NCBI GenBank assembly: GCA_024123915.1
Contig: CP099650.1
Coordinates: forward strand, 2,976,001 to 3,040,000
Length of the DNA stretch: 64,000 bases
Source of the DNA: Oxalobacteraceae bacterium OTU3CAMAD1
Lineage (GTDB): Bacteria; Pseudomonadota; Gammaproteobacteria; Burkholderiales; Burkholderiaceae_D
Reading direction: 5' to 3'
In this document: positions 1 to 64,000 of the stretch, one piece after another
Numbering within the stretch: position 1 is the first letter of the stretch
Layout of the letters: each line of letters starts with the position of its first letter
The notes under the pieces: model-generated
Seen by the model: only the letters and a program-made list of their open reading frames with translations
Database searches by the model: none
What the model was told of the DNA's origin: nothing
Program-made: the position numbers and the translations under genes

Positions 1-879
1 CCGCTGCTGCAACTCGTGGCTGTCGGGCGCGTATAAGGTGTCGCGCCGGTCGGGCAGGGCCGGGCGGTCCGATTGCTGCTGCTTGAACATGGTCGCCTTC
101 ATATAACGGTCGAAAAGGCGCGGCATGTGAAAGCTGCCGACCGCGATCATCTTCGCGGCGCCTCCCACGTAGACGTCGCGCTGCGGGTGCTGGGCGGCGT
201 GCAGGATGGCGCCGGCGACGACCTCCGGCGCGTACAGCGGCGGCGGCAGGCGCGGCTCGTGTTGCAGGTAGTTCTTGGCGTGCACGGTCAGCATGGTGTC
301 GATGGCGGCCGGCTTGATCAGGGTGACCGAGATCGGCACCCCGTCCTTTTCGATCTCCATGCGCAGCGAGTCGGTGAACCCCTTCACGGCATGCTTGGAG
401 GCCGAGTAGATCCCCTGCAGCGGTATTGCGCGGTCGGACACCTCGCTGCCGACGTTGATCAAGGCGCCACCGTCGCGCTTCATGCGGCGCAGCGCCTCGA
501 GCGAACCGTGCACCACGCCCCAGAAATTGGTCTGGAACAGGCGCTGCCGGTCTTCGTCGGTGACGTCCTCGTGACGGCCGAAGATGGAGACACCGGCATT
601 GTTGACCCAGGTGTCGATGCGGCCGAAGCGGTCGATGGCGGCCTGGCCCAGCTTGGCGACCTCGTCGCGGACACCGACGTCGGTGGGCACGGCCAGCGCC
701 TGCGCGCCGCGCGCGCCCAGCTCCTCGGCCCGCTGGTTGAGGGCCTCGGCGTTGCGCGCGGCCACCACCAGGCTGGCGCCGCCGTCGGCCGCCATGCGCG
801 CCGTCGTCAGGCCGATGCCGCTGGTGGCGCCGGTGATCACTATGACTTGCTCGGACAGTCTTTTCAAAGGAACTTGCAT
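1..879 (-). CDS. SDR family oxidoreductase (3' end outside window)
   Basis: A short-chain dehydrogenase/reductase that reads open to the window edge, so the C-terminus is missing; 293 codons are visible. The N-terminus carries the Rossmann cofactor motif TGATSGIG (residues 16-23), then WVNNAG near residue 92 and the catalytic YSASK near residue 157, so the reductase core is complete. The ATG at 879 directly precedes the MQVPLKRLSEQV start typical of these 300-340 aa soluble SDRs. It is divergent from the RND efflux operon, 239 bp away. Substrate unknown. A detoxification partner to the pump (as mexS is for mexEF-oprN in Pseudomonas) is only an analogy. Confidence 0.9.
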   Translation of the reverse strand, partial: MQVPLKRLSEQVIVITGATSGIGLTTARMAADGGASLVVAARNAEALNQRAEELGARGAQALAVPTDVGVRDEVAKLGQAAIDRFGRIDTWVNNAGVSIFGRHEDVTDEDRQRLFQTNFWGVVHGSLEALRRMKRDGGALINVGSEVSDRAIPLQGIYSASKHAVKGFTDSLRMEIEKDGVPISVTLIKPAAIDTMLTVHAKNYLQHEPRLPPPLYAPEVVAGAILHAAQHPQRDVYVGGAAKMIAVGSFHMPRLFDRYMKATMFKQQQSDRPALPDRRDTLYAPDSHELQQR

Positions 880-899
880 GATCGCTCCGCACGTGAAGT

Positions 900-918
900 G
901 TGACGAATATTTTGTCAC
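900..918. promoter_or_regulatory. inverted repeat GTGAC-N9-GTCAC upstream of SDR
   Basis: A perfect 5-bp inverted repeat with a 9-bp AT-rich spacer sits 21-39 bp upstream of the SDR start codon. Its size suits a dimeric TetR or LysR-type regulator. No regulator gene is adjacent in the window, so the assignment is tentative. Confidence 0.3.
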
Positions 919-1045
919 GGGGGATGAGCTGTGGTGTAGGACTGGCGCTTGGTGCCCGGTAGGAGGCGAAATGACGGGCTTTTCGGCTTTTTCCGAACGC
1001 TGTAGTCCCTTTGGCGGTTAAAGTTAATGACAAGCCAATATTTTT

Positions 1046-1075
1046 TTGTCAGAATTCAGTCACTTAATTTAGTAT
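1046..1075 (+). promoter_or_regulatory. putative promoter of the RND efflux operon
   Basis: TTGTCA (1046-1051) and TAGTAT (1070-1075) are separated by 18 bp and lie about 45 bp before the adaptor start. The TGTCA of the -35 box pairs with TGACA at 1028-1032 as an inverted repeat with a 14-bp spacer, so an operator may overlap the promoter. Read by eye only. Confidence 0.4.
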
Positions 1076-1118
1076 CAACCAGCAACTTACCGCTTGTCAC
1101 CGTTATTGGGAGTCAACG

Positions 1119-2345
1119 ATGGAAATTCTGGCCGTACTGTCACGCTCGGGCTGGGCGAAAAATTCCTTCATGTGCGGCCTCGTGCTGACCTTGGCGGCCT
1201 GCGGGAAGGGCGACGACGGCGGCCAGCATGCCGGCGGTCCGCCGCCTGTGTCGGTGGCGCCGGTGGTCCAGCGCGAGGTGCAGGAGTTCGACGAGTTCAC
1301 GGCCAGGCTGGAAGCGCCGGACACGGTCGACATACGCTCCCGCGTGGCCGGGATGCTGACCAAGGTGCATTTCCGCGAGGGCCAGGTGGTCAAGAAGGGC
1401 GAGCGGCTGTTCACCATCGATCCGCGTCCGTTCGCCGCCGAGGCGGCGCGGCTGGAGGCCCAACTGCTGGCCGCGAAAACCCAGGGTGAATTGAACAGGA
1501 CCGAGTTGGCGCGCGCGGAAAAGCTGGTGTCGGTGCGTGGCGTCAGCCAGCAGGAAATCGATCAACTGCGCGCGGCGCTGGCGAGCGCCCAGGCCAACGT
1601 CAAGGCGGCCGAGGCGGCGCTGTCGCAGGCCAGGCTCAATCTCGAATTCACCAACATCACGGCGCCGGTCACGGGCCGCACCTCGCGCGCCAACATCACC
1701 GAGGGTAATCTGGTCAGCGTCGGCGACCCGGTGCTGACGACGGTGGTGTCGAGCGACCGTGTCTACGCCTACTTCGACGCCAGCGAGGCGATCTACCTGA
1801 AATATATGCGCTCGGCGCGCGAAGGCTCGCGCGGCTCGTCGCGCGACACGCCCAACGAGGTGCGACTGGGCCTGGCCAACGAGGAGGGCTTCCCGCACGC
1901 GGGCAAGATGGACTTCGTCGACAATCGCCTCAATCCGGCCACCGCCTCGATGCGCGGGCGCGCCGTGTTCGACAACAAGGACGGCTTGTACACGCCGGGG
2001 TTGTTCGCGCGCCTGCAACTGGTCGGCAGCGGCAAGTACACGGCGACGATGGTGCTGGACCGCGCCATCAGCACCGACCAGACGCGCAAGGTGGTGCTCA
2101 TCGTCGGCAAGAACAACATCGTCGACCAGCGCGAGGTCAAGACCGGCGCGCTGATAGGCGGCATGCGCGCCGTCACCGGCGTCAAACCCGGCGAACTGGT
2201 GATCGTCGACGGCCTGCTGCGCGCCATGCCCGGCGCCCCCGTCACGCCGCAGCAGCTCAAGGTCGACGACAAGGGCGTGCCGATTCCGGCGCCGCCCCCT
2301 GGCGCTCCGGCCGCGCCGGCCGCTCCCGCCACCGCCAAGAGCTGA
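1119..2345 (+). CDS. RND efflux periplasmic adaptor, MexE-like lipoprotein
   Basis: Membrane-fusion subunit linking the inner-membrane RND pump to the outer-membrane channel. The 408 aa protein begins with a hydrophobic segment ending in a lipobox (LTLAAC, Cys28), so it should be lipid-anchored in the periplasm. It then shows the lipoyl-like barrel, a coiled-coil hairpin rich in Ala/Gln/Glu (about residues 100-170) and the beta-barrel containing NRLNPATASMRGRA, all typical of MexE/AcrA adaptors. The C-terminus is a Pro/Ala-rich tail. It is first in a three-gene operon, with the pump gene starting 11 bp downstream. Resemblance is closest to MexE-type adaptors; the drug spectrum is unknown. Confidence 0.93.
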   Translation: MEILAVLSRSGWAKNSFMCGLVLTLAACGKGDDGGQHAGGPPPVSVAPVVQREVQEFDEFTARLEAPDTVDIRSRVAGMLTKVHFREGQVVKKGERLFTIDPRPFAAEAARLEAQLLAAKTQGELNRTELARAEKLVSVRGVSQQEIDQLRAALASAQANVKAAEAALSQARLNLEFTNITAPVTGRTSRANITEGNLVSVGDPVLTTVVSSDRVYAYFDASEAIYLKYMRSAREGSRGSSRDTPNEVRLGLANEEGFPHAGKMDFVDNRLNPATASMRGRAVFDNKDGLYTPGLFARLQLVGSGKYTATMVLDRAISTDQTRKVVLIVGKNNIVDQREVKTGALIGGMRAVTGVKPGELVIVDGLLRAMPGAPVTPQQLKVDDKGVPIPAPPPGAPAAPAAPATAKS

Positions 2346-2356
2346 GGGGCGCACGC

Positions 2357-5300
2357 ATGGATATCTCACGGTTTTTCATTGATCGTCCGCGCTTCGCCAC
2401 CGTTCTTTCGCTGTTCATTTTCCTGGTCGGCGTGCTGGCCATTTTCCAGCTGCCGATTTCGGAGTATCCGGAAGTGGCGCCGCCGCAGATCGTCGTGCGC
2501 GCCCAGTTCCCGGGCGCTAATCCGCGCGTGATTTCGGAAACCGTGGCCGCGCCGCTGGAGGAGCAGATCAACGGCCTGGAAAACATGCTGTACTTCGAAA
2601 GCCGCGCAACGGCCGACGGCAGCATGGCGCTGACCGTGACGTTCAAGATCGGCACGGTGCCGGAGCAGGCCGAGACGGCGGTGCAGAACCGCATCAACCG
2701 CGCCTTGCCACGGCTGCCGGAGATCGTTCGCACCATCGGCGTGACGACCGAGAAGCAGTCGCCCAACCTGACCATGGTGGTGCACATGGTCAGTCCCGAC
2801 AACAGCCACGACGCGCTCTATCTGCGCAACTACGCCAACCTGAACGTGCGCGACGATTTGCTGCGCATACCGGGCATGGGATCGGTGCTGCAATTTGGCG
2901 CGGGCGATTACGCGATGCGCGTGTGGCTCAATCCCCAGCAACTGGCGGCGCGCGGCATGACCGCGGGCGACGTGGTCGCGTCGATCCGCGAGCAGAACGC
3001 GCAGGTGGCGGCCGGCGTGGTCGGCTCGCCGCCGTCGCCGGACGACACGGATTTCCAGTTGCAGGTCAACGCGCAGGGCCGCCTGATCACGGAAGAGGAT
3101 TTTTCCAACATCATCGTGCGCAGCGATCCGGCCAACGGCGCGGTGGTGCGCATCAAGGATATCGGCCGCGTCGAGATGAGCGCCAGTACTTATTCGCTGC
3201 GTAGTCTGCTGAACAATAAGGAGGCGGCGGCGATCGCCATCTTCCAGGCGCCGGGATCGAACGCGCTGCAGCTGTCGGACGACGTGCGGGCGACGATGGC
3301 GCGCCTGAAGGCCAACTTCCCCAAGGGTGTCGACTACGACATCGTCTACGATCCGACGCGCTTCGTGCAGACGTCGATCGAGAAAGTGGTGCACACGCTG
3401 ATCGAGGCGGTGCTGCTGGTGGTGCTGGTGGTGATCATCTTCCTGCAAACGTGGCGCGCCTCGGTGATTCCGCTGCTGGCGGTGCCGGTGTCCATCGTCG
3501 GCACCTTCGCGGTGCTGCTGTTGCTGGGGTATTCGATCAACACGCTGACGCTTTTCGGGCTGGTGCTGGCGATCGGTATCGTCGTCGATGACGCCATCGT
3601 GGTGGTGGAAAACGTCGAGCGCAACATCGCCGATGGCCTTACGCCGCACGCCGCCACGGTCAAGGCGATGAACGAGGTCAGTGGCCCGATCATCGCCATC
3701 GCGCTGGTGCTGTGCGCGGTGTTTATTCCGCTGACGTTCGTACCCGGCCTGTCCGGCCAGTTCTACAAGCAGTTCGCCGCGACCATCGCCATTTCGACGG
3801 TGATCTCGGCGTTCAATTCGCTGACGTTGTCGCCGGCGCTGGCGGCGCTGCTCCTGCGGCCGCACGACGCGCCCAAGGACCGCCTCTCGCGCGGCATGGA
3901 CAAGGTGTTCGGCCGCTTCTTCCACTGGTTTAACTGCATGTTCCAGCGCCGCAGCGCGGCTTACAGCCGGGGCGTGACCGGTCTGCTGGGGCGCAAGTCG
4001 CTGGTGCTGGTGGTGTACGGCGTGCTGCTGGTGCTGACAGGGCTGCTGTTTACGCGCATTCCGAGTGGTTTCGTGCCGGCGCCGGACAAACAGTATCTGA
4101 TCGGCGTGGCGCAGCTGCCGGCCGGCTCCTCGCTGGCGCGCACAGAGAAGGTGATCCGCGACATGAGCGACATCGCGCTCAAGGTGCCGGGCATCACCGA
4201 TTCGATCGCCTTCCCGGGATTGTCGATCGCAGGTTTCTCGGCCTCGCCGAACGAGGGCATCGTCTTCTTCGGCCTGGCGCCGTTCGACAAGCGCACCTCC
4301 GGCGACCTGTCGAAGGACGCGATCCTCGGCAAGGTCAATGGCGCGATCCAGCAGATACAGGGCGCGCGCATGTTCGTGGTGCCGCCGCCGGCCGTTGACG
4401 GCCTGGGTAACGCGGGCGGCTTCAAGGTGCAGGTGCAGGATCGCGGCAGCCAGGGTGAGCAGGCGCTGTATGGCGCCGTCTGGGGCGTGCTCGGTCAGAT
4501 CTACGGCAATCAAAAATCGAGCATCGGCACGCCTTATTCGACCTACGACATCAACGTGCCGCAGCTGTTCGCGGACGTCGACCGCACCAAGGCCAAGCAG
4601 ATGGGCGTGCCGCTGCAGGACATCTACGACACCTTGCAGATCAATCTGGGCTCGCTGTACGTGAACGACTTCACCCGCTTCGGCAAGACCTACCAGGTGG
4701 TGGTGCAGGCCGACGCGCCGTTCCGCTCCCGCGCCGACAGCATTGCGCGGCTGGAGACGCGCAATTCGGCCGGACAGATGGTGCCGCTGGGTTCCGTCAT
4801 GCAGGTCAATCCGACCTTCGGTCCGACCCGGGTGACGCGCTATAACGGCTTCCCTTCGGCGGACATCAACGGCGCCGCCAACCCGGGCTTCTCCAGCGGA
4901 CAGTCGGAGGCGGAGATCGAGCGCCTGGTCAAGAGCCTCCCGCGCGGCATGTCGTACGAGTGGACCGACCTGGCTTACCAGGACCGGCTGACGCGTTCCG
5001 TGACCTTGCCGGGGCTGGACATCAAGATACCGACCCTGGGCGCGGTGCTGTTCCTGTCTGTGGTGCTGGTGGTGCTGGTGCTGACGGCGCAGTACGAGAG
5101 CTGGAGCCTGCCGCTGGCCATCATCATGATCGTGCCGATGTGTATTTTGTCGGCGTTGTTCGGTGTGTGGCTGTCGCACTTCCCGCCGTTTGGGCAGGCG
5201 GGGGATTTGAATCTGTTCACACAGGTGGCGCTGGTGGTGCTGGTCGGCCTGGCGTGCAAGAACGCGATTTTGATCGTGGAATTCGCCAAGGAGCTGGAAG

Positions 5301-5701
5301 AGCAGGGCAAGCCGATGGTGGACGCGGTGATCGAGGCCTGCCATTTGCGTCTGCGGCCGATTTTGATGACGTCGATTGCCTTCTGCGCCGGCGTGATACC
5401 GCTGATCCTCGGCAGCGGCGCGGGCAGCGAGATGCGCCGCGCGATGGGGATCGCGGTGTTCTCCGGCATGGTCGGCGTGACCTTGTTCGGGATTTTCCTG
5501 ACGCCGGTGTTCTACGCGCTGCTGCGCAAGGGCACCGAGAAGCGTCGCGCGCATGCGGAAGAACTGCGGCGCGAAATCGACGCCGCCGCGCATCCGTTCC
5601 ATGCCGGTGTCGATGATGCCGGTCCTGCGGGGGCGCCGGGCGCACCGCATGTCGTGAAGCCTGCGCCTTCCGCGCACGAACCACGCAAGGAGGACTTATG
5701 A
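2357..5701 (+). CDS. RND efflux transporter permease, MexF-like
   Basis: Inner-membrane proton-driven multidrug pump of the HAE1/AcrB family. The 1114 aa protein starts MDISRFFIDRPRFA, the standard N-terminus, and has twelve membrane segments with two large periplasmic loops. TM4 carries the proton-relay acidic pair in GIVVDDAIVVVENVER (near residue 410). It is slightly long for the family because about 45 residues rich in Ala, Pro and His extend past the last membrane helix (ending PSAHEPRKEDL). The stop codon overlaps the start of the channel gene (ATGA), indicating translational coupling. Substrate range cannot be read from the sequence. Confidence 0.95.
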   Translation: MDISRFFIDRPRFATVLSLFIFLVGVLAIFQLPISEYPEVAPPQIVVRAQFPGANPRVISETVAAPLEEQINGLENMLYFESRATADGSMALTVTFKIGTVPEQAETAVQNRINRALPRLPEIVRTIGVTTEKQSPNLTMVVHMVSPDNSHDALYLRNYANLNVRDDLLRIPGMGSVLQFGAGDYAMRVWLNPQQLAARGMTAGDVVASIREQNAQVAAGVVGSPPSPDDTDFQLQVNAQGRLITEEDFSNIIVRSDPANGAVVRIKDIGRVEMSASTYSLRSLLNNKEAAAIAIFQAPGSNALQLSDDVRATMARLKANFPKGVDYDIVYDPTRFVQTSIEKVVHTLIEAVLLVVLVVIIFLQTWRASVIPLLAVPVSIVGTFAVLLLLGYSINTLTLFGLVLAIGIVVDDAIVVVENVERNIADGLTPHAATVKAMNEVSGPIIAIALVLCAVFIPLTFVPGLSGQFYKQFAATIAISTVISAFNSLTLSPALAALLLRPHDAPKDRLSRGMDKVFGRFFHWFNCMFQRRSAAYSRGVTGLLGRKSLVLVVYGVLLVLTGLLFTRIPSGFVPAPDKQYLIGVAQLPAGSSLARTEKVIRDMSDIALKVPGITDSIAFPGLSIAGFSASPNEGIVFFGLAPFDKRTSGDLSKDAILGKVNGAIQQIQGARMFVVPPPAVDGLGNAGGFKVQVQDRGSQGEQALYGAVWGVLGQIYGNQKSSIGTPYSTYDINVPQLFADVDRTKAKQMGVPLQDIYDTLQINLGSLYVNDFTRFGKTYQVVVQADAPFRSRADSIARLETRNSAGQMVPLGSVMQVNPTFGPTRVTRYNGFPSADINGAANPGFSSGQSEAEIERLVKSLPRGMSYEWTDLAYQDRLTRSVTLPGLDIKIPTLGAVLFLSVVLVVLVLTAQYESWSLPLAIIMIVPMCILSALFGVWLSHFPPFGQAGDLNLFTQVALVVLVGLACKNAILIVEFAKELEEQGKPMVDAVIEACHLRLRPILMTSIAFCAGVIPLILGSGAGSEMRRAMGIAVFSGMVGVTLFGIFLTPVFYALLRKGTEKRRAHAEELRREIDAAAHPFHAGVDDAGPAGAPGAPHVVKPAPSAHEPRKEDL

Positions 5702-7122
5702 TGACGTCGCGCCGCATGGCATCCCTGCGTCCGGCCGGTCTGGCCGTCGCTGTTGCGCTGGCGCTGGCCGCCTGTTCGAGCGCGCCGCCCGCCAAGCATT
5801 TCGAACCGGTGCTGGGCGCCGGCTTCACCAACACGCCGGCCAGCGCCAGGGCCGAGGAGCCGGTCAGCCAGTTCTGGCGCGGCTTCAACGATCCCTTGCT
5901 GGACAGCCTGGTGGAGCGCGCGCTGGCGGCCAACACCGACGTGCGTTCGGCCGCAGCGAGCCTGCGCGAGGCGCGCGCGCTGAACCGCTTCGCCGACGCC
6001 AATCTGTTGCCCAGCATTGGCGTGAGCGCGGGCGCCGCGCGCATCAGGGGACCGAATGACGCGGGTGTCGTCAGCACCAACAACAACTACTCCGCCGGGC
6101 TGGATGTCAGCTGGGAGGCCGATTTGTTCGGCCGCCTGGGCGACGCCCGTCGCGCCGCCGAGGCCAATGTGCTGGTCGGCGCGGCCGGCGTGCGGGCGGC
6201 GCAGGTGAGCGTGGCGGCCGAGGTGGCGCGCAACTACTTCGACCTGCGCGGCCTGCAGGAGCAGTTGCGGGTCGCCGTCTCCTCGCTGGAGACGCAGAAC
6301 GAGGCGCTCAAGCTGGTCGACGCGCGGCTCGATGTTGGCCGTGGCACGGCGCTCGACAGCGAACGCGCGCGGGCGCTGGTCAAATCGACGGCGGCCAATA
6401 TCCCGGCGCTGGAATCGGCGCTGATACGCACCCGCTACCGCATCGCGGTGCTGTGCGGCCAGCAGCCGACGGCGCTCGACGCGGAGCTGGAGCCGGTCAA
6501 GCCTTTGCCGGGCTTGCAGGCGGTCGAGTTGTCGGCGATCGGATCGCCGGCGGCGATGCTGCGGCGCCGTCCCGACATCCAGTTGGCCGAGGCGCAGGTC
6601 AGCGCGGCGGCGGCGCAGGGGGGCGTGGCGCGCAGCGCGCTGTTCCCGCAGATCGTGCTTGGGGGGACGTTGGGACAGAATGCGCAGCATCTGAGCGAAC
6701 TGGCGAAGGGGCCGGCCTATGTCTACAACCTGGGCGCGCAGCTGACGTGGAATCTGCTGGACTTCGGGCGTATCCGCGCGCAGATCGCCGCCGCCGACGC
6801 GCGCAACGATGGCGCGATGATCGCGTACGAGCGCGCGGTGCTGACGGCGCTGGAAGAGACAGAGGGCGCGCTGGCGTCGTACACGCGCAGCCAGCGTCAG
6901 GCCGCGTTGCTGTATGAGTCGGCGCAGTCGTCGGAGCAGGCCGCGCTGATTGCGCGTGAGCGTTTCGCGGTCGGCTCGACCGACTTCCTGACGGTGCTGG
7001 ACGCCGAGCGCGAGCTGCTGGCGGCGCGCGACAGGCTGGCGCAGTCGCAGGCGGGAGCGGCCACGACGCTGGTGGCGGTGTACAAGGCGCTGGCGGGAGG
7101 ATGGGACGTGCCGAGCCAATAA
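5698..7122 (+). CDS. RND efflux outer-membrane channel lipoprotein (NodT/OprM family)
   Basis: TolC-like outer-membrane exit duct for the upstream pump. The 474 aa protein has a signal peptide with lipobox (LALAACSS, Cys26) and two outer-membrane efflux repeats, including SQFWRGFNDPLLDSLVERAL and MLRRRPDIQLAEAQV, hallmarks of the NodT/OprM group. Length is normal. The start overlaps the pump stop by four bases; an in-frame ATG immediately follows (5701). It closes the efflux operon; no hairpin-plus-T terminator is visible in the 125 bp after it. Confidence 0.94.
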   Translation: MMTSRRMASLRPAGLAVAVALALAACSSAPPAKHFEPVLGAGFTNTPASARAEEPVSQFWRGFNDPLLDSLVERALAANTDVRSAAASLREARALNRFADANLLPSIGVSAGAARIRGPNDAGVVSTNNNYSAGLDVSWEADLFGRLGDARRAAEANVLVGAAGVRAAQVSVAAEVARNYFDLRGLQEQLRVAVSSLETQNEALKLVDARLDVGRGTALDSERARALVKSTAANIPALESALIRTRYRIAVLCGQQPTALDAELEPVKPLPGLQAVELSAIGSPAAMLRRRPDIQLAEAQVSAAAAQGGVARSALFPQIVLGGTLGQNAQHLSELAKGPAYVYNLGAQLTWNLLDFGRIRAQIAAADARNDGAMIAYERAVLTALEETEGALASYTRSQRQAALLYESAQSSEQAALIARERFAVGSTDFLTVLDAERELLAARDRLAQSQAGAATTLVAVYKALAGGWDVPSQ

Positions 7123-7247
7123 AGTGTGACGCGAACCCATGTTTTTTTTACATCGAACGATTTGACGGCACAAGTTAGTTATACAATTACTACGCGTTGT
7201 GTACCCAGTCTTCTGCGTTTGATCGTATTTATTTACGGGGAAAAATC

Positions 7248-7832
7248 ATGCCAAGGTTAAATTATGTGCGGCGCCTGATGGCGCTGGTGATTGTGACTGC
7301 GGCAATGGGTTTCGGCTTCGCGAAAGCAGAGGGGACCAGTCCTGTTCCGTACCAACTGCTGATACATACGGACGACATCCCGAATTTTGACGAAAGAGGT
7401 TCCGCGAGTAATGTGGTGTGGGACTTTTACGTTGGGTCAGGAGCTTCAATTACCAGCCTCAAGTGGGATGTGAACGTGACGAGTTATGTCGGCAGCTACT
7501 TGTCCGAAATGCAAATCACCTTCAGCGATTCCCTGGGCACAGGCGTCACTTTCACGCCCGGCGATGGCGATGATTTTGACGGGACAGCAGACTACGCGGG
7601 CTTCCAGAACCTGGGCGACCTGGGACAGATTTTTGCAGTGGGTGCCGATGGCATTTTGCGCGTCGAGTTTCATGACGGATTCAAGGACCTTGCGTTTGAC
7701 GAACCGGAGGGCAGGTGGAACTACGGCACGCTGTCCGTTGGTGTTTCTCCCGTGCCTGAATCACCTGTCTTTGCGATGATGCTGGGTGGGTTGTTGTTAG
7801 TCTCGGCCGTTCTCAAGCGGCGTCGTTGTTAG
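7248..7832 (+). CDS. PEP-CTERM sorting domain-containing exported protein
   Basis: An exported 194 aa protein of unknown function. The ATG at 7248 is chosen because it gives a proper signal peptide (MPRLNYVRRLMALVIVTAA) and follows a purine-rich stretch; a longer in-frame reading from 7197 lacks these. The C-terminus has the tripartite PEP-CTERM sorting signal: VPESP, a hydrophobic helix and the basic tail KRRRC, which in known systems is processed by an EpsH-type exosortase during export with exopolysaccharide. The middle is acidic, Gly/Asp-rich and probably beta-sandwich. The exosortase is not in this window. The stretch is visibly richer in A/T than the efflux genes. Confidence 0.85.
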   Translation: MPRLNYVRRLMALVIVTAAMGFGFAKAEGTSPVPYQLLIHTDDIPNFDERGSASNVVWDFYVGSGASITSLKWDVNVTSYVGSYLSEMQITFSDSLGTGVTFTPGDGDDFDGTADYAGFQNLGDLGQIFAVGADGILRVEFHDGFKDLAFDEPEGRWNYGTLSVGVSPVPESPVFAMMLGGLLLVSAVLKRRRC

Positions 7833-7900
7833 ATCCCAGTACTTCATAGTTGTTCCCGCAGAGTGGCCAGTTCCTCAACGATCGCTACCGGAGTTCGAAA

Positions 7901-9136
7901 ATGTTGACACGCTTTTTCTACCAGTGGATCATCCGGATTTTTTCAAATCAAGGCGCGATAATACTCGCAATGGCATCGGTTTTTTTTGCCGGTCCTGTAT
8001 ATGCTGGAGCAAAATTCGAACCGGCGAAACCAATCGCACTCTATTCCTATTTCGCAACGGGTGATGTGAATGCCGTTGTGACAGCACCATCGGTCCTGCC
8101 GACGCCATCATTTGTACTGATGGGTGGAGGGCCCGACGTAGATCCCGCCTTCCGATGGCTGATCCAACGGGCAGGCATCGGACCAGGTACCGGGGGAAGA
8201 TTTGTGGTCATTCGGGCCACCGGAACAGAGGCATATAACCCCTACATATTTTATAGCGATGAGACGCTGTCGACCTCTAATACAATCGCTGACATGTGGG
8301 TGGGCGGCGCCTCCCTGGGCCTGACATCGGTGGAGACGCTGGTGATTCCGAGTGTGAATGCGGCGAATAGCCCGGCCGTCAATGCCATCCTGGCTAAGGC
8401 CAACGTCGTGTTTATCGCGGGTGGCGATCAGAGTGATTACATCCGTTTTTGGAAAGGTACGGCCCTCGAACAGACGTTAAAGACATTGATGCAGAAAAAT
8501 GTCCCTGTCGGCGGCACCAGCGCGGGGCTAGCAGTGCTAGGACAGTTCGATTATTCCGCACTCTATAAATCTGCCACGTCGGAAGCGTCGATGCTCGATC
8601 CTTACTCCAAGGACATCACTTTCGACCCAAATCCCTTGAGTTTGCAAGGCGGTTTTATCGCACCGCCGGCGTTGGCAAGTATGATTTTCGATTCCCATTT
8701 CGATAGCCGCGATCGCATGGGGCGCTTTATCACCTTTATTTCAAGAATAGTGGCGCCAACGACAACGCCGGGCGGCACCTTCGGATGCATCGGCGGCGTG
8801 CTGCCCGCATCCTCCAGCGGCAATATGACCGCGCGCGGCATCGGCATAAGCGTCGAGACTGCATTGCTGGTCCAAGGAAATGGCAACGGGAATCCGGTTA
8901 CAGCCAAGCGGGTCACCAACCCTTCGACGACAACGGAAAGTGCGGTGTATTTTGTTCGTCCCTCCGTTCCGCCAAGTGTATGCAAATCCAAAACACCCCT
9001 GACAGTCCCCAATGTCGAAGTGAAAAAGCTGGCGGACTCGAATACAGTTTTTAATATCACGGACTGGACAGGCGTACCGCTGTATAAACAGCTGGACGTC
9101 ACCTCCGGCGCGCTGTTTCCTGCGGACTGGTACTGA
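7901..9136 (+). CDS. exported cyanophycinase-like peptidase (family S51)
   Basis: A 411 aa serine peptidase of the cyanophycinase/dipeptidase E family, which cleaves beta-Asp peptide bonds. Seen in the sequence: an N-terminal membrane/signal segment ending near VFFAGPVYAG, the GGGPDVD turn, FIAGGDQSDYIRFW and the nucleophile elbow GGTSAGLAVLG with the presumed catalytic Ser. The signal sequence implies action outside the cytoplasm, as for the known extracellular cyanophycinases. ATG 7901 is preferred (CGGAG just upstream) over a TTG at 7850. It sits 73 bp before a TonB receptor. The true polymer could be cyanophycin or another isopeptide; identity is by motif only. Confidence 0.8.
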   Translation: MLTRFFYQWIIRIFSNQGAIILAMASVFFAGPVYAGAKFEPAKPIALYSYFATGDVNAVVTAPSVLPTPSFVLMGGGPDVDPAFRWLIQRAGIGPGTGGRFVVIRATGTEAYNPYIFYSDETLSTSNTIADMWVGGASLGLTSVETLVIPSVNAANSPAVNAILAKANVVFIAGGDQSDYIRFWKGTALEQTLKTLMQKNVPVGGTSAGLAVLGQFDYSALYKSATSEASMLDPYSKDITFDPNPLSLQGGFIAPPALASMIFDSHFDSRDRMGRFITFISRIVAPTTTPGGTFGCIGGVLPASSSGNMTARGIGISVETALLVQGNGNGNPVTAKRVTNPSTTTESAVYFVRPSVPPSVCKSKTPLTVPNVEVKKLADSNTVFNITDWTGVPLYKQLDVTSGALFPADWY

Positions 9137-9209
9137 GGGGCGCGCTGATTGGCGCCGCCCGTGGCGAACACGGAATATTTAAAACGATAATTACCTGGGA
9201 GGGAATTGA

Positions 9210-11921
9210 ATGCCATATGAGCGCGGGAACCGGCCGGTTCCAAAGTGTATCGCCGTACGAATACTGGAGGCCTTTGGCCGCACGGCCACGGCCGGTTTGC
9301 TGGCCACGCTGGGCGTTCCGGCCGCCGCGCAAGATGCGCAACCAATGCCAAAAGTTGAAATAACCGGCTCTTCGATCAAGCGCCTCAATGCCGAAACCGC
9401 GTTGCCGGTGCAGTTAATTACCCGTGCCGACATCGAGAAAAGTGGGACCACCACGGCGGCTGAACTGCTGTCGAAGGTGTCCGCCAACGCGGCCGCGCTG
9501 ACCGATGGCGCCAGTTTCAGCGACATTGCCGGACAGCGTGGTTTCAACGGCGCCAACCTGCGCGGTATCGGCGTGTCGTCAACGCTCGTATTGCTTAACG
9601 GCCGGCGCCTGGCCAACTTTGCCTCGCCGGGCGGCAACGCCGGCGTCGACCTGAACGCGATTCCGTCGGCGGCGATCGACCGGGTCGAAGTGCTCAAGGA
9701 CGGCGCCTCGGCCATCTATGGGACGGATGCGATCGGCGGCGTGATCAACTTCATTACACGGCGCAATTACGAAGGCGCCGACGCCAGCGCCTACTATGCC
9801 GACACCCAGCACGGCGGCGCGCGCAAGGCGATGGCAACTTTGTCGGGCGGCATCGGTAATCTGGCGACCGATCGCTACAACGTGATGGGCGTGCTCGATT
9901 ACCAGGATACGGGCAGCCTGCGCTCGTCGCAGCGCAGCTGGATCGGTTCGGCCTACCAGCCCGATATCAATCTCGATTCGGGCAGTTCGAATACGTTTCC
10001 CGCGAACTTCCGCCGCACGCGCGCCAACGGCACCAGCGCGACCGGCCCCCGGATGAATCCAAGTGCGCCGGCCTGCAATCCGCCGGCAACCGTCTACGCG
10101 CCGGAGAGCTTCGTCGGCGCGGCTGCGTGCATGTACGATTACATGCAAGACACCGAGCTCTTCCCGGATTCGAAACGCGTGTCGCTGCTTGCGCGTGGCC
10201 AGTTCGCGCTCGACAAGGACACAACCCTGTACGGCGAATTGCTCCTCAACAAAACGTCGACCACCTACCGCATCAGCGCATTGACCATCTCCGGCGAGAT
10301 TTATCCCCTGGCAGGACAGTACTATCCACATGCGCTAGTGACAACCAATAAAACACCGCTCAACGTCAATATGCGCCTGAGCGAAGGCGGACCACGAACC
10401 AACGACATCGATGCCACTGCCACGCGCTTGGTGCTCGGCGGCAAGGGGATAGCGCTGGGCTGGGATTACGACATGGCGCTCAATCACAGTGTCAACAAGG
10501 TCGACGACCAGTATGTCGATGGGTACGTCCAGACGACGATGTTCGATAACGCTTTCGCGTCCGGCATCATCAATCCTTTCGGACCCTCCGGTCCTGAAGG
10601 GCGGGCCCTGCTGGCCGCCGCCAAGGTCAACGATCTGGCGCGCCACTCGCGCGGCACGACCGATTCGTTCGATGTCAAGGCCACGCGCGACCTGTTCGAG
10701 ATGGCTGGCGGCAGCGCTGCCGTTGCGATCGGCGTTGAGTACCGGCGCGAAAAAATGGCGTTTACGCCGTCTGCATTGCTGATGGCGGGGGAAATTCGCG
10801 GCGAAGGCACGGCCACGCCGTTTTCGGGCGGACGCAACGTCAAGGCCGCGTATGCCGAGTTCAACCTGCCTTTGCTGACCAGCCTGGAGGCCCAGTTGGC
10901 GTTGCGCCATGACCGCTACAACGACGTGGGCTCGACGACCAATCCGAAGGTCGGCGTGCGTTGGAATCCGATGAAGCAGTTGGTGGTGCGCGGCTCGTAT
11001 GGCACCGGCTTTCGCGCGCCGTCGCTTGCCGACCTGTACAGCCCTGTGCGGCTGGGCCAGGCCAACGGCATCTACAACGACCCGCTCGGCTGCATCAAGG
11101 TCGGGGCCATCGATAATACCGAAAATCCCGATTACTGCGGCCTGCAACCGGATAAGCTCAGGGGTGGCTCGCCGCAGCTGCGCCCGGAGGAGTCGAAGCA
11201 GTATTCGCTGGGCCTCGTGCTCGAACCGCGTCGCGACCTCACGGCAACACTGGACTATTGGCGCATCAAGAAAACAGATGTGATTGTCTCTCCGGAAGGG
11301 TCTTACTTCACCGATCCGGTGCGCAATGCCGCCTTCATCATCCGCGGCGAGCCCGACCCGGAACTGCCAGGTATACCTGGCCCGATCCTGTCGATCGATT
11401 CGCGGCTGCGCAATATCGGCGCGCTGGAAACCTCGGGCGTCGACCTGGGCTTCAACTGGCGCTCGCCGGCCACCGGCCTGGGCAGATTGGGTGTCACGCT
11501 CAACGGCACTTATGTGTTCGACTACAAAACGCGCGAGGCGGCCGACGGCCCCGATCTCAGCGCGCTGGGCGTGTACACCAACGACCAGGTAATCCAGCGG
11601 TGGCGTCATACGGTGAGCCTGGACTACGACCGTGGCCCGCTCAGCATGACACTGCAGCAAACCTTCCTGAGCGGCTATCGTGACCAAAACTTGCTGGCCG
11701 ATGGGTCGGTCCATCGCGTCGACTCCTATTCCTTGCTCGACCTGACCGGCGCGTACCAAATTTCGACGGCGCTGAGGCTACGGGCCGGTATCAAGAACCT
11801 GCTCGACAAGAATCCGCCGCGCTCGAACCAGTTGTTCAGTTTTTCTGTCGGTTACGATCCCAGTTATACCGATCCGCGCGGGCGTCAGTTCTTCACTGCG
11901 CTGGCTTACTCGTTCAAATAG
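9210..11921 (+). CDS. TonB-dependent outer-membrane receptor
   Basis: A 903 aa outer-membrane receptor with a signal region (to about VPAAAQ), then the TonB-contacting segment and plug domain: KVEITGSSIKR, RGIGVSSTLVLLNGRR and VEVLKDGASAIYGTDAIGG, followed by a 22-strand-type barrel ending in FFTALAYSFK with the usual terminal aromatic. The plug style matches receptors for large polymers or peptides (long NADLYSP/GFRAPSLADLY barrel signature) rather than catecholate siderophores. A strong Shine-Dalgarno GGGAGGGAA precedes the ATG. Its position after the exported S51 peptidase suggests that it imports the peptidase products; this is inferred from context. Confidence 0.92.
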   Translation: MPYERGNRPVPKCIAVRILEAFGRTATAGLLATLGVPAAAQDAQPMPKVEITGSSIKRLNAETALPVQLITRADIEKSGTTTAAELLSKVSANAAALTDGASFSDIAGQRGFNGANLRGIGVSSTLVLLNGRRLANFASPGGNAGVDLNAIPSAAIDRVEVLKDGASAIYGTDAIGGVINFITRRNYEGADASAYYADTQHGGARKAMATLSGGIGNLATDRYNVMGVLDYQDTGSLRSSQRSWIGSAYQPDINLDSGSSNTFPANFRRTRANGTSATGPRMNPSAPACNPPATVYAPESFVGAAACMYDYMQDTELFPDSKRVSLLARGQFALDKDTTLYGELLLNKTSTTYRISALTISGEIYPLAGQYYPHALVTTNKTPLNVNMRLSEGGPRTNDIDATATRLVLGGKGIALGWDYDMALNHSVNKVDDQYVDGYVQTTMFDNAFASGIINPFGPSGPEGRALLAAAKVNDLARHSRGTTDSFDVKATRDLFEMAGGSAAVAIGVEYRREKMAFTPSALLMAGEIRGEGTATPFSGGRNVKAAYAEFNLPLLTSLEAQLALRHDRYNDVGSTTNPKVGVRWNPMKQLVVRGSYGTGFRAPSLADLYSPVRLGQANGIYNDPLGCIKVGAIDNTENPDYCGLQPDKLRGGSPQLRPEESKQYSLGLVLEPRRDLTATLDYWRIKKTDVIVSPEGSYFTDPVRNAAFIIRGEPDPELPGIPGPILSIDSRLRNIGALETSGVDLGFNWRSPATGLGRLGVTLNGTYVFDYKTREAADGPDLSALGVYTNDQVIQRWRHTVSLDYDRGPLSMTLQQTFLSGYRDQNLLADGSVHRVDSYSLLDLTGAYQISTALRLRAGIKNLLDKNPPRSNQLFSFSVGYDPSYTDPRGRQFFTALAYSFK

Positions 11922-11994
11922 GGTATGGAAGGCATCGTGATGCAGGTCGGAACGAACCGCCTCGGCGGGCTGGCGGTGTTGATCAGGTAAAAAT

Positions 11995-12468
11995 ATGGTT
12001 CGCAAAACCGCAAGTGACACGCAAGAGAAAAAAGTGCTCGACGATATAGAGGCGTTCGGGTGGCATTGCGTGAACGTATTAGCCGAGGAGGGTCTCCCAG
12101 GCTTTTCGTTCAGTGTCGGGAACTACCATTCGTATAAGCACCCGGAGTTCATCATCTTTGGGCTGAGACCGGAGGTGGCACACCAAATATTGAATCTTGC
12201 ACTTGCTGGATTGAACGACGGGGCCATTGTTGATCTGTCAGCGCCCACCGATGAGCTTCTTAACGGAAACTCATGCGTGTTCGTCAAGGTGCCCGAAGCC
12301 GAATATCATGAACATGTGGGCTTCTGCCGCTGGTATTACGAAGGGAATTCCTTTCCTCTTTATCAAATTGTGTGGCCCTCCAAGAATGGATATTTTCCGT
12401 GGCACGCAGAGGCAAGCGAGGCGTTCCGCGCTGCGCAGCCCGTGCTTGCCCACAGCGACGGCGCATGA
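11995..12468 (+). CDS. DUF4262 domain-containing protein
   Basis: A cytoplasmic 157 aa protein matching the DUF4262 family by its core: an N-terminal helix with VLDDIEAFGWHCVNV, then GFSFSVGNYHSYKHPEFIIFGL and a C-terminal SFPLYQIVWPSKNGYFPW. The family is widespread and has no established biochemical role. No signal peptide or membrane helix is present. Base composition is closer to even A/T than the neighbouring receptor. It starts 73 bp after the receptor and may be a separate transcription unit. Function unknown. Confidence 0.8.
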   Translation: MVRKTASDTQEKKVLDDIEAFGWHCVNVLAEEGLPGFSFSVGNYHSYKHPEFIIFGLRPEVAHQILNLALAGLNDGAIVDLSAPTDELLNGNSCVFVKVPEAEYHEHVGFCRWYYEGNSFPLYQIVWPSKNGYFPWHAEASEAFRAAQPVLAHSDGA

Positions 12469-12557
12469 ATCTGATGCGTTGCGTGCAGCAAATGTCCGCT
12501 CTGGCGGGGGAACCGCCCTGTATGATGGTCTCCCGAGAAAAAATCAGGTGACTAACC

Positions 12558-12899
12558 ATGACTAAATTTCTTATCTCCTTTCCAGCGAGTGCGATGGATG
12601 TTCCTGACGAAGACATGGCGGCTGTTTCCGAGGCGTCGCGTAAGGTGATCCGAGATGCCAAGGCTGCCGGCGTTTATGTTTTTGCCGGGGGCATCAATAG
12701 TGAAGTCGCCTCGCTGATGGTCGCAGCTGATGGGAGCTGCACCGACGAGACCTATCGGCAAACCAAAGAATTCGACGGAGGATTTTGCGTACTTGAGCTC
12801 CCGTCCAGGGCAGCCGCTGTCGATTGGGCGGCCAGGCTTGCTTCAGCCTGCCGTTGTGCACAGGAACTTCGTGAGTTCTACTATGATCCAGAGAGCTGA
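12558..12899 (+). CDS. YciI/DGPF-type domain protein
   Basis: A 113 aa protein with the ferredoxin-like YCII fold: MTKFLISFPASAMDVP at the N-terminus, a central GINSEVASLMVAADGS hairpin and the strand/helix EFDGGFCVLELPSRAAAVDWA typical of DGPF/YciI proteins. Relatives are used as accessory subunits next to ECF sigma factors or as small hydrolase-like enzymes, but no sigma factor lies here. Function cannot be assigned. It is separated from the DUF4262 gene by 89 bp and shares its more A/T-rich composition. Confidence 0.7.
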   Translation: MTKFLISFPASAMDVPDEDMAAVSEASRKVIRDAKAAGVYVFAGGINSEVASLMVAADGSCTDETYRQTKEFDGGFCVLELPSRAAAVDWAARLASACRCAQELREFYYDPES

Positions 12900-13022
12900 A
12901 CTGAAGTTTGCGTAAGCTTGCCGTCCTTTCTGCCGGCGGGTTTGCAAGCCGTTGCGTCAAGTCTGGGAATGCACCGTTCCGTCCCCATCTGGTTGGTATT
13001 CACCGACCACACCGGAACTGAT

Positions 13023-13568
13023 ATGCGAATTTTCCTGCGCGCGCTCGTGATTGCCGTCGTCCTCATTCTCGGCCACGGTTTGCTGGAGCCAGCCATTGAA
13101 CGGGCGCTCTATCCGATGCGCCTGGCGGCGATGCCCAAGCCCGGGCAACTGGCGATGCCGGTCGAGGGCGTGCAAGCGGTTGCGCTGCGCGACACCTGGG
13201 GGGGCGCTCGCGGCACGGACCGCAAACATGAAGGCATCGACATTTTCGCCGAGCGCGGCACCCGCGTGCTGTCGAGCACCGAGGGCATAATCCTAAAGGT
13301 CGGCACCAACAACCTCGGTGGCCGGGTAGTGTGGGTGATGGGGCCGGGCGGCCAGCGGCATTACTACGCCCACCTCGATCGCTATGCGAACGTCGAGGCG
13401 GGCATGCACATCGAGGCTGGCCGGGTGTTGGGCTTTGTTGGCAATACGGGCAATGCGCAAAGCACGCCGCCGCATTTGCACTACGGCGTGTACGACCTCG
13501 GTGGTGCGATCAACCCGTATCCGTTGCTGCGCGCCGAACCTCTTATGGCTGGGGGCGTGTCCGAATGA
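13023..13568 (+). CDS. M23 family metallopeptidase (LytM-type)
   Basis: A membrane-anchored 181 aa peptidase of the M23 family, which acts on peptidoglycan cross-links in the periplasm. The ATG at 13023 yields a single N-terminal membrane segment (MRIFLRALVIAVVLILGHGL). Zinc ligands are visible as HEGID (the HxxxD motif, near residue 71) and HLHYGVYD (the HxH motif, near residue 155), with a third His in YYAHLDRY. Only the catalytic domain follows the anchor; no LysM or coiled coil is present, so the protein is short for cell-division regulators. An upstream extension to 12918 lacks a plausible start. Confidence 0.85.
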   Translation: MRIFLRALVIAVVLILGHGLLEPAIERALYPMRLAAMPKPGQLAMPVEGVQAVALRDTWGGARGTDRKHEGIDIFAERGTRVLSSTEGIILKVGTNNLGGRVVWVMGPGGQRHYYAHLDRYANVEAGMHIEAGRVLGFVGNTGNAQSTPPHLHYGVYDLGGAINPYPLLRAEPLMAGGVSE

Positions 13569-13619
13569 CAGATGTGACCCTGGCCTTGCTGCAGTCGCTT
13601 CGATGCCTTGCCGGTGGCT

Positions 13620-13733
13620 GCGCATGCATGGCCGATTACGCGCTGCGCGCTCTAAGGCCTAGGGCAGTAGGCCGCCTCTTCGATGGGCCTCGGGGCGGAT
13701 TGGCGGGCCCCGCCCGCTAATCCGCCCTACGTG
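13620..13733. repeat. altered copy of the 98-bp palindromic element
   Basis: The left flank (GCATGCATGGCCGATTACG) and the right terminal part (CTAATCCGCCCTACGTG) match the full copies at 44819 and 57395, but the middle differs and is longer, including AGGCCTAGGGCAGTAGGCC. The right end overlaps the last codons and stop of the MarR gene. Confidence 0.7.
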
Positions 13734-14223
13734 TCTCCGCAGGTTCGGCGCGTTCAAGGTTCGTTCGCACGCGCTGCAATAGTGACAGCAGCTGCGCGCA
13801 TTCTTCGTCGCTCATGCCGGTGACGGCAAGGTTCGATACCTCCGCTCCCAGCGCCTGCAAACCCTGGATTACCGTTAAACCTTCTTCAGTTAGCCGTAAT
13901 CGCGCGCTGCGTCGGTCGTTTTCATCGACCTGCGCGTCAAGCAGCTTCTTGTCGCGCAACCCGCGCATCAGGCGCGCCAGCTGCGCCTTGTCGCGCCCCG
14001 AGTGCGCCACCAGCTCGCTCTGGCTGGCGCCAGGATGCCTGGCGAAAAAGCCCAACACCTTGTATTCCATGTGCGTGAGCTCGTGCCCGGTGTCGCGCAG
14101 GCTGCGCAGCTGCATCGACCGGTACATGTGCATGAGCGTGTGGATCGAGTCGAAAACGGCCTCGGCCGGACCGCTGCCAAATTGGTTGACAACGTTAACT
14201 TGTTTCTGTAGATTGGAGGACAT
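13717..14223 (-). CDS. MarR family transcriptional regulator
   Basis: A 168 aa winged-helix DNA-binding repressor/activator. The HTH region is seen in ASQSELVAHSGRDKAQLARL, followed by the wing DENDRRSARLRLTEEG, and flanked by dimerisation helices. ATG 14223 is preferred over a TTG at 14229. It is divergent from the siderophore-interacting reductase, with only 22 bp between start codons, so it probably controls that gene and itself. Its last residues (TRRAD) and TAG stop are encoded by the terminal part of the palindromic repeat, so its natural C-terminus may have been altered by the repeat. Confidence 0.9.
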   Translation of the reverse strand: MSSNLQKQVNVVNQFGSGPAEAVFDSIHTLMHMYRSMQLRSLRDTGHELTHMEYKVLGFFARHPGASQSELVAHSGRDKAQLARLMRGLRDKKLLDAQVDENDRRSARLRLTEEGLTVIQGLQALGAEVSNLAVTGMSDEECAQLLSLLQRVRTNLERAEPAETRRAD

Positions 14224-14230
14224 TGTCAAC
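14186..14230 (+). promoter_or_regulatory. promoter of siderophore-interacting gene with inverted repeats
   Basis: TTGACA (14186-14191) and TAGATT (14209-14214) with 17-bp spacing form a near-consensus promoter inside the first codons of the divergent MarR gene. A perfect inverted repeat GTTGACAA (14185-14192) / TTGTCAAC (14223-14230) brackets it, and GTTAAC (14194-14199) sits in the spacer. This layout suits MarR repression of both genes. Confidence 0.5.
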
Positions 14231-14245
14231 TAAAAGGTGATTTGC

Positions 14246-14968
14246 ATGAATGATAAACGTATCCAGCGTGTTCGTCACGAACTCAAGCCGCGCGAAGTCA
14301 CGGTCAGCGATGTGAAGCAACTGGCGCCGAATTTCGTTAGCGTAACATTCAAAGGCGAGAGCCTGCACGATTTCGTCTCTTTGTCGTATGACGATCACGT
14401 TAAATTTATCCTGCACGACGCCGCCGGCGAGCGCGTGATGCGCGACTATACGCCGCGCCATTACGACCGCGACGCCCGCGAGCTGACCCTCGAATTCGCG
14501 CTGCACACCGAGGGCCATATGACCGATTGGGCGCGCCAGGCGCGGGTCGGCCAGCAGGCCGTCATCGGCGGCCCGAAGGGATCGATGATCATCCCGGCCG
14601 ACTACACCTGGCAGATCCTGGCGGGCGACGCCACCGCCTTGCCGGCGATCCGCCGCCGCCTGGACGAGTTGCCGGCGTCCGCCGACGTGCTGGTGCTGGT
14701 GACCGGCGAGGAAGCCGCGGCGCTGAAGTTCGCCAGCGCCGCGCGCCTGCGCGTGCAGCTGGTGCCGACACCGGACGATATCGTCGAGGCGTTCCGCGCC
14801 ATGCAGCTGCCCGAGGGCGACGGCTTTATCTGGTGCGCGGGCGAGGCGCAGATGGCCAAACAGGTGCGCGATATCCTGTTTGTCGACAAGGGCTTTTCGC
14901 GCGAGGCTGCGCGGATTTCGGCGTACTGGAAGAAGGGCGCGTCCGCCCATCACGAAAACCTCGAATAA
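14246..14968 (+). CDS. siderophore-interacting protein (FAD/NAD(P)H ferric-siderophore reductase)
   Basis: A 240 aa cytoplasmic flavoprotein of the SIP/ViuB family that reduces ferric siderophores to release iron. The N-terminal FAD-binding barrel shows the flavin motif RDYTPRHYD (near residues 71-79), followed by the SIP C-terminal domain with GDATALPAIRRRLDELP and FIWCAGEAQMAKQVR; it ends in the ISAYWKKG signature. ATG 14246 follows AAGGTGA at the right distance; GTG 14237 is the alternative. A MarR regulator is divergent. No siderophore receptor is adjacent, but a Fur-controlled receptor operon lies 12 kb downstream. Confidence 0.92.
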   Translation: MNDKRIQRVRHELKPREVTVSDVKQLAPNFVSVTFKGESLHDFVSLSYDDHVKFILHDAAGERVMRDYTPRHYDRDARELTLEFALHTEGHMTDWARQARVGQQAVIGGPKGSMIIPADYTWQILAGDATALPAIRRRLDELPASADVLVLVTGEEAAALKFASAARLRVQLVPTPDDIVEAFRAMQLPEGDGFIWCAGEAQMAKQVRDILFVDKGFSREAARISAYWKKGASAHHENLE

Positions 14969-15064
14969 TCGATCAGGGAACCGGCGTCCCGGGTGACTGT
15001 TGAGTCTGTTGTTAGTGCTGACCATACCCTAAAATGTACCTTCAGGTTCGGATATGGGGTTTGC

Positions 15065-15682
15065 ATGAAAGTACGTACGGAGGCGCGCCGCCAGGCGATC
15101 ATCGAGGCGGCGGCGAAGCTGTTCCAGGAGGCGGGCTACGAAGGCGCGTCGATGAACGAGCTGGCCAAGCGCCTGGGTGGTTCGAAGGCGACGCTATACG
15201 GATACTTCCCGTCGAAGGAGGAGTTGTTCGGCGCCGTCGTCAGGACTGTCGCCACGACGCAGCTGTTCGACGCGACGCGCGAGCTGGCGGCCAATGTGGT
15301 CGGCCGCACCGCGCTGGAGATGGCGCTGATCCACTTCGGCGAGCGCATGCTGCACGTGCTGACCAACGATAAGAAGGCGGTGGCCGTCTATCGCATGGTG
15401 GTGGCCGAGGCGGGACGCTCGGACGTGGGGCAGCTGTTCTACGACGCCGGGCCGAGCGAATCGATCACGGCCCTGGCGTCGGTGCTGGAGGCGGCCATGG
15501 AGCGCGGCGAGATCCGGCGCGCCGACGCGCGGGTGGCGGCGCTGCAGTACACGGCGCTGGTGACGGCCGAGGTGACCGCCCGGATTTTCCAGCAAGACCC
15601 GCCGCAGCTGGCGCTCAAGGAGATCCAGCAAATGGTGACACGGGCGGCCGATTTGTTCTTCGCCGGTATGACGCCGCGATGA
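15065..15682 (+). CDS. TetR/AcrR family transcriptional regulator
   Basis: A 205 aa regulator. The N-terminal TetR helix-turn-helix is clear: RRQAIIEAAAKLFQEAGYEG, MNELAKRLGGSKATLYGYF and PSKEELF. The C-terminal part (residues about 80-200) is an all-helical ligand domain with an AcrR-like appearance. ATG 15065 is chosen because the reading upstream to 14993 has no family similarity. It is 96 bp after the reductase gene and could be read from its own promoter. The target genes are unknown; the efflux operon at the left end of the window is not adjacent. Confidence 0.9.
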   Translation: MKVRTEARRQAIIEAAAKLFQEAGYEGASMNELAKRLGGSKATLYGYFPSKEELFGAVVRTVATTQLFDATRELAANVVGRTALEMALIHFGERMLHVLTNDKKAVAVYRMVVAEAGRSDVGQLFYDAGPSESITALASVLEAAMERGEIRRADARVAALQYTALVTAEVTARIFQQDPPQLALKEIQQMVTRAADLFFAGMTPR

Positions 15683-15790
15683 CAAACCCATAGTAAAAAA
15701 TGATGTGGCTAAAATGCCCAAAGTGAGAGAACGCACGCACCGGACTGGTGCAACAAGCGCACAATACCTGTCTTGTTGAAGGAGATTATC

Positions 15791-16036
15791 ATGTCCAGTA
15801 GCCACACTTTTCGTCCCGATCTGGTGTCGTCGGAAATCGTCAAAACCGGCATCGAACTGGCGGATCGGGAAGGGCCGGACAGCGCCGCCGCCTACCTGAG
15901 CGAGCGCGGAGTGCTGGAGCCGGTGATCAACAGGGTCATCGCCGAGCCGGCGCATCGCCGCAACATGGGCCGGCTGCGCGGCAAGGATGAGAGCTTGCTG
16001 GCGGAAGAGGCCTCGCGGTACAAGTTTATCCGTTGA
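15791..16036 (+). CDS. small hypothetical protein, 81 aa
   Basis: An 81 aa soluble, charged protein with no signal peptide or membrane helix. It is supported as a gene by a strong Shine-Dalgarno (GAAGGAGAT, 7 bp before ATG 15791) and by codon usage like its neighbours. It begins MSSSHTFRPDLV and ends RYKFIR; the middle is predicted helical (IVKTGIELADREGPDSAAAY, then RVIAEPAHRR). I do not recognise a family. It is flanked by a TetR gene and the operator region of the gluconate locus, without an obvious link to either. Confidence 0.65.
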   Translation: MSSSHTFRPDLVSSEIVKTGIELADREGPDSAAAYLSERGVLEPVINRVIAEPAHRRNMGRLRGKDESLLAEEASRYKFIR

Positions 16037-16206
16037 GCGGCTGATCGCACGGCTGACCCGGCTGTTGCGGGTCCGCCACGTCCATGTTGCACTGCCGCGA
16101 GCTGTTTAGCAGGTGTCGCCGTACCTTTCGACGGTCGCCGCGTGCTGCGATGCAATAATAATAATCCTTTACAAAATCCTCTGTTGCGCTAAAGTTCACC
16201 TACCGA

Positions 16207-16223
16207 TGATAACGCTAACTTGA
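16207..16223 (+). promoter_or_regulatory. LacI-type operator, upstream copy
   Basis: TGATAACGCTAACTTGA has the central CG and partial dyad typical of LacI/GntR-family operators. A second, nearly identical site lies 99 bp downstream. A 300-bp gene-free stretch (16037-16336) holds both sites. The repressor is not encoded in the window. Confidence 0.5.
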
Positions 16224-16305
16224 TGTTGGCCGACATCCCCGGATAAATTCCCAATTCAGACAAGAGTCCGCGCCCCGATCTAGGGCGCATAACTCAGAAC
16301 TGAAA

Positions 16306-16322
16306 TGATAGCGCTAACTTCA
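16306..16322 (+). promoter_or_regulatory. LacI-type operator, gluconokinase-proximal copy
   Basis: TGATAGCGCTAACTTCA matches the upstream site in 15 of 17 positions, with the more perfect core TAGCGCTA. It ends 14 bp before the gluconokinase ATG and would overlap the transcription start or ribosome-binding region, as expected for a repressor operator; the paired site would allow looping. Confidence 0.55.
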
Positions 16323-16336
16323 ACTTGGAGAGATGG

Positions 16337-16891
16337 ATGGAAAGTTCCGGCAGCCCGCAGGACAGCGCGATACGCTGGGTCGTCATGGGCGTGAGCGGCT
16401 GCGGCAAGAGCACGATCGGCCAGGCGCTGGCGACGGCCCAAGGCGTCCCGTTCGTCGAGGGCGACCAGTTCCATCCGGCGGCCAACGTCGCGAAGATGTC
16501 GGCCGGACAGCCGCTGACCGACGACGACCGCGCCGATTGGCTGCTGGCGCTGCAGGCGAAGGTGGGCGAGGCGCGTCTGGCCGGCGTCGGCCTGGTGCTG
16601 TCCTGCTCGTCGCTGAAGCGTCGCTATCGCGACCTGCTGCGGGCGGCCGATCCGGCGCTGCGTTTCGCCCATCTGAGCGGCGCGCGCGAACTGATCGCCG
16701 ACCGCATGCAGGCGCGCGTCGGGCATTACATGCCGTCGTCGCTGCTGGACAGCCAATTCAAGGATCTGCAACCGCTACAGGCCGACGAGGCCGGAATCAC
16801 CTTGGCCATCACGGCGCCGCCGGCGCAACTGGTCGCACAGATACTGGCCAGCGAAGGCAGGGCCGCGTCCAGGGGCGACGGATTGGAGTAA
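16337..16891 (+). CDS. gntK: gluconokinase
   Basis: Cytoplasmic enzyme phosphorylating D-gluconate to 6-phosphogluconate, feeding the Entner-Doudoroff or pentose phosphate route. The 184 aa length is typical of the GntK/IdnK family. The P-loop GVSGCGKST lies near residues 22-30, followed by the substrate-site EGDQFHPAANVAKM and the second signature SCSSLKRRYRDLLR. ATG 16337 is preferred because GGAGAG precedes it; TTG 16325 is in frame. It leads a five-gene set with a receptor, a gluconate permease, a secreted beta-helix enzyme and an esterase, downstream of two LacI-like operators. Confidence 0.93.
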   Translation: MESSGSPQDSAIRWVVMGVSGCGKSTIGQALATAQGVPFVEGDQFHPAANVAKMSAGQPLTDDDRADWLLALQAKVGEARLAGVGLVLSCSSLKRRYRDLLRAADPALRFAHLSGARELIADRMQARVGHYMPSSLLDSQFKDLQPLQADEAGITLAITAPPAQLVAQILASEGRAASRGDGLE

Positions 16892-16993
16892 CGGAATACG
16901 GGGGAAGCAAAACGCAGCAAAAGGCAGCAAAACGCAGCGGACCGTCAGCAGTACCGCGCGCAAACAACTACAGACCAAGAACCGGAGACTAAA

Positions 16994-19900
16994 ATGACTA
17001 CACCTACACGTAACACCATCATGCGCCTGGCCGTCGCCAGCGCTTGCAGCTGGATCGCCTTATCAGCCCAGGCCCAAGCCCAGGTCCAGGCGCAAGCCCA
17101 GACCGAGGCTCAAGCTCAAACCCAAACCCCGCCGGCCGGCGCCGACGCGCAGGTCGCCACAGCGCAGGACACCGCTCCGGCGGCGGCCCAAGCCCAAGCC
17201 CCTGCCGCGCCGGAAGCGGCGGCGCCGGTGGAGAATGTGGTTACCGTGTCCGGTTCGCGCATCGCCGCGCGCGGCTTCACGCAGCCGACACCGACCACCA
17301 CCTTGAGCGCCGACGACCTGGCCAAGGGCGCGCAGCCGAATATCTTCAACAGCATCGCCGAACTGCCAGCGCTGCAAGGCAGCACCGGCCGCACCACCAG
17401 CACCAACAGCACCAGCAGCGGTGTCCAGGGTTTAAGCTCGCTGAGTTTGCGCGGCCTGGGCGCGATCCGCACGCTGACACTGCTGGACGGCCAGCGCGTG
17501 GTCGGCGCCAACGTCACCGGCGTGACGGACGTCAGCCAGTTCCCGCAACTGCTGATCAAGCGCGTGGACGTGGTGACCGGCGGCGCCTCGGCGTCGTATG
17601 GCTCGGACGCCATCGGCGGCGTCGTCAACTTCATCACCGACAAGCGCTTCCAGGGTTTCAAGGCCAATGTGCAGGGCGGCATGACCACCTACCACGACGA
17701 CAAGAACGGCACCTTGCAGGCCGCGTGGGGCAAGTCCTTCATGGACGACCGCCTGCACGTGCAGGTCAGCGGCGAATACGGCCGCCAGAAGGGCATCGAG
17801 TCGCCGGGCTTCGGCGAGGTTGGTCCGAACGGCCGCACGTGGTATCAGAATCCGGCCTTCCAGGTCCGTCCGCTGTCGCAGACCAACGACGGCAAGCCGC
17901 AGTACTATTCGGTGCTGCACGCGCAGCAGTACCAGTACGCCAAGTATGGCCTGATCACCAACGGCCCGCTGCAGGGCACCGCCTTCGGCGCGAACGGCCA
18001 GCCTTACCAGTTCAACTACGGTTCCAACGGCGTGCCGACCGGCACCGGGGCGGTGACCGGCTGTATCAATCCGCTGTGCGTCGGCGGTGACTTGAGCGGC
18101 AGCGTCGGCGCCGGCACCAACCTGGCGATGGACCTGACGCGCCAGGTGGCCTATACGCGCGTCGGCTTCGACATCAACCCGGATCATGAGATCTACATGA
18201 CGGCCAATTTCGGCAAGGTGAAGTCGGCCTTCTCGCCGAATCCCGGCGCCGCCAAAAACGCCAACCTGACTATCCAGTGCAGCAATCCCTACCTGCCGGC
18301 GTCGATCGCCGCCGCTTGCGCTGCCAATAACATCACCAGCTTCCAGTACGGAACGGCCAACGCCATCTTCCCGGAAAATATCAACGTCCACCCGACGCGC
18401 CAGATGGAGCGCGTGGTCGTCGGCGGCACCGGCAAGTTCCAGTTGATGGGCAAGGAATGGTCGTATGACGCCTACGCCGAACATGGCGCCAACAAGACCG
18501 ACATCATCGTCAACGACATGACGCTGAACGCCCGCTACAACGCCGCCATCGACGCCGTGCGCGGGCCTGACGGCACTATCGTCTGCCGCAATCCAATCGC
18601 CGCCGCATCCGGCTGCAAGCCGCTCAACATCATCGGCAACAACCCGGTCGACGCGGCCACCTGGAATTACATCGCGCCGGAAAACGGTCCGCGCCAGCAC
18701 ACCCGCCAGACCCAGGATGTCGCCAGCGTCAACTTCAGCGGCGAGGCGTTCGAGTCGTGGGCAGGTCCGATCGCCGTGGCCACCGGCGCCGAATACCGCC
18801 GCGAACACTATAAGGTCACCGGCGACCCGTACGGCAACGGCATCTTCCCGGACAGCCAGAACACCGCCCAATATCCAGCCGACCCGCTGCTGAACACCAC
18901 CGTCGGTAACAACTGGTACGCCGGTAACTACCACAACGCCCAAGGCACATACAATGTCAAGGAAGCGTATGTGGAGTTCAACGTGCCGGTGCTGAAGTCC
19001 GCCACCTGGGGTGAAGCCAACCTCAATCTGGCCGACCGCCACACCAAATACAGCACCTCGGGCCATGTGGAAAGCTGGAAGCTGGGCGCCAACTGGAAGA
19101 CCGGCATCGACGGCCTGCGCCTGCGCGCGGTGACATCTAAAGACGTGCGCGCACCGAATCTGAGCGAGCTGTATGCGGCGCAGGTGGTGGTCAACAACGT
19201 GGTCGCGTACCAGGGCAACACGATCGCGATCCAGCAGCGCACCGTGGGGAACACCCGTCTGCGTCCGGAGATCGCCCGCAACAACACCGCCGGTATCGTG
19301 TTGACGCAGCCATCGTGGGCGCCGGGCTTCAGCGCCTCCATCGATTACTTCGACATCAAGGTCGAAGGCGTGATCTCGGCGCTGACCGCGCAGCAGGAGG
19401 TCGATCTGTGCGTGGCCGGTAATCAGGAGATCTGCGGCGCGATGGTGCTCAACAGCCCTGTGGCGACCAATAACTACGTGACGGTGCAGGCGTTCAACCT
19501 GGCGTCGCTGCGCGTGAAGGGCTATGACCTGGAAGGCGCCTACCGCATGAATCTGAAGGGACTGGGCATCCCGGGCCGCCTCACCTTGCGTGCGCTGGTC
19601 ACCCGTAACATCAGCTTCCTGACCGACCCAGGCGTCGTCGGCACGATTCCTTCGGAAGGCGCGGGCGCCAACCTGGGCGCGACGCCCAAGTGGAAGGGCT
19701 TGGCCTCGCAGTCGTGGGATACCGACAAGTACAGCCTGACCCTGACCGAGCGTTGGATCAGCAAAGGCGTATACAGCAACGAGTACATCGAGTGCCAGAC
19801 CAATTGCCCAGTCTCGACGACGATCCACCCGACCATCTTCGACAACAAGATGAAGGGCGCGTTCTACGTCGATCTGGGTGGCACGTACAAGCTGGGTGAC

Positions 19901-20047
19901 AAAACCACCGCCTACTTCAAGATCGATAATATCGGCAACGTCGATCCGGCGCCAGCTCCCCAGGCCAACCTTAGCTACGGTATCAACCCGCAGCTGTACG
20001 ATGTGCTGGGCCGCGTCTACCGCGTCGGCGTTCGCTACAACTTCTAA
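16994..20047 (+). CDS. TonB-dependent receptor of the gluconate/polymer locus
   Basis: A 1017 aa outer-membrane receptor. After the signal sequence the mature N-terminus is an unusual Gln/Ala/Pro-rich linker (about residues 25-75). The plug follows: NVVTVSGSRIAARGF, SLRGLGAIRTLTLLDGQR and VDVVTGGASASYGSDAIGG, then a large barrel ending VYRVGVRYNF. The plug/barrel style is that of carbohydrate or polymer receptors in Xanthomonadales and Caulobacter-like loci, not of siderophore receptors. It lies 102 bp after gntK and 21 bp before the permease, so co-transcription is likely. The ligand may be an oligosaccharide released by the secreted enzyme encoded downstream. Confidence 0.92.
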   Translation: MTTPTRNTIMRLAVASACSWIALSAQAQAQVQAQAQTEAQAQTQTPPAGADAQVATAQDTAPAAAQAQAPAAPEAAAPVENVVTVSGSRIAARGFTQPTPTTTLSADDLAKGAQPNIFNSIAELPALQGSTGRTTSTNSTSSGVQGLSSLSLRGLGAIRTLTLLDGQRVVGANVTGVTDVSQFPQLLIKRVDVVTGGASASYGSDAIGGVVNFITDKRFQGFKANVQGGMTTYHDDKNGTLQAAWGKSFMDDRLHVQVSGEYGRQKGIESPGFGEVGPNGRTWYQNPAFQVRPLSQTNDGKPQYYSVLHAQQYQYAKYGLITNGPLQGTAFGANGQPYQFNYGSNGVPTGTGAVTGCINPLCVGGDLSGSVGAGTNLAMDLTRQVAYTRVGFDINPDHEIYMTANFGKVKSAFSPNPGAAKNANLTIQCSNPYLPASIAAACAANNITSFQYGTANAIFPENINVHPTRQMERVVVGGTGKFQLMGKEWSYDAYAEHGANKTDIIVNDMTLNARYNAAIDAVRGPDGTIVCRNPIAAASGCKPLNIIGNNPVDAATWNYIAPENGPRQHTRQTQDVASVNFSGEAFESWAGPIAVATGAEYRREHYKVTGDPYGNGIFPDSQNTAQYPADPLLNTTVGNNWYAGNYHNAQGTYNVKEAYVEFNVPVLKSATWGEANLNLADRHTKYSTSGHVESWKLGANWKTGIDGLRLRAVTSKDVRAPNLSELYAAQVVVNNVVAYQGNTIAIQQRTVGNTRLRPEIARNNTAGIVLTQPSWAPGFSASIDYFDIKVEGVISALTAQQEVDLCVAGNQEICGAMVLNSPVATNNYVTVQAFNLASLRVKGYDLEGAYRMNLKGLGIPGRLTLRALVTRNISFLTDPGVVGTIPSEGAGANLGATPKWKGLASQSWDTDKYSLTLTERWISKGVYSNEYIECQTNCPVSTTIHPTIFDNKMKGAFYVDLGGTYKLGDKTTAYFKIDNIGNVDPAPAPQANLSYGINPQLYDVLGRVYRVGVRYNF
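17066..17128 (+). repeat. imperfect hexamer repeat encoding Gln-Ala dipeptides
   Basis: About ten imperfect tandem copies of a GCCCAR-like hexamer encode alternating Ala and Gln just after the signal peptide of the TonB receptor. Because the unit is two codons, gain or loss of copies changes linker length without shifting the frame. Confidence 0.7.
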
Positions 20048-20068
20048 CCTCAACCCGAGGGCGCCGTC

Positions 20069-21433
20069 ATGAACATTACCAGTCCGTTGGCGGCGCTGTT
20101 CGGCGTCACGCCAGCCGTCTGGGGCATGCTGGCCGTCGGCTTGTCCGTCGGCCTGCTGACCCTTTTGATCGCCTGGGGCAAAGTGCAGCCGCTGCTGGCG
20201 TTCGTGGTGGCCGCGCTGGCGGCGGCGCTGTTGCTCGGCATGCCGCTGGATACCATCCCCAAATCGATCGACAAGGGGATCGGCGACCTGCTTGGATCGC
20301 TGATCGTCATTGTCTGCCTGGGCGCGGTGTTCGGTAAGCTGATCGCCGACAGCGGCGCCGCCCAGCGCATCGCCAGTTACCTGATAAGCGTATTCGGTTC
20401 GGCGCGCATGCCGGTAGCGCTGACACTGACCGGCTTCGTCGCCGGGATTCCCCTTTATTACAACGTCGGTTTCGTGCTGCTGGTGCCGCTGGTTTTCTCG
20501 CTGGTGTATCAGAGCGGTCGGCCTGCGGTGGCGCTGGCGATACCGCTGCTGGCCGGGCTGTCGATCGCGCATGGCTTCCTGCCGCCGCATCCATCGCCGA
20601 CCGCGCTGGTGGCGCAGTTCCATGCCGATATGGGCCGCACCTTGTTCTACGGGATGATCGTCGCCATACCGACGCTAATCATCGCCGGTCCGATCTTTGC
20701 GATGACCTTAAAGCGCATTCACAGCGAGCCGGCGCCGATGTTCCGCGCCGGGTTGCTGGAGGAGGCGCAGCTGCCTGGTGTCTTCAACAGCTTCGCCACG
20801 GCGCTGCTGCCGGTCTGGCTGCTGGCCGCCGCCACCGCGCTGACCATGGTGCCAACCGAGGACGCGGCGCTGAAGTCGGTCATCAACTTCATGGCCAACC
20901 CGATGATCGTGATGCTGATCGCGCTGGCCGTGGCGCTGGTGACGCTTGGTCTGGCGCGCGGTAAAAGTCTGCCGGCGCTGATGGCCGGCGCGCAGGACGC
21001 TTTGCGCGACATCGCGCCCATTCTGTTGGTGATCGCAGGGGCGGGCGCGCTGAAGCAGGTGCTGGTCGATTCCGGCGTGAGCGGGGAGTTGGGCAGGCAG
21101 CTGGGCGGCCTGCCGGTGCCGCCGCTGGTATTGGGCTGGCTGGTGGCCACCCTGATACGTATCTGCCTTGGCTCGGCCACGGTGGCGGGACTGACGGCTG
21201 CCGGCATCGTCGCGCCGCTGGTGGAAAGTTCGGGCATCGATCCGAGCTTGATGGTGCTGGCGATCGGCGCCGGCAGTTTGATGTGCAGCCACGTGAACGA
21301 TTCCGGATTCTGGATGTTCAAGGAATACTTCGGCCTGTCGCTGAAGGACACCTTCCGCTCGTGGACGTTGATGGAGACGCTGGTTGGCGTCTTCGGGCTG
21401 ATTTTCGTGTTGCTCCTATCGATCTTTATCTAA
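20069..21433 (+). CDS. gntP: gluconate:H+ symporter, GntP family
   Basis: A 454 aa inner-membrane permease with about twelve to fourteen hydrophobic segments, matching the GntP/GntT family in length and layout. Visible signatures include GMPLDTIPKSIDKGIGDLLGS near residue 55, the loop HGFLPPHPSPTALV near residue 170 and the C-terminal GSLMCSHVNDSGFWMFKEYF, a strong family hallmark. It is translated 21 bp after the TonB receptor and is followed 11 bp later by the secreted enzyme, so it should bring gluconate (or a close aldonate) into the cell for gntK. Confidence 0.93.
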   Translation: MNITSPLAALFGVTPAVWGMLAVGLSVGLLTLLIAWGKVQPLLAFVVAALAAALLLGMPLDTIPKSIDKGIGDLLGSLIVIVCLGAVFGKLIADSGAAQRIASYLISVFGSARMPVALTLTGFVAGIPLYYNVGFVLLVPLVFSLVYQSGRPAVALAIPLLAGLSIAHGFLPPHPSPTALVAQFHADMGRTLFYGMIVAIPTLIIAGPIFAMTLKRIHSEPAPMFRAGLLEEAQLPGVFNSFATALLPVWLLAAATALTMVPTEDAALKSVINFMANPMIVMLIALAVALVTLGLARGKSLPALMAGAQDALRDIAPILLVIAGAGALKQVLVDSGVSGELGRQLGGLPVPPLVLGWLVATLIRICLGSATVAGLTAAGIVAPLVESSGIDPSLMVLAIGAGSLMCSHVNDSGFWMFKEYFGLSLKDTFRSWTLMETLVGVFGLIFVLLLSIFI

Positions 21434-21444
21434 GGACTAAGCAA

Positions 21445-24400
21445 ATGAAATTATCTTTAACGCGGTTGCTGATGGCGACCGTGGCGATGCTGGCCGTCCC
21501 GATGAGTGGTGCGCAGGCCGCATCTAAAGCTGGACCTCCGGCGTCGGTTTCCGTCTATCAGACCATGCCGGACGACGCGTTGGCCGTCAAAGTCCAGGCC
21601 ACCGGCGACGGGCGCACCGACGACACGGCGGCGATCCAGAAGGCCGTCGACAGCGCCGCCAACAAGGGCGAGGGCGGCGTGGTGTTCCTGCCGTCGGGCC
21701 GCTACCGCATTACGCGCACCATCCTGATCCCGCTGGCGGTGCGCCTGTATGGCGTCGGCGCCACACGGCCGGTGCTGGTGCTGGGCGAGCGCACGCCCGG
21801 ATTCCAAAAAGGCGTCGCCAACATGGTGGTGTTCACCGGCGGCGACCAATACACGGTCGGCAAGGTGCCGGTTCCCGTGGTGAGCGCGGTGCCGTTCAGC
21901 GAGACCGTGCGCGACGCGAATTCGTCGACCTTCTATTCGGCGATGAGCAATGTCGATTTTGAAATCGGCGACGGCAACCCGGCGGCGGCCGCCGTACGCT
22001 TGCGCACCGCGCAGCATTCGAACCTGAGCCACATCGACTTCCACATTGGCTCGGGACTGGCCGGCATCTACCAGGTCGGCAACGAGGGCTTCAACCTGAA
22101 GTTCTACGGTGGGCGCTACGGCATCCTGTCGGAGAAGACTTCGCCGGCCTGGCAGTTCACGCTGATGGATTCGACCTTCGAGGGCCAGCGCGACGCGGCC
22201 ATCCGCGAACACGAAGCCGGCCTGACGATGATCAACGTCTCCATCCGCAATACCAAGGTGGGCATCGAGATCGATCGCGGCTACGGCGATTGGTTGTGGG
22301 GTAAGGATGTGCGCTTCGAGAACGTGTCCAGGGCCGCGATCATCATTTCGAACGAGGACAACGTCTACACCCAGGTCGGTTTCGACAATGCGGTCGCGCG
22401 CAATACGCCGGTATTCGCGCAGTTCCGCGACAGCGGCAAGAAGATCGCCGCGCCCGGCCCGATTTACCGCGTGGGTGAATTCAACTACGGCTTGATGCTG
22501 CCGGGCGTGGGCAGCACCGGCAAGTTCGGCACCAATTCCAGGATCGCGCCGTTGAGCGCCATGCCGGCCGCGCCCAAGCGCGTGCTGCGCGCGCTGCCGC
22601 CGACCACGCAATGGGCCAACGCCCGCGCCCTCGGCGCCAAGGGCGACGGCCAGACCGACGATACGGCGGCCATCCAGAAGGCCATCGACAACAACCGCGT
22701 GGTGTACCTGCCGCTGGGCTTTTACATCGTCAACGATACGATCCGCATGAAGCCGGACACCGTGATCGTGGCGCTGCATCCGGGCCTGACGCAACTGGTT
22801 CTGCCGAACGGCTCGCCGCTGTACGCCGGCGTGGACGGACCGAAGGCGCTGCTGGAAAGCGCCAAGGGCGGCGACGCCATCGTCTCCGGCTTCGGCCTGG
22901 CGACCGGCGAAGTCAATCCGCGCGCGGTCGGCCTGCTGTGGAAAGCCGGCGAGCAGTCGCTGGTCGACGACATCCGCATCCAGGGCGGCCACGGGACGCG
23001 TCTTTATGATGGCGTGCGCCGCGATCCGTATCAAAAGCGCGCAGACTTCGATCCGACCGCGCACTGGGACCGCCAGTATCCGAGCATCTGGGTGACCGAC
23101 GGCGGTGGCGGCACCTTCGTCGCGGTCTGGTCGCCGAGCACCTTCTCGCAGGCCGGCTTCTACGTCTCCGACACCAAGACGCCGGGCCGCGTCTACGAGC
23201 TCTCCGCCGAGCACCATGTGCGCGCCGAGATCGTCCTCGATAACGTGGAAAACTGGGAGTTCCTGGCGCCGCAAACGGAGCAGGAGGTACGCGACGGCAT
23301 GGACGCGGTGTCGCTGGAGATCCGCAATTCGCGCAACATCCTGTTCGCGAACTATCACGCCTATCGCGTCACCCGTTCGATCAAGCCGGCGCCGGCCGCC
23401 GTGAAGATGACCAATTCGAGCGATATCCGCTTCCGCAATGTGCACGTCAACGGCGAGAGCGGCTACGCCACCTGCGACGCCAATGGCTGCGACACCTATC
23501 TGCGCGCCAGTAAATTCCCGTTCGAGAACGCGTTGCTGGACGTTACGCACAAGCTGGAAGTGCGCGAACGCGAATTCGCGATGCTGGACATCGTCGCCAA
23601 CCCGGTGGCGCCGCCGGCCAACCCGGTCAAAGTGGAGAAGCTGGAAGAGGGCTTTTATTCGATCGCCGGTGGCGTGGTCGATGCCAAGGGCAAGCTGTAT
23701 TTCGTGGACCGCCGCTTCCAGCGCATCTACAGCTGGTCGAAGGACAAGGGCTTGGTGGTGGTGCGCGACGCGCCGCTCGATCCGATCAATCTGGCCATCG
23801 ACAACAGCGGGGCGTTGATGGTGCTGTCCTCGCATGGCTTCGAGGGCACGGTGTATTCCTTCCATCCGGACCGACCGGCCGGCGAGGTCACGGTGATCAA
23901 GCCGACCCCGGTGAAGGCGCATGCCGGCGCCAAGACCGTGGTGCCGGTAAATTTCTGGCAGAACGGCGAATTCCGCGACCAGCTCAATCCCGAGACGTAC
24001 GAGTTCACCACCTTGGCAGAGATGTTCGCGCGCGACGTCGCGCTGCCGAAAAAACGCGAGTATGTGTCGCCGGACGGCACGCTGGTGCTGCCGGCTTACC
24101 GCATGTTCCAGCAGGGGCAGCCGAACCATCTGGGCTGGCGCTTCTCGGATTCCCTCGATACCCATGGCCTGGTGTCGGCCGGCCGCAATGGCCGCGTGGT
24201 GTTCACCAACGGCTCCGAGAACCGCACCTTCAGTGGCGTGATCGGCACTGGTGGCGGCATCACCGATCTTAAACTGGCGGCCAATCGCGGCGGCGAGAGC
24301 GCCGCCGTGGACGCGGCGGGCAATGTGTATGTGGCCAACGGCCAGATCTTCGTCTATGCGCCCTACGGCAAGGAGATCGGCCGCATCGACGTGCCTGAGC

Positions 24401-24498
24401 GCCCGCTGCAATTGATTTTCGGCGGCGAGGGCGGACGCACGCTGTTCATCCTGACCCACCGCGCGCTGTACGCGACCGGAGGCTTGAATGGCGCTTAA
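21445..24498 (+). CDS. secreted beta-helix polysaccharide enzyme fused to SMP-30/gluconolactonase-like propeller
   Basis: A 1017 aa exported protein (signal peptide to about AQAASKA). Two tandem right-handed beta-helix modules each open with a pectate-lyase-3/GH55-type motif: GDGRTDDTAAIQKAVD near residue 55 and GDGQTDDTAAIQKAID near residue 397, as in GH55 enzymes. From about residue 730 the sequence changes to an SMP-30/gluconolactonase-like propeller: DAKGKLYFVDRRFQRIYSW, LAIDNSGALMVLSS, AAVDAAGNVYVANG and a final FGGEGGRTLFILTHRALY. ATG 21445 follows AAGGA. Inferred role: cleave a polymer and open an aldonolactone so that gluconate is released next to its permease and kinase. Neither activity can be proved by reading; catalytic residues of the helix part were not assigned. 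Confidence 0.75.
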   Translation: MKLSLTRLLMATVAMLAVPMSGAQAASKAGPPASVSVYQTMPDDALAVKVQATGDGRTDDTAAIQKAVDSAANKGEGGVVFLPSGRYRITRTILIPLAVRLYGVGATRPVLVLGERTPGFQKGVANMVVFTGGDQYTVGKVPVPVVSAVPFSETVRDANSSTFYSAMSNVDFEIGDGNPAAAAVRLRTAQHSNLSHIDFHIGSGLAGIYQVGNEGFNLKFYGGRYGILSEKTSPAWQFTLMDSTFEGQRDAAIREHEAGLTMINVSIRNTKVGIEIDRGYGDWLWGKDVRFENVSRAAIIISNEDNVYTQVGFDNAVARNTPVFAQFRDSGKKIAAPGPIYRVGEFNYGLMLPGVGSTGKFGTNSRIAPLSAMPAAPKRVLRALPPTTQWANARALGAKGDGQTDDTAAIQKAIDNNRVVYLPLGFYIVNDTIRMKPDTVIVALHPGLTQLVLPNGSPLYAGVDGPKALLESAKGGDAIVSGFGLATGEVNPRAVGLLWKAGEQSLVDDIRIQGGHGTRLYDGVRRDPYQKRADFDPTAHWDRQYPSIWVTDGGGGTFVAVWSPSTFSQAGFYVSDTKTPGRVYELSAEHHVRAEIVLDNVENWEFLAPQTEQEVRDGMDAVSLEIRNSRNILFANYHAYRVTRSIKPAPAAVKMTNSSDIRFRNVHVNGESGYATCDANGCDTYLRASKFPFENALLDVTHKLEVREREFAMLDIVANPVAPPANPVKVEKLEEGFYSIAGGVVDAKGKLYFVDRRFQRIYSWSKDKGLVVVRDAPLDPINLAIDNSGALMVLSSHGFEGTVYSFHPDRPAGEVTVIKPTPVKAHAGAKTVVPVNFWQNGEFRDQLNPETYEFTTLAEMFARDVALPKKREYVSPDGTLVLPAYRMFQQGQPNHLGWRFSDSLDTHGLVSAGRNGRVVFTNGSENRTFSGVIGTGGGITDLKLAANRGGESAAVDAAGNVYVANGQIFVYAPYGKEIGRIDVPERPLQLIFGGEGGRTLFILTHRALYATGGLNGA

Positions 24499-25390
24499 AC
24501 GTGTAGGCCGTGCGGTATTGGCGCTGCTGGTGGCTGTCTGCGCGCAGGCCGGCGCGCAGCAAACGCATATGCTTTGGCCGGACGGCGCGCCTGGATCGGA
24601 AAAGCGCCATGGCGAGCCGGAGACGGTGCAGAACACCTACGTCAGCAACATCCACGATCCGTCGCTGACGGTGGTAAAGGCCGACGCGCGCCACGCCAAC
24701 GGCGCGGCCGTCATCATCGCGCCCGGCGGCGGGCATCGCATGCTGGTGTGGATGAACGAAGGCATGGTGGCGGCGAAGTCGCTGAACCGCGTGGGCGTGA
24801 CGGCCTTCGTGCTGAAGTACCGGCTGGCGCGCGACCAGGGCTCCAGCTACAGCATCGAGAACGACGCCGCCGCCGATCTGCGGCGCGCGGTGCGGTGGGT
24901 GAGGGCGCACGCGGCGGAATTCGGCGTCGATCCGAACCGGCTTGGCGTGATGGGATTCTCGGCCGGCGGGGAGCTGGTGTCGCTGGTGGCCGACAATCCG
25001 GCTCCGCCGGTGTCGGCGGGCGCCAAACAGGATGCGGTCGACAAGCAAAGCGGGCGGCCCGACTTCCAGGTGCTGGTGTATCCGGGGCCGCTGGGCGTGC
25101 CGGCGAAGGCGGTGCAAAACGCGCCGCCGGCCTTCATCGTCGCCGGATCGGCAGACAAGTGCTGCGGCCCGCCGGCGGTGGCGCTGTATCAGCAACTGGT
25201 GGCGGCGGGCGTTTCAGCGGAGCTGCATATGTATGCGGACACGGACCACGCGTTCAACATGGGGCAGCGTTCGGAGAGGCTGTCGGATGTGCATTGGCCG
25301 GATCGCCTGTCCGACTGGCTGTCCGACAGCGGCTGGCTGGTCCCGCATGGAGGCAAGGCGCCGCAAGGGGTGCCATCGCCTACTCAATGA
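24488..25390 (+). CDS. exported alpha/beta hydrolase (acetylxylan-esterase-like)
   Basis: A 300 aa esterase with a signal peptide (to about AQAGAQ) and an alpha/beta-hydrolase fold: the oxyanion segment AAVIIAPGGGHRML, the nucleophile elbow GFSAGGEL (Ser near residue 158) and the catalytic His in ADTDHAFNMG. The opening MLWPDGAPGSE is typical of secreted carbohydrate esterases of the BD-FAE/acetylxylan type. Its start overlaps the end of the large beta-helix enzyme by 11 bases, so it is coupled to it and probably removes acyl groups from the same substrate. No terminator is evident in the 131 bp to the convergent J-like gene. Confidence 0.85.
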   Translation: MALKRVGRAVLALLVAVCAQAGAQQTHMLWPDGAPGSEKRHGEPETVQNTYVSNIHDPSLTVVKADARHANGAAVIIAPGGGHRMLVWMNEGMVAAKSLNRVGVTAFVLKYRLARDQGSSYSIENDAAADLRRAVRWVRAHAAEFGVDPNRLGVMGFSAGGELVSLVADNPAPPVSAGAKQDAVDKQSGRPDFQVLVYPGPLGVPAKAVQNAPPAFIVAGSADKCCGPPAVALYQQLVAAGVSAELHMYADTDHAFNMGQRSERLSDVHWPDRLSDWLSDSGWLVPHGGKAPQGVPSPTQ

Positions 25391-25521
25391 AGGTTCGAAA
25401 CGCTTATGTTGTCGGTGAAGGTGGCGCTAAAGGAACTTTTTTGTTGACCTGATCTCGCTCTCAAATTCGGGAACGCCGGAAGAATGCATATTGTTCGCGG
25501 CCTCGACTTCTCCTTTGTCGT

Positions 25522-26502
25522 TTAGCTAGTTGGAGTGCGGATCAGCAGGAGCGCCACGAAGGCCGCAACCATTAATAATAATGTGAGACAAATTTCACGC
25601 AGGCTCAAGGCCGGCTGTCTGTATCTTTCTATAAGCTTCGCGTGGCGATCTTTTTCGACACCTATTTTCATGCCGAAATTGGCCAAGTGGATGCGCCGCC
25701 ACACGTTGATGGTGCGCTCATCCACCACCATTGGTAACCATGTGGGGAAGCGCAATAGCATAAGTTCCAAAAATGGCATGTCTATGCCGAGTTGTAGGTC
25801 GTCAGGAGTTTCCTGATCGCTCAGACGTTGGAGTATTTCGCCCTGAACCAGTATTTCGTCTGCGGGCTGTGCCGCATACATCAGGTATTCTTCGAGCGCC
25901 TGATTTACTAGAAAGCCTGAATGACCGAGCAGTCTTAGAGCGCGTCTGTCAGCCATCCATCCGAACAGTTTGGCGGCAGCGACCAGCAACGTTTTATTTC
26001 CCGGTGCCCATCCCGCCGCGAGGCGCCTCGCCAGCAGACTTTCGAACATTGTTCGTGCCTCCAGGTTGATTAACCGGCTGTCTGTGCGATGCCGTTCTAA
26101 CGCGGCTTCCCAATAAAATTCTTCTTGTGCGTGCAGGCTAGTCGACAGCCGGCCACATACGTCCTCGAAGTTCGCGAATACAGCCGCTGCAAGTTGCGCC
26201 GCGTCTTCTGGATTTTGCTGCAGTTGGATGGATGATGGTGGTGCAGAGCGAAACCTGACCGCCGCTTGGCGGGGACGAAAGTCGGGCACGGTCGCATTAT
26301 TGACATTGCCAACCGGCCCTCGATCGAGCCACGCCAGCGCGGCATCATAGGCTTCGCGCAACGCTTGGAAGCTCGCGGCGTCGGTTTCCTGGTCGATCTG
26401 TTTGAGTTCGTGCGAATAGGCCCGCCGCACTGCTTGCTTGTCAGTATCGGAAGTAAGGCCTAAACGGGTAAGAAAAACCGGTGTGTCGCCATCGGCAAAC
26501 AT
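25522..26502 (-). CDS. J-domain-like membrane-anchored protein lacking HPD
   Basis: A 326 aa protein with an N-terminal helical hairpin resembling a J domain (FLTRLGLTSDTDKQAVRRAY, then FQALREAYDAALAWL), but the loop where HPD should stand reads HELKQIDQETD, so DnaK ATPase stimulation is unlikely. The rest is helical and charged, ending in one C-terminal membrane helix (EICLTLLLMVAAFVALLLI), which suggests a tail-anchored inner-membrane protein facing the cytoplasm. Function unknown. It is a single-gene unit in a more A/T-rich stretch, convergent with the esterase and followed upstream by a DUF3606 gene. Confidence 0.7.
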   Translation of the reverse strand: MFADGDTPVFLTRLGLTSDTDKQAVRRAYSHELKQIDQETDAASFQALREAYDAALAWLDRGPVGNVNNATVPDFRPRQAAVRFRSAPPSSIQLQQNPEDAAQLAAAVFANFEDVCGRLSTSLHAQEEFYWEAALERHRTDSRLINLEARTMFESLLARRLAAGWAPGNKTLLVAAAKLFGWMADRRALRLLGHSGFLVNQALEEYLMYAAQPADEILVQGEILQRLSDQETPDDLQLGIDMPFLELMLLRFPTWLPMVVDERTINVWRRIHLANFGMKIGVEKDRHAKLIERYRQPALSLREICLTLLLMVAAFVALLLIRTPTS

Positions 26503-26581
26503 GCACGTCCCTGCAATTGGTTAATGAATATTTCCACTTGGAATTTTAACCTAATTGAATGTGGGTTGTGCTTTTATAAAT

Positions 26582-26764
26582 CTATGCGGACAACCGTCGC
26601 CTCACTTCGTAGACGTTGCGGCCCACTTCGCGCACCACTTCGAGCAACTTGGCCGGCGGGACATCGAATTCGTCGGCCCAGTAGCGCACCGCTTGTGTGA
26701 GCTTAGGATTGATGGTGGTCTGGAAGCGGAAGTCCGCCGGACTGGAGCTAGGGTGTGGCTGCAT
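26582..26764 (-). CDS. DUF3606 family small protein, paralogue 1
   Basis: A 60 aa cytoplasmic protein whose C-terminal two thirds (LTQAVRYWADEFDVPPAKL, then EVVREVGRNVYEVRRRLS) match the DUF3606 pattern: a YW motif, a short helix and an EVG turn. Function is unknown. A second copy at 31355-31537 is about 70 percent identical by eye over this core; the pair flanks the siderophore receptor operon. It lies in front of the Fur-box promoter on the opposite strand. Confidence 0.7.
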   Translation of the reverse strand: MQPHPSSSPADFRFQTTINPKLTQAVRYWADEFDVPPAKLLEVVREVGRNVYEVRRRLSA

Positions 26765-26857
26765 GATGTTAAATAAATAGTATCGGGTTTCACAATGGTG
26801 GCAGCGATTCGGGCGCTCTACCGTGTATTACCGCACTTATGGCTGCAAATCGGGCGC

Positions 26858-26886
26858 TTGACCAAACAGAAAGATTTCCTGATAAT
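26858..26886 (+). promoter_or_regulatory. promoter of the siderophore receptor operon
   Basis: TTGACC (26858-26863), a 17-bp spacer and GATAAT (26881-26886) make a good sigma-70 promoter. The -10 box is also the first hexamer of the Fur box. The transcript would have a leader of about 140 nt before the GTG start at 27035. Confidence 0.6.
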
Positions 26887-26899
26887 GGTAATCATTCTT
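26881..26899 (+). promoter_or_regulatory. Fur box
   Basis: GATAATGGTAATCATTCTT agrees with the 19-bp Fur consensus GATAATGATAATCATTATC at 16 positions. It overlaps the -10 element, the classical position for iron-dependent repression. It is the only clear Fur box I found in the window. Confidence 0.8.
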
Positions 26900-27034
26900 A
26901 TTTGCAAGCCACGCGCGTTTCCCGGCGCTAGCCAGCACACCATCTGCCCACCGATCGCCGGCGATTTCCTCGGATTTCTTCTTGACCCATGTTGGTCGGT
27001 ACGGGTGGTTCCATGTACCGGAGAGCCAAGCCCT

Positions 27035-29185
27035 GTGAAATCCCTGAATCCCACGTTGTATCCGCGCGCGCGCTTGCCGGGCGCCATCATCGCCGTGGTC
27101 GCCGCCTTGTCGGCGCCGCACACCTCCGCCCAAGTCGCCGCGAAGGCGGTTGACGACGCCGCCGTGCCGGCGGTGCTGGTGTCGGCTTCGCGCTCCAATA
27201 TCGCCACCAACCAGGCGCCGCAAACGGTGGTCATCATCAAGCAGGAGGAGATCGAGCGCCAGATGGCGATATCGGGCAATTCCTCCGATGTGTTGAGCAG
27301 CGTGCTGCCTTCCTATACGCCGAGTCGCGGCAAGATGAACGGCTCCGGCGAGACGCTGCGCGGCCGCACGCCGCTGTTGCTGGTCGACGGCGTGCCGCAA
27401 TCGAACCCGATGCGGCCGACCGGCCGCGAGGCGCACACGATCGACTTTTCGATGGTGGAGAGGATCGAGGTGGTGCAGGGCGCGAACGCGATCAATGGAC
27501 TGGGCGCGACCGGCGGTACCATCAACATCATCACCAAGCGCCCGGAGAAGGGCGCGTTCAACCAGTCGATCGACGTGCAGACCACACTGCCGACCAGCGA
27601 TGTGGGCTCGGAGACGGCCAGCTACAAGACCGCCTATCGCCTCGATGGCCGCAACGACAAGTTCGAATACCTGTTCGCCCTGTCCTACGAGGACCAGGGC
27701 CTGTACCTGGACGGCAAGGGCCGTTCGATCGGCACCGACAACACGCAGGGCGATCTGATGGACTCGCGCACCTACGATGTGCTGGCGAAGCTGGGCTACT
27801 GGATCGACGACGACCAGCGCCTGCAGGTTTCGGTCAACCGCTACAAGATCAAATCCAAGGCCGGCTACCTGGCCGTGGCGGGGGACCGCGTGCGCGGCAT
27901 TCCCACCACCTCCATCGAGGGCACGCCGCCCGGCACGGCGCCGTGGAACGACGTGTGGACCTCGAGCCTGAGCTACCGCCACGCCAACCTGGCGGGCATG
28001 GAGCTGTCGGCGATGGTGTTCAACCAGGAGTTCGAGGGCCTGTTCGGCGCGGATATCTCGGCGACCTTCCAGGACCCGCTGATCGCGCCAACCGGCACGC
28101 TGTACGATCAATCGCGCTCGGTCGCCTCCAAGTACGGCAGCAAAGTGGGGCTGAGCCGCGACGATCTGCTCAACGGCCGCCTGAAGCTGACCGTCGGTTT
28201 CGACACGCTGTTCGACAAGGGCAAGCAGGACCTGTATCTGACCAGCCGCACCTACGTGCCGCAATCCGAATACCGCAACCTGTCCTTGTTCCTGCAGGGT
28301 GAATACAAACTGCTCGATACGCTGACGATGCACGCCGGCGTGCGCAAGGAGAAGGCCGATCTGGAGATCGACACTTATCGCACGCTGGCGCAGTACCGGC
28401 GCGTGCTGGTCCAGGGCGGCACCATCGATTTCAACGAGACGCTGATGAACGCGGGTCTGGTGTGGAATCCGGTCAAGGACGTGTCGCTGTTCACCAGCTA
28501 CTCGGAGGGCTTCGGCATGCCGGATATCGGCCGCGTGCTCCGCTCGATTAACACCGTCGGCCAAAGCGTGGCCAACATGCGCGACCTGCAGCCGATCCTC
28601 ACCAAGAGCGTGGAAGTGGGCGGACGCTATCACAGCGGCGCCTGGGATCTGGATGCAAGCCTGTTCCGCTCCGATTCCGATTTCGGCACGCGCGTGGTGC
28701 CGATCAACGGCGCCTTCATGATGGCGCGCGAGAAGACGCGCATCGAGGGCGTGGACCTGAGCCTGGGCCACCGCTTCACCAAGGCGCAACGCGCCAAGCT
28801 GTCCTACGCCTACACCAAGGGTCGTTACGACAGCGACGAAAACGGTACGCTCGACGCCAAGCTGGATGGCCTGAACGTGGCGCCGAATCGCCTGATCGCC
28901 ACCTGGAGCGCGGACTGGAACGGCAAGTTCTCGACCTTCGTGCAGGCGCAGCACGCGTTCAGCCAGTCGTTCGACGATCCGGCCAAGGAGTTCGGCGGCT
29001 ACACGCTGGTCGATGCGAGCGCCAACTACAAGCTCGGGAAAAATGGCGAACTGCGCATGTCGATGGCCAACCTGTTCGACCGGAGTTACATCACGTACTA
29101 CTCGCAAAGCGCGCTGGTGGAGCCGAGGCGCTACTTCGCGGGTCGCGGACGCACCGTGAGCCTCGGCTACGCGCTGCGATTCTGA
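27035..29185 (+). CDS. TonB-dependent siderophore receptor
   Basis: A 716 aa iron-siderophore receptor. GTG 27035 is chosen: it follows CGGAGAG and begins a signal peptide ending near PHTSAQ, while the in-frame reading back to 26795 is not signal-like and crosses the Fur-box promoter. The plug shows VLVSASRSNIATNQAPQTV, LRGRTPLLLVDGVPQSN and IEVVQGANAINGLGATGGTI, the siderophore-receptor style; the barrel ends RTVSLGYALRF. It heads a four-gene operon (receptor, DUF3649, PepSY, DUF3325) under a Fur box, a conserved arrangement for hydroxamate or catecholate uptake. The exact siderophore is not readable. Confidence 0.92.
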   Translation: MKSLNPTLYPRARLPGAIIAVVAALSAPHTSAQVAAKAVDDAAVPAVLVSASRSNIATNQAPQTVVIIKQEEIERQMAISGNSSDVLSSVLPSYTPSRGKMNGSGETLRGRTPLLLVDGVPQSNPMRPTGREAHTIDFSMVERIEVVQGANAINGLGATGGTINIITKRPEKGAFNQSIDVQTTLPTSDVGSETASYKTAYRLDGRNDKFEYLFALSYEDQGLYLDGKGRSIGTDNTQGDLMDSRTYDVLAKLGYWIDDDQRLQVSVNRYKIKSKAGYLAVAGDRVRGIPTTSIEGTPPGTAPWNDVWTSSLSYRHANLAGMELSAMVFNQEFEGLFGADISATFQDPLIAPTGTLYDQSRSVASKYGSKVGLSRDDLLNGRLKLTVGFDTLFDKGKQDLYLTSRTYVPQSEYRNLSLFLQGEYKLLDTLTMHAGVRKEKADLEIDTYRTLAQYRRVLVQGGTIDFNETLMNAGLVWNPVKDVSLFTSYSEGFGMPDIGRVLRSINTVGQSVANMRDLQPILTKSVEVGGRYHSGAWDLDASLFRSDSDFGTRVVPINGAFMMAREKTRIEGVDLSLGHRFTKAQRAKLSYAYTKGRYDSDENGTLDAKLDGLNVAPNRLIATWSADWNGKFSTFVQAQHAFSQSFDDPAKEFGGYTLVDASANYKLGKNGELRMSMANLFDRSYITYYSQSALVEPRRYFAGRGRTVSLGYALRF

Positions 29186-29186
29186 T

Positions 29187-29483
29187 ATGTCCGACCAGCG
29201 TCCCGGCCTTATGCCGCGCGCCGCCGTCACAGCGCTGCGTGTGCTGGGCGCGGTCGGCGGTGGCTATGCGTTGACGGCGTTAACGGTGGCCGTCGGCGCG
29301 GTGGCGCTGTCCCGCGCAGGCATGGCGCGCTCGGAGGCTGTGGCGCTGGCGGCGATGCTCGGGTTTGTGCTGTATCTGGCGTTGCTGCTGTGGGGCTTCA
29401 GCGTGCGTCATGTGGGCCGCCTGTGGCTGGCCTTTTGCTGCGGCGCGGCCGTCATGTGGGCGCTATGGCGCTTGCTGGCCTGA
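29187..29483 (+). CDS. DUF3649 iron-uptake-associated membrane protein
   Basis: A 98 aa inner-membrane protein with three hydrophobic segments (ALRVLGAVGGGYALTALTVA, AVALAAMLGFVLYLALLLW and LWLAFCCGAAVMWALWRLL). Length, topology and gene order match DUF3649 proteins, which are found almost always between a siderophore receptor and a PepSY protein. It starts one base after the receptor stop codon. The molecular role is not established; it may help the PepSY reductase assemble. Confidence 0.85.
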   Translation: MSDQRPGLMPRAAVTALRVLGAVGGGYALTALTVAVGAVALSRAGMARSEAVALAAMLGFVLYLALLLWGFSVRHVGRLWLAFCCGAAVMWALWRLLA

Positions 29484-29492
29484 GGGGCGGGG

Positions 29493-31028
29493 ATGGGCGA
29501 TACCTTCACCAAATCGATGGCGGCGCTGCACACGTGGGCAGGCGTGACGATCGGCGCGCTGTTGTTCGCCATCTTCTGGATGGGGACATTGAGCGTCTTC
29601 AGTAACGAGATCGATCGCTGGATGCTGCCCGATACGCGCCTCGAGGTCCGGGAGGCGACGACGGCGCCTTCGCTGGACCGCATCGCGCAAGCGGTGCTGC
29701 CCAGCGTGCCGGCCGGCGCGCGGCAGTGGCGCGTCGATCTGCCCACCGCGCGCGCGCCGGTGATGGAGTTCTCCTATCGCGGCGCCGACGGAGTGGAACA
29801 TGCCCGTCTGCTCGACCCGTCCAGCTACGCCTTTCTGCCGCCGCAGGGATCTGCCGGCGCCACTGGCTTTATCGTGCCGTTCCATTATCACCTGCATCTG
29901 AACTGGATGGAAATCGGCAAGTGGCTGGTCGGCGTGGCTGCGATGACGATGCTGGTGATGCTGGTGTCAGGCGTGATCGTCCACAAGAAAATCATCGCCC
30001 AGTTTTTCACCTTCCGTCCGCGCAAGCGCTGGCAGCGCAGTGCCCTGGACCTGCACAATCTGACCGGGGTGCTGGCGTTGCCGTTCCATTTCGCGATCGC
30101 CCTGTCGGGCCTTGTCATCTTCATGACGATCTATTTTCCGCAATCGTATTACGGCGCCTATGGCAGTACCGCGAAGGACAAGGCGGCGTTCACGGCGGAG
30201 GCCTACGGGCGCTACACCCGCAAACCGGCGAAGGCGCCAGGGACCCTGGCGTCGCTGGACGCCATGCGCGAACGCGCGGAGCGGGAGTGGCGGGGCGGCC
30301 AGCCGTATTTTGTGCGGGTGTGGAATCCGGGCGACGCCAACAGCTACGTCGAATTGCGCCGCTCTTATGCGCACGACATGACGATGAACCTCGACCAGAT
30401 CTATTTCGACGCCACCACCGGCGAAGTGCTCGCGCGCTTCGAGGCCGGACCGGTGATGACGGTGCAGCGCTTTTTCTCGGGTTTGCACTTCGTCCGCTTC
30501 GAGCGTTGGACGTTGCGCTGGCTGTACTTTTTTGGCGGCATATCCGGTTGTGTGATGATAGCCACCGGTTTTTTATTCTGGCTGGAAGGGCGGCGTGCCC
30601 GTCATGCGAAGCATGGACTGGCCGGGGTGGCGATCGTGGAAGGCCTGACCATCGGCAGCGTGACCGGTATTTTGCTGGCGACCTTGGCCTTTTTTGTCGC
30701 CAATCGTTTGCTGCCGGCGGACGCAGGCTACGCGGGAGTGGATCGCGCGGGGATGGAAATCCGCGTGTTCTATGTGGTGTGGGTACTGGCGTTTTGTCAC
30801 GCCTGGTGGCGGCGGGCTTGCGCGTGGCGCGAGCAGTTGTGGGCCATCGCCGGGTTAGCTGTGCTGGCGGTGGGCTCGAATTGGGCCACGACTGGCGAGC
30901 ATGTGCTCAAGGCATTGGCGCAAAGCCAGTTTGCCGTCGCCGGCATGGACTTGGGATTGATGGGTACCGCTTTGCTGGCGCTGATGGCGGTCAGGAGGCT
31001 AAAGGTCGGGAGGATACAAGGTGCTTGA
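29493..31028 (+). CDS. PepSY-associated TM protein (ferric-siderophore reductase-like)
   Basis: A 511 aa inner-membrane protein of the PepSY_TM family, relatives of which (FoxB, PiuB, FhuF-like reductases) reduce or process ferric siderophores in the periplasm. The first membrane helix (LHTWAGVTIGALLFAIFWMG) carries the family HTWAG signature, followed by a periplasmic PepSY domain, FHYHLHLNWM, further helices with LHNLTGVLALPFHFAIALSG, and a C-terminal helical group. The several intramembrane His residues suit haem or metal coordination. It starts 9 bp after DUF3649 and overlaps the DUF3325 gene by 8 bp. Confidence 0.88.
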   Translation: MGDTFTKSMAALHTWAGVTIGALLFAIFWMGTLSVFSNEIDRWMLPDTRLEVREATTAPSLDRIAQAVLPSVPAGARQWRVDLPTARAPVMEFSYRGADGVEHARLLDPSSYAFLPPQGSAGATGFIVPFHYHLHLNWMEIGKWLVGVAAMTMLVMLVSGVIVHKKIIAQFFTFRPRKRWQRSALDLHNLTGVLALPFHFAIALSGLVIFMTIYFPQSYYGAYGSTAKDKAAFTAEAYGRYTRKPAKAPGTLASLDAMRERAEREWRGGQPYFVRVWNPGDANSYVELRRSYAHDMTMNLDQIYFDATTGEVLARFEAGPVMTVQRFFSGLHFVRFERWTLRWLYFFGGISGCVMIATGFLFWLEGRRARHAKHGLAGVAIVEGLTIGSVTGILLATLAFFVANRLLPADAGYAGVDRAGMEIRVFYVVWVLAFCHAWWRRACAWREQLWAIAGLAVLAVGSNWATTGEHVLKALAQSQFAVAGMDLGLMGTALLALMAVRRLKVGRIQGA

Positions 31029-31338
31029 GTCGCTGACCATGCTGGGCGCGGCGGCGATGTCGTATGTGGCATTCGCCTGGCTGGCGCTGTCGCAGGAGGG
31101 GCACTGGCGCGCGCTGCCGGGCAATGCCGACCAAACCCCGCCGGCCGCGCATGTGCTGCGGCGCTGGCGCTGGTGGGCGGCGTGTGTGCTGGCCTGCGCG
31201 TACGCGCTTTGCCTGTGGGGCCACGGCCCGAGTTTCGGGACCGTGTTGTGGATGCTGCTGTCGGCGGCCGGCGCGATGGCGGTAGCCTTCACGCTGAGCT
31301 GGCGCGCACGTTGGCTGCGCGCGCTGGCTTTTCGGTGA
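31021..31338 (+). CDS. DUF3325 membrane protein
   Basis: A 105 aa inner-membrane protein with three helices (SLTMLGAAAMSYVAFAWLAL, WWAACVLACAYALCLWG and VLWMLLSAAGAMAVAFTLSW). It begins with GTG inside the end of the PepSY gene, so it is translationally coupled. DUF3325 is the usual last member of receptor/DUF3649/PepSY operons; its biochemical role is unknown. It ends 16 bp before the convergent second DUF3606 gene. Confidence 0.83.
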   Translation: MLESLTMLGAAAMSYVAFAWLALSQEGHWRALPGNADQTPPAAHVLRRWRWWAACVLACAYALCLWGHGPSFGTVLWMLLSAAGAMAVAFTLSWRARWLRALAFR

Positions 31339-31354
31339 ATAGTCGCTGTCCGAC

Positions 31355-31537
31355 TTAGGTCGACAGGCGTTTGCGCACTTCGAGCAGGTTGCGGCCCACT
31401 TCGCGGACCACTTCGAGCAGCTTCGATGGCGGCACGTCGAACTCACTAGCCCAATAGCGCACGGCCTGCGTCAGGTTGGGATTAATCGTATGTTGGCAGC
31501 GGAAATCCGCTTCGTTGGCGTTTTGATATGCTTGCAT
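31355..31537 (-). CDS. DUF3606 family small protein, paralogue 2
   Basis: A 60 aa protein nearly parallel to the gene at 26582: same length, same RYWASEFDVPPSKLLEVVRE core, and a C-terminal EVRKRLST. The N-terminus differs (MQAYQNANEADFRC). The DNA of the two copies is also alike through the shared core, suggesting local duplication around the siderophore operon. No function is known for DUF3606. Confidence 0.7.
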   Translation of the reverse strand: MQAYQNANEADFRCQHTINPNLTQAVRYWASEFDVPPSKLLEVVREVGRNLLEVRKRLST

Positions 31538-31681
31538 GATGTCTCATTTATTGATAGTGCGACGTTGATCAAATGGCACCGATTGCGTTGTCCTGCACTG
31601 CTATAACGCATGGGATGCCGATTCGGATGACAAAAGGCGCAAAAAATATTTGAGAGATCCTTGCTTGTTTTTCCGCTAAGG

Positions 31682-32845
31682 TTACGCCGCGGCTTGCGCG
31701 ACCGGCGCCTGGGCCGGGGTGGCATAGCGCGCGATGCTGAACGGGGCGATCGGCGTGTCGGTGGCGCCGGTGGCGATCAACTCGGCCATCGTTTCGCCGA
31801 CACCGGGTCCGATCTGGAAGCCGGCGCCGCAAAAACCGAAGGCGTAGTGCAGCCCCGGCGTGGTCGCGCTGGGACCCATCACCGGCAGGTCGTCCGGCAT
31901 ATAGCCTTCCACGCCACTCCATACGCGGATGATATTCAGTTTCGTCACCACCGGCGCCAGGCGCGCCATCTGCTTGAACTGCGTGAGCGTGTGCTCTGGC
32001 AGCACCGGCGCGGTGCGCGGCTCCGTGGTCGAATTGGAGCGCCCGCAGCCGCCCATGACGATGTTCCCGCGCTTGACCTGGCGGAAGTACAGCGTCTCTT
32101 CCAAAGTGGTGGCGGCGACGCCGATCGACGGTCCAACGATGTAGGGCATGGGCTCGGTCACCGCCATCTGCGGGCCGCGCACCACCAGCGGCACCGGCTC
32201 GTTGAACTGGGCGGACATCTTCGCTCCCCAGGCGCCGCTGGAGACCAGCATCACGGGCGCGGTGAACTCGCGGCCGTCGGCGCAAACGGCGCGAAAATCC
32301 ACGCCGTCCTTCGACAGCGACTTGACCTCGGTATTCTCGTGGATGTGCGCCCCGGCCCGCGCCGCCGCCCGGCCGAACGCCGGTGCCGCGAGACGGGGAT
32401 TGGCATGGCCGTCCTCCGCCGACAGCGAGCCGGCGATCACCTCCGGCCCTAGGAAGGGATAACGGCTGCGCATCGCGGCGGTCGACAGCAGTTCCAGATT
32501 GAGGCCGTAGTCGCGCGCCTCGCGGGCGTAGACCTCCATCCGGTCCGCGCCTTCCTGGCCGTAGGCACAGCGCAGGTGGCCGGCGCGGACCAGTTCCGCG
32601 TCCTCGCCCAGTAGTTCTGGAAGTCGCAGCCACACCCGGTGCGCGCGGTTGGCCAGCGGCAGCTGCGACAGGAAACGTCCCTGCCGGCGCACGTTGCCGA
32701 AATTGACCCCGCTTGCCTGCTGGCCCACCAGCCAGCGCTCCAGCAGAATGACGGAGACGCCGCGCTGGCGCAGGAAGAAGGCGGTGGAGGCGCCCATGAT
32801 GCCGCCGCCGATGATCAGGACGTCGGCCTGTGTTGGATTGCTCAT
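31682..32845 (-). CDS. FAD-dependent amine/amino-acid oxidase, HcnC/OoxB-like beta subunit
   Basis: A 387 aa DAO-family flavoprotein. The dinucleotide-binding motif VLIIGGGIMGASTAFFL stands at the N-terminus, followed by the glycine-oxidase-like SGVNFGNVRRQG, and the C-terminal FAD contact YAFGFCGAGFQIGPGVGE. It abuts the BFD-type flavoprotein gene (stop and start adjacent) and is last of a seven-gene operon. With the ferredoxin-like and NAD(P)/FAD subunits upstream it forms an HcnABC / opine oxidase / D-hydroxyproline dehydrogenase type heterotrimer. Linkage to an importer favours a catabolic dehydrogenase over cyanide synthesis. Confidence 0.88.
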   Translation of the reverse strand: MSNPTQADVLIIGGGIMGASTAFFLRQRGVSVILLERWLVGQQASGVNFGNVRRQGRFLSQLPLANRAHRVWLRLPELLGEDAELVRAGHLRCAYGQEGADRMEVYAREARDYGLNLELLSTAAMRSRYPFLGPEVIAGSLSAEDGHANPRLAAPAFGRAAARAGAHIHENTEVKSLSKDGVDFRAVCADGREFTAPVMLVSSGAWGAKMSAQFNEPVPLVVRGPQMAVTEPMPYIVGPSIGVAATTLEETLYFRQVKRGNIVMGGCGRSNSTTEPRTAPVLPEHTLTQFKQMARLAPVVTKLNIIRVWSGVEGYMPDDLPVMGPSATTPGLHYAFGFCGAGFQIGPGVGETMAELIATGATDTPIAPFSIARYATPAQAPVAQAAA

Positions 32846-34222
32846 TTAACTCTGCTCCTCGCGGGTCCGGAAGGATAATGGTTTGACAGGCGCCTGGCCG
32901 CGCAGCCGTCCGACCCGCTCCAGCGGCACGCCGGCGGCGTGCGCTATGATCTCGGCGCCGGCGTTGGCGCAGTAGCGCCCCTGGCAGCGTCCCATCCCCA
33001 CGCGGCTGAAGGCCTTGGCGCGGTTGGCCTCGTGCGCGCCCATGTCGTTGACGACGCGGCGCAATTCACCGGCGGTGATGCATTCGCAGCGGCAGACGAT
33101 GGTGTCGTCGGGCAGGGCGGCGGCTTGCGTTGCCGGCCACGGGAAGGCCTGCACCAGACCGCGGCGGAACGATTCCATCCTGGCTTGTTCGCGGCCCAGC
33201 GCGGCGACGCGGCCGGCGTCCGTGGCGTGGCCAAGGTCGGCCAGCGCGGACAGTGCGGCCAGACGCCCGGCGTTCTCCGCGCCCTCGGCGCCGAGGATGC
33301 GGGCGCCGTCGCCGGCCAGGTAGACGTTGGCCACGGAGCTGCGGCCTTCCATGCTGACCTGCGGGAACCACTGGCGTGTCTCGTCGTCGTAGCGGAAGGC
33401 GCAGCCGGCCAAGTCGGCCAACTGGGTTTCCGGGCGCAGGTGATAGCCCAGCGCGATGGCGTCGCACGCCAATGTATGCGCCGCGCCGCCGGCGTCCCGG
33501 TAGGAAAGCCCGGTGACGCCTTCTTCCGCGCTACCGCCGATGGAAACCGGCGTTATCCCGGACAGCACCGGCACGCCGGCCTTGCGCAGCGCCGCGATGT
33601 ACGACAAACCCTGTTGCAGCAGTCGCGGGCGCGCCAGCAGCTTGGGCAGAGCGGCGATCTGGTGGCGCAGGCGCGAGGTATCCAGCACGGCGGCGATGTT
33701 GGCGCCGGCCTTCAGGTACTGCATCGCCACCAGGTACAGCAACGGGCCGCTGCCGAGGAATACCACCCGGCCGCCGATGGAACAGCCTTGCGATTTAAGG
33801 GCGATCTGCGACGCGCCGAGACTGAACACGCCGGACAGCTCCCATCCCGGCACAGGCATCAGGCGGTCGGTGGCGCCGGAGCAGACCACCAGCGCCGAAT
33901 AGGGCAGCTTTTCGGTGCGGTGGTCGCTGACCACGTGCAGGTGGCCTTCGGAGATATTCCACGCCAGCGTCTCGGGCCGGTAGTCGATCTTGTCGCGCAG
34001 GGCGTCGAAGCTTCGGTGCACGGCTTGCGCGCGCGCGGCTTCGCTGCCGTACAGCGACTCATAGCTGCGGGTGAAATGTTCCGGCTGCCGGCGATAAATT
34101 TGGCCGCCGTCGCGCCGACCCTCGTCGATGACGATGGGACGCAGGCCGGCGGCCACCAGTTCCTCGGCCGCGCGTACGCCGGCCGGGCCGGCGCCGATGA
34201 TGATTACGCCTGGTTGAGCCAT
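32846..34222 (-). CDS. FAD/NAD(P)-dependent oxidoreductase with [2Fe-2S] BFD-like domain, HcnB/OoxA-like
   Basis: A 458 aa alpha subunit. Starting at ATG 34222 the protein opens with VIIIGAGPAGVRAAEELVAAG (FAD site) and has a second Rossmann motif GGRVVFLGSGPLLYL near residue 150. The C-terminus holds a BFD-like cluster domain with CRCECI and GRCQGRYC, four cysteines placed for a [2Fe-2S] centre. This architecture is shared by HcnB, OoxA/NoxA and D-hydroxyproline dehydrogenase alpha subunits. It overlaps the small 2Fe-2S gene by 19 bases. A longer reading to 34525 is merely the frame opposite that gene. Confidence 0.88.
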   Translation of the reverse strand: MAQPGVIIIGAGPAGVRAAEELVAAGLRPIVIDEGRRDGGQIYRRQPEHFTRSYESLYGSEAARAQAVHRSFDALRDKIDYRPETLAWNISEGHLHVVSDHRTEKLPYSALVVCSGATDRLMPVPGWELSGVFSLGASQIALKSQGCSIGGRVVFLGSGPLLYLVAMQYLKAGANIAAVLDTSRLRHQIAALPKLLARPRLLQQGLSYIAALRKAGVPVLSGITPVSIGGSAEEGVTGLSYRDAGGAAHTLACDAIALGYHLRPETQLADLAGCAFRYDDETRQWFPQVSMEGRSSVANVYLAGDGARILGAEGAENAGRLAALSALADLGHATDAGRVAALGREQARMESFRRGLVQAFPWPATQAAALPDDTIVCRCECITAGELRRVVNDMGAHEANRAKAFSRVGMGRCQGRYCANAGAEIIAHAAGVPLERVGRLRGQAPVKPLSFRTREEQS

Positions 34223-34512
34223 GCCGCCTCCGTGTTCCGTGTGACGATGCGCAGGCCGTCGCGCACCTCGGTCGAGCAGGCGCGCAGACGGTCGCCCTGC
34301 TCGGTCCATACCCAGCAATCCTGGCAGGCGCCCATCAGGCAAAAACCGGCGCGGCGCCCGTCGTCGAATTCGGAACTGCGCAAGGTGCGGGCGACGCTCA
34401 TGATGGCGACCAGCAGCGTGTCGCCGTGCAGCGCCTGCGCGGGGCGTCCGTCGATGTAGAAGTGAACCGGCGCGCGGACGGTTTCCGCCAGCCGGACAAA
34501 GCGTGGATTCAT
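34204..34512 (-). CDS. (2Fe-2S)-binding subunit, HcnA-like
   Basis: A 102 aa ferredoxin-fold protein, the small gamma subunit of the oxidase complex. It shows the N-terminal half of a plant-type 2Fe-2S domain: VHFYIDGRPAQALHGDTLLVA, then the cysteines in GFCLMGACQDCWVW and a later RACSTEV. Length matches HcnA (about 104 aa) and related subunits. It starts in the last bases of the transporter ATPase gene (ATGA overlap) and overlaps the next flavoprotein gene, so all three subunits are translated in coupling. Electron acceptor unknown. Confidence 0.88.
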   Translation of the reverse strand: MNPRFVRLAETVRAPVHFYIDGRPAQALHGDTLLVAIMSVARTLRSSEFDDGRRAGFCLMGACQDCWVWTEQGDRLRACSTEVRDGLRIVTRNTEAAWLNQA

Positions 34513-36365
34513 GCGACTTCCTCAAAACGTTGTAGGGGCGCTTGCAGCGGGATCAGCGCGGCGGGCGTGTGATGGCAGAGTATCTCGCCGCCATTGGGCA
34601 GTTGCTGGCGTGGCGGCGGCAGGCGGTTGCACAAACCATCGATACGCACGCCGCAGCGCGGCAGGAAGCCGCACAAGGCGGCGTCCGGGACGGCCGGCAG
34701 CGGAGCAAGCGTAGGAAGATGGGCGGCGCCGCGCGCGCAGACGGTGTCGAGCCAGCCCATCTCCAGCTTCGGCACCGACGATACCAGCAAATGCGTGTAG
34801 GGGTGGAAGGGCGCGTCGCCCAACGCCGCGCGTGGCCGCGATTCGACCTTCTGGCCGGCGTACAGCACCACGATCTCGTCGCAGATGGCGCGCACGGTGT
34901 TGATGTCGTGGCTGATGAACATGTAAGACACCTTCAATTCCCGCCGCAGTTCCGCCATCAGGTCGAGGATGGCGGCGGCGACGACGGTGTCGAGCGCGGA
35001 CGTGATTTCGTCGCACAGGATCAAATCCGGCCCGGCCGCCAGCGCGCGCGCCAGGTTGATGCGCTGTTTCTGGCCGCCGGACAGTTCGCCCGGCAGGCGA
35101 TCGGCGATGGAAGCCGGTAGCTTGACCAGGTCCAGCAGCTGTAGCACGCGTTTGCGGCGTGCGTCGCCGCGCAGATGCAGATAAAAGCTCAATGGACGCG
35201 CCAGGATGGCGCCGATGCTATGAGCCGGGTTGAGCGCCGTGTCGGCGTTCTGGAACACGAACTGCACCCGCTGGTGCTGTTCGCGCGTCCTGCCATGACT
35301 GCCGTCGGGCAGCGGCGCGTTGTCCAGCAGTACCTGTCCGCGCGCGCTGGGCACCATGCCGGCCACCACCCGCGCTAAGGTAGTTTTGCCGGAGCCGGAT
35401 TCGCCGATGACGCCGACCGTGGCGCCGCGTTCGATGGTCAGGTCGATGTCGGTCAGGATGCGCTTGGCGGGCAGGCCGTCGCGGCCGATCGGGCCGTAGC
35501 CGGCGCAGAGGCCGCGAATTTGCAGCAGCGGCACCGGCATGCGCACCGGCTCGGACGCGATGACGCCGATATCGCGTTCCACCGGTTCGGCCGCCGCCAG
35601 CAGGCAGCGGGTGTAGTCGTGGGCCGGCGCCTCCAGCACTTGCGCGGTTTCGCCGTTCTCGCGGATCTCGCCGTCGCGCAGCACGACGATGCGGTCGGCC
35701 ATCTGCGCCACCACCGCTAGGTCGTGCGACACATACACCGCCGTGGTGCCGAGCTGGCGCACCACGTTGCGGAAGGCGCGCAGCACTTCGATCTGCGTCG
35801 TCACGTCCAGCGCGGTGGTCGGCTCGTCGAGGATCACCAGCGCCGGGTCGGTGATGAAGGCCATCGCCGCCATCACCCGTTGCAGCTGGCCGCCCGACAC
35901 CTGGTGCGGATAGCGCGCGCCGATATGCTCCGGATCCGGCAGCGCCAGGGCGCGGAACAGCTCCACCGCCTTGGCTTCTGCCTTGGCTCGGGTCAGCGTG
36001 CGGTGGATGGCGGCGCTTTCGACCACCTGGTCCATCAGGGTGCGCGAAGGATTGAAAGACGACGCCGCGCTTTGCGCGATGTAGGCGACTGTGCGTCCGC
36101 GCAGGCCGGACAGGCCGGCGTCGTCGAGCTCCAGCACTTGCTTGTCGCCGATCCGCACGCTGCCCCCGGCGATGCGGCAGCCGTTGCGCGCATAGCCCAT
36201 CAGCGACAGCGCGATGGTGGTCTTGCCGGAACCGGATTCGCCGATCAGGGCCAACACCTCTCCTTCATTGATGGCGAAATCGACGCCCTTGACGATGGGG
36301 AATTCGATGCCGGCGTCGTTGCGCGCCACCACCCGCAGGCCTTCCACTTGTACCAATGGCTTCAT
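34509..36365 (-). CDS. fused dipeptide/opine-type ABC ATPase (DppD-DppF in one chain)
   Basis: A 618 aa protein with two complete ABC ATPase domains. Half one: Walker A GESGSGKTT (about residue 42), signature VSGGQLQRVMA and Walker B LVILDEPTT. Half two: Walker A GESGSGKTT again (about residue 320), signature LSGGQKQRINLARAL and LILCDEITSALD. Each half ends in an oligopeptide-ABC C-terminal extension; the second includes a Cys-containing FLPRCGVRIDGLC. Fused DppDF proteins occur in several proteobacteria. Start overlaps the permease stop (ATGA). It powers the importer formed with the two permeases upstream. Confidence 0.93.
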   Translation of the reverse strand: MKPLVQVEGLRVVARNDAGIEFPIVKGVDFAINEGEVLALIGESGSGKTTIALSLMGYARNGCRIAGGSVRIGDKQVLELDDAGLSGLRGRTVAYIAQSAASSFNPSRTLMDQVVESAAIHRTLTRAKAEAKAVELFRALALPDPEHIGARYPHQVSGGQLQRVMAAMAFITDPALVILDEPTTALDVTTQIEVLRAFRNVVRQLGTTAVYVSHDLAVVAQMADRIVVLRDGEIRENGETAQVLEAPAHDYTRCLLAAAEPVERDIGVIASEPVRMPVPLLQIRGLCAGYGPIGRDGLPAKRILTDIDLTIERGATVGVIGESGSGKTTLARVVAGMVPSARGQVLLDNAPLPDGSHGRTREQHQRVQFVFQNADTALNPAHSIGAILARPLSFYLHLRGDARRKRVLQLLDLVKLPASIADRLPGELSGGQKQRINLARALAAGPDLILCDEITSALDTVVAAAILDLMAELRRELKVSYMFISHDINTVRAICDEIVVLYAGQKVESRPRAALGDAPFHPYTHLLVSSVPKLEMGWLDTVCARGAAHLPTLAPLPAVPDAALCGFLPRCGVRIDGLCNRLPPPRQQLPNGGEILCHHTPAALIPLQAPLQRFEEVA

Positions 36366-37222
36366 CGTGCGTCCCTCCGTTTGCCGCGCAGGTTATCGAT
36401 CAGCAGGTTGACGCCGATGGTCAGGCTGGCGATGGCCAGCGCCGGCATCAGCACGGCCGGCGCGCCTTCACTGAGGCCGCCAATGTTCTCGCGCACCAGC
36501 GACCCCCAGTCGGCGTCCGGCGGCTGCACGCCGAGGCTCAGGAACGAGAGGCCGGACAACAGCAGCACGGTGAACACGAAGCGCAGGCCGAAGTCGGCCA
36601 GCACCGGACGGATCATGTTCGGCAGGATCTCGACGCAGCCGATATAGGCCATGCCTTCGCCGCGCGCCTTGGCCGCCTGTACGAAGTCGAGCGCCTGCAC
36701 GTTGACGGCCAGCGCGCGGGCAATGCGGTAGGCCCCCGGCATGAAGCCCAGGGCGGCGGTGATGATCAGCAGCGGCACCGAGGAACCGAACGACGCCACC
36801 ATCATCAGCGCGAACATTTTGCTGGGGATGGAGATCAGCGCGTCCAGGGCGCGGCTCAGGGAGGCGTCGAACCAGCCGCCGGCGACCGCCGCGTAGAGGC
36901 CGAGCAGCGTGCCGGTGGCGCTGGCCAGCACGGTCGCCGCCAGCGCCAGCGCCACCGTGTAGCGGGCGCCGTACAGGATGCGGCTCAACATGTCGCGGCC
37001 AAGGTAGTCGGTACCGAGCGGGAACTGCCAGCTGATGGAGCCGAAGACGTCCGGGTCGACGATGGCCGAGGCGTCGTGCGGCGACAGCGATGGACCGGCC
37101 AGCGTGACGATCAGCCAGAAGACCACGATGGCCAGGCCGAGCAGGGCGGCCGGCGACATGGTCGACCAGGCGCCGGCGACCGCGCGGACAAACGGGAAGG
37201 AGGCAAGGGTGGAGCTGCTCAT
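36362..37222 (-). CDS. ABC transporter permease, DppC-like
   Basis: A 286 aa inner-membrane permease of the peptide/nickel/opine class. It has an N-terminal membrane helix, the DppC loop with FPLGTDYLGRDMLSRILYGA near residue 70, five more helices, and the EAA-type cytoplasmic loop around DFVQAAKARGEGMAYIGCVE. ATG 37222 overlaps the stop of the DppB-like gene. The longer open frame to 38287 is not coding upstream of this point. Partner of the DppB-like and fused DppDF proteins. Confidence 0.92.
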   Translation of the reverse strand: MSSSTLASFPFVRAVAGAWSTMSPAALLGLAIVVFWLIVTLAGPSLSPHDASAIVDPDVFGSISWQFPLGTDYLGRDMLSRILYGARYTVALALAATVLASATGTLLGLYAAVAGGWFDASLSRALDALISIPSKMFALMMVASFGSSVPLLIITAALGFMPGAYRIARALAVNVQALDFVQAAKARGEGMAYIGCVEILPNMIRPVLADFGLRFVFTVLLLSGLSFLSLGVQPPDADWGSLVRENIGGLSEGAPAVLMPALAIASLTIGVNLLIDNLRGKRRDAR

Positions 37223-38175
37223 AGATTGCGTAACCTCGGGTTGGACAGGATGGCGCAGATATCGGCCAGCATCACCAGCAGCAAATAGGCGCCGCAGAAG
37301 ATCATCGCGCAGGCCTGCACCAGCGGAATGTCGCGGGTGGTGACGGCGTCGATCATCAGGTTGGCGATGCCGGGGTAGTTGAAGATACTTTCGACAATCA
37401 GCACGCCGCCGAGCAGGTACGACAGGCTTAGTGCCACGGCGTTGGCGATCGGGCCGATGGCGTTCGGCAGCGCGTGCATCAACACGATGCGCACGGGACG
37501 CGCGCCCTTGAGCCGCGCCATTTCGACGTAGGGCGAGCGTAACTGGTCGATGACGGCGGCGCGCGTCATGCGCGCCATCTGCGCCACGATCACGCAGCAC
37601 AGCGTGAAGACCGGCATGGCGTAGGCCCGCAGGAACTGGCCCAGTGTCTCGATGTCCGCCGTGTGCGACAGCGCCGACAGCCAGCGCAGCTTGACCGCGA
37701 ACAGCAGCACCGCCAAGGTGGCGATCAGGAATTCCGGCACCGACACGAGGGACACGGCCAGCATGTTCATGCCCCGGTCGAAGCGCGAGCCGCGAAACAT
37801 CGCCGACAGTATGCCCAGCGACAGCGCCAGCGGCACCGAGACCACAGCCGTGGCGCCGGCCAATACCAGGGAGCTTGGCAGACGGTCGCCGATCAGCGCG
37901 GAAATCGCCTGGCCGTTCACCAGTGAGACGCCGGCATCGCCCTTCAGCATCTGGATCAGCCAGTGCGCATAGCGCTGCGGCGCCGGCTGATCGAGGCCGA
38001 ACTGCACGCGCAGCGCGGCCACCGCTTCCGGAGTCGCGGCCTGGCCCAGCGACTCCTGGGCGGCGTCGCCGGGCAGCAGGTTGGTGATGCCGAAGACGAC
38101 GATCGAGACGATCAGCAAGGTGAGGGCGCCGATGCCGAGGCGGCTGAGGAGGAGTTTGACTATGGTGGTATTCAT
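37219..38175 (-). CDS. ABC transporter permease, DppB-like
   Basis: A 318 aa permease with the DppB layout: first helix (LLLSRLGIGALTLLIVSIVV), periplasmic loop with LPGDAAQESLGQAATPE and FGLDQPAPQRYAHWL, then five helices and the EAA loop SPYVEMARLKGARPVRIVLM near residue 220. Length is normal. It starts 9 bp after the OrdL-like oxidase gene, so uptake and oxidation are in one transcript. The cognate binding protein is likely the one at 46817-48382, since none is inside this operon. Confidence 0.92.
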   Translation of the reverse strand: MNTTIVKLLLSRLGIGALTLLIVSIVVFGITNLLPGDAAQESLGQAATPEAVAALRVQFGLDQPAPQRYAHWLIQMLKGDAGVSLVNGQAISALIGDRLPSSLVLAGATAVVSVPLALSLGILSAMFRGSRFDRGMNMLAVSLVSVPEFLIATLAVLLFAVKLRWLSALSHTADIETLGQFLRAYAMPVFTLCCVIVAQMARMTRAAVIDQLRSPYVEMARLKGARPVRIVLMHALPNAIGPIANAVALSLSYLLGGVLIVESIFNYPGIANLMIDAVTTRDIPLVQACAMIFCGAYLLLVMLADICAILSNPRLRNL

Positions 38176-38184
38176 CGTCGCGCC

Positions 38185-39459
38185 TCAGTGCAGGATGTCT
38201 TGCAGCTTGTACCACGCCCCGACCATCGGCAGGAACCACGGCTTGCCGGAGTAGCCGGGGATCGCCGGCCAGTCCAGGTCGCGCCACGGATTGCTCTCTT
38301 TTTTGCCGGCCATGATGTCGGCCATCTGGCGGCCCATGTGCACCGACATCTGCACGCCATGGCCGCTGTAGCCCAGCGAGTAGAACATGCCTTCGTGTTC
38401 GCCCGCGCGCGGCAGGCGGTCGGCCGTCATGTCCACCAGTCCTCCCCAGCAGTAGTCGATGCCGGTGTTGGCCAGCTGCGGGAACAGGCGCACCATGGTG
38501 TCGGCCAGTATGCGGCCGCTCTTGGTGTCCGATTTCGGGTTCGACAGCGCGAAGCGCGCGCGCCCGCCGAACAGCAGGCGGTTGTCCGGCGTGAGGCGGA
38601 AGTAGTTGCCGATGTTTTTGGTGGTGACGTAGTTGCGGCGGGTCGGCGTGATCTCGTTGATCAACTGTGGCGACAGCGGCGCGGTGGCGATGATGAAGCT
38701 GCCGACCGATACCAGGCGCCGGCGGAAGTAGCCGAACGGCCCCAGGCTGGAATTGCCGGTGGCCAGAAACACCTGCGCGGCCTCGATGTCGCCGCGCGCG
38801 GACTTGAGCCGGAAGCCGCCGGTGGTGCGCTCGATGGCCTGCACCGCCGCGTTCTCGTAGACCCGGGCGCCGGCACGCACCGCCGCCTGCCCCAATCCGA
38901 CGCCGAATTTACCCATATGCATCTGCGCGCCCTGTCGCTGTAGCAGGCCGCCGTAAAAACCGCTGGAACCGATTTCGTCGCTCATGCGCTCCGGCGTCAC
39001 CAGTTCGACGTTCGGATCGACGCTGGTGCGCAGGCGCTCGTGAACCCGCACCAGCTTCTCGTAGTGTTCCGGCTTGGCCGCCAGTTTGAGTTTGCCGCAG
39101 CGCTGGAAGTCGCAATCGATCGCTTCGGCGGCGATGATCTCTTCGACCGTGACGACGGCCGCGTCGTAGGCTTCGTAGTAGGCGCGGGCGCGGCCCTCGC
39201 CAAGGCGGGTCGACAGGTCCGCGTAGTCGTGCGCCAGGCCGGTATTGCATTGGCCGCCGTTGCGCCCCGACGCCTCGCCGGCGATGCGGCCCGCTTCGAG
39301 CAGGATCACCGACGCGCCGCGCCTGGCCAGCTCCAGCGCCGCCGACAGCCCGGTAAAGCCGCCGCCAACGACGACAACGTCCGCCCTTGGAGGGACAGGT
39401 CCGTTGGCGGCGCCGAGAAACCGTGGCGCCGTGTCGAGCCAGTACGATTCAAGCTTCAT
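38185..39459 (-). CDS. FAD-dependent amine oxidoreductase, OrdL/PuuB-like
   Basis: A 424 aa DAO-family enzyme resembling gamma-glutamylputrescine oxidase (PuuB/OrdL) and related secondary-amine oxidases. N-terminal YWLDTAP (typical for the group), FAD motif VVVVGGGFTGLSAALELARRG (one residue split here for length: GGGFTGLSAA at about 34) and the characteristic ASGRNGGQC. The C-terminal GLVDMTADRLPRAGEHEGM and YSLGYSGHGVQMSVHMG complete the FAD site. ATG 39459 follows AAGGAT. It heads the seven-gene operon and is divergent from an aldehyde dehydrogenase that could oxidise its aldehyde product. Confidence 0.9.
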   Translation of the reverse strand: MKLESYWLDTAPRFLGAANGPVPPRADVVVVGGGFTGLSAALELARRGASVILLEAGRIAGEASGRNGGQCNTGLAHDYADLSTRLGEGRARAYYEAYDAAVVTVEEIIAAEAIDCDFQRCGKLKLAAKPEHYEKLVRVHERLRTSVDPNVELVTPERMSDEIGSSGFYGGLLQRQGAQMHMGKFGVGLGQAAVRAGARVYENAAVQAIERTTGGFRLKSARGDIEAAQVFLATGNSSLGPFGYFRRRLVSVGSFIIATAPLSPQLINEITPTRRNYVTTKNIGNYFRLTPDNRLLFGGRARFALSNPKSDTKSGRILADTMVRLFPQLANTGIDYCWGGLVDMTADRLPRAGEHEGMFYSLGYSGHGVQMSVHMGRQMADIMAGKKESNPWRDLDWPAIPGYSGKPWFLPMVGAWYKLQDILH

Positions 39460-39774
39460 GCATCTATCCTTGGTTGGACGTTTTGTTAAAACCATTACAC
39501 CATAGCCACGCCTGCGCAATATCCTGAATTTTCGCGCCGGGGAGACAGAATGCGCGGTTTTGCCCGCCGTCGGCAGCACAGATTGCTGCGCCTCCCGCAC
39601 CCCTCGAGCAGCGCCGCCGTCCCTTCTCGCGCCTCGCAGCAGGAACGGCGGCTGCGCCCAAAACTACACAAGCTTGCGCCATCCACGGCCGGACCGGCGG
39701 CATTAAATGCTGCGCTCCCGCGCTTAGCATGGGGTTATGCAGTTTTTATTCCACTTATCAAAAGGATACGCCCT
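39460..39774. other. 315-bp divergent intergenic region
   Basis: Gene-free region between the OrdL-like operon (minus) and the aldehyde dehydrogenase (plus); it must hold both promoters. The middle (39541-39720) is GC-rich with no conserved reading. The end next to the dehydrogenase is A/T-rich (GTTTTTATTCCACTTATC) and includes the ribosome-binding AAAGGAT. I see no convincing -35/-10 pair or operator dyad. Confidence 0.5.
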
Positions 39775-41262
39775 ATGCACAGCTTCAATCCGGACCTGGT
39801 GAAGGTCTCCAGTTCTCATTTCATCGGCGGCGTCCATGTGGCGGGCCAAGGGGCGGCGCTCGACCTGGATGTGCGCCGACCTTCCGATAACCATGTCTAT
39901 GCCGGCCTGCCGGTGGCCGATGCCGATGTGGTGGATATGGCCGTGCAAAACGCATGGCAAGCTTTCAAAAAAAGTAACTGGGCGCGCCAGGCGCCGCGCG
40001 AGCGAGCCCGCATCATGCGGCGTTGGGCCGATTTGATCGAGGCCGATGTGGCGCATTTGGCCGCGTTGGAGGCGGTGGGTTCTACCCGTCCGATCGCCAA
40101 CGCCGTGGCCTGGGATATTCCGTTCACCGCCGAAGGACTGCGTTTCTTCGCGGAGTTCGCCGACAAGGTGGGTGGCGACGTGGCGGCCACGCGCAGCGAC
40201 GCGCTGGGCATGACCATCGCCGAGCCGTATGGTGTGATCGGCGCCATCGCGCCGTGGAACTTCCCGCTGGTGATGGCCTCCTGGAAGATAGGGCCGGCGC
40301 TGGCCGCCGGCAACGCGGTGGTGCTCAAGCCGTCCGAGTTGACGCCGTTTTCCGCGATCCGCCTGGCGGAGCTGGCGATCGCCGCCGGCATGCCTGCCGG
40401 GATATTCAATGTAATCCAGGGCGACGGCCGCACCACAGGTGATGCGCTGGTGCGTCATCCGCGCATCTCCAAGGTGACTTTTACTGGTTCCACCCGTACC
40501 GGCTCGGCTATCATGGCTGCATGCGCGGAGAGCGGCACCAAGCCCGTGACCTTGGAGCTGGGCGGTAAAAGTCCGCAGCTGGTGTTCGCCGACGCGCCGG
40601 ATCTGGACCGGGTGGCGAAGATGGTCGCCGGCGCCATCACCGGCAACGCCGGACAGGTGTGCGTGGCCGGATCGCGCCTGATTGTGCAGCGCGGCGTCGC
40701 CGACCAACTGGTGGATGGCATCGCGGCGGCGTTCAAGGCGCTGCGGCCCGGCCACACGTGGAGCGGCGACACCACACTGTCGCCTATTATCAGCCGCAAG
40801 GACGCGCTGCGCATCGATGGCGTGGTGCGGCGCGCGGTGGAGGCGGGCGCCAATATCGCCGCCGGCGGCGGGCTGGCGGAGGTCGAAGGCGAGGGTGGCT
40901 ATTATCAGCCGACGATACTGACGGGCGTCGGGTCGGACATGGAGGCGGTGCGCGACGAGATCTTCGGGCCGGTGATGACGGTGCAGGTATTCGACGACGA
41001 CGACGAGGCGCTGGCGCTGGGCGATCATCCGGCATACGGACTGGCGGCCGGCGTGCACACCGCCGATATCGGCCGCGCGCTGCGCTGCGCGCGCGAGCTG
41101 GAGGCGGGCACCGTGTGGATCAACCGCTACGGCCGCAGCGACGATTACGTGCTGCCGACCGGAGGCTTCAAACGCTCGGGCATGGGCAAGGATCTGGGCC
41201 GGCAATCGTACGAGGCGAACCTGCGCTACAAGACGGTGCTGGTCGATTTCATGCGCCAATAA
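39775..41262 (+). CDS. aldehyde dehydrogenase family protein (PuuC-like)
   Basis: A 495 aa NAD(P)-dependent aldehyde dehydrogenase. Seen: IAPWNFPLVMASWKIGPALA (cofactor site), VTFTGSTRTGSAI, catalytic Glu in LELGGKSPQL and catalytic Cys in GNAGQVCVAGSR, plus the C-terminal FKRSGMGKDLG. ATG 39775 is preferred because AAAGGATA precedes it and the family N-terminus begins there; the upstream 75 codons are unlike any ALDH. Divergent pairing with the OrdL-like amine oxidase matches the PuuB-PuuC logic of polyamine breakdown, so it probably oxidises gamma-amino or gamma-glutamyl-amino aldehydes. Confidence 0.9.
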   Translation: MHSFNPDLVKVSSSHFIGGVHVAGQGAALDLDVRRPSDNHVYAGLPVADADVVDMAVQNAWQAFKKSNWARQAPRERARIMRRWADLIEADVAHLAALEAVGSTRPIANAVAWDIPFTAEGLRFFAEFADKVGGDVAATRSDALGMTIAEPYGVIGAIAPWNFPLVMASWKIGPALAAGNAVVLKPSELTPFSAIRLAELAIAAGMPAGIFNVIQGDGRTTGDALVRHPRISKVTFTGSTRTGSAIMAACAESGTKPVTLELGGKSPQLVFADAPDLDRVAKMVAGAITGNAGQVCVAGSRLIVQRGVADQLVDGIAAAFKALRPGHTWSGDTTLSPIISRKDALRIDGVVRRAVEAGANIAAGGGLAEVEGEGGYYQPTILTGVGSDMEAVRDEIFGPVMTVQVFDDDDEALALGDHPAYGLAAGVHTADIGRALRCARELEAGTVWINRYGRSDDYVLPTGGFKRSGMGKDLGRQSYEANLRYKTVLVDFMRQ

Positions 41263-41360
41263 CGGGCGCCGGGCCGCGCCGCTTTGGCGCATCGCGGCGC
41301 GCGCGGCACCGTGGCGGTGCGGGTGGCTTCAGGTCAGCAAGCTGTGCTGATTGCAGGCGG

Positions 41361-41382
41361 CAAAACAAATATTTCTGTTTTG
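41361..41382. promoter_or_regulatory. inverted repeat CAAAACA-N8-TGTTTTG
   Basis: A perfect 7-bp inverted repeat with an A/T-rich spacer, 100 bp upstream of the TonB receptor ATG. It is not followed by a T-run, so it is more likely an operator than a terminator. Regulator unknown; it does not fit the Fur consensus. Confidence 0.3.
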
Positions 41383-41482
41383 TGACAAGGTGATTACAGG
41401 ACAAACCGGTGGGGTGCGCATGTTGTAATCGAACTCAGTAGACGCATAAACAAGTACCTCCACACCTTACCAGGAGTTCGTC

Positions 41483-43645
41483 ATGTATCCCACTCGTCAC
41501 TGTACCTTGGCCCTGTTCCTGGCCGCGACTTATCCGCTGTCTTCCCTTGCGGCGGATGCCGATCCCGGCGCCGCCGACGCTGTCGTAGATGTGTCGGCGG
41601 AGGGCGCGGGGCAGGCCGATTCGCCGGCCGGCAGGGAAGTGGTGGTGGTGAGCGGCTCGCGCCAGAACTACCGCGCGCTGTCGGCGACCGGCGCGACCAA
41701 GACCGATACCCTGCTCAAGGACCTGCCGCAAAGCGTGCGCGTACTGACGGCCGACCTGCTGCGCGATGTCGGCGTGACCAATCTGGCCAGCGCGCTCGAT
41801 CTGACCAGCGGCATCTCGCGCCAGAGTAACCTGGGCGGCCTGTGGGACAGCTACGCGATGCGCGGCTTCACCGGCGATCCCAATTTCGGCTCGGACTACC
41901 TGGTCAACGGTTTCAGCTCCAGCCGTGGCTACAACGGCCTGCGCGACTCGGCCGGCACCGCCAGCGTGGAGGTGCTCAAAGGACCCGCGTCGGCCCTGTA
42001 CGGGCGCGGCGAACCTGGCGGCACCGTCAACATCACGACCAAGAAGCCACGCTTCGAACCTTCGTATGAACTGGACGTTTCGATTGCAAGCCACCAGACC
42101 TACCGCACCGCGCTCGACCTGACAGGTCCGATCAGCGAGAACCTGGCTTATCGCTTGAATGGCGCCTACGAGAAGGGCGACAGCTTCCGCGACACCATCG
42201 AAACCGAACGCTCGTTCCTGTCGCCGTCATTTATCTGGCTGATCGGCGACCATACCCGCGTTTCCTATGAGGTCGAGGCCAGCGAGCAGCGCGTGCCGTT
42301 CGACCGGGGCGTGCTGGCGGTTGGAGGGGTGCTGGGGCTGATCCCGAATTCGCGCTTCCTCGGCGAGCCGGCGGACGGACCGACGGTCGTGAAATCGCTG
42401 GGCCACCAGGTCTTCGTCGAACATGAATTCAATGAACGCTGGAAGCTGCAAACCGGCGTCTCGTACCGGGACAGCGAGTTGAAAGGCGCGTCCAGCGAAG
42501 CGAGCGCGCTGCAGGCAGACGGCCGCACCGTGCGCCGCCAGCACCGCAGCCGCGATTACACGGCCATCGACGCTTCCGGCCGCATCGAGGTCGTCGGCAA
42601 GTTCGACACAGGGCCGGTGACGAATAATGTGCTGGTCGGCGTCGATGCTTACAAATTCAATGACCGCCGCATCCAGCTGCGCCGCAATCCGAGCGCCGCT
42701 TTCCCCTACGCGATCGATATCTACAATCCCGTCTACGGCGGCGTCTCCGACGTGATGACGATGTCGATCAACACCAAGGAGGAACAGCGTGCGCACGCCG
42801 TCTACGCGCAGGACCAGATCGACCTGACCGCCCAATGGAAGGCGTTGCTGGGCGTGCGCTGGGACAGCTACGACCAGACGGTGACGAACTTCCGCAACGG
42901 CGCGTCGAACAAGCAGTCGCTGAGCGCCACCAGCCCCCGCGCCGGCTTGGTGTATCAGCCATTGCCGGTGCTGTCGTTGTACGCGACCGCCTCGAAGGGC
43001 TTCCGTCCCAACAGCGGCATCAGCATCGACAACCAGGCCTTCGCGCCTGAGGAGAGCAAATCCTATGAAGTAGGCTCGAAGCTGGAGTCGGCCGACGGCA
43101 AGCTGACCGGAACGCTGGCCGTCTACAAGATCACCAAGGAGAATGTGCTGACCACCAATCCGGCGAACACCGACTTCTCGATCTCCGCCGGTGAGGTGGG
43201 CAGCAAGGGCATCGAGTTGGATCTGTCGGGCGAGATCGCGCGCAACCTGCGACTATCGGCGGCCTACGCGTACACCGACGCCACCGTGACCAAGGGCGAT
43301 AACACGATCCGCACCGGCAGCCGTTTCCCGAACGTGCCGAGGCAGAGCGCCACCATCGTGCTGACGCAGGCGTTCGACGTCGCCGGTGGCAAGGCGACCA
43401 TCGGTGGAGGACTCAATTACGTGGGCGAGCGCTTGGGCGACGTGGCTGTCTCCAGCAATTTCAAGCTGCCCGCTTACACCACGGCCAGGTTGATCTCGTC
43501 CTGGTCGCCGACCAAGAAGCTACGCCTGTCGCTGAACGTCGATAACCTGTTCGACAAACAGTACTACGCAAGTTCGTATAGCCAGCTGTGGGTATCGCCT
43601 GGCACCGATCGCACCGCGACCTTGAACCTGCACTACAAATTCTGA
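41483..43645 (+). CDS. TonB-dependent siderophore receptor (second)
   Basis: A 720 aa receptor with a signal peptide (to about PLSSLAA) and an Asp/Ala-rich linker. The plug has ATKTDTLLKDLPQSVRVLTA, SYAMRGFTGDPNFGSDYLVN and VEVLKGPASALYGRGEPGGT, the signature of FhuA/FpvA/FoxA-type siderophore receptors; the barrel ends TATLNLHYKF. A good Shine-Dalgarno (CCAGGAG) precedes ATG 41483. It is followed by a DUF4198 protein and a His-containing small periplasmic protein, an arrangement reported near metal-uptake receptors. No Fur box is evident. The ligand could be a metal chelate other than ferric siderophore. Confidence 0.9.
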   Translation: MYPTRHCTLALFLAATYPLSSLAADADPGAADAVVDVSAEGAGQADSPAGREVVVVSGSRQNYRALSATGATKTDTLLKDLPQSVRVLTADLLRDVGVTNLASALDLTSGISRQSNLGGLWDSYAMRGFTGDPNFGSDYLVNGFSSSRGYNGLRDSAGTASVEVLKGPASALYGRGEPGGTVNITTKKPRFEPSYELDVSIASHQTYRTALDLTGPISENLAYRLNGAYEKGDSFRDTIETERSFLSPSFIWLIGDHTRVSYEVEASEQRVPFDRGVLAVGGVLGLIPNSRFLGEPADGPTVVKSLGHQVFVEHEFNERWKLQTGVSYRDSELKGASSEASALQADGRTVRRQHRSRDYTAIDASGRIEVVGKFDTGPVTNNVLVGVDAYKFNDRRIQLRRNPSAAFPYAIDIYNPVYGGVSDVMTMSINTKEEQRAHAVYAQDQIDLTAQWKALLGVRWDSYDQTVTNFRNGASNKQSLSATSPRAGLVYQPLPVLSLYATASKGFRPNSGISIDNQAFAPEESKSYEVGSKLESADGKLTGTLAVYKITKENVLTTNPANTDFSISAGEVGSKGIELDLSGEIARNLRLSAAYAYTDATVTKGDNTIRTGSRFPNVPRQSATIVLTQAFDVAGGKATIGGGLNYVGERLGDVAVSSNFKLPAYTTARLISSWSPTKKLRLSLNVDNLFDKQYYASSYSQLWVSPGTDRTATLNLHYKF

Positions 43646-43662
43646 ATAGGAGCATCGCCAGC

Positions 43663-44415
43663 ATGATGACATTGAAAAAAATGGCCTGCGCGGTTTGCAC
43701 GGCTGCCTTGTTCGCCGCTGTTGTCGCTGTGGCGCCGGCCCATGCGCACGGCATCTGGTTCGCTCAGCGCGCCACACAACTGGCGTTCTTGTACGGCGTG
43801 GGCGCCGACGATCTGGATTCGCTCAAGCGGCTGCCGCAGGTGACCAGCGTCGGCGGGTATGACGCCGAGGGCAAGCCGGTCGAGACCTCGTTGCAGCCGG
43901 ATGGCCGGCTGGTGTTGGTCAATCTGGATAATCAGCCGGCGGTCGTGACGGCGGTTCTGGATAACGGCACGTGGACCAAGACGCCGGATGGCGTCTTCCA
44001 TAAAAAGGGCAGGGACGAGATCCCCAAGTACATCATCAGCGAGCATACCTACAAATATGCGGTGCATCTGCGTAAACCGTTGAGCAAGCCGCTGGGACCT
44101 TTGCCGAATCAGATTTTGCAGATCGTTCCGGTGGAGGCGGCGCTGCCGGCGATGCTGGGGGAGCCGATCAAGCTGCGGGTACTGTTCAAGGGTAAGCCGC
44201 TGGCCGGCGCGCAGGTGTTGCAGGACATGGTGAACGATCCCGACGCGGAACCGGTGTTGTCGGGCGCCGATGGCACCGTCACCATTAAAGTACGCAATCA
44301 GGGGCTGAACGTGATCGCGGCGATCTATCGGGGGCCTTCCGAGCAGCCGGCTAAGTTTGACAGCAGCGAGTATCTGGCGACATTGTCGTTCGTGCTGGCA
44401 CATAAACCTGAATGA
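43663..44415 (+). CDS. DUF4198 domain periplasmic protein
   Basis: A 250 aa exported protein (signal peptide to about APAHAHGIWF; the mature end starts with a His-rich segment). DUF4198 proteins are beta-sandwich periplasmic proteins associated with nickel, cobalt or iron uptake. The C-terminal half contains GEPIKLRVLFKGKPLAGAQV and GADGTVTIKVRNQGLNVIAA, a carboxypeptidase-regulatory/Ig-like pattern typical of the family. It starts 17 bp after the receptor stop with AGGAG upstream and is followed 16 bp later by a second exported protein. The metal is not deducible. Confidence 0.85.
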   Translation: MMTLKKMACAVCTAALFAAVVAVAPAHAHGIWFAQRATQLAFLYGVGADDLDSLKRLPQVTSVGGYDAEGKPVETSLQPDGRLVLVNLDNQPAVVTAVLDNGTWTKTPDGVFHKKGRDEIPKYIISEHTYKYAVHLRKPLSKPLGPLPNQILQIVPVEAALPAMLGEPIKLRVLFKGKPLAGAQVLQDMVNDPDAEPVLSGADGTVTIKVRNQGLNVIAAIYRGPSEQPAKFDSSEYLATLSFVLAHKPE

Positions 44416-44431
44416 CATGGAGGGAGCGACG

Positions 44432-44809
44432 ATGAAGAAGATCTTGGGCACAATGGTGCTTGCGGTGGCCGCGCTGACAAGTGGTTATGCAGCTGCGCAC
44501 GGAACGCCGGTAGCGCATCATGGCGGGCTTGTGCAGGCTGTCGGTGAAACCTGGCTGGAGCTGGTGGTGAAGGGCGATCAGGTCGAATTGTATCTGCAGG
44601 ATGATGGCGACGATATGCCGAGTGCCGAAGTGACGGGGAAGGTGACGTTGGCGACTGCGGCGGGTAAGCAGGAGTTCGCGCTCAAGCCGGCTGGCGGCAA
44701 TAAGCTGGAAGCGAAGGCGCCTGGCGCCGCCAAAGCCGGAAAAGTGTCGGCGCTGTTGACGATGGCGGACAAGAAGACACGCGTCAGCACCACCTTCGAC
44801 GTGAAATGA
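44432..44809 (+). CDS. small exported protein following DUF4198
   Basis: A 125 aa protein with a clear signal peptide (MKKILGTMVLAVAALTSGYA) and a mature N-terminus with four His close together (AAHGTPVAHHGG). The remaining 90 residues look like a single beta-sandwich (ETWLELVVKGDQVELYLQD; VSALLTMADKKTRVSTTFDV). I do not recognise a named family. A strong GGAGGGA precedes the ATG. Its operon position after a TonB receptor and DUF4198 suggests periplasmic metal or metallophore binding; that is inference. Confidence 0.75.
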   Translation: MKKILGTMVLAVAALTSGYAAAHGTPVAHHGGLVQAVGETWLELVVKGDQVELYLQDDGDDMPSAEVTGKVTLATAAGKQEFALKPAGGNKLEAKAPGAAKAGKVSALLTMADKKTRVSTTFDVK

Positions 44810-44818
44810 CCCCGGAAA

Positions 44819-44916
44819 CACGTAGGGCGGATTAGGCGGAACGCCGTAATCGGCCATGCATGCGCCGTCGGCAGCGCATGCATGGCCGATTACGCTACGC
44901 TAATCCGCCCTACGTG
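44819..44916. repeat. 98-bp palindromic element, full copy A
   Basis: The ends CACGTAGGGCGGATTA and TAATCCGCCCTACGTG are perfect inverted repeats. Each half also folds on itself (GGCGGATTA with TAATCGGCC), giving two adjoining hairpins joined by CATGCATGCGCC-type sequence. It starts 9 bp after the stop codon of the small exported protein. No coding capacity; looks like a non-autonomous REP/MITE-type element. Confidence 0.85.
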
Positions 44917-44943
44917 TTTTAGATGAGGTTTCGGTTGGTGGCA

Positions 44944-45873
44944 CTAGTACCCGCGCTGCCGGTCGACGACGTCTTGCAGCGGCTCGCCGGCCATGTGCCG
45001 GCGCAGGTTCGCCAGTAGCACCGGGGCCGCCGTATCTGGCTGCGTCATGCTGGCGATGTGCGGTGTGATCAACACGCGGGGATGGCGCCACAGTGCGTGA
45101 TCTTCCGGCAGGGGCTCCGGATCTGTGACGTCGAGGATGGCGCGCGATAAATGGCCGGAATCCAGCGCCGACAGCAGCGCGTCGTGGTCCAGATGCGGAC
45201 CGCGTGCGGTGTTGATCAGCGCCGCGCCGCGCGGCAGCCGGGACATCAATTGTGCGCCGAGGATGCCGCGCGTGGCGTCGGTCAGCGGCAGCAGGCAAAT
45301 CAGCACGTCGCAACGGCTCAAAAATTCGGACAAGCTGCCGTCGCCGGCGAAGCATTCTACGCCGTCGAGGTTTTTTCGCGAGCGGTTCCAGCCCACCCGG
45401 CGGAAGCCGAAAACGCCGAGCCGCTCCAACACCGCCTGTCCCAGCACGCCCAGTCCCATCACGCCGACCGTGCGCGTCGACGCCGGCATTACCGGAATCG
45501 GCCGCCATTCGGCACGTGACTGCATGTCCGCGTAGTCGAGCAGATTACGGTGCAAGGCCAGCACCGACATGGTTGTGTACTCGATCATGCCGTTGACAAT
45601 GCCCGGCTCGACCATGCGCACCACCGTCACGTGTTCCGGCACGGCGCTGAAATCGATATGATCGATGCCGGCGCCCGAGGCGAACAGCACCTTCAGGTTG
45701 GGCATCGACGCCAGGAATTCCGTGCCTGCCTGCCACGAGACCAGGTACTCGACGTCATTCAAATCCCCAGTATTGTCAGGCCAGGTGCGGAAATCGATAT
45801 CCGGCGCCCGGGTGGCGAAAAAGCGCGCCCAGACCTGCGTGCGGGCGGCGTCCGATCGGTACAATACACTCAT
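44944..45873 (-). CDS. ghrA: glyoxylate/hydroxypyruvate reductase A (D-2-hydroxyacid dehydrogenase)
   Basis: A 309 aa NAD(P)H-dependent reductase converting glyoxylate to glycolate and hydroxypyruvate to glycerate. The cofactor motif GVMGLGVLGQAVLERLG lies near residues 138-154; the catalytic Arg is in INTARGPHLD, Glu in TDPEPLPEDH and His in ITPHIASMT. The GhrA-specific spacing and the WNRSRK coenzyme-binding turn favour NADP. It is transcribed away from the upstream HAD gene, with 221 bp between start codons. Glyoxylate could arise from the oxidases of this region, which would explain the location. Confidence 0.88.
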   Translation of the reverse strand: MSVLYRSDAARTQVWARFFATRAPDIDFRTWPDNTGDLNDVEYLVSWQAGTEFLASMPNLKVLFASGAGIDHIDFSAVPEHVTVVRMVEPGIVNGMIEYTTMSVLALHRNLLDYADMQSRAEWRPIPVMPASTRTVGVMGLGVLGQAVLERLGVFGFRRVGWNRSRKNLDGVECFAGDGSLSEFLSRCDVLICLLPLTDATRGILGAQLMSRLPRGAALINTARGPHLDHDALLSALDSGHLSRAILDVTDPEPLPEDHALWRHPRVLITPHIASMTQPDTAAPVLLANLRRHMAGEPLQDVVDRQRGY

Positions 45874-46094
45874 GAATACGTTCCCCGTGGTGCTCTATGG
45901 AGGTTACAGTATAAAGAGAGCCGGCGGTATTAGCTGCGGTTATCGCGGGCGCCACGCGGCAAATCGTGCTGATTCGGCCCGCATAAAAGCCGTTTTGCTG
46001 CGCGGGCGAGGGCATAGTCGGCACCTCTGGCGGCGCCAGGTTGGATATCATGGATATGTCGCGATATCAGACCATCATCAACGAAAGGGCAACC

Positions 46095-46766
46095 ATGAGC
46101 ATCACCTTCAGACCGAAATACATCAGCTTCGATTGCTACGGCACCTTGATCTACTTCCAGATGTCGCCGATGGCGCGCAAGTTGTTCGCCGACCGTATCA
46201 GCGCCGACGACATGGATCAGTTCTGCAGGGATTTCTCGGCCTTCCGCTACGATGAGGTGCTGGGCGACTGGAAGCCGTACTACGAAGTGGTTTATAACTC
46301 CGTGCTGCGCACCGCCAACCGCTGGAAGGTGCCGTTCCGGGAGTCCGACGTGGCCGAGATCTACGCCGCCGTCCCGACCTGGGGACCGCACCCGGACGTG
46401 ACCGAAGGCCTGGCCAAGATCGCCGACAAAATCCCGCTGGTGATTCTGTCGAACGCGATGGACGCGCAACTGGTGCACAACGTGAAGAACCTGGGCGTGC
46501 CGTTCCACCGCGTCTACAGCGCGCAGCAGGCCAAGGCCTACAAGCCGCGCCTGACCGCGTTCGAGTACATGATCGATCAACTGGATGCGAAGCCGGAAGA
46601 CTTCCTGCACGTGTCGTCGTCGATGCGCTACGACCTGATGTCGGCCAACGACATCGGCATCAAGGATAAGGCCTTCGTCAATCGCGGCCACGAGCCCGGG
46701 ACGCCGTTCTACAAATACCAGGAAATCAGCGACATCGGCGGCCTGGCAGGACTGGTCGGCCTGTAA
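46095..46766 (+). CDS. haloacid dehalogenase type II-like HAD hydrolase
   Basis: A 223 aa cytoplasmic HAD enzyme. The nucleophile motif FDCYGTLIYFQ is at residues 12-22, motif II in VILSNAMDAQL, the Lys in QQAKAYKPRLTAFEY and the type II pattern VSSSMRYDLMSANDIGI followed by FVNRGHE. This matches L-2-haloacid dehalogenases in length and motif order, although many homologues are general phosphatases. ATG 46095 follows GAAAGGG. Neighbouring genes for amine catabolism suggest a phosphatase or dehalogenase step on a C2-C4 acid; unproven. Confidence 0.85.
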   Translation: MSITFRPKYISFDCYGTLIYFQMSPMARKLFADRISADDMDQFCRDFSAFRYDEVLGDWKPYYEVVYNSVLRTANRWKVPFRESDVAEIYAAVPTWGPHPDVTEGLAKIADKIPLVILSNAMDAQLVHNVKNLGVPFHRVYSAQQAKAYKPRLTAFEYMIDQLDAKPEDFLHVSSSMRYDLMSANDIGIKDKAFVNRGHEPGTPFYKYQEISDIGGLAGLVGL

Positions 46767-46788
46767 CGGACCGCTTGCGGACTATTTC

Positions 46789-46818
46789 AAGCGGCGCCTC
46801 GGGCGCCGCTTTTCGTTT
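46789..46818. terminator. bidirectional intrinsic terminator
   Basis: GCGGCGCC (46791-46798), loop TCG and GGCGCCGC (46802-46809) followed by TTTTCGTTT. The perfect 8-bp GC stem between two convergent genes (HAD and the solute-binding protein) with T-rich 3' flank is a good rho-independent terminator for the HAD gene; A residues on the left flank (ATTTCAA) are weaker for the reverse direction. Confidence 0.8.
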
Positions 46819-48382
46819 ATGCCTCCAGCCAGACCTGCTCGGCGCAGGTATAGCCCATGAAGGACCCCAGGGGATGCGAGGAGGCGCCGCGCACCTTGCT
46901 GCTGAAGGCTTCCAGATTATTGATGAACAGCGGGATGCCTATGCCGCACTTCTGGTGCACGAGCACCTGCATGTCGGCATAAAACTGCTTGCGTTTTGCC
47001 TCGTCGGTTTCGGCGCGCGCCAATAACAGCAGCTGGTCGAACTGCTCGTTTTGCCAGCCCGATTCGTTCCACGGCGCGTCCGACTTGAAGAACTGCGTGA
47101 ACAGCATGTCCGCGCTAGGACGCGGGTTGATGTTCCCGAAGCCCATCGGGGATTTCATCCAGTGGTTCGACCAGTATCCGTCCGCCGAGATGCGCTTGAC
47201 CGTCAGCTTCAGCCCCGCCTTCATGGCCGATTGCTGCATCAGCATCGCCATGTCGACGGAACCCGCGGCGGCCACCGAGGCCACCAGCGGCAAGGTCTGG
47301 CCCAACGCGCCGGCGCGCGTCAGGTGGTAGCGGGCGCGGTCCGGATCGTAGGGCCGCTGCGGCAGGCCGGCGAAGTAGAAGCGGTTGCTCGGCGCCAGCG
47401 GCTGGTCGTTGCCGATGACGGCATAGCCACGGAAGGCGGCGCGCTTCATCTGCTCGCGGTCGATCAGATATTTCATGCCGAGCGTGAAATCGGGATGGCG
47501 GCCGAAGCCCAGGTTTTGGCGGATCACCAGGTCGGTGTAAAGGCCGGATTGGCTTTCCAGGACCATGTAGCCGGGTTCGCCGTTGATCCGTTTGGTCGAG
47601 CGCGGATTGACTTCGTTGACCCAATCGACATCGCCGGACAGCAGCGCGTTGATGCGCGCCGATTCATCCGGTATGCCGAACAGCGCCACCTCGTCGAGGT
47701 AGGGCAGGCCCGGTCTCCAGTAGTTTTCATTGCGCACGCCGATGGTGCGTACGCCGGGCGTGAACTCCTTGCAGCGGAAGGCGCCGGTGCCGTTGGCGGT
47801 GGTGAAGCTGGTGGTGCCGTCCTGGATGATGACGAAGTGCGAGGTCGCCAGGATCACCGGCAGGTCGGCGTTGGCGCCGGTCAGCGTGATCTCCACCACC
47901 AGCGGATCGATCGCGCGCACCGACGCGAACTGCTGCGCCACGCCGCGCACCTTGGAGCCGATGGCCGTATCGCTATGGCGTTTGAGCGAATAGACCACGT
48001 CGGCGGAGGTCAGCGCTTTGCCATCGTGGAAGACCACGCCCTTGCGCAGGCGGACCGTCCACGTGATCGCGTCGTCGGTGGCCATCTCCTCGGCCAGCGC
48101 CATTTGCGGCGCCAGGTGCACGTCGAGCGTGGTCAGGCCACTGAAGAACATATGCGCGCGCAGATAGTCGGTCGACAGCGCGCCGCGCGCCGGATCGAGC
48201 GTGTCGGCCGTGGAGCTGGACTGGGTGGCGATGGTCAGCTGGCCGCCTTTGCGCGGGGCCGGCGCCGCCGACAGAAGGCCGGATGCCGACAACATCACGC
48301 CGCCGGTGGCGAGACGGCGCAGCATGTCGCGGCGGGACAGGGGGGAGGCGGGATTCTGGTGCGGGGAAAGCGTGGAATTCAT
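46817..48382 (-). CDS. ABC transporter substrate-binding protein, peptide/opine class (SBP_bac_5)
   Basis: A 521 aa periplasmic binding protein. It starts at ATG 48382 (AGAGG upstream) with a Tat-type signal: SRRDMLRRLATGGVMLSASG. The mature protein shows the class signature: LTIATQSSSTADTLDPARGA, WTVRLRKGVVFHDGKALTSADVVYS (split here: VRLRKGVVFHDGKALT) and YLIDREQMKRAAFRGYA. Likely partner of the DppBC-DppDF importer at 34509-38175, because both lack their counterpart nearby. Ligand unknown; an opine, dipeptide or N-acyl amine is plausible. Confidence 0.9.
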   Translation of the reverse strand: MNSTLSPHQNPASPLSRRDMLRRLATGGVMLSASGLLSAAPAPRKGGQLTIATQSSSTADTLDPARGALSTDYLRAHMFFSGLTTLDVHLAPQMALAEEMATDDAITWTVRLRKGVVFHDGKALTSADVVYSLKRHSDTAIGSKVRGVAQQFASVRAIDPLVVEITLTGANADLPVILATSHFVIIQDGTTSFTTANGTGAFRCKEFTPGVRTIGVRNENYWRPGLPYLDEVALFGIPDESARINALLSGDVDWVNEVNPRSTKRINGEPGYMVLESQSGLYTDLVIRQNLGFGRHPDFTLGMKYLIDREQMKRAAFRGYAVIGNDQPLAPSNRFYFAGLPQRPYDPDRARYHLTRAGALGQTLPLVASVAAAGSVDMAMLMQQSAMKAGLKLTVKRISADGYWSNHWMKSPMGFGNINPRPSADMLFTQFFKSDAPWNESGWQNEQFDQLLLLARAETDEAKRKQFYADMQVLVHQKCGIGIPLFINNLEAFSSKVRGASSHPLGSFMGYTCAEQVWLEA

Positions 48383-48667
48383 CGATGCGCCTCTGAGCTT
48401 GGTCATGAATGTTATTACATCATATTTATGTCGCGGAATTGTCGCGTTTCGCGTGGCCGCCAGCGCACAAGCGGCGGTTTTCCATGGGCGGATCAGCATA
48501 GATTGCCGGCCGTAGAAAATGCCGTCGCGCGGCTTACATAGGCGCCGAAACGTCATCGGCGGCGGATAACAAAGCAGAAAAACCCGTAGCCGCTCCGTAC
48601 AATATTGACATGGTGGCGGAGCGATGGTGGCCGCCGGACTTCTTTTCAACCTTACAGAGAATCGACT

Positions 48668-49888
48668 ATGGACCACACCAGCACTTTCAAACCGGGCTAC
48701 CCGGACCGGGTCAAGCCGCCCCAGGCCGCAGTCCTGGACCCGGCGGCGCAACTGGTCAAGTCGCGCATCGCCGTGATCGACGTGCTGCGCGGCCTGGTGA
48801 TGTTGATCATGTTGTTCGACCATGTGCGCGAAGCGATCTATCTGCACGTGCCGATCAGCGATCCGATGACCGTCGACAGCATGCCGCCGGACCTGTTTTT
48901 CACCCGCGCGGTGGCGCACTTTTGCGCGCCGATGTTTGTGTTTCTGACCGGCCTGTCGGCATGGCTGTACGCGCATCCGGCAGCCGGTCCGCGCGATGCC
49001 ACCGGCTTCCTGTTCAAGCGCGGGTTGCTGCTGATGGTGCTGGAACTGGTGGTGGTCAATTTCGCCTGGGTCGGCAAGTTCCCGCAGCCGGTGATGTATC
49101 TGCAGGTGATCTGGGTGATCGGACTGGCGATGATCTTCCTGGCGCTGGTGCACAAGTTGCCGCTCAAGTTGCTGGGCGCGGTCGGCGCGCTGATCGTGGC
49201 CGGCCACAACGCGCTGACCTGGATCAGCTTTGAACCGGGCAGCATCGCCTACGACGCCTGGACCTTGCTGCTGCATCGCGGCTTCCTGGTCGCCGACGGC
49301 GCGGTCAAGGTCAAGGTCACTTATCCGCTGCTGCCCTGGATAGGCGTGATCCTGCTGGGCTATGCGGCCGGTCCGCTGTATGCGCGGGCAATGGCGCCGG
49401 AGCGCCGCCGCCAGCTACTGCGTCTGATCGGCGGCGGCGCCTTGCTGCTGTTGCTGGTGCTGCGCGGGTTTAATATCTACGGCGAGGAGCTGCCCTGGGT
49501 GCAAGGCGAGACGGCGGTCCAGACACTGATGTCCTTCCTGAACTTCACCAAGTATCCGCCGTCGCTGGATTTCGTGCTGATGACGATAGGGACCGGAATG
49601 CTGGTGCTGGCGTGGCTGGAACCGCACGATAATTGGTTGACCCGCGCTTTCGCGACCTTCGGCGGCGCGCCGATGTTCTATTACCTGTTCCATCTGTTGC
49701 TGTTGCTGTACATGCAGAAGGCGCTGGTCATGATGTTCGGCGCCAATCACGGCACCCGTTTTGGCGTCGATTCCCTGTGGCCGGTGTGGGTGGTCGCAGT
49801 TGCGTTGATGCCGGTGTTGTACGTGCCGTGTAAGGCCTTTGCAAACTTCAAGCGCACCTCCAAACAGGCCTGGGTGCGCTACTTCTAA
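48668..49888 (+). CDS. HGSNAT/DUF1624-type membrane acyltransferase-like protein
   Basis: A 406 aa polytopic inner-membrane protein with about ten helices. The N-terminal core SRIAVIDVLRGLVMLIMLFD followed by PPDLFFTRAVAHFCAPMFVF matches the heparan-alpha-glucosaminide N-acetyltransferase catalytic (DUF1624) domain, where bacterial members are mostly uncharacterised. The Asp-His pair of FDHVRE in the first helix is the expected acetyl-transfer region. ATG 48668 follows AGAGAATC. It is divergent from the binding-protein gene and convergent with the cupin gene, with only 2 bp between stops. Substrate unknown. Confidence 0.82.
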   Translation: MDHTSTFKPGYPDRVKPPQAAVLDPAAQLVKSRIAVIDVLRGLVMLIMLFDHVREAIYLHVPISDPMTVDSMPPDLFFTRAVAHFCAPMFVFLTGLSAWLYAHPAAGPRDATGFLFKRGLLLMVLELVVVNFAWVGKFPQPVMYLQVIWVIGLAMIFLALVHKLPLKLLGAVGALIVAGHNALTWISFEPGSIAYDAWTLLLHRGFLVADGAVKVKVTYPLLPWIGVILLGYAAGPLYARAMAPERRRQLLRLIGGGALLLLLVLRGFNIYGEELPWVQGETAVQTLMSFLNFTKYPPSLDFVLMTIGTGMLVLAWLEPHDNWLTRAFATFGGAPMFYYLFHLLLLLYMQKALVMMFGANHGTRFGVDSLWPVWVVAVALMPVLYVPCKAFANFKRTSKQAWVRYF

Positions 49889-49890
49889 TG

Positions 49891-50274
49891 TCAGGCGGTC
49901 GCGGAGTCCTTCAGCTCCGTGACCACCCAGAATTTACTGGCCGCTTCGACGATCTCGAAGATGCCCTTGAACCCCGGTGGGATGACGCCAGTGTCGCCGG
50001 CCAGGAACTGGCGCGGATTGCCGCCGTCGGGTTCCGAAATGATCACGCGGCCGGTCAGAATGTGAAACAGCTCGTGCTTGTCGGCGCCCAGCGCGATGCG
50101 GTAGATGCCTTCGCCGGCTTCCCAGGTGCCGGCGCGCACGCCGTGCGTGTCGTTGGCGAAGTATTCGCGGGCGATGCGCAGCGGATTGCCCTTGATGCGA
50201 TTGGCCTCGTCCGGATGCTGCGATGTGACCTCGGGCGCGATGTCGCTGAAGCGGATAACGGAATTGCTTTGCAT
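49891..50274 (-). CDS. cupin domain protein (DUF861-type)
   Basis: A 127 aa single-domain cupin. The beta-barrel shows GTWEAGEGIYRI, the metal-site segment HELFHILTGRVIISEPDGG and GDTGVIPPGFKGIFEIVE. It resembles the (S)-ureidoglycine aminohydrolase-type cupin family, small members of which often accompany polyamine or beta-alanine catabolic genes. Catalytic role unproven. It is 19 bp downstream of the M14 deacylase gene and so belongs to the same minus-strand transcript as the deacylase and dehydrogenase. Confidence 0.8.
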   Translation of the reverse strand: MQSNSVIRFSDIAPEVTSQHPDEANRIKGNPLRIAREYFANDTHGVRAGTWEAGEGIYRIALGADKHELFHILTGRVIISEPDGGNPRQFLAGDTGVIPPGFKGIFEIVEAASKFWVVTELKDSATA

Positions 50275-50293
50275 GGTTTAATCTCCTTTTGGG

Positions 50294-51253
50294 TTAATCG
50301 AGTAGTTGGCCGAGGCGCACCACTGTGACACCGGCGCGCAACTGGCGCAGCGACGGCATGACCAGCACGCAGTTTGGATAGGGTGTGCGCACGGGCGTCC
50401 CGCCATCCCAGCCGATGATGGTGCCGGCGTCGGCGAAGGTTTCCAGGCCGGTGTATGCGCCGGCGAAGCGGAAATCGGTGCCGCTGGCGACCACCGGTTC
50501 TGTCACGCGGATCACCTTTTGCGACGGCGGGTGCGGTTTGAGCCAGCCCGGCGGGATATCGGTGGCGTCCAGGTTGCCGCACAAAAGCAGGAATCGCGCG
50601 CAGCAGTTGCGTGCCACGTCGACGCCGGCCGCCTCCCAATGCTGGCCGCTTTCCACCAGCAGCGCGGTGTGCGGCTTGGCCGGATCGCCGAACTGGCCGT
50701 AGTCGCGCATGCGGCGGCCCTCGGGATGACCCTCGTCGCTGATGATGTGTTCCGGTACCCCAAGCTTGATCGCCATGTCTATGCCTTTTTGCAGCGGGCC
50801 GCTCACCGTCAGCGGCGCGCTACGCTCGTGCATCGAGTGCAGGTCCAGCAGAAAATCGACCTGGTCGACCAGCGGGCGCAGGGCGCGGGCGCGGCGCAGC
50901 TCCGACGAATCCAGCGTCATGTCGTCGAGCGTGGACGGCATCCAGACCCGGTTCAGGTCCTGGTCGACGAAGCGCGAGGCGTCCGGCCGCTCCGGATCGA
51001 AGCGCAGATAGGCGTCGATATTGGCGAACGATAGCGCCAGCCGGCCGCGCCGTGGACGCAGGCCGCTGTCGATCAGTGCCTTGACGGCGATCGCACCGGA
51101 CACCTCGTTGCCGTGGGTGAGGGCGTTGATCATCGTGTGCGGGCCAGGAGCGCCGCTGTCGTAGGTGTAGACATACGGGACGCCGGTATTGCCCTCCGCG
51201 TAAGGCGTGAGGTCGGGGAAGTCGATTTCGATCGGGTAGGTTTCCATGGTCAT
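50294..51253 (-). CDS. succinylglutamate desuccinylase/aspartoacylase family deacylase (M14)
   Basis: A 319 aa zinc deacylase. Zinc ligands: HGNE in [16 protein letters not shown] (near residue 45) and the His in [14 protein letters not shown] (near residue 140); the substrate-binding DQDLNRVW lies between. The family removes acyl groups from amino acids (AstE, aspartoacylase, DoeB of ectoine breakdown). Start at ATG 51253 follows GGAGGA and overlaps the dehydrogenase stop. Position next to a semialdehyde dehydrogenase, a class III aminotransferase and an Lrp regulator resembles a doe-like N-acyl-diamino-acid pathway, though the ectoine hydrolase gene is absent here. Confidence 0.88.
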
Positions 51254-52749
51254 TGCTTTAGTCCTCCAAGACAGAGATATTTGGTGTGCATGTAGTCGTC
51301 GAGCCCATAGCGCGATCCCTCGCGGCCATAGCCGGATTCCTTGACGCCGCCGAACGGCGCCGATTCCGCCGCCAGCGCGCCTTCGTTGATGCCGACGATG
51401 CCCGTCTCCAGGCGGTCGGCCACGCGCCAGACGCGCGAGACGTCGCGCGCGTAGAAGTACGCGGCCAGGCCGAACGGCGTGTCGTTGGCGGCGGCGACCA
51501 CTTCGTCCTCGGTGGCGAAGCGGAACAGCGCCACCACCGGACCGAAGGTCTCCTCGTGCGCCAGCAGCATGTCGTGGCTGGCGCCGGCCAGCACGGTGGG
51601 CGCGTAGTAGGTGGATGCCTGGGAGCCGACGCCCGCAGGCTGGCGGCCGCCGCACAGCACTTCGGCCCCGCGCTCCACGGCGTCGGCGACGTGGGCCGCG
51701 ATCTTGTCGAGGGCGCGGCGGTTGATCATCGGACCGATTTGCGAGGCCGGATCGGACGCGGGGCCGACCACCAGCGCCGACACGCGCGCCGTCAGCAACT
51801 CGGCGAAGCGCGCGTAGACGCCATCCTGCACGTAGACCCGGTTCGGGCTGACGCAGGTTTGGCCGCCGTTGCGGAATTTGGCCACCATCAGCCCGTCGAC
51901 GGCATCTTCGAGATTGGCGTCGTCGAAGACGATGAAGGGGGCGTTGCCGCCCAGTTCCAGCGAGAGTTTCTTGAGCGTGGCGGCCGAGTCGCGCGCCAGG
52001 CTTTTGCCGACGGCGGTGGAACCGGTGAAGGTGATCTTGCGTACGCGCGCGTCCCGCAGCCAGGTGCCGACGACGGCCGGTGTGTGCTCGCGCGAGGCGG
52101 TGACGATATTCAGCACGCCTGGCGGGATGCCCGCTTCGTGCGCCAAGGCCACCAGCGCGAGGGCCGTCAACGGCGTATCCTCGGCCGGCTTGGCGACCAC
52201 CGTGCAGCCGGCGGCCAGCGCCGGGGCGATTTTGCGGGCGATCATCGCCAGCGGGAAGTTCCAGGGTGTGATGGCGGCGACGACGCCTGCCGGCTCCTTG
52301 ACCACCATCAGTTTGCGGCCGCGCGCCGGCTCAGGGATGATGTCGCCGTATGCGCGAACGGCTTCCTCGGCGAACCATTCGACGTAGGAGGCGCCGTAAA
52401 GCACCTCGCCGCGCGCCTCGGCCAGCGGTTTGCCCTGTTCGCGCGAGATCAGGCGCGCCAGGTCTTCCTTGTTGGCCAGGATCAGGGCGTGCCAGCGCTT
52501 GAGCAGCGCCGCGCGCTCGCGGGCGGTGCGCGCACGCCAGCCTTCGAAGGCTAGCGCCGCGCTGTCGGCGGCGTCGCGCGCGTCGGCTTCATCGCTGTCG
52601 GGCACCTCGGCGAAGGCCAGGCCGTCCGCCGGATTGACGACCGCGTAACGCGAACCGGCGCGGCCGGGCCGCCAGGCGCCATCGACGTAGTTACCCTCGC
52701 AAAGCAGGTCGCTCCGCTCCAGCGTCAACGTTAAATTTGGATAGGTCAT
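51250..52749 (-). CDS. gabD: NAD(P)-dependent succinate-semialdehyde dehydrogenase-like ALDH
   Basis: A 499 aa aldehyde dehydrogenase close to the GabD group. Seen: the cofactor site [34 protein letters not shown], catalytic Glu in [13 protein letters not shown] and Cys in [14 protein letters not shown] (near residue 302), and the C-terminal [20 protein letters not shown] typical of succinate-semialdehyde dehydrogenases. A related C4 semialdehyde (for example aspartate- or 4-acetamido-type) is possible given the neighbouring deacylase, so the symbol is tentative. It starts the operon that continues with deacylase and cupin. Confidence 0.85.
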
Positions 52750-52891
52750 GGATATGCACTCGGTGTGGTGGACTGAGGACCATGGTAGCGGCGGAGCGCC
52801 GGAGGAGGGGGCCGTTGAGGGCCGGGCGAAGCGGGGGAAATTGCGAATATCGCGCGGCGGCGGCAGAATATGCCGCGCCGCTTTCGGGCGG

Positions 52892-53389
52892 TCAGGAGCT
52901 CTGCGTGAACAGCTTGTCGACAGGGTAGTAGCCCTTGGTGAACGGCGATTTGATGACGATGTAACTGAAGTATTTCTCGATGCCGATATGCTGGTCGAGC
53001 AATCCTTCGATGATGGTCTGGTAGTGCACCACGCCGGTGGTGACGAACTTCAGCAGGTAGTCGAAACCGCCGCTGACCAGGTGGCACTCGACCACCTCGT
53101 CGATCTTGCGCACGGCCGCCTCGAACTTGGTGAAGTCCTCGCGGCGGTGGTCCGACAGCGTGACCTGGGTGAACACCAGCTGCACGTTGCCGATCTTTTC
53201 CAGCTCGATGTGGGCGCCGTAGCCTGTGACATAGCCGGCCTTTTCCAGCCGCTTGACGCGGATCAGGCAAGGACTGGGCGACAGGCCGACGGCATCGGCC
53301 AGATCAACGTTGGCAATCCGGCCACTCTGCTGCAGGTGGGACAGGATGCGGATGTCGATGCGATCCAGTTTAAACGCGCCTTCTAACAT
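52892..53389 (-). CDS. Lrp/AsnC family transcriptional regulator
   Basis: A 165 aa regulator. N-terminal HTH: FKLDRIDIRILSHLQQSGRI, then VDLADAVGLSPSPCLIRVKR; C-terminal RAM ligand domain with VVECHLVSGGFDYLLKFVT. Such regulators usually sense an amino acid and control the adjacent catabolic genes. It lies between the GabD-like operon and the aminotransferase gene, all on the minus strand (142 bp after it to GabD, 84 bp before it to the aminotransferase), so it is probably the local activator of both. Confidence 0.92.
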   Translation of the reverse strand: MLEGAFKLDRIDIRILSHLQQSGRIANVDLADAVGLSPSPCLIRVKRLEKAGYVTGYGAHIELEKIGNVQLVFTQVTLSDHRREDFTKFEAAVRKIDEVVECHLVSGGFDYLLKFVTTGVVHYQTIIEGLLDQHIGIEKYFSYIVIKSPFTKGYYPVDKLFTQSS

Positions 53390-53473
53390 GATCTCCCTTG
53401 TTCGGCCGGCAGCCTTGGGGTGGCTTCCGGCTTGATTGTAGCATGATGGTTTTAGCGGGAACAGCGGCCGGCG

Positions 53474-54853
53474 TCAGGCCATCGCCCGGCGCACGTCCGG
53501 CTGTTCCAGCACCTGGTCCAGCGTGTTCTTGAGGCGCTCGAACATGATCGCGAATTCGTCGGCGGTGTAGCATAGCGCCGGCGCGAAGCCGAGGATGTTG
53601 TCGCCGAAGGCGCGGAAGATCAAACGGTTTTCATAGGCCGCCGCCGTGATCCGCTCGTGCAGGCGCAGCGCCGGGTCGAACTGGCGTTTGCTGCCCTTGT
53701 CGGCCACCAGTTCCAGCGCGCCGAGCAGCCCCCGGCTGCGGGCGTCGCCCACCAGCGGATGGTCGAGCAGTGCGCGCAGGCCGCCCTCGAACAGCGGTGT
53801 TTGCGCCGCGCCGTTGGCCAGCAGTCCGCCCTCGTGGTACAGGCGCATCACCTCCAGTCCGATGGCCGCGCTCACCGGGTGGGCGGAGTAGGTCTGGCCG
53901 TGGCCGACCACGATGTCGGGACCGGCGCCGTCGGCGATGGACTGGTAGATCGCGTCCGACATCATCAGGGCGCCCATCGGCGCGTAGCCGGCGGTCAGGC
54001 CTTTGGCCAGTGTCATCATGTCCGGCTCGACGTCTTCCGCCGCGCAGGCGAAAAGGGGGCCGGTGCGGCCAAAGCCGGTGATCACCTCGTCGACCACGAA
54101 CAGGATGCCCAGTTCGCGGCAGGCGTCTGCCATCGCCTTGAGCCAGCCCTTGGGCGGCACCACCACCCCGCCCGAGCCCTGTATCGGCTCGCAGAAGAAG
54201 GCGGCGACGCGGTCCGCGCCCAGTTCCGCGACCTTGGCGCGCAGGTCCGCGACCGAGGCCGCGATCAGCGCCTGCGGATCGTCGCCGACCGGGCTGCGAT
54301 AGGCGTAAGGCGACGGCAGGTAGTGCTGGTTGGGTTGCGGCAGATTGAAGTGGCGGTGGAACACGGGCAGCGCGGTCAGGCCGGCGCCGATCGAGGACGA
54401 GCCGTGATAGCCGCGCTGCAGCGAGATGAACTGGTCGCGTTGCGGCTGGCCCCTGGAGTTGTTGTAGTAGCTGATGTAGCGCAGCGCGGCATCGATCGCG
54501 TCCGATCCCCCCATGGTGAAGTACACATGCCGCAGCGACGCCGGCGCCAGTTCGACCAGCCGCGCAGCCAGCTCGATGGCCGGTTCGGACGAGAAGCTGA
54601 AGTAGCCGGTGGCGTAGGGCAGGCGCCGCATCTGCTCCGTCGCCGCCGCGACGATGCTCTCTTGGCCGTAGCCGGTGTTAACGCACCACAGGCCGGAGAA
54701 GGCGTCCAGCAGTTCGCGTCCCTGGTCGTCGCGCAGCCACGCGCCCCGGCCGGAGGCCAGGATGGTCGGGCCGCGCTTTTCATGTGCGCGGAAGTTCGAG
54801 ACGGGGTGTATCAGGTGTTGGCGGTCCAGGTCGGCCAGGGAGGTGTCGGTCAT
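53474..54853 (-). CDS. class III aminotransferase (aspartate aminotransferase family)
   Basis: A 459 aa PLP enzyme of the omega-amino-acid/diamine transaminase group. Cofactor motifs: FTMGGSDAIDAALRYI, the Asp in FVVDEVITGFGRTG and the Schiff-base Lys in MMTLAKGLTAGYAPMGA (near residue 288). The N-terminal LIHPVSNFRAHEKRGPTI is typical of putrescine, spermidine or beta-alanine:pyruvate aminotransferases. Three in-frame ATG starts are possible (54883, 54865, 54853); I use the last, which best matches the family start, but none has a strong ribosome site. Likely donor of the aldehyde used by one of the two ALDHs. Confidence 0.88.
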   Translation of the reverse strand: MTDTSLADLDRQHLIHPVSNFRAHEKRGPTILASGRGAWLRDDQGRELLDAFSGLWCVNTGYGQESIVAAATEQMRRLPYATGYFSFSSEPAIELAARLVELAPASLRHVYFTMGGSDAIDAALRYISYYNNSRGQPQRDQFISLQRGYHGSSSIGAGLTALPVFHRHFNLPQPNQHYLPSPYAYRSPVGDDPQALIAASVADLRAKVAELGADRVAAFFCEPIQGSGGVVVPPKGWLKAMADACRELGILFVVDEVITGFGRTGPLFACAAEDVEPDMMTLAKGLTAGYAPMGALMMSDAIYQSIADGAGPDIVVGHGQTYSAHPVSAAIGLEVMRLYHEGGLLANGAAQTPLFEGGLRALLDHPLVGDARSRGLLGALELVADKGSKRQFDPALRLHERITAAAYENRLIFRAFGDNILGFAPALCYTADEFAIMFERLKNTLDQVLEQPDVRRAMA

Positions 54854-54992
54854 GATGAAATCCATGTGGTGGTATGACTCCATGTTAGGACCGTTGTGTC
54901 AGCGGGTGCTTGCGGAACCGGCCCCGCCGGGCACGCGTTCGTTGCGTATTTTTTGCCGGCGCAGCATTTTCTGCCGCGCCGTCGCCAGGCCG

Positions 54993-55853
54993 TCAGGCGA
55001 GCGCCTGGCTGATGACGGCGAACTGCCGCACGCCGGCGTCGGACAGCGGCGCCTCGCCGCGCACCATCGCCACCACGCTGTCGACCTGCACCAGACCGAG
55101 TTCGTTCAGCCAGGGACTCAGGCCGCTCCAGCCGGTGACGTCGATGCGCAGGAAGGCGCCGCCGTAGGTGCCGGTCCAATGGCTGATCAAGGCCTTGGCG
55201 CGGTCGATATCGGGCGCGATCACCGGGCCGATGGCGTAACCGTGGCCGAAGCGGCGCAGCATGGCGCAGCCGATCACTTCGTCGTAGCGGTCGATGACGA
55301 CGGTTTCGGCGACGTCCTGCATCGCCGCCAGCACGGTATTGCGCGGCATGCCGGCGGCGCGCGCGCCCAGCGCGGCCAGGCGGGCGCCATCGCGCGAGCC
55401 GAGTGGGCGTATGCGCTCGCCCGGCTGCAGCGGCATCAGCGGCGATTTGAACACCGTGCCCTGATGCTGGTGGATTTCGCCGGTCTGCCTGAATCCCATT
55501 TTTTCGTACAGCGGTTTGCCCGCTTCGGTCGCGTGCAGCAGCACGTTGCGGTTGCCCAGTTCATTCATCACCATCGACATCAGCTTGCGGCCGATGCCCT
55601 GGCCCTGGCGCGCGGCGTCGACGATGACCATGCCGAGCGATGCGAACTCGGTGCCGTGGCTCCAGCACATGGCGGTGCCGACGATGCCGTCGCCGTCCTC
55701 GGCGACGAAGCCGGCGCCAAGGCGCAGCATGAAGCGCCAGTCGTCCAGTCGGTGCGGCCAGCGCACCGACAGCGACAGGCGGTGCGCCGCCTCGGCGTCG
55801 TTGTCGGTGATGCGGCGATAGCTGACCGCCGTCGCGGATAGTTGGTCTGTCAC
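54993..55853 (-). CDS. GNAT family N-acetyltransferase (double GNAT)
   Basis: A 286 aa acetyl-CoA-dependent transferase. The first GNAT domain has the acetyl-CoA loop in IVDAARQGQGIGRKLMSMVM (near residues 77-96) and the LYEKMGFRQTG strand-helix; the second half (from about residue 150) is a degenerate GNAT-like domain with YAIGPVIAPDIDRAKALISH and an LVQVDSVVAMVRG end. GTG 55853 is preferred: AAGGAG lies six bases before it. Family members of this length modify small amines. Substrate unknown. Confidence 0.85.
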   Translation of the reverse strand: MTDQLSATAVSYRRITDNDAEAAHRLSLSVRWPHRLDDWRFMLRLGAGFVAEDGDGIVGTAMCWSHGTEFASLGMVIVDAARQGQGIGRKLMSMVMNELGNRNVLLHATEAGKPLYEKMGFRQTGEIHQHQGTVFKSPLMPLQPGERIRPLGSRDGARLAALGARAAGMPRNTVLAAMQDVAETVVIDRYDEVIGCAMLRRFGHGYAIGPVIAPDIDRAKALISHWTGTYGGAFLRIDVTGWSGLSPWLNELGLVQVDSVVAMVRGEAPLSDAGVRQFAVISQALA

Positions 55854-56119
55854 GGTAACTCCTTTTCACATGCCGCTGATTCGGGGGCGGCGAGCAGCCA
55901 TGCTAACCCAGGCCGCGCGGGCCGCGCCAGCACCGCGAGAAGAACGCTAGGAAGTCGCGGCGCGGGCCGCTGTTTCGGCACAAACTACCGAATGGGGCGG
56001 CGTTTTTTTGCATTCCTGTCGAGTGTGATTTCGCGGCCAGAAAAGGCTTGACCTTCCTATGGGGGAAGCTTGTAAAGTGAACGTCATGTCTACCCCATCT
56101 TCATTGAAAAGGAATCATC

Positions 56120-56491
56120 ATGCACCGTCTCCAATCCGTGGTTTTGAGCGTCGTCCTGGGCGCCGCCACGCTGGCAAGTCCGCTGGCCATGGCGCACGCC
56201 ACCATGCAGCTGTCGGAGCCCGCCGCCAACGCGCAGCTGGACAAGGCACCCGGCGCGATCACGCTGACCTTCAATGAGGACGTGGAGCCGGCGTTCAGCT
56301 CCATAGTTCTGCAGGATGCGACCGGCAAGGCTGTTCCGGATATCGGCAAGGCGGCGGTCGACGCGGCCAACAAGCGGCTGTTGAAGCTCGATCTGCCCGC
56401 GCTCAAATCCGGCGGCTACATCGTGCGCTGGGTGGCGGTCGGCCCGGACGGCCATCGCCGCAACGGCCAGTACAATTTTTCGGTGAAGTGA
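56120..56491 (+). CDS. copC: copper resistance protein CopC
   Basis: A 123 aa periplasmic copper-binding protein. Signal peptide ends at LAMAHA, leaving the mature N-terminal His that, in CopC and YobA proteins, supplies the Cu(II) amino-terminal ligand. The beta-sandwich follows with APGAITLTFNEDVEPAFSSI and the closing YIVRWVAVGPDGHRRNGQYN. The Met-rich Cu(I) loop of long CopC forms is not evident, so it is probably a Cu(II)-only type. A good AAAAGGAATC precedes the ATG. CopD follows directly. Confidence 0.93.
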   Translation: MHRLQSVVLSVVLGAATLASPLAMAHATMQLSEPAANAQLDKAPGAITLTFNEDVEPAFSSIVLQDATGKAVPDIGKAAVDAANKRLLKLDLPALKSGGYIVRWVAVGPDGHRRNGQYNFSVK

Positions 56492-56492
56492 G

Positions 56493-57401
56493 TTGACCGC
56501 CACGGCGACACTGCAGACGGCCGGCGCGCTGCTGCTCAATCTCGCCCTGGCATGGATGCTGGCGGCGGTATTGGCGGGCCGCTGGCTGCGCGCTGGCGGC
56601 CAGGCCGGCGAACAGGCATGGGCGCAGAAGGCGCGCGCGTCGCTGGATAAATCGATGCCCATCGCGGCATTTGTGGGACTGCTGGCCAGCTGCGCCGCTT
56701 TGTGGGCCGCCGCCGCCGCGATGGCCGACGTGCCGCTGGGCGAGGCGGCGGATGCGTTCTCGATGCTGCTGTCGCGCAGCGCCTATGGCCGTATCGGCGC
56801 GGCGGGCGGCATCTGTCTGTTGCTGGTCATCGCGCTATATTGGTTCGGCCGGCGGCTGGCGGGACGCGACTGGATCTCGCTTGTTCTATTGGGCGGTTTC
56901 GCCTTCAGCCGTGCGGGCAACAGCCATGCGGCGGAACACGGCTTGTTCAGCGCCGGCGTGTTGGTCGAGTGGCTGCATCTGCTGCTGATCTGCGTGTGGG
57001 TGGGGGCGGTGGCGGTGGCGGGCTGGCTGGTATTGCCGCTGGCATCATCGAAATCGAGCGCACCGGCGCGCTATCTCGAACTATTGTCCGATGCGGCGAC
57101 GTTCGCGCTGGCTGGCATCGCGGCCAGTGGTGTCTACAACGCGTGGCGGGTGTTCGGCACGTGGGCGCAGGTGGGAACGGGCGCTTACGAGACAACGCTG
57201 GCGGTCAAGCTGCTGCTGGTGGCGCTGGCCGTCGCGGCGGGTGGCTACAATAAATTCATCGGCTTCCCCGGTGCGGCTGCCGGACGGACGGGGGCCATGA
57301 CGCGTATTACCGGCCTGCTGCAAATAGAATCAGTGCTGCTCGCCGGCGCTATGTTGGCTGCAGTGATACTCGCGGCCATGCCGCCGCCGGGGAGCACGTA
57401 G
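56493..57401 (+). CDS. copD: copper transport membrane protein CopD
   Basis: A 302 aa inner-membrane protein with about eight helices, receiving copper from CopC. The reading starts with TTG at 56493, one base after the copC stop; no closer ATG fits. Visible signatures: GNSHAAEHGLFSAGVLVEWL, LHLLLICVWVGAVAVAGWLV and ARYLELLSDAATFALAG, with conserved His in the helices as in CopD. The last codon and the TAG stop come from the palindromic element that begins at 57395, so the original C-terminus may be changed. Confidence 0.9.
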   Translation: MTATATLQTAGALLLNLALAWMLAAVLAGRWLRAGGQAGEQAWAQKARASLDKSMPIAAFVGLLASCAALWAAAAAMADVPLGEAADAFSMLLSRSAYGRIGAAGGICLLLVIALYWFGRRLAGRDWISLVLLGGFAFSRAGNSHAAEHGLFSAGVLVEWLHLLLICVWVGAVAVAGWLVLPLASSKSSAPARYLELLSDAATFALAGIAASGVYNAWRVFGTWAQVGTGAYETTLAVKLLLVALAVAAGGYNKFIGFPGAAAGRTGAMTRITGLLQIESVLLAGAMLAAVILAAMPPPGST

Positions 57402-57492
57402 GGCGGATTAGCGGAGCGTAATCGGCCATGCATGCGCCGCCAGTGGCTCATGGATGGCCGATTACGGCGTTCCGCCTAATCCGCCCTACGTG
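57395..57492. repeat. 98-bp palindromic element, full copy B
   Basis: Same length and ends as the copy at 44819 (CACGTAGGGCGGATTAG / CTAATCCGCCCTACGTG), again made of two hairpins around GGCCATGCATGCGCC. Its left end provides the stop codon of copD. It separates copD from the convergent branched-chain binding-protein gene, and its GC-rich hairpins could act as a weak terminator or mRNA 3'-end stabiliser. Confidence 0.87.
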
Positions 57493-57525
57493 GTTCAGAT
57501 GGTATCTTGCTTTACCGGCGCTGCT

Positions 57526-58710
57526 TTATTTACCCGGGTCCTTCTGATTGGCGAACTGGTCGAACTCCACGTTGTAGACCTCATTGCCGATCTTTTCGAC
57601 TTTGCGCACATAGACCGTCTGCACGATATCGCGGGTTTGCGGATCGATCGAGATCGGGCCGCGCGGGCTATTGAGCTTGATGGTCTTGAGGACCTCCATC
57701 GCCTTGTCGCCGTCGATTTTGCCATTCAGCTTGCGGACCACTTCATAGATCGCGGCCATGCCGTCATACGCCGCCACGGCCATGAAGTTCGGGCGGCCGC
57801 CATTCGGGTTGGTGGCCGCAAAACTCTTCAGGAAGGCGGCGTTCTCCGGCGACTTGTGCGCGGCCGAATAGTGGAAGGTGGTGATCACGCCCAAGGTGGA
57901 ATCGCCCATCGCCGGCAGCACGTGATCGTCGGTCAGATCGCCGGTGGCGATGACCTTGATGCCCGCTTCGGCCAGGCCGCGTTCGCGATAGCCCTTCATG
58001 AAGGCGATGCTTTGCTCGCCGGCTGGCACGAAGATGAACACCGCATCCGGCTTGGCGTCCTTGATGCGCTGTATGTAGGGTGCGAACTCCGGATTGCGCA
58101 GCGGGACGCGGATCGATTCGGTGACCGTCCCGCCGCCCTTGACCAGTTCATTCTTGAACGCGGCCTCGGCATCGATGCCGGGACCGTAGTCCGCCACCAG
58201 GGTGACGACCTTCTTGATATTGTTCTTCACCGCCCACGTTGCCATCGGCGCCGAGACTTGCGGCAGCGTCATGGAAAAGCGGGCGATGTAGTTGGATTTG
58301 GTGGTGATGATCGACGTGGCCGCGTTCATGATGATCATCGGCTTCTTGGCCTGTTCGGCGATCGGCGCCACCGCCAACGCCTCCGGCGTCAGGCCGAAGC
58401 CGGCCAGGAAGTCGACCTTGTCGCGCACCACCAGCTCCTGCGCCAGGCGCTTGGCGATTTCCGGCGACGGGCCGGTGGTGTCCTTGACGATGATCTCGAT
58501 CTTCTTGCCGGCGACCGTGGCGCCGTTCTGCGCCATGTAGGCTTTGATGCCGCCTTCCATTTGCTTGCCGTAGTCGGCGAAGGGGCCGGAGAACGCGGCG
58601 ATCACGCCGACCTTGATGGTGTCCTGCGCGCGCGCCAGCGGCACGGCGGCCAGGGTGATGGCCGCAACTGTCGCAAGTGTCGCAATATTTACAAATTTTT
58701 TCATCGTCAT
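57526..58710 (-). CDS. branched-chain/aromatic-type ABC substrate-binding protein (LivK-like)
   Basis: A 394 aa periplasmic binding protein of the Peripla_BP_6 class. Signal peptide ends at PLARAQ; the mature part begins TIKVGVIAAFSGPFADYGKQ and shows VDFLAGFGLTPEALAVAPIA and PDAVFIFVPAGEQSIAFMKG. ATG 58710 follows GGAGA. It is divergent from the porin (205 bp) and shares a PcaR-type operator region with it. With the LivH-type permease at the right end of the window it probably imports an aromatic acid or beta-ketoadipate-pathway precursor; the pair is split by the regulator and pca genes. Confidence 0.88.
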   Translation of the reverse strand: MTMKKFVNIATLATVAAITLAAVPLARAQDTIKVGVIAAFSGPFADYGKQMEGGIKAYMAQNGATVAGKKIEIIVKDTTGPSPEIAKRLAQELVVRDKVDFLAGFGLTPEALAVAPIAEQAKKPMIIMNAATSIITTKSNYIARFSMTLPQVSAPMATWAVKNNIKKVVTLVADYGPGIDAEAAFKNELVKGGGTVTESIRVPLRNPEFAPYIQRIKDAKPDAVFIFVPAGEQSIAFMKGYRERGLAEAGIKVIATGDLTDDHVLPAMGDSTLGVITTFHYSAAHKSPENAAFLKSFAATNPNGGRPNFMAVAAYDGMAAIYEVVRKLNGKIDGDKAMEVLKTIKLNSPRGPISIDPQTRDIVQTVYVRKVEKIGNEVYNVEFDQFANQKDPGK

Positions 58711-58817
58711 GCCGGTCTCCTGTCTGGTTCTGTTTTTGTCTATGTGGGGCGATGCGAAGCGCCATGTCGCGACCATTTTAGTGTCGTTTTGTGGAGTCAT
58801 CGCACCCGTTCTCTTTC

Positions 58818-58846
58818 TTGACAACGTCCCGCCACAATCATAGTAT
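58818..58846 (+). promoter_or_regulatory. porin promoter
   Basis: TTGACA (58818-58823), 17-bp spacer, TAGTAT (58841-58846): near-consensus sigma-70 promoter. The PcaR-type operator begins 8 bp after the -10 box, so a bound regulator would cover the transcription start. Confidence 0.7.
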
Positions 58847-58854
58847 CCAATTTA

Positions 58855-58890
58855 TGTGCGATTAACAACCTATTGTTCGATAATCGCACA
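58855..58890. promoter_or_regulatory. IclR/PcaR-type operator upstream of the porin
   Basis: TGTGCGATTA (58855-58864) and TAATCGCACA (58881-58890) are perfect inverted arms, with GTTCGATAA leading into the right arm. The GTTCGATAATCGCAC core resembles known PcaR targets. The site near-repeats at 61122-61157 before pcaI. Confidence 0.7.
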
Positions 58891-58915
58891 TCCAATAAAA
58901 TAACAGGAGACAGTA

Positions 58916-60007
58916 ATGAAAAACAGTATCCGTTGCGCCGTGGCGCTTCTGGCAGGCATGGGCGCATCCGCAGCGATGGCGCAATCCAACGTGACCGTGT
59001 ATGGCCTGCTCGACACCGGCCTGGTTCACGTAACCAACGTCAATGCCGCCGGCGATTCCGTGACCAAGATGCCTTCGCTGACGGGCTCCTTCCCGTCGCG
59101 CATCGGCTTCCGCGGCGTCGAGGATCTGGGCGGCGGGCTGCAGGTGGTCTTCACGCTGGAATCGGGCCTGGCGCTCGATACCGGCACCAGCCAGCAGGGC
59201 AACCGCCTGTTCGGCCGCCAGGCATCGGTGGGGTTGAAAGGCGCCTTCGGCACCGTGACCCTGGGACGCCAGATCAACATGACTTACATCGCCGGCCAGA
59301 AGGCCGACGTGATGGGTCCGAACCTGTTCGCGATCGGCAGTATCGATCCGTATCTGCCGAACGCGCGCAGCGACAACGCCATTGGATACCTGGGCAACTT
59401 CAATAACTTCGTGGTGGGCGCCACCTATAGCACCGGGCGCGATACGTCGGCCGCCGGCGGTCCAGCGGCCACCGGCTGCGCCGGCGAGGTCGCGGGCAAT
59501 TCGAAGGCCTGCCGCCAGGTCACCGCGTTGTTCGGCTACGAGTTACCTGCTTACGGCCTGAATGCGTCGTACGACATCCTGTACGGGAACACCGGTGCTG
59601 CCGCCGGCCTGACGAGCAGCGACAACAGCGACAAGCGCATCACCGTCAACGGCTACTTCAAGGTCGGCGAGGGCAAGATCGGCGCCGGCGTGGTGGATCG
59701 CACCACGCGCGCGGTGACGGGGCTGACGGAGTCGGATCTGTACTTCCTGGGGGCGAGCTATCCGGTCACGCCATTGACCACGCTGGATGCGCAGGTGGCC
59801 AAGCGCGACGTGAAGAACAGCAGCGCGGATGCGACCATGCTGGTGGCGCGCTTGACTTACTACTTCTCGAAGCGGACCGCCGTGTATGGCGGCATCGGCC
59901 GCATGAAAAACAGCGGTTTGTCGGCGATCGCGCTGGATGCCGGCGGCACCGTTGGCGTGGGCAAGACGCAGAATGGTGTGATGGGCGGCTTACGTCACAG
60001 CTTCTGA
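58916..60007 (+). CDS. gram-negative porin (beta-proteobacterial trimeric type)
   Basis: A 363 aa outer-membrane porin. Signal peptide ends ASAAMAQ, mature start SNVTVYGLLDTGLVHVTN; the usual RIGFRGVEDLGGGLQVVFTL and RLFGRQASVGLKGAFGTVTL strands follow, and it ends GVMGGLRHSF with terminal Phe. Length and pattern match Bordetella/Neisseria-type porins. Shine-Dalgarno ACAGGAGA precedes the ATG. The PcaR-type operator and strong promoter upstream suggest that it is induced with the pca genes to admit aromatic acids. A loop contains a Cys pair (about residues 185-200), unusual for this class. Confidence 0.93.
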   Translation: MKNSIRCAVALLAGMGASAAMAQSNVTVYGLLDTGLVHVTNVNAAGDSVTKMPSLTGSFPSRIGFRGVEDLGGGLQVVFTLESGLALDTGTSQQGNRLFGRQASVGLKGAFGTVTLGRQINMTYIAGQKADVMGPNLFAIGSIDPYLPNARSDNAIGYLGNFNNFVVGATYSTGRDTSAAGGPAATGCAGEVAGNSKACRQVTALFGYELPAYGLNASYDILYGNTGAAAGLTSSDNSDKRITVNGYFKVGEGKIGAGVVDRTTRAVTGLTESDLYFLGASYPVTPLTTLDAQVAKRDVKNSSADATMLVARLTYYFSKRTAVYGGIGRMKNSGLSAIALDAGGTVGVGKTQNGVMGGLRHSF

Positions 60008-60026
60008 CGCGGCATTGGCGGCTCGT

Positions 60027-60063
60027 GGCGGATTACGGCGTTCCGCCTAATCCGCCCTACGTG
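60027..60063. repeat. solo half of the palindromic element (right half)
   Basis: GGCGGATTACGGCG followed by TTCCGCCTAATCCGCCC and TACGTG matches the right half of the full copies. It forms its own hairpin (GGCGGATTA with TAATCCGCC) 20 bp after the porin stop. Confidence 0.8.
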
Positions 60064-60141
60064 GAACCGTGGTATGCGTTGGCCGCTATTCAATCGTGAA
60101 GGCCCGTAATGTGGCACGCGGCGGGCGATCAATCGCGGAGA

Positions 60142-60183
60142 CACGTAGGGCGGATTAGCGCAGCGTAATCCGCCATGCCGGCG
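60142..60183. repeat. solo half of the palindromic element (left half)
   Basis: CACGTAGGGCGGATTAGCGC followed by AGCGTAATCCGCCATGCCGG matches the left half of the full copies, with its own hairpin (GGCGGATTA/TAATCCGCC). It lies 78 bp after the right half, so the two halves are in inside-out order. It sits 22 bp from the end of the IclR gene. Confidence 0.8.
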
Positions 60184-60205
60184 TCACCACCGGCTTCCGG
60201 ACAAA

Positions 60206-61045
60206 TTACGGCAGCAGAATCGCCAACTCCTGCGCACCGCGCAGCAGCACCGGCAGGAACTCCTTCTCCAGCTGCTTGACGCTGACCCGGGCCGCTTGCG
60301 CGCCCACGTTCAGCGCCGCCAGCACCTGGCCGGAGGCGCCGCGCACCGGTACCGCGATCGAACGCAGGCCCAGTTCCAGCTCCTCGTCGTTGATCGCATA
60401 GCCGTCCCGCCGTACGTCGGCCAGGATTTCGCGCAGGCGCTTCTGGTTGACGACCGTGTTCTCGGTCATCGCACGCAGCTTGGTCTTGGCCAGATACTGC
60501 TCCAGCTCAGCGGGCGGCAGATGCGCGAGCATCACGCGGCCCAGCGAGGTGCAATAGGCCGGCAAACGGCTGCCCGTGTTGAGCGCCACCGACATCACCC
60601 GCGAGGTGGACGCACGCGCGACGTACAGCACCTCGCCGTCCTCCAACACCGCCATCGAACTCGATTCATTGAGCGTGCGGCTGATGTCGTTCAGGTAGGG
60701 CTGGGCCGACACCGTCAACGGCGTCGACGACAGGTAGGAGTAGCCAAGCGTGAGCACCTTGGGACGCAGCGAAAAATTATTCAGCTCGGCGTCCACATAA
60801 CCCAGTTCGCGCAGCGTGTGCAGGCAGCGGCGTACCGCCGCGCGCGGGATGCCGGTTTTCTGGCTGATGTTGGCGATGGTCTGCGGCTTGCGCGAATCGC
60901 TGAAGGCCTGCACCACGGCCAGGCCGCGGGCGAGGGAAGTCATGAAACTGGGATCGGTCATCGCGTCGATCTGCTCGGCGATGGTCGGTTCGCGCTCATC
61001 ATCCGCTTCGGCGGCGCGGGTTTCGGTGGTGGTGGCTTTTGACAT
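60206..61045 (-). CDS. pcaR: IclR family transcriptional regulator, PcaR/PobR group
   Basis: A 279 aa regulator. N-terminal winged HTH: FMTSLARGLAVVQAFSDSR and TIANISQKTGIPRAAVRRCL, followed by TLRELGYV; the C-terminal effector domain contains AVLEDGEVLYVARA and YCTSLGRVMLAHLPP, the pattern of PcaR/PcaU/PobR proteins, which bind beta-ketoadipate or protocatechuate. An acidic N-terminal extension (about 25 residues) is usual in this group. It is divergent from pcaIJF with 174 bp between. It should control pcaIJF and, by the matching operator, the porin; it may also repress itself. Confidence 0.88.
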   Translation of the reverse strand: MSKATTTETRAAEADDEREPTIAEQIDAMTDPSFMTSLARGLAVVQAFSDSRKPQTIANISQKTGIPRAAVRRCLHTLRELGYVDAELNNFSLRPKVLTLGYSYLSSTPLTVSAQPYLNDISRTLNESSSMAVLEDGEVLYVARASTSRVMSVALNTGSRLPAYCTSLGRVMLAHLPPAELEQYLAKTKLRAMTENTVVNQKRLREILADVRRDGYAINDEELELGLRSIAVPVRGASGQVLAALNVGAQAARVSVKQLEKEFLPVLLRGAQELAILLP

Positions 61046-61089
61046 GGCGTGATTTTAATGCAGACGGTGGATTTAATTGGCGTTTTTTC

Positions 61090-61118
61090 TTGACCACGGC
61101 ATGCGCAAGTTCTACACT
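61090..61118 (+). promoter_or_regulatory. pcaIJF promoter
   Basis: TTGACC (61090-61095), 17-bp spacer, TACACT (61113-61118). The operator starts 3 bp after the -10 box, the same arrangement as at the porin promoter. About 95 bp of leader precede the pcaI ATG. Confidence 0.65.
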
Positions 61119-61121
61119 GGC

Positions 61122-61157
61122 TGTGCGGTAATCAATCATTAGTTCGATTATCGCACA
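61122..61157. promoter_or_regulatory. IclR/PcaR-type operator upstream of pcaI
   Basis: Arms TGTGCGGTAA (61122-61131) and TTATCGCACA (61148-61157), with GTTCGATTA leading into the right arm. Same 36-bp length and arm spacing as the porin site; the two differ at a handful of positions, mainly in the spacer. Lies between the divergent pcaR and pcaI genes. Confidence 0.72.
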
Positions 61158-61219
61158 AGACGAAAAATAAAACACATAAGTAAAACGACAAGCAGGCGAC
61201 GAATCATCAAGGCAAAGAT

Positions 61220-61885
61220 ATGATCGATAAAACTTTTGAATCACTGGAGCGCGCGGTGGCCGACATCCACGACGGCGCGACCGTCATGATCGGCGGCTTC
61301 GGCAACGCGGGCATGCCATCGGCGCTGATCGACGCGCTGATCGCGCAGGGCGCGCGCGAACTCACCATCGTCAACAACAACGCCGGCAATGGTGAAACCG
61401 GACTGGCCGCGCTGCTCAAGGCCAAACGGGTGCGCAAGATCATCTGCTCGTTCCCGCGCCAGGCCGACTCCCAGCACTTCGACGCGTTGTACCGCGCCGG
61501 CGAGATCGAGCTGGAATTGACGCCGCAGGGGAATCTGGCGGAGCGCATCCGCGCCGCCGGCGCCGGCATCGGTGGCTTCTTCACGCCGACCGGCTACGGC
61601 ACGCTGCTGGCCGAGGGCAAGGAGACGCGCCTGATCGACGGCCGCCATTACGTGCTGGAGTCGCCGATCCACGCCGACTTCGCGCTGATCAAGGCGCTGC
61701 AGGGCGATCGTTGGGGTAATCTGGTCTACCGCAAGACCGCGCGCAACTTCGGCCCGATCATGGCGATGGCGGCCAAGGTGGCGATCGCGCAGGTGCGCAA
61801 GGTGGTGCCGCTGGGCGAACTCGATCCCGAAGTGATCGTCACGCCGGGTATCTTCGTTCAACGCGTGGTGCAGGAGGCGGCGTGA
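61220..61885 (+). CDS. pcaI: 3-oxoadipate CoA-transferase subunit A
   Basis: A 221 aa alpha subunit of the enzyme moving CoA from succinyl-CoA to beta-ketoadipate, the penultimate step of aromatic-acid breakdown. The signature VMIGGFGNAGMPSALIDALI and ELTIVNNNAGNGETGLAAL are clear, with RKIICSFPRQADS and PQGNLAERIRAAGAGIGGFF. Length normal. AAGGCAAAG precedes the ATG. The stop overlaps the start of subunit B by four bases (GTGA). Preceded by the PcaR-type operator; scoA/atoD-type enzymes for acetoacetate are similar, but the pcaF and pcaR neighbours settle the role. Confidence 0.93.
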   Translation: MIDKTFESLERAVADIHDGATVMIGGFGNAGMPSALIDALIAQGARELTIVNNNAGNGETGLAALLKAKRVRKIICSFPRQADSQHFDALYRAGEIELELTPQGNLAERIRAAGAGIGGFFTPTGYGTLLAEGKETRLIDGRHYVLESPIHADFALIKALQGDRWGNLVYRKTARNFGPIMAMAAKVAIAQVRKVVPLGELDPEVIVTPGIFVQRVVQEAA

Positions 61886-62553
61886 GTAACATTAATAACC
61901 GATATAGCCGCGACCAGATCGCGGCCCGCGTGGCGCAGGACATTCCCGAAGGCGCCTACGTCAACCTGGGCATCGGCTTGCCGACCAAGGTCGCCAATTA
62001 CCTGCCGTCCGAGCGCGAGGTATTCCTGCACAGCGAGAACGGCCTGCTGGGCATGGGACCAGCGCCCGCGCCGGGCGAAGAGGATGAAGACCTGATCAAC
62101 GCCGGCAAGCAGCCGGTCACCCTGCTGACAGGGGGAGCCTACTTTCACCATGGCGATTCTTTCGCGATGATGCGTGGCGGCCATCTGGACGTCTGCGTGC
62201 TGGGCGCCTTCCAGGTGTCCGAGCACGGCGACCTGGCCAACTGGCATACCGGCGCGCCGGATGCGATACCGGCCGTCGGCGGTGCGATGGATCTGGCGAT
62301 CGGCGCCAAGCAGGTGTTCGTGATGATGGACCATCTGACCAAGACCGGCGAGAGCAAGATCGTCGACCAGTGCACCTATCCGCTGACGGGCGTCGCCTGC
62401 GTCAACCGCATCTATACTGACATGGCCGTGCTGGATGTGACGCCCGACGGTCTGGCGGTGCGCGAGATGGCGCCCGGATTGACCTTTGAAGAGTTGCAGG
62501 CCGCCACCGGCACCAAGCTGCTGCCGCCAGCCATCGCCAACAACAGAATTTAA
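61882..62553 (+). CDS. pcaJ: 3-oxoadipate CoA-transferase subunit B
   Basis: A 223 aa beta subunit. It starts with GTG overlapping the pcaI stop. The catalytic Glu is in LHSENGLLGMGPAPAPGEED, the family hallmark (near residue 54); GGAYFHHGDSFAMMRGGHLD and CTYPLTGVACVNRIYTD follow. It pairs with subunit A in a heterotetramer in the cytoplasm. Followed 15 bp later by the thiolase gene. Confidence 0.93.
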   Translation: MSNINNRYSRDQIAARVAQDIPEGAYVNLGIGLPTKVANYLPSEREVFLHSENGLLGMGPAPAPGEEDEDLINAGKQPVTLLTGGAYFHHGDSFAMMRGGHLDVCVLGAFQVSEHGDLANWHTGAPDAIPAVGGAMDLAIGAKQVFVMMDHLTKTGESKIVDQCTYPLTGVACVNRIYTDMAVLDVTPDGLAVREMAPGLTFEELQAATGTKLLPPAIANNRI

Positions 62554-62568
62554 TACGAGGATCGAAAA

Positions 62569-63771
62569 ATGAACGAAGCATATATCTGCGACGCGATCCG
62601 CACCCCGATCGGCCGTTACGGCGGCGCGCTGAAGGACGTGCGTGCCGACGACCTGGGCGCGGTGCCGCTGCGCGAACTGATGAAGCGCAATCCAGGCGTG
62701 CAGTGGGACCAGGTGGACGACGTGATCTACGGCTGCGCCAACCAGGCGGGCGAGGATAACCGCAACGTCGCGCGCATGTCGGCGCTGCTGGCCGGGCTGC
62801 CGGAGCAGGTGCCCGGCACCACCTTGAACCGTCTTTGCGGCTCCGGCATGGATGCCGTGGGCACGGCCGCGCGCGCGATCCAGGCCGGCGACGCCTGCCT
62901 GATGATCGCCGGCGGCGTCGAATCGATGACGCGCGCGCCTTTCGTAATGGGCAAGGCCGATTCGGCTTTCTCGCGCAGCGCCTCGCTGCAGGATACGACG
63001 ATGGGCTGGCGCTTCGTCAACAAGAAGATAAAGGAAGCCTACGGCACCGACACGATGCCGGAGACGGCGGAAAACGTCGCCCAGGATTTCAGCGTCAGCC
63101 GCTTGGACCAGGATGCGTTCGCGTTGGCGAGCCAGGAGCGGGCCGCGACCGCGATCGCCGCTGGCGTTTTCGAGCGCGAGATCGTGCCGGTGTCGATCCC
63201 GCAGAAGAAAGGGGACCCTGTCGTCTTCGCGCAGGACGAGCATCCGCGCGCGACGACCATGGAAGCGCTGGCCAAGCTGAAAGGCGTGGTGCGTCCCGAA
63301 GGCAGCGTCACCGCCGGTAACGCCTCCGGCATCAACGACGGCGCCTGCGCGCTGTTGATCGCCAGTGGCGACGCCATGCAAAAGCACGGCCTCAAGCCGC
63401 TCGCGCGCATCGTCGGCATGGCCACCGCCGGCGTGGCGCCACGCGTGATGGGCATCGGCCCGGTACCGGCGGTGCAAAAGCTGCTGCGCCAGACCGGGCT
63501 GACCCTGGAACAGATGGACCTGATCGAATTGAACGAAGCATTCGCCGCACAAGGCCTGGCCGTGCTGCGCGAACTGGGTTTGAATGCCGACGATCCGCGT
63601 GTGAACCCCAACGGTGGCGCGATCGCCCTGGGCCATCCGCTGGGCATGAGCGGCGCGCGCCTGGTCACCACCGCCACCTATCAGCTCCATCGCAGCGGCG
63701 GCCGCTACGCGCTGTGCACCATGTGCATCGGCGTGGGGCAGGGCATCGCGATGATCATCGAAAGGGTGTAA
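62569..63771 (+). CDS. pcaF: 3-oxoadipyl-CoA thiolase
   Basis: A 400 aa thiolase cleaving beta-ketoadipyl-CoA to acetyl-CoA and succinyl-CoA. Nucleophilic Cys in [19 protein letters not shown] (near residue 90), the His in [19 protein letters not shown] and the acid/base Cys in [16 protein letters not shown]. The N-terminus [21 protein letters not shown] is typical of PcaF/PaaJ. It completes the pca lower pathway in one operon with pcaIJ. A LivH-type permease starts 97 bp downstream. Confidence 0.94.
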
Positions 63772-63812
63772 AGCCGCTGTGATTTAATGTAATTCCAAGT
63801 GCAGGAGACAAA

Positions 63813-63875
63813 ATGAACAAGCAAAAAAACGGCGTCAATGAGCGCCTTGCGTATCGCCGGAGGCAGCCATGCTAG
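63813..63875 (+). CDS. short upstream ORF overlapping the LivH start
   Basis: A 20-codon ORF (MNKQKNGVNERLAYRRRQPC) with a strong Shine-Dalgarno (CAGGAGAC) at good spacing. Its TAG overlaps the beginning of the permease gene (ATGCTAG), so ribosomes finishing it would sit at the permease start. It may act as a leader for translational coupling; it may also be the remnant of a lost gene. No similarity recognised. Confidence 0.4.
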   Translation: MNKQKNGVNERLAYRRRQPC

Positions 63876-64000
63876 GAAATCTCGCCGGCGTGCTGTTTGA
63901 CGGCATCGCCTATGGCAGCCTCCTTTTCCTCATCAGCGTCGGCCTGTCGGTCACGATGGGGATGATGAACTTTATTAACCTGGCCCACGGCGCGTTCGCC
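63869..64000 (+). CDS. branched-chain-type ABC permease, LivH-like (3' end outside window)
   Basis: The first 44 codons of an inner-membrane permease. The start ATG follows GGAGG. The translation MLGNLAGVLFDGIAYGSLLF, then SVGLSVTMGMMNFINLAHGA, is the standard LivH N-terminus, including the MNFINLAHG motif. It is expected to work with the LivK-like protein at 57526 and to be followed by LivM, LivG and LivF genes outside the window. Function inferred for an aromatic or dicarboxylic precursor of the pca route. Confidence 0.88.
   Translation, partial: MLGNLAGVLFDGIAYGSLLFLISVGLSVTMGMMNFINLAHGAFA

Follow-up and report, generated by a model that had tools for sequence, protein, structure and literature searches.

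What role does an operon play that places a TonB-dependent outer-membrane receptor, a glycan enzyme built from two folds and an esterase beside a gluconate symporter and a gluconokinase? We addressed this question for one such locus in Oxalobacteraceae bacterium OTU3CAMAD1, within a stretch of 64,000 nucleotides (the window) from a single-contig genome of 7.48 Mb. We read the locus, with a probability of roughly 60%, as a TonB-dependent glycan-utilisation operon in which use of a polymer, presumed to be a glucan, feeds gluconate by way of periplasmic oxidation.

Five genes run in one direction on the + strand (16337-25390) below two LacI-type sites, also on the + strand: operator 1 (TGATAACGCTAACTT, 16207..16221), which is kept 5' of gntK in relatives, and operator 2 (TGATAGCGCTAACTT, 16306..16320), 16 bases ahead of the gntK start. 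The genes encode the gluconokinase GntK (16337..16891; TIGR01313, 193.7 bits, cut-off 113.75), a TonB-dependent outer-membrane receptor (16994..20047; Plug, PF07715, 57.6 bits), the gluconate:H+ symporter GntP (20069..21433; TIGR00791, 478 bits, cut-off 292.75; PF02447, 474 bits), a 1017-residue fusion of a GH55-like and an SMP-30-like part (21445..24498) and an alpha/beta-hydrolase esterase (24488..25390; PF07859, Abhydrolase_3, and PF20434, BD-FAE). A preliminary description had linked these five genes below two LacI-type operators, and all the parts were found in place, the gluconate import and phosphorylation proteins scoring above curated cut-offs. Signal peptides were recognized by eye in the fusion and the esterase, and the structural model of the fusion has a pLDDT of 85.8. 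The longest mechanical open reading frame of the fusion starts at a GTG 54 codons earlier, and the receptor is, by coincidence, also 1017 residues long. The fusion and esterase genes overlap, the latter starting before the former ends, and the top NCBIfam match of the esterase was the pectin acetylesterase PaeX, with 118 bits under a cut-off of 550. The receptor is present and no SusD match was found among the window proteins scanned, so the SusC/SusD pair of Bacteroidota polysaccharide utilization loci was not encountered. Between 15700 and 26900, terminator-like sites did not exceed chance (8 found, 10.0 expected) and promoter-like sites were little above it (5 found, 2.3 expected).

Several features flank the operon. 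An open reading frame of 80 aa upstream (15794-16036) has no Pfam match; its family lies near the fusion in 9/87 of the loci compared below, upstream in some and 3' of the esterase in others. The next + strand genes (26795-31028) encode a siderophore-type TonB receptor and then a PepSY_TM protein, probably a separate neighbouring iron uptake unit. The region 7850-11921 encodes a Peptidase_S51 match (30.8 bits), which we take to be cyanophycinase-like, and then another TonB-dependent receptor.

We compared the neighbourhood of the fusion in 87 loci, namely the window, 79 loci kept from the best 80 of 142 related stretches in a collection scan, and 7 from further relatives; 43 are of the Oxalobacteraceae type and 44 are alphaproteobacterial, all are mutually related, some share one genome and contig ends truncate some of them. 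Neighbours within 9 kb of the fusion were counted with a codon-usage gene caller and BLAST linkage, by which short genes can be missed, and Pfam identities of the neighbour families were taken from representatives. The receptor family was found in 79/87 loci, GntK in 63/87 (33/43 beta-, 30/44 alphaproteobacterial), GntP in 60/87 (41/43 and 19/44), the esterase family in 43/87, ThuA in 19/87 and LacI in 11/87 (2 beta, 9 alpha), while an FCD/GntR regulator occurred in 33/87, all of them alphaproteobacterial (33/44). The possibility raised earlier, that homologues would never have gluconate genes as neighbours, was thus not what we saw. Most Oxalobacteraceae loci are arranged as gntK-receptor-gntP-fusion-esterase(-ThuA). 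The clusters of Caulobacter, Sphingomonas, Sphingobium and Novosphingobium consist of a regulator, gntK in divergent orientation, the fusion and the receptor, frequently with another fusion copy. The cluster is therefore kept in two classes, the beta- and alphaproteobacteria, despite different gene orders.

Further copies were also observed. Six loci (L082, L085-L089) hold a paralogous set, with no adjoining gntK, of a receptor, gntP and a fusion, the fusion being 67-69% identical to that of the window; the operator is absent in four of the six, and five come from strains also holding the main cluster. Among the alphaproteobacteria, L090, L091, L093-L096, L099, L100 and others have two fusion copies per cluster, either in tandem or flanking the receptor.

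The two LacI-type operators proposed in the preliminary description were borne out in the genome and in relatives. Matches to a loose LacI-type pattern, with at most one mismatch, were only slightly more numerous in the window than expected (9 against 3.86). Genome-wide, the 15-mer TGATARCGCTAACTT matches exactly at only three positions and at six when one mismatch is allowed, the reversed pattern at none. Two of the exact sites are those in the window (16207 and 16306); the third, at 6803990, is an exact copy of operator 2 and lies 5' of a ThuA gene. With up to two mismatches allowed, the 15-mer stood 5' of a cluster gene in 38/43 Oxalobacteraceae loci (33/43 5' of GntK) and in 4/44 alphaproteobacterial loci, and the reversed control pattern in 0/87 (0/43 Oxalobacteraceae). 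The five Oxalobacteraceae loci without the site are L054 and the paralogous sets L085-L088. Of the genomes of the genus, 17 have a ThuA orthologue (E < 1e-100), and 15 of these 17 also bear the fusion. All 13 stand-alone orthologues have the site at -43 to -59 with 0-2 mismatches, and 11 of these genomes bear the fusion; the site was found 5' of ThuA in 0/4 in-cluster copies and 0/7 more divergent copies. The one-mismatch sites at 45176 and 5589391 were rejected as regulon members, having no neighbour with a visible sugar link. The remaining one-mismatch copy, TGATAGCGCTCACTT (L144, about genome position 1975942), lies upstream of tonB, exbB and exbD genes, whose products could energise the receptor.

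A candidate regulator lies elsewhere in the window's genome (G000). The LacI protein encoded at 3531229 is 75% identical to the LacI of L073, whose gene is divergent from gntK; the next best is 37% identical. It is adjoined by a second gntK, 68% identical to that of the window, and a single self-complementary palindrome, TGTTAGCGCTAACA, lies between the two genes, just 5' of gntK. This LacI is likely the repressor of the operon, with gluconate or its phosphate as the putative inducer.

What does the fusion act on? The domain search called for on the 1017-residue protein returned PF12708 twice (132 bits) and, at the C-terminus, PF08450 (45.9 bits). Scoring of 8000 candidates gave 5469 matches, of which 120 homologues were listed; 120/120 of these carry both domains, so a chance or rare join was rejected. 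Database names for such proteins include 'gluconolaconase' and, for some, 'glycosyl hydrolase family 28-related' (NCBI).

The N-terminal part (residues 38-717, 21556..23595, + strand) folds as two right-handed beta-helix domains that form one catalytic unit, as in GH55, and in a structure comparison only GH55 entries aligned over more than 400 residues with rmsd < 4 among the 50 matches listed. We mapped the GH55 residues by eye on printed alignments. In GH55 numbering, the general acid is Glu502 in SacteLam55A and Glu614 in MnLam55A, and the relay Glu/His are 480 and 481 (PMC10637969); the equivalents E612, E589 and H590 are present in 120/120 listed copies. The subsite -1 residues Trp446 and Asp449 correspond, as in GH55, to W549 (Trp in 114/120 listed copies) and D552 (Asp in 95/120). 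For the water-activating relay, Q237 (Gln in 90/120 listed copies) fits Gln174 and T261 (Thr in 119/120) fits Ser198, both by eye, with no residue fitting Thr149. The adjusting Tyr505 is replaced by V615, with Tyr in 0/120 listed copies, and the aromatic-block Trp444 by S547 (Ser in 118/120) or a gap. Compared with the exo/endo-beta-1,3-glucanases PcLam55A (3eqn), CtLam55 (5m5z), MnLam55A (8jhh) and SacteLam55A (4pew), the protein thus shares the twin beta-helix, the general acid, the relay Glu and His and the Trp446 and Asp449 equivalents, but it is only about 20% identical, lacks the adjusting Tyr and one aromatic-block Trp, and is fused to a propeller. The GH55-like double beta-helix of the preliminary description therefore holds for fold and catalytic acid, but not for these two aromatic residues. 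Because they are missing, the substrate may not be beta-1,3-glucan; we call this part GH55-like rather than filing it as GH55, and hydrolysis of beta-1,3-glucan is at most a prediction.

The partial loss of the GH55 subsite -1 leaves room for a reading in which the helix acts on another polymer (pectic, acetylated or an exopolysaccharide), being either a lyase or a GH55-like enzyme whose specificity has changed, and the gluconate genes accompany it because regulation is shared. The family 28-related label on some homologues and the sub-threshold pectin acetylesterase match of the esterase agree with it. We consider it unlikely, since the long, close structural matches among those listed were to GH55 alone, and the general acid and the relay Glu and His are invariant among the listed copies.

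The C-terminal part (residues 722-1017, 23608..24498, + strand) is a six-bladed propeller with a significant profile match to PF08450, and is homologous over its full length to gluconolactonase-type proteins. It shares both the fold and the match with members of the SMP-30/gluconolactonase family (XC5397 3dr2, CcXylC 7plb, 3e5z), and differs from them at the metal site. The metal ligands of CcXylC are Glu18, Asn146 and Asp196 (PMC9795676); in the window this Glu-Asn-Asp triad has become A741, H907 and E951. The metal Glu was found in 0/120 listed copies, which have Ala, Gly or Ser instead (59/36/25). The Asn146 position holds Tyr in 56, His in 46, Asn in 17 and Phe in 1, and the Asp196 position Glu in 120/120. 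The conserved Asn101 beside the metal aligns to position 839, one residue off the invariant N840, and N840, N922, E951, N965 and H1005 form a polar set present in 120/120 listed copies. The gluconolactonase-like propeller described earlier is correct as to the SMP-30 fold, the C-terminal part not falling outside the family. Since the triad is not conserved, a lactone-opening role for the propeller is only a proposal and the database label 'gluconolaconase' is in doubt. The presence of the fused propeller hints that the enzyme may handle lactone-ended oligosaccharides.

A reading in which the propeller is nevertheless a working gluconolactonase, so that the fusion both cuts a polymer and delactonises its aldonolactone units or ends, draws on this full-length homology, on the invariant polar set, which could form a modified site, and on the Asp-to-Glu change, which retains a carboxylate. 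The oxidoreductase introduced below would then be incidental. Against this, the Glu ligand is replaced in every listed copy, and Tyr, His or Phe takes the place of the Asn ligand in 103/120; we regard this reading as possible but rather doubtful. Our preferred reading, a glucan locus that feeds gluconate after periplasmic oxidation, requires an oxidant.

That oxidation step is probably carried out by a periplasmic aldose-aldose oxidoreductase (AAOR). A Gfo/Idh/MocA protein lies inside seven alphaproteobacterial clusters (L092, L098, L101, L103, L120, L124 and L127), and four loci found later bring AAOR in the cluster to 11 alphaproteobacterial loci. An eighth member of that BLAST family, from L075, looks different and was dropped. 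In six loci (L092, L098, L101, L103, L120 and L127), a small cupin adjoins AAOR. The L124 protein scored 489.6 bits with CcAAOR (5a02), 344.5 bits with GFOR and 113.5 with the next family; the linked protein thus matches CcAAOR and Zymomonas GFOR far above other family members. By eye, a putative Tat-type signal can be made out (GRRDLLVAAA in L098, L101, L103 and L120; DRRSLVLAAGG in the AAOR of G000). The protein differs from those two enzymes in its association here with a glycan locus. The G000 AAOR gene (1595533-1596606) matches the L124 protein with 421 bits and 55% identity. CcAAOR forms gluconate and sorbitol from glucose and fructose, more than 100-fold more weakly than GFOR, and both an oxidised and a reduced product from xylose; the main text of its description makes no mention of oligosaccharide substrates, and its authors call the physiological role unclear (PMC4628093). 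We infer that AAOR acts on oligosaccharides as well.

The fusion and AAOR co-occur. Among 36 genomes of the genus, including G000, we scored the fusion when full or nearly full length and AAOR at E < 1e-120. Each was present in 16 genomes: both in 15, the fusion alone in one (G025), AAOR alone in one (G021) and neither in 19 (Fisher 4.4e-8). On a dnaG tree there were three supported independent comparisons; over 200 pairings a mean of 2.6 went the same way and 0.0 contrary, two of the 200 including one contrary comparison, and the median p was 0.25. Relatedness therefore explains part of the co-occurrence in the genus. A sample of 149 genomes from the family of G065, a Sphingomonas chosen for having the fusion, gave both in 9, the fusion alone in one, AAOR alone in six (two of these at only about 50% identity) and neither in 133 (Fisher 6e-10, kinship ignored). 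In G223, too, the fusion occurs and AAOR does not. Each of the 24 alphaproteobacterial genomes with the fusion that we tried (accounting for 24 of the 44 loci) matched AAOR at E <= 1e-60, the match in G061 being weaker (45%). Two genomes are natural partial losses: G021 keeps AAOR and an operator-bearing ThuA with no fusion, and G025, which retains the fusion, lacks AAOR, ThuA and any labelled gntP in its cluster.

Location varies between lineages. In four of nine genomes viewed, AAOR, GntP, GntK, the receptor and two fusions lie in one stretch of 13.7-15.4 kb; in three, AAOR is 0.1-2.3 kb from GntP in a stretch without the fusion; in one (G071) it is about 27 kb from the fusion on the same contig, and in one it stands alone. 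The receptor of L233, one of the first four, is only 26% like that of the window. In Duganella the AAOR gene is unlinked to the cluster: among 16 regions of 11-20 kb surrounding AAOR genes of the genus, GntP was labelled in none and GntK in two, in both cases the cluster's own gene. A site, TGGTAGCGCTATCA, lies at about -38 of 8/16 AAOR genes of the genus; it is absent from the other eight, those of G000, G015, G018 and five others. Since AAOR is unlinked in Duganella and G000, G015 and G018 lack the site, its membership there rests on co-occurrence.

This unlinked position, together with GntK and GntP being the tightest metabolic neighbours, would suit a substrate that already holds gluconate or another aldonate, as a conjugate or an aldonic-acid-ended oligosaccharide, from which the fusion frees gluconate directly while AAOR serves a parallel free-sugar route. 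The 11 alphaproteobacterial clusters containing AAOR and its co-occurrence with the fusion in two families make this improbable. The strong co-occurrence also speaks against the working lactonase, as does the count for LPMO_10, a possible maker of lactone ends, which was present in 0/16 fusion-bearing genomes of the genus; it is present in 3/20 others, and we rejected this source. Likewise rejected was a membrane PQQ glucose dehydrogenase, for which a TIGR03074 search of this genome found none.

With AAOR as the oxidant, we propose the following path. The receptor would bind a poly- or oligosaccharide and import it, the substrate probably being a beta-1,3-linked glucan or something akin to one, and the exported esterase would strip its acyl groups. 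The GH55-like half, whose fold and residues were found as described, may then cut glycosidic bonds with E612 as general acid. The AAOR, putatively of the Tat type and encoded elsewhere in the genome, would convert glucose or the reducing end of an oligosaccharide to an aldonolactone, a reaction modelled on CcAAOR for an enzyme placed here by co-occurrence and co-location. The lactone may open by itself, through the action of a separate SMP-30 lactonase, or with assistance from the fused propeller, whose metal site is non-canonical. By family assignment, GntP would import the gluconate and GntK would then phosphorylate it. The path of the preliminary description (deacylate, cut, open, import, phosphorylate) is thus supported in part: lactone opening is not backed by the metal site, and the oxidation step was missing from it.

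We also offer a tentative and rather speculative elaboration, in which oligosaccharides are imported and their reducing ends turned into lactones by AAOR in the periplasm, the simultaneous reduction of another aldose keeping the redox balance neutral, and the fusion works the aldono-oligosaccharides from both ends, the propeller holding or opening the lactone end at its changed site (N840, N922, E951, N965 and H1005) and the GH55-like half trimming the chain to gluconate. If true, this would explain why two folds form one chain and would give CcAAOR-type enzymes a physiological role. If the glucan reading in general is right, two proteobacterial classes share a conserved form of glucan use in which the sugar is oxidised in the periplasm and taken up as an acid, and both the role of CcAAOR, called unclear by its discoverers (PMC4628093), and the function of a widespread fusion become directly testable. 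Bacteria of soil and of freshwater carry the cluster.

Databases contain many copies of the fusion, which is apparently uncharacterised; the window's copy is 93% identical (best segment) to the enzyme of Duganella sp. 1411 (L057), which makes Duganella the probable host genus. No paper describing the locus was found in the open-licence PMC literature, from which subscription journals are largely absent, and this is weak evidence of novelty. The parts are of known kinds, and it is their combination that we did not meet in that literature. Gluconate operons with gntK and gntP stand under LacI-type or FCD/GntR-type regulators. The present locus shares the kinase and the symporter, with the sites and a LacI gene in betaproteobacteria and an FCD/GntR gene in the cluster at 33 of the 44 alphaproteobacterial loci, but here a receptor, a glycan enzyme and an esterase belong to the unit too. 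The closer kin are the TonB-dependent carbohydrate utilisation loci of Proteobacteria, which gather a receptor, exported enzymes, an inner-membrane transporter and a regulator in one unit; the make-up here is the same, except that the terminal transporter takes an oxidised sugar acid and not a sugar.
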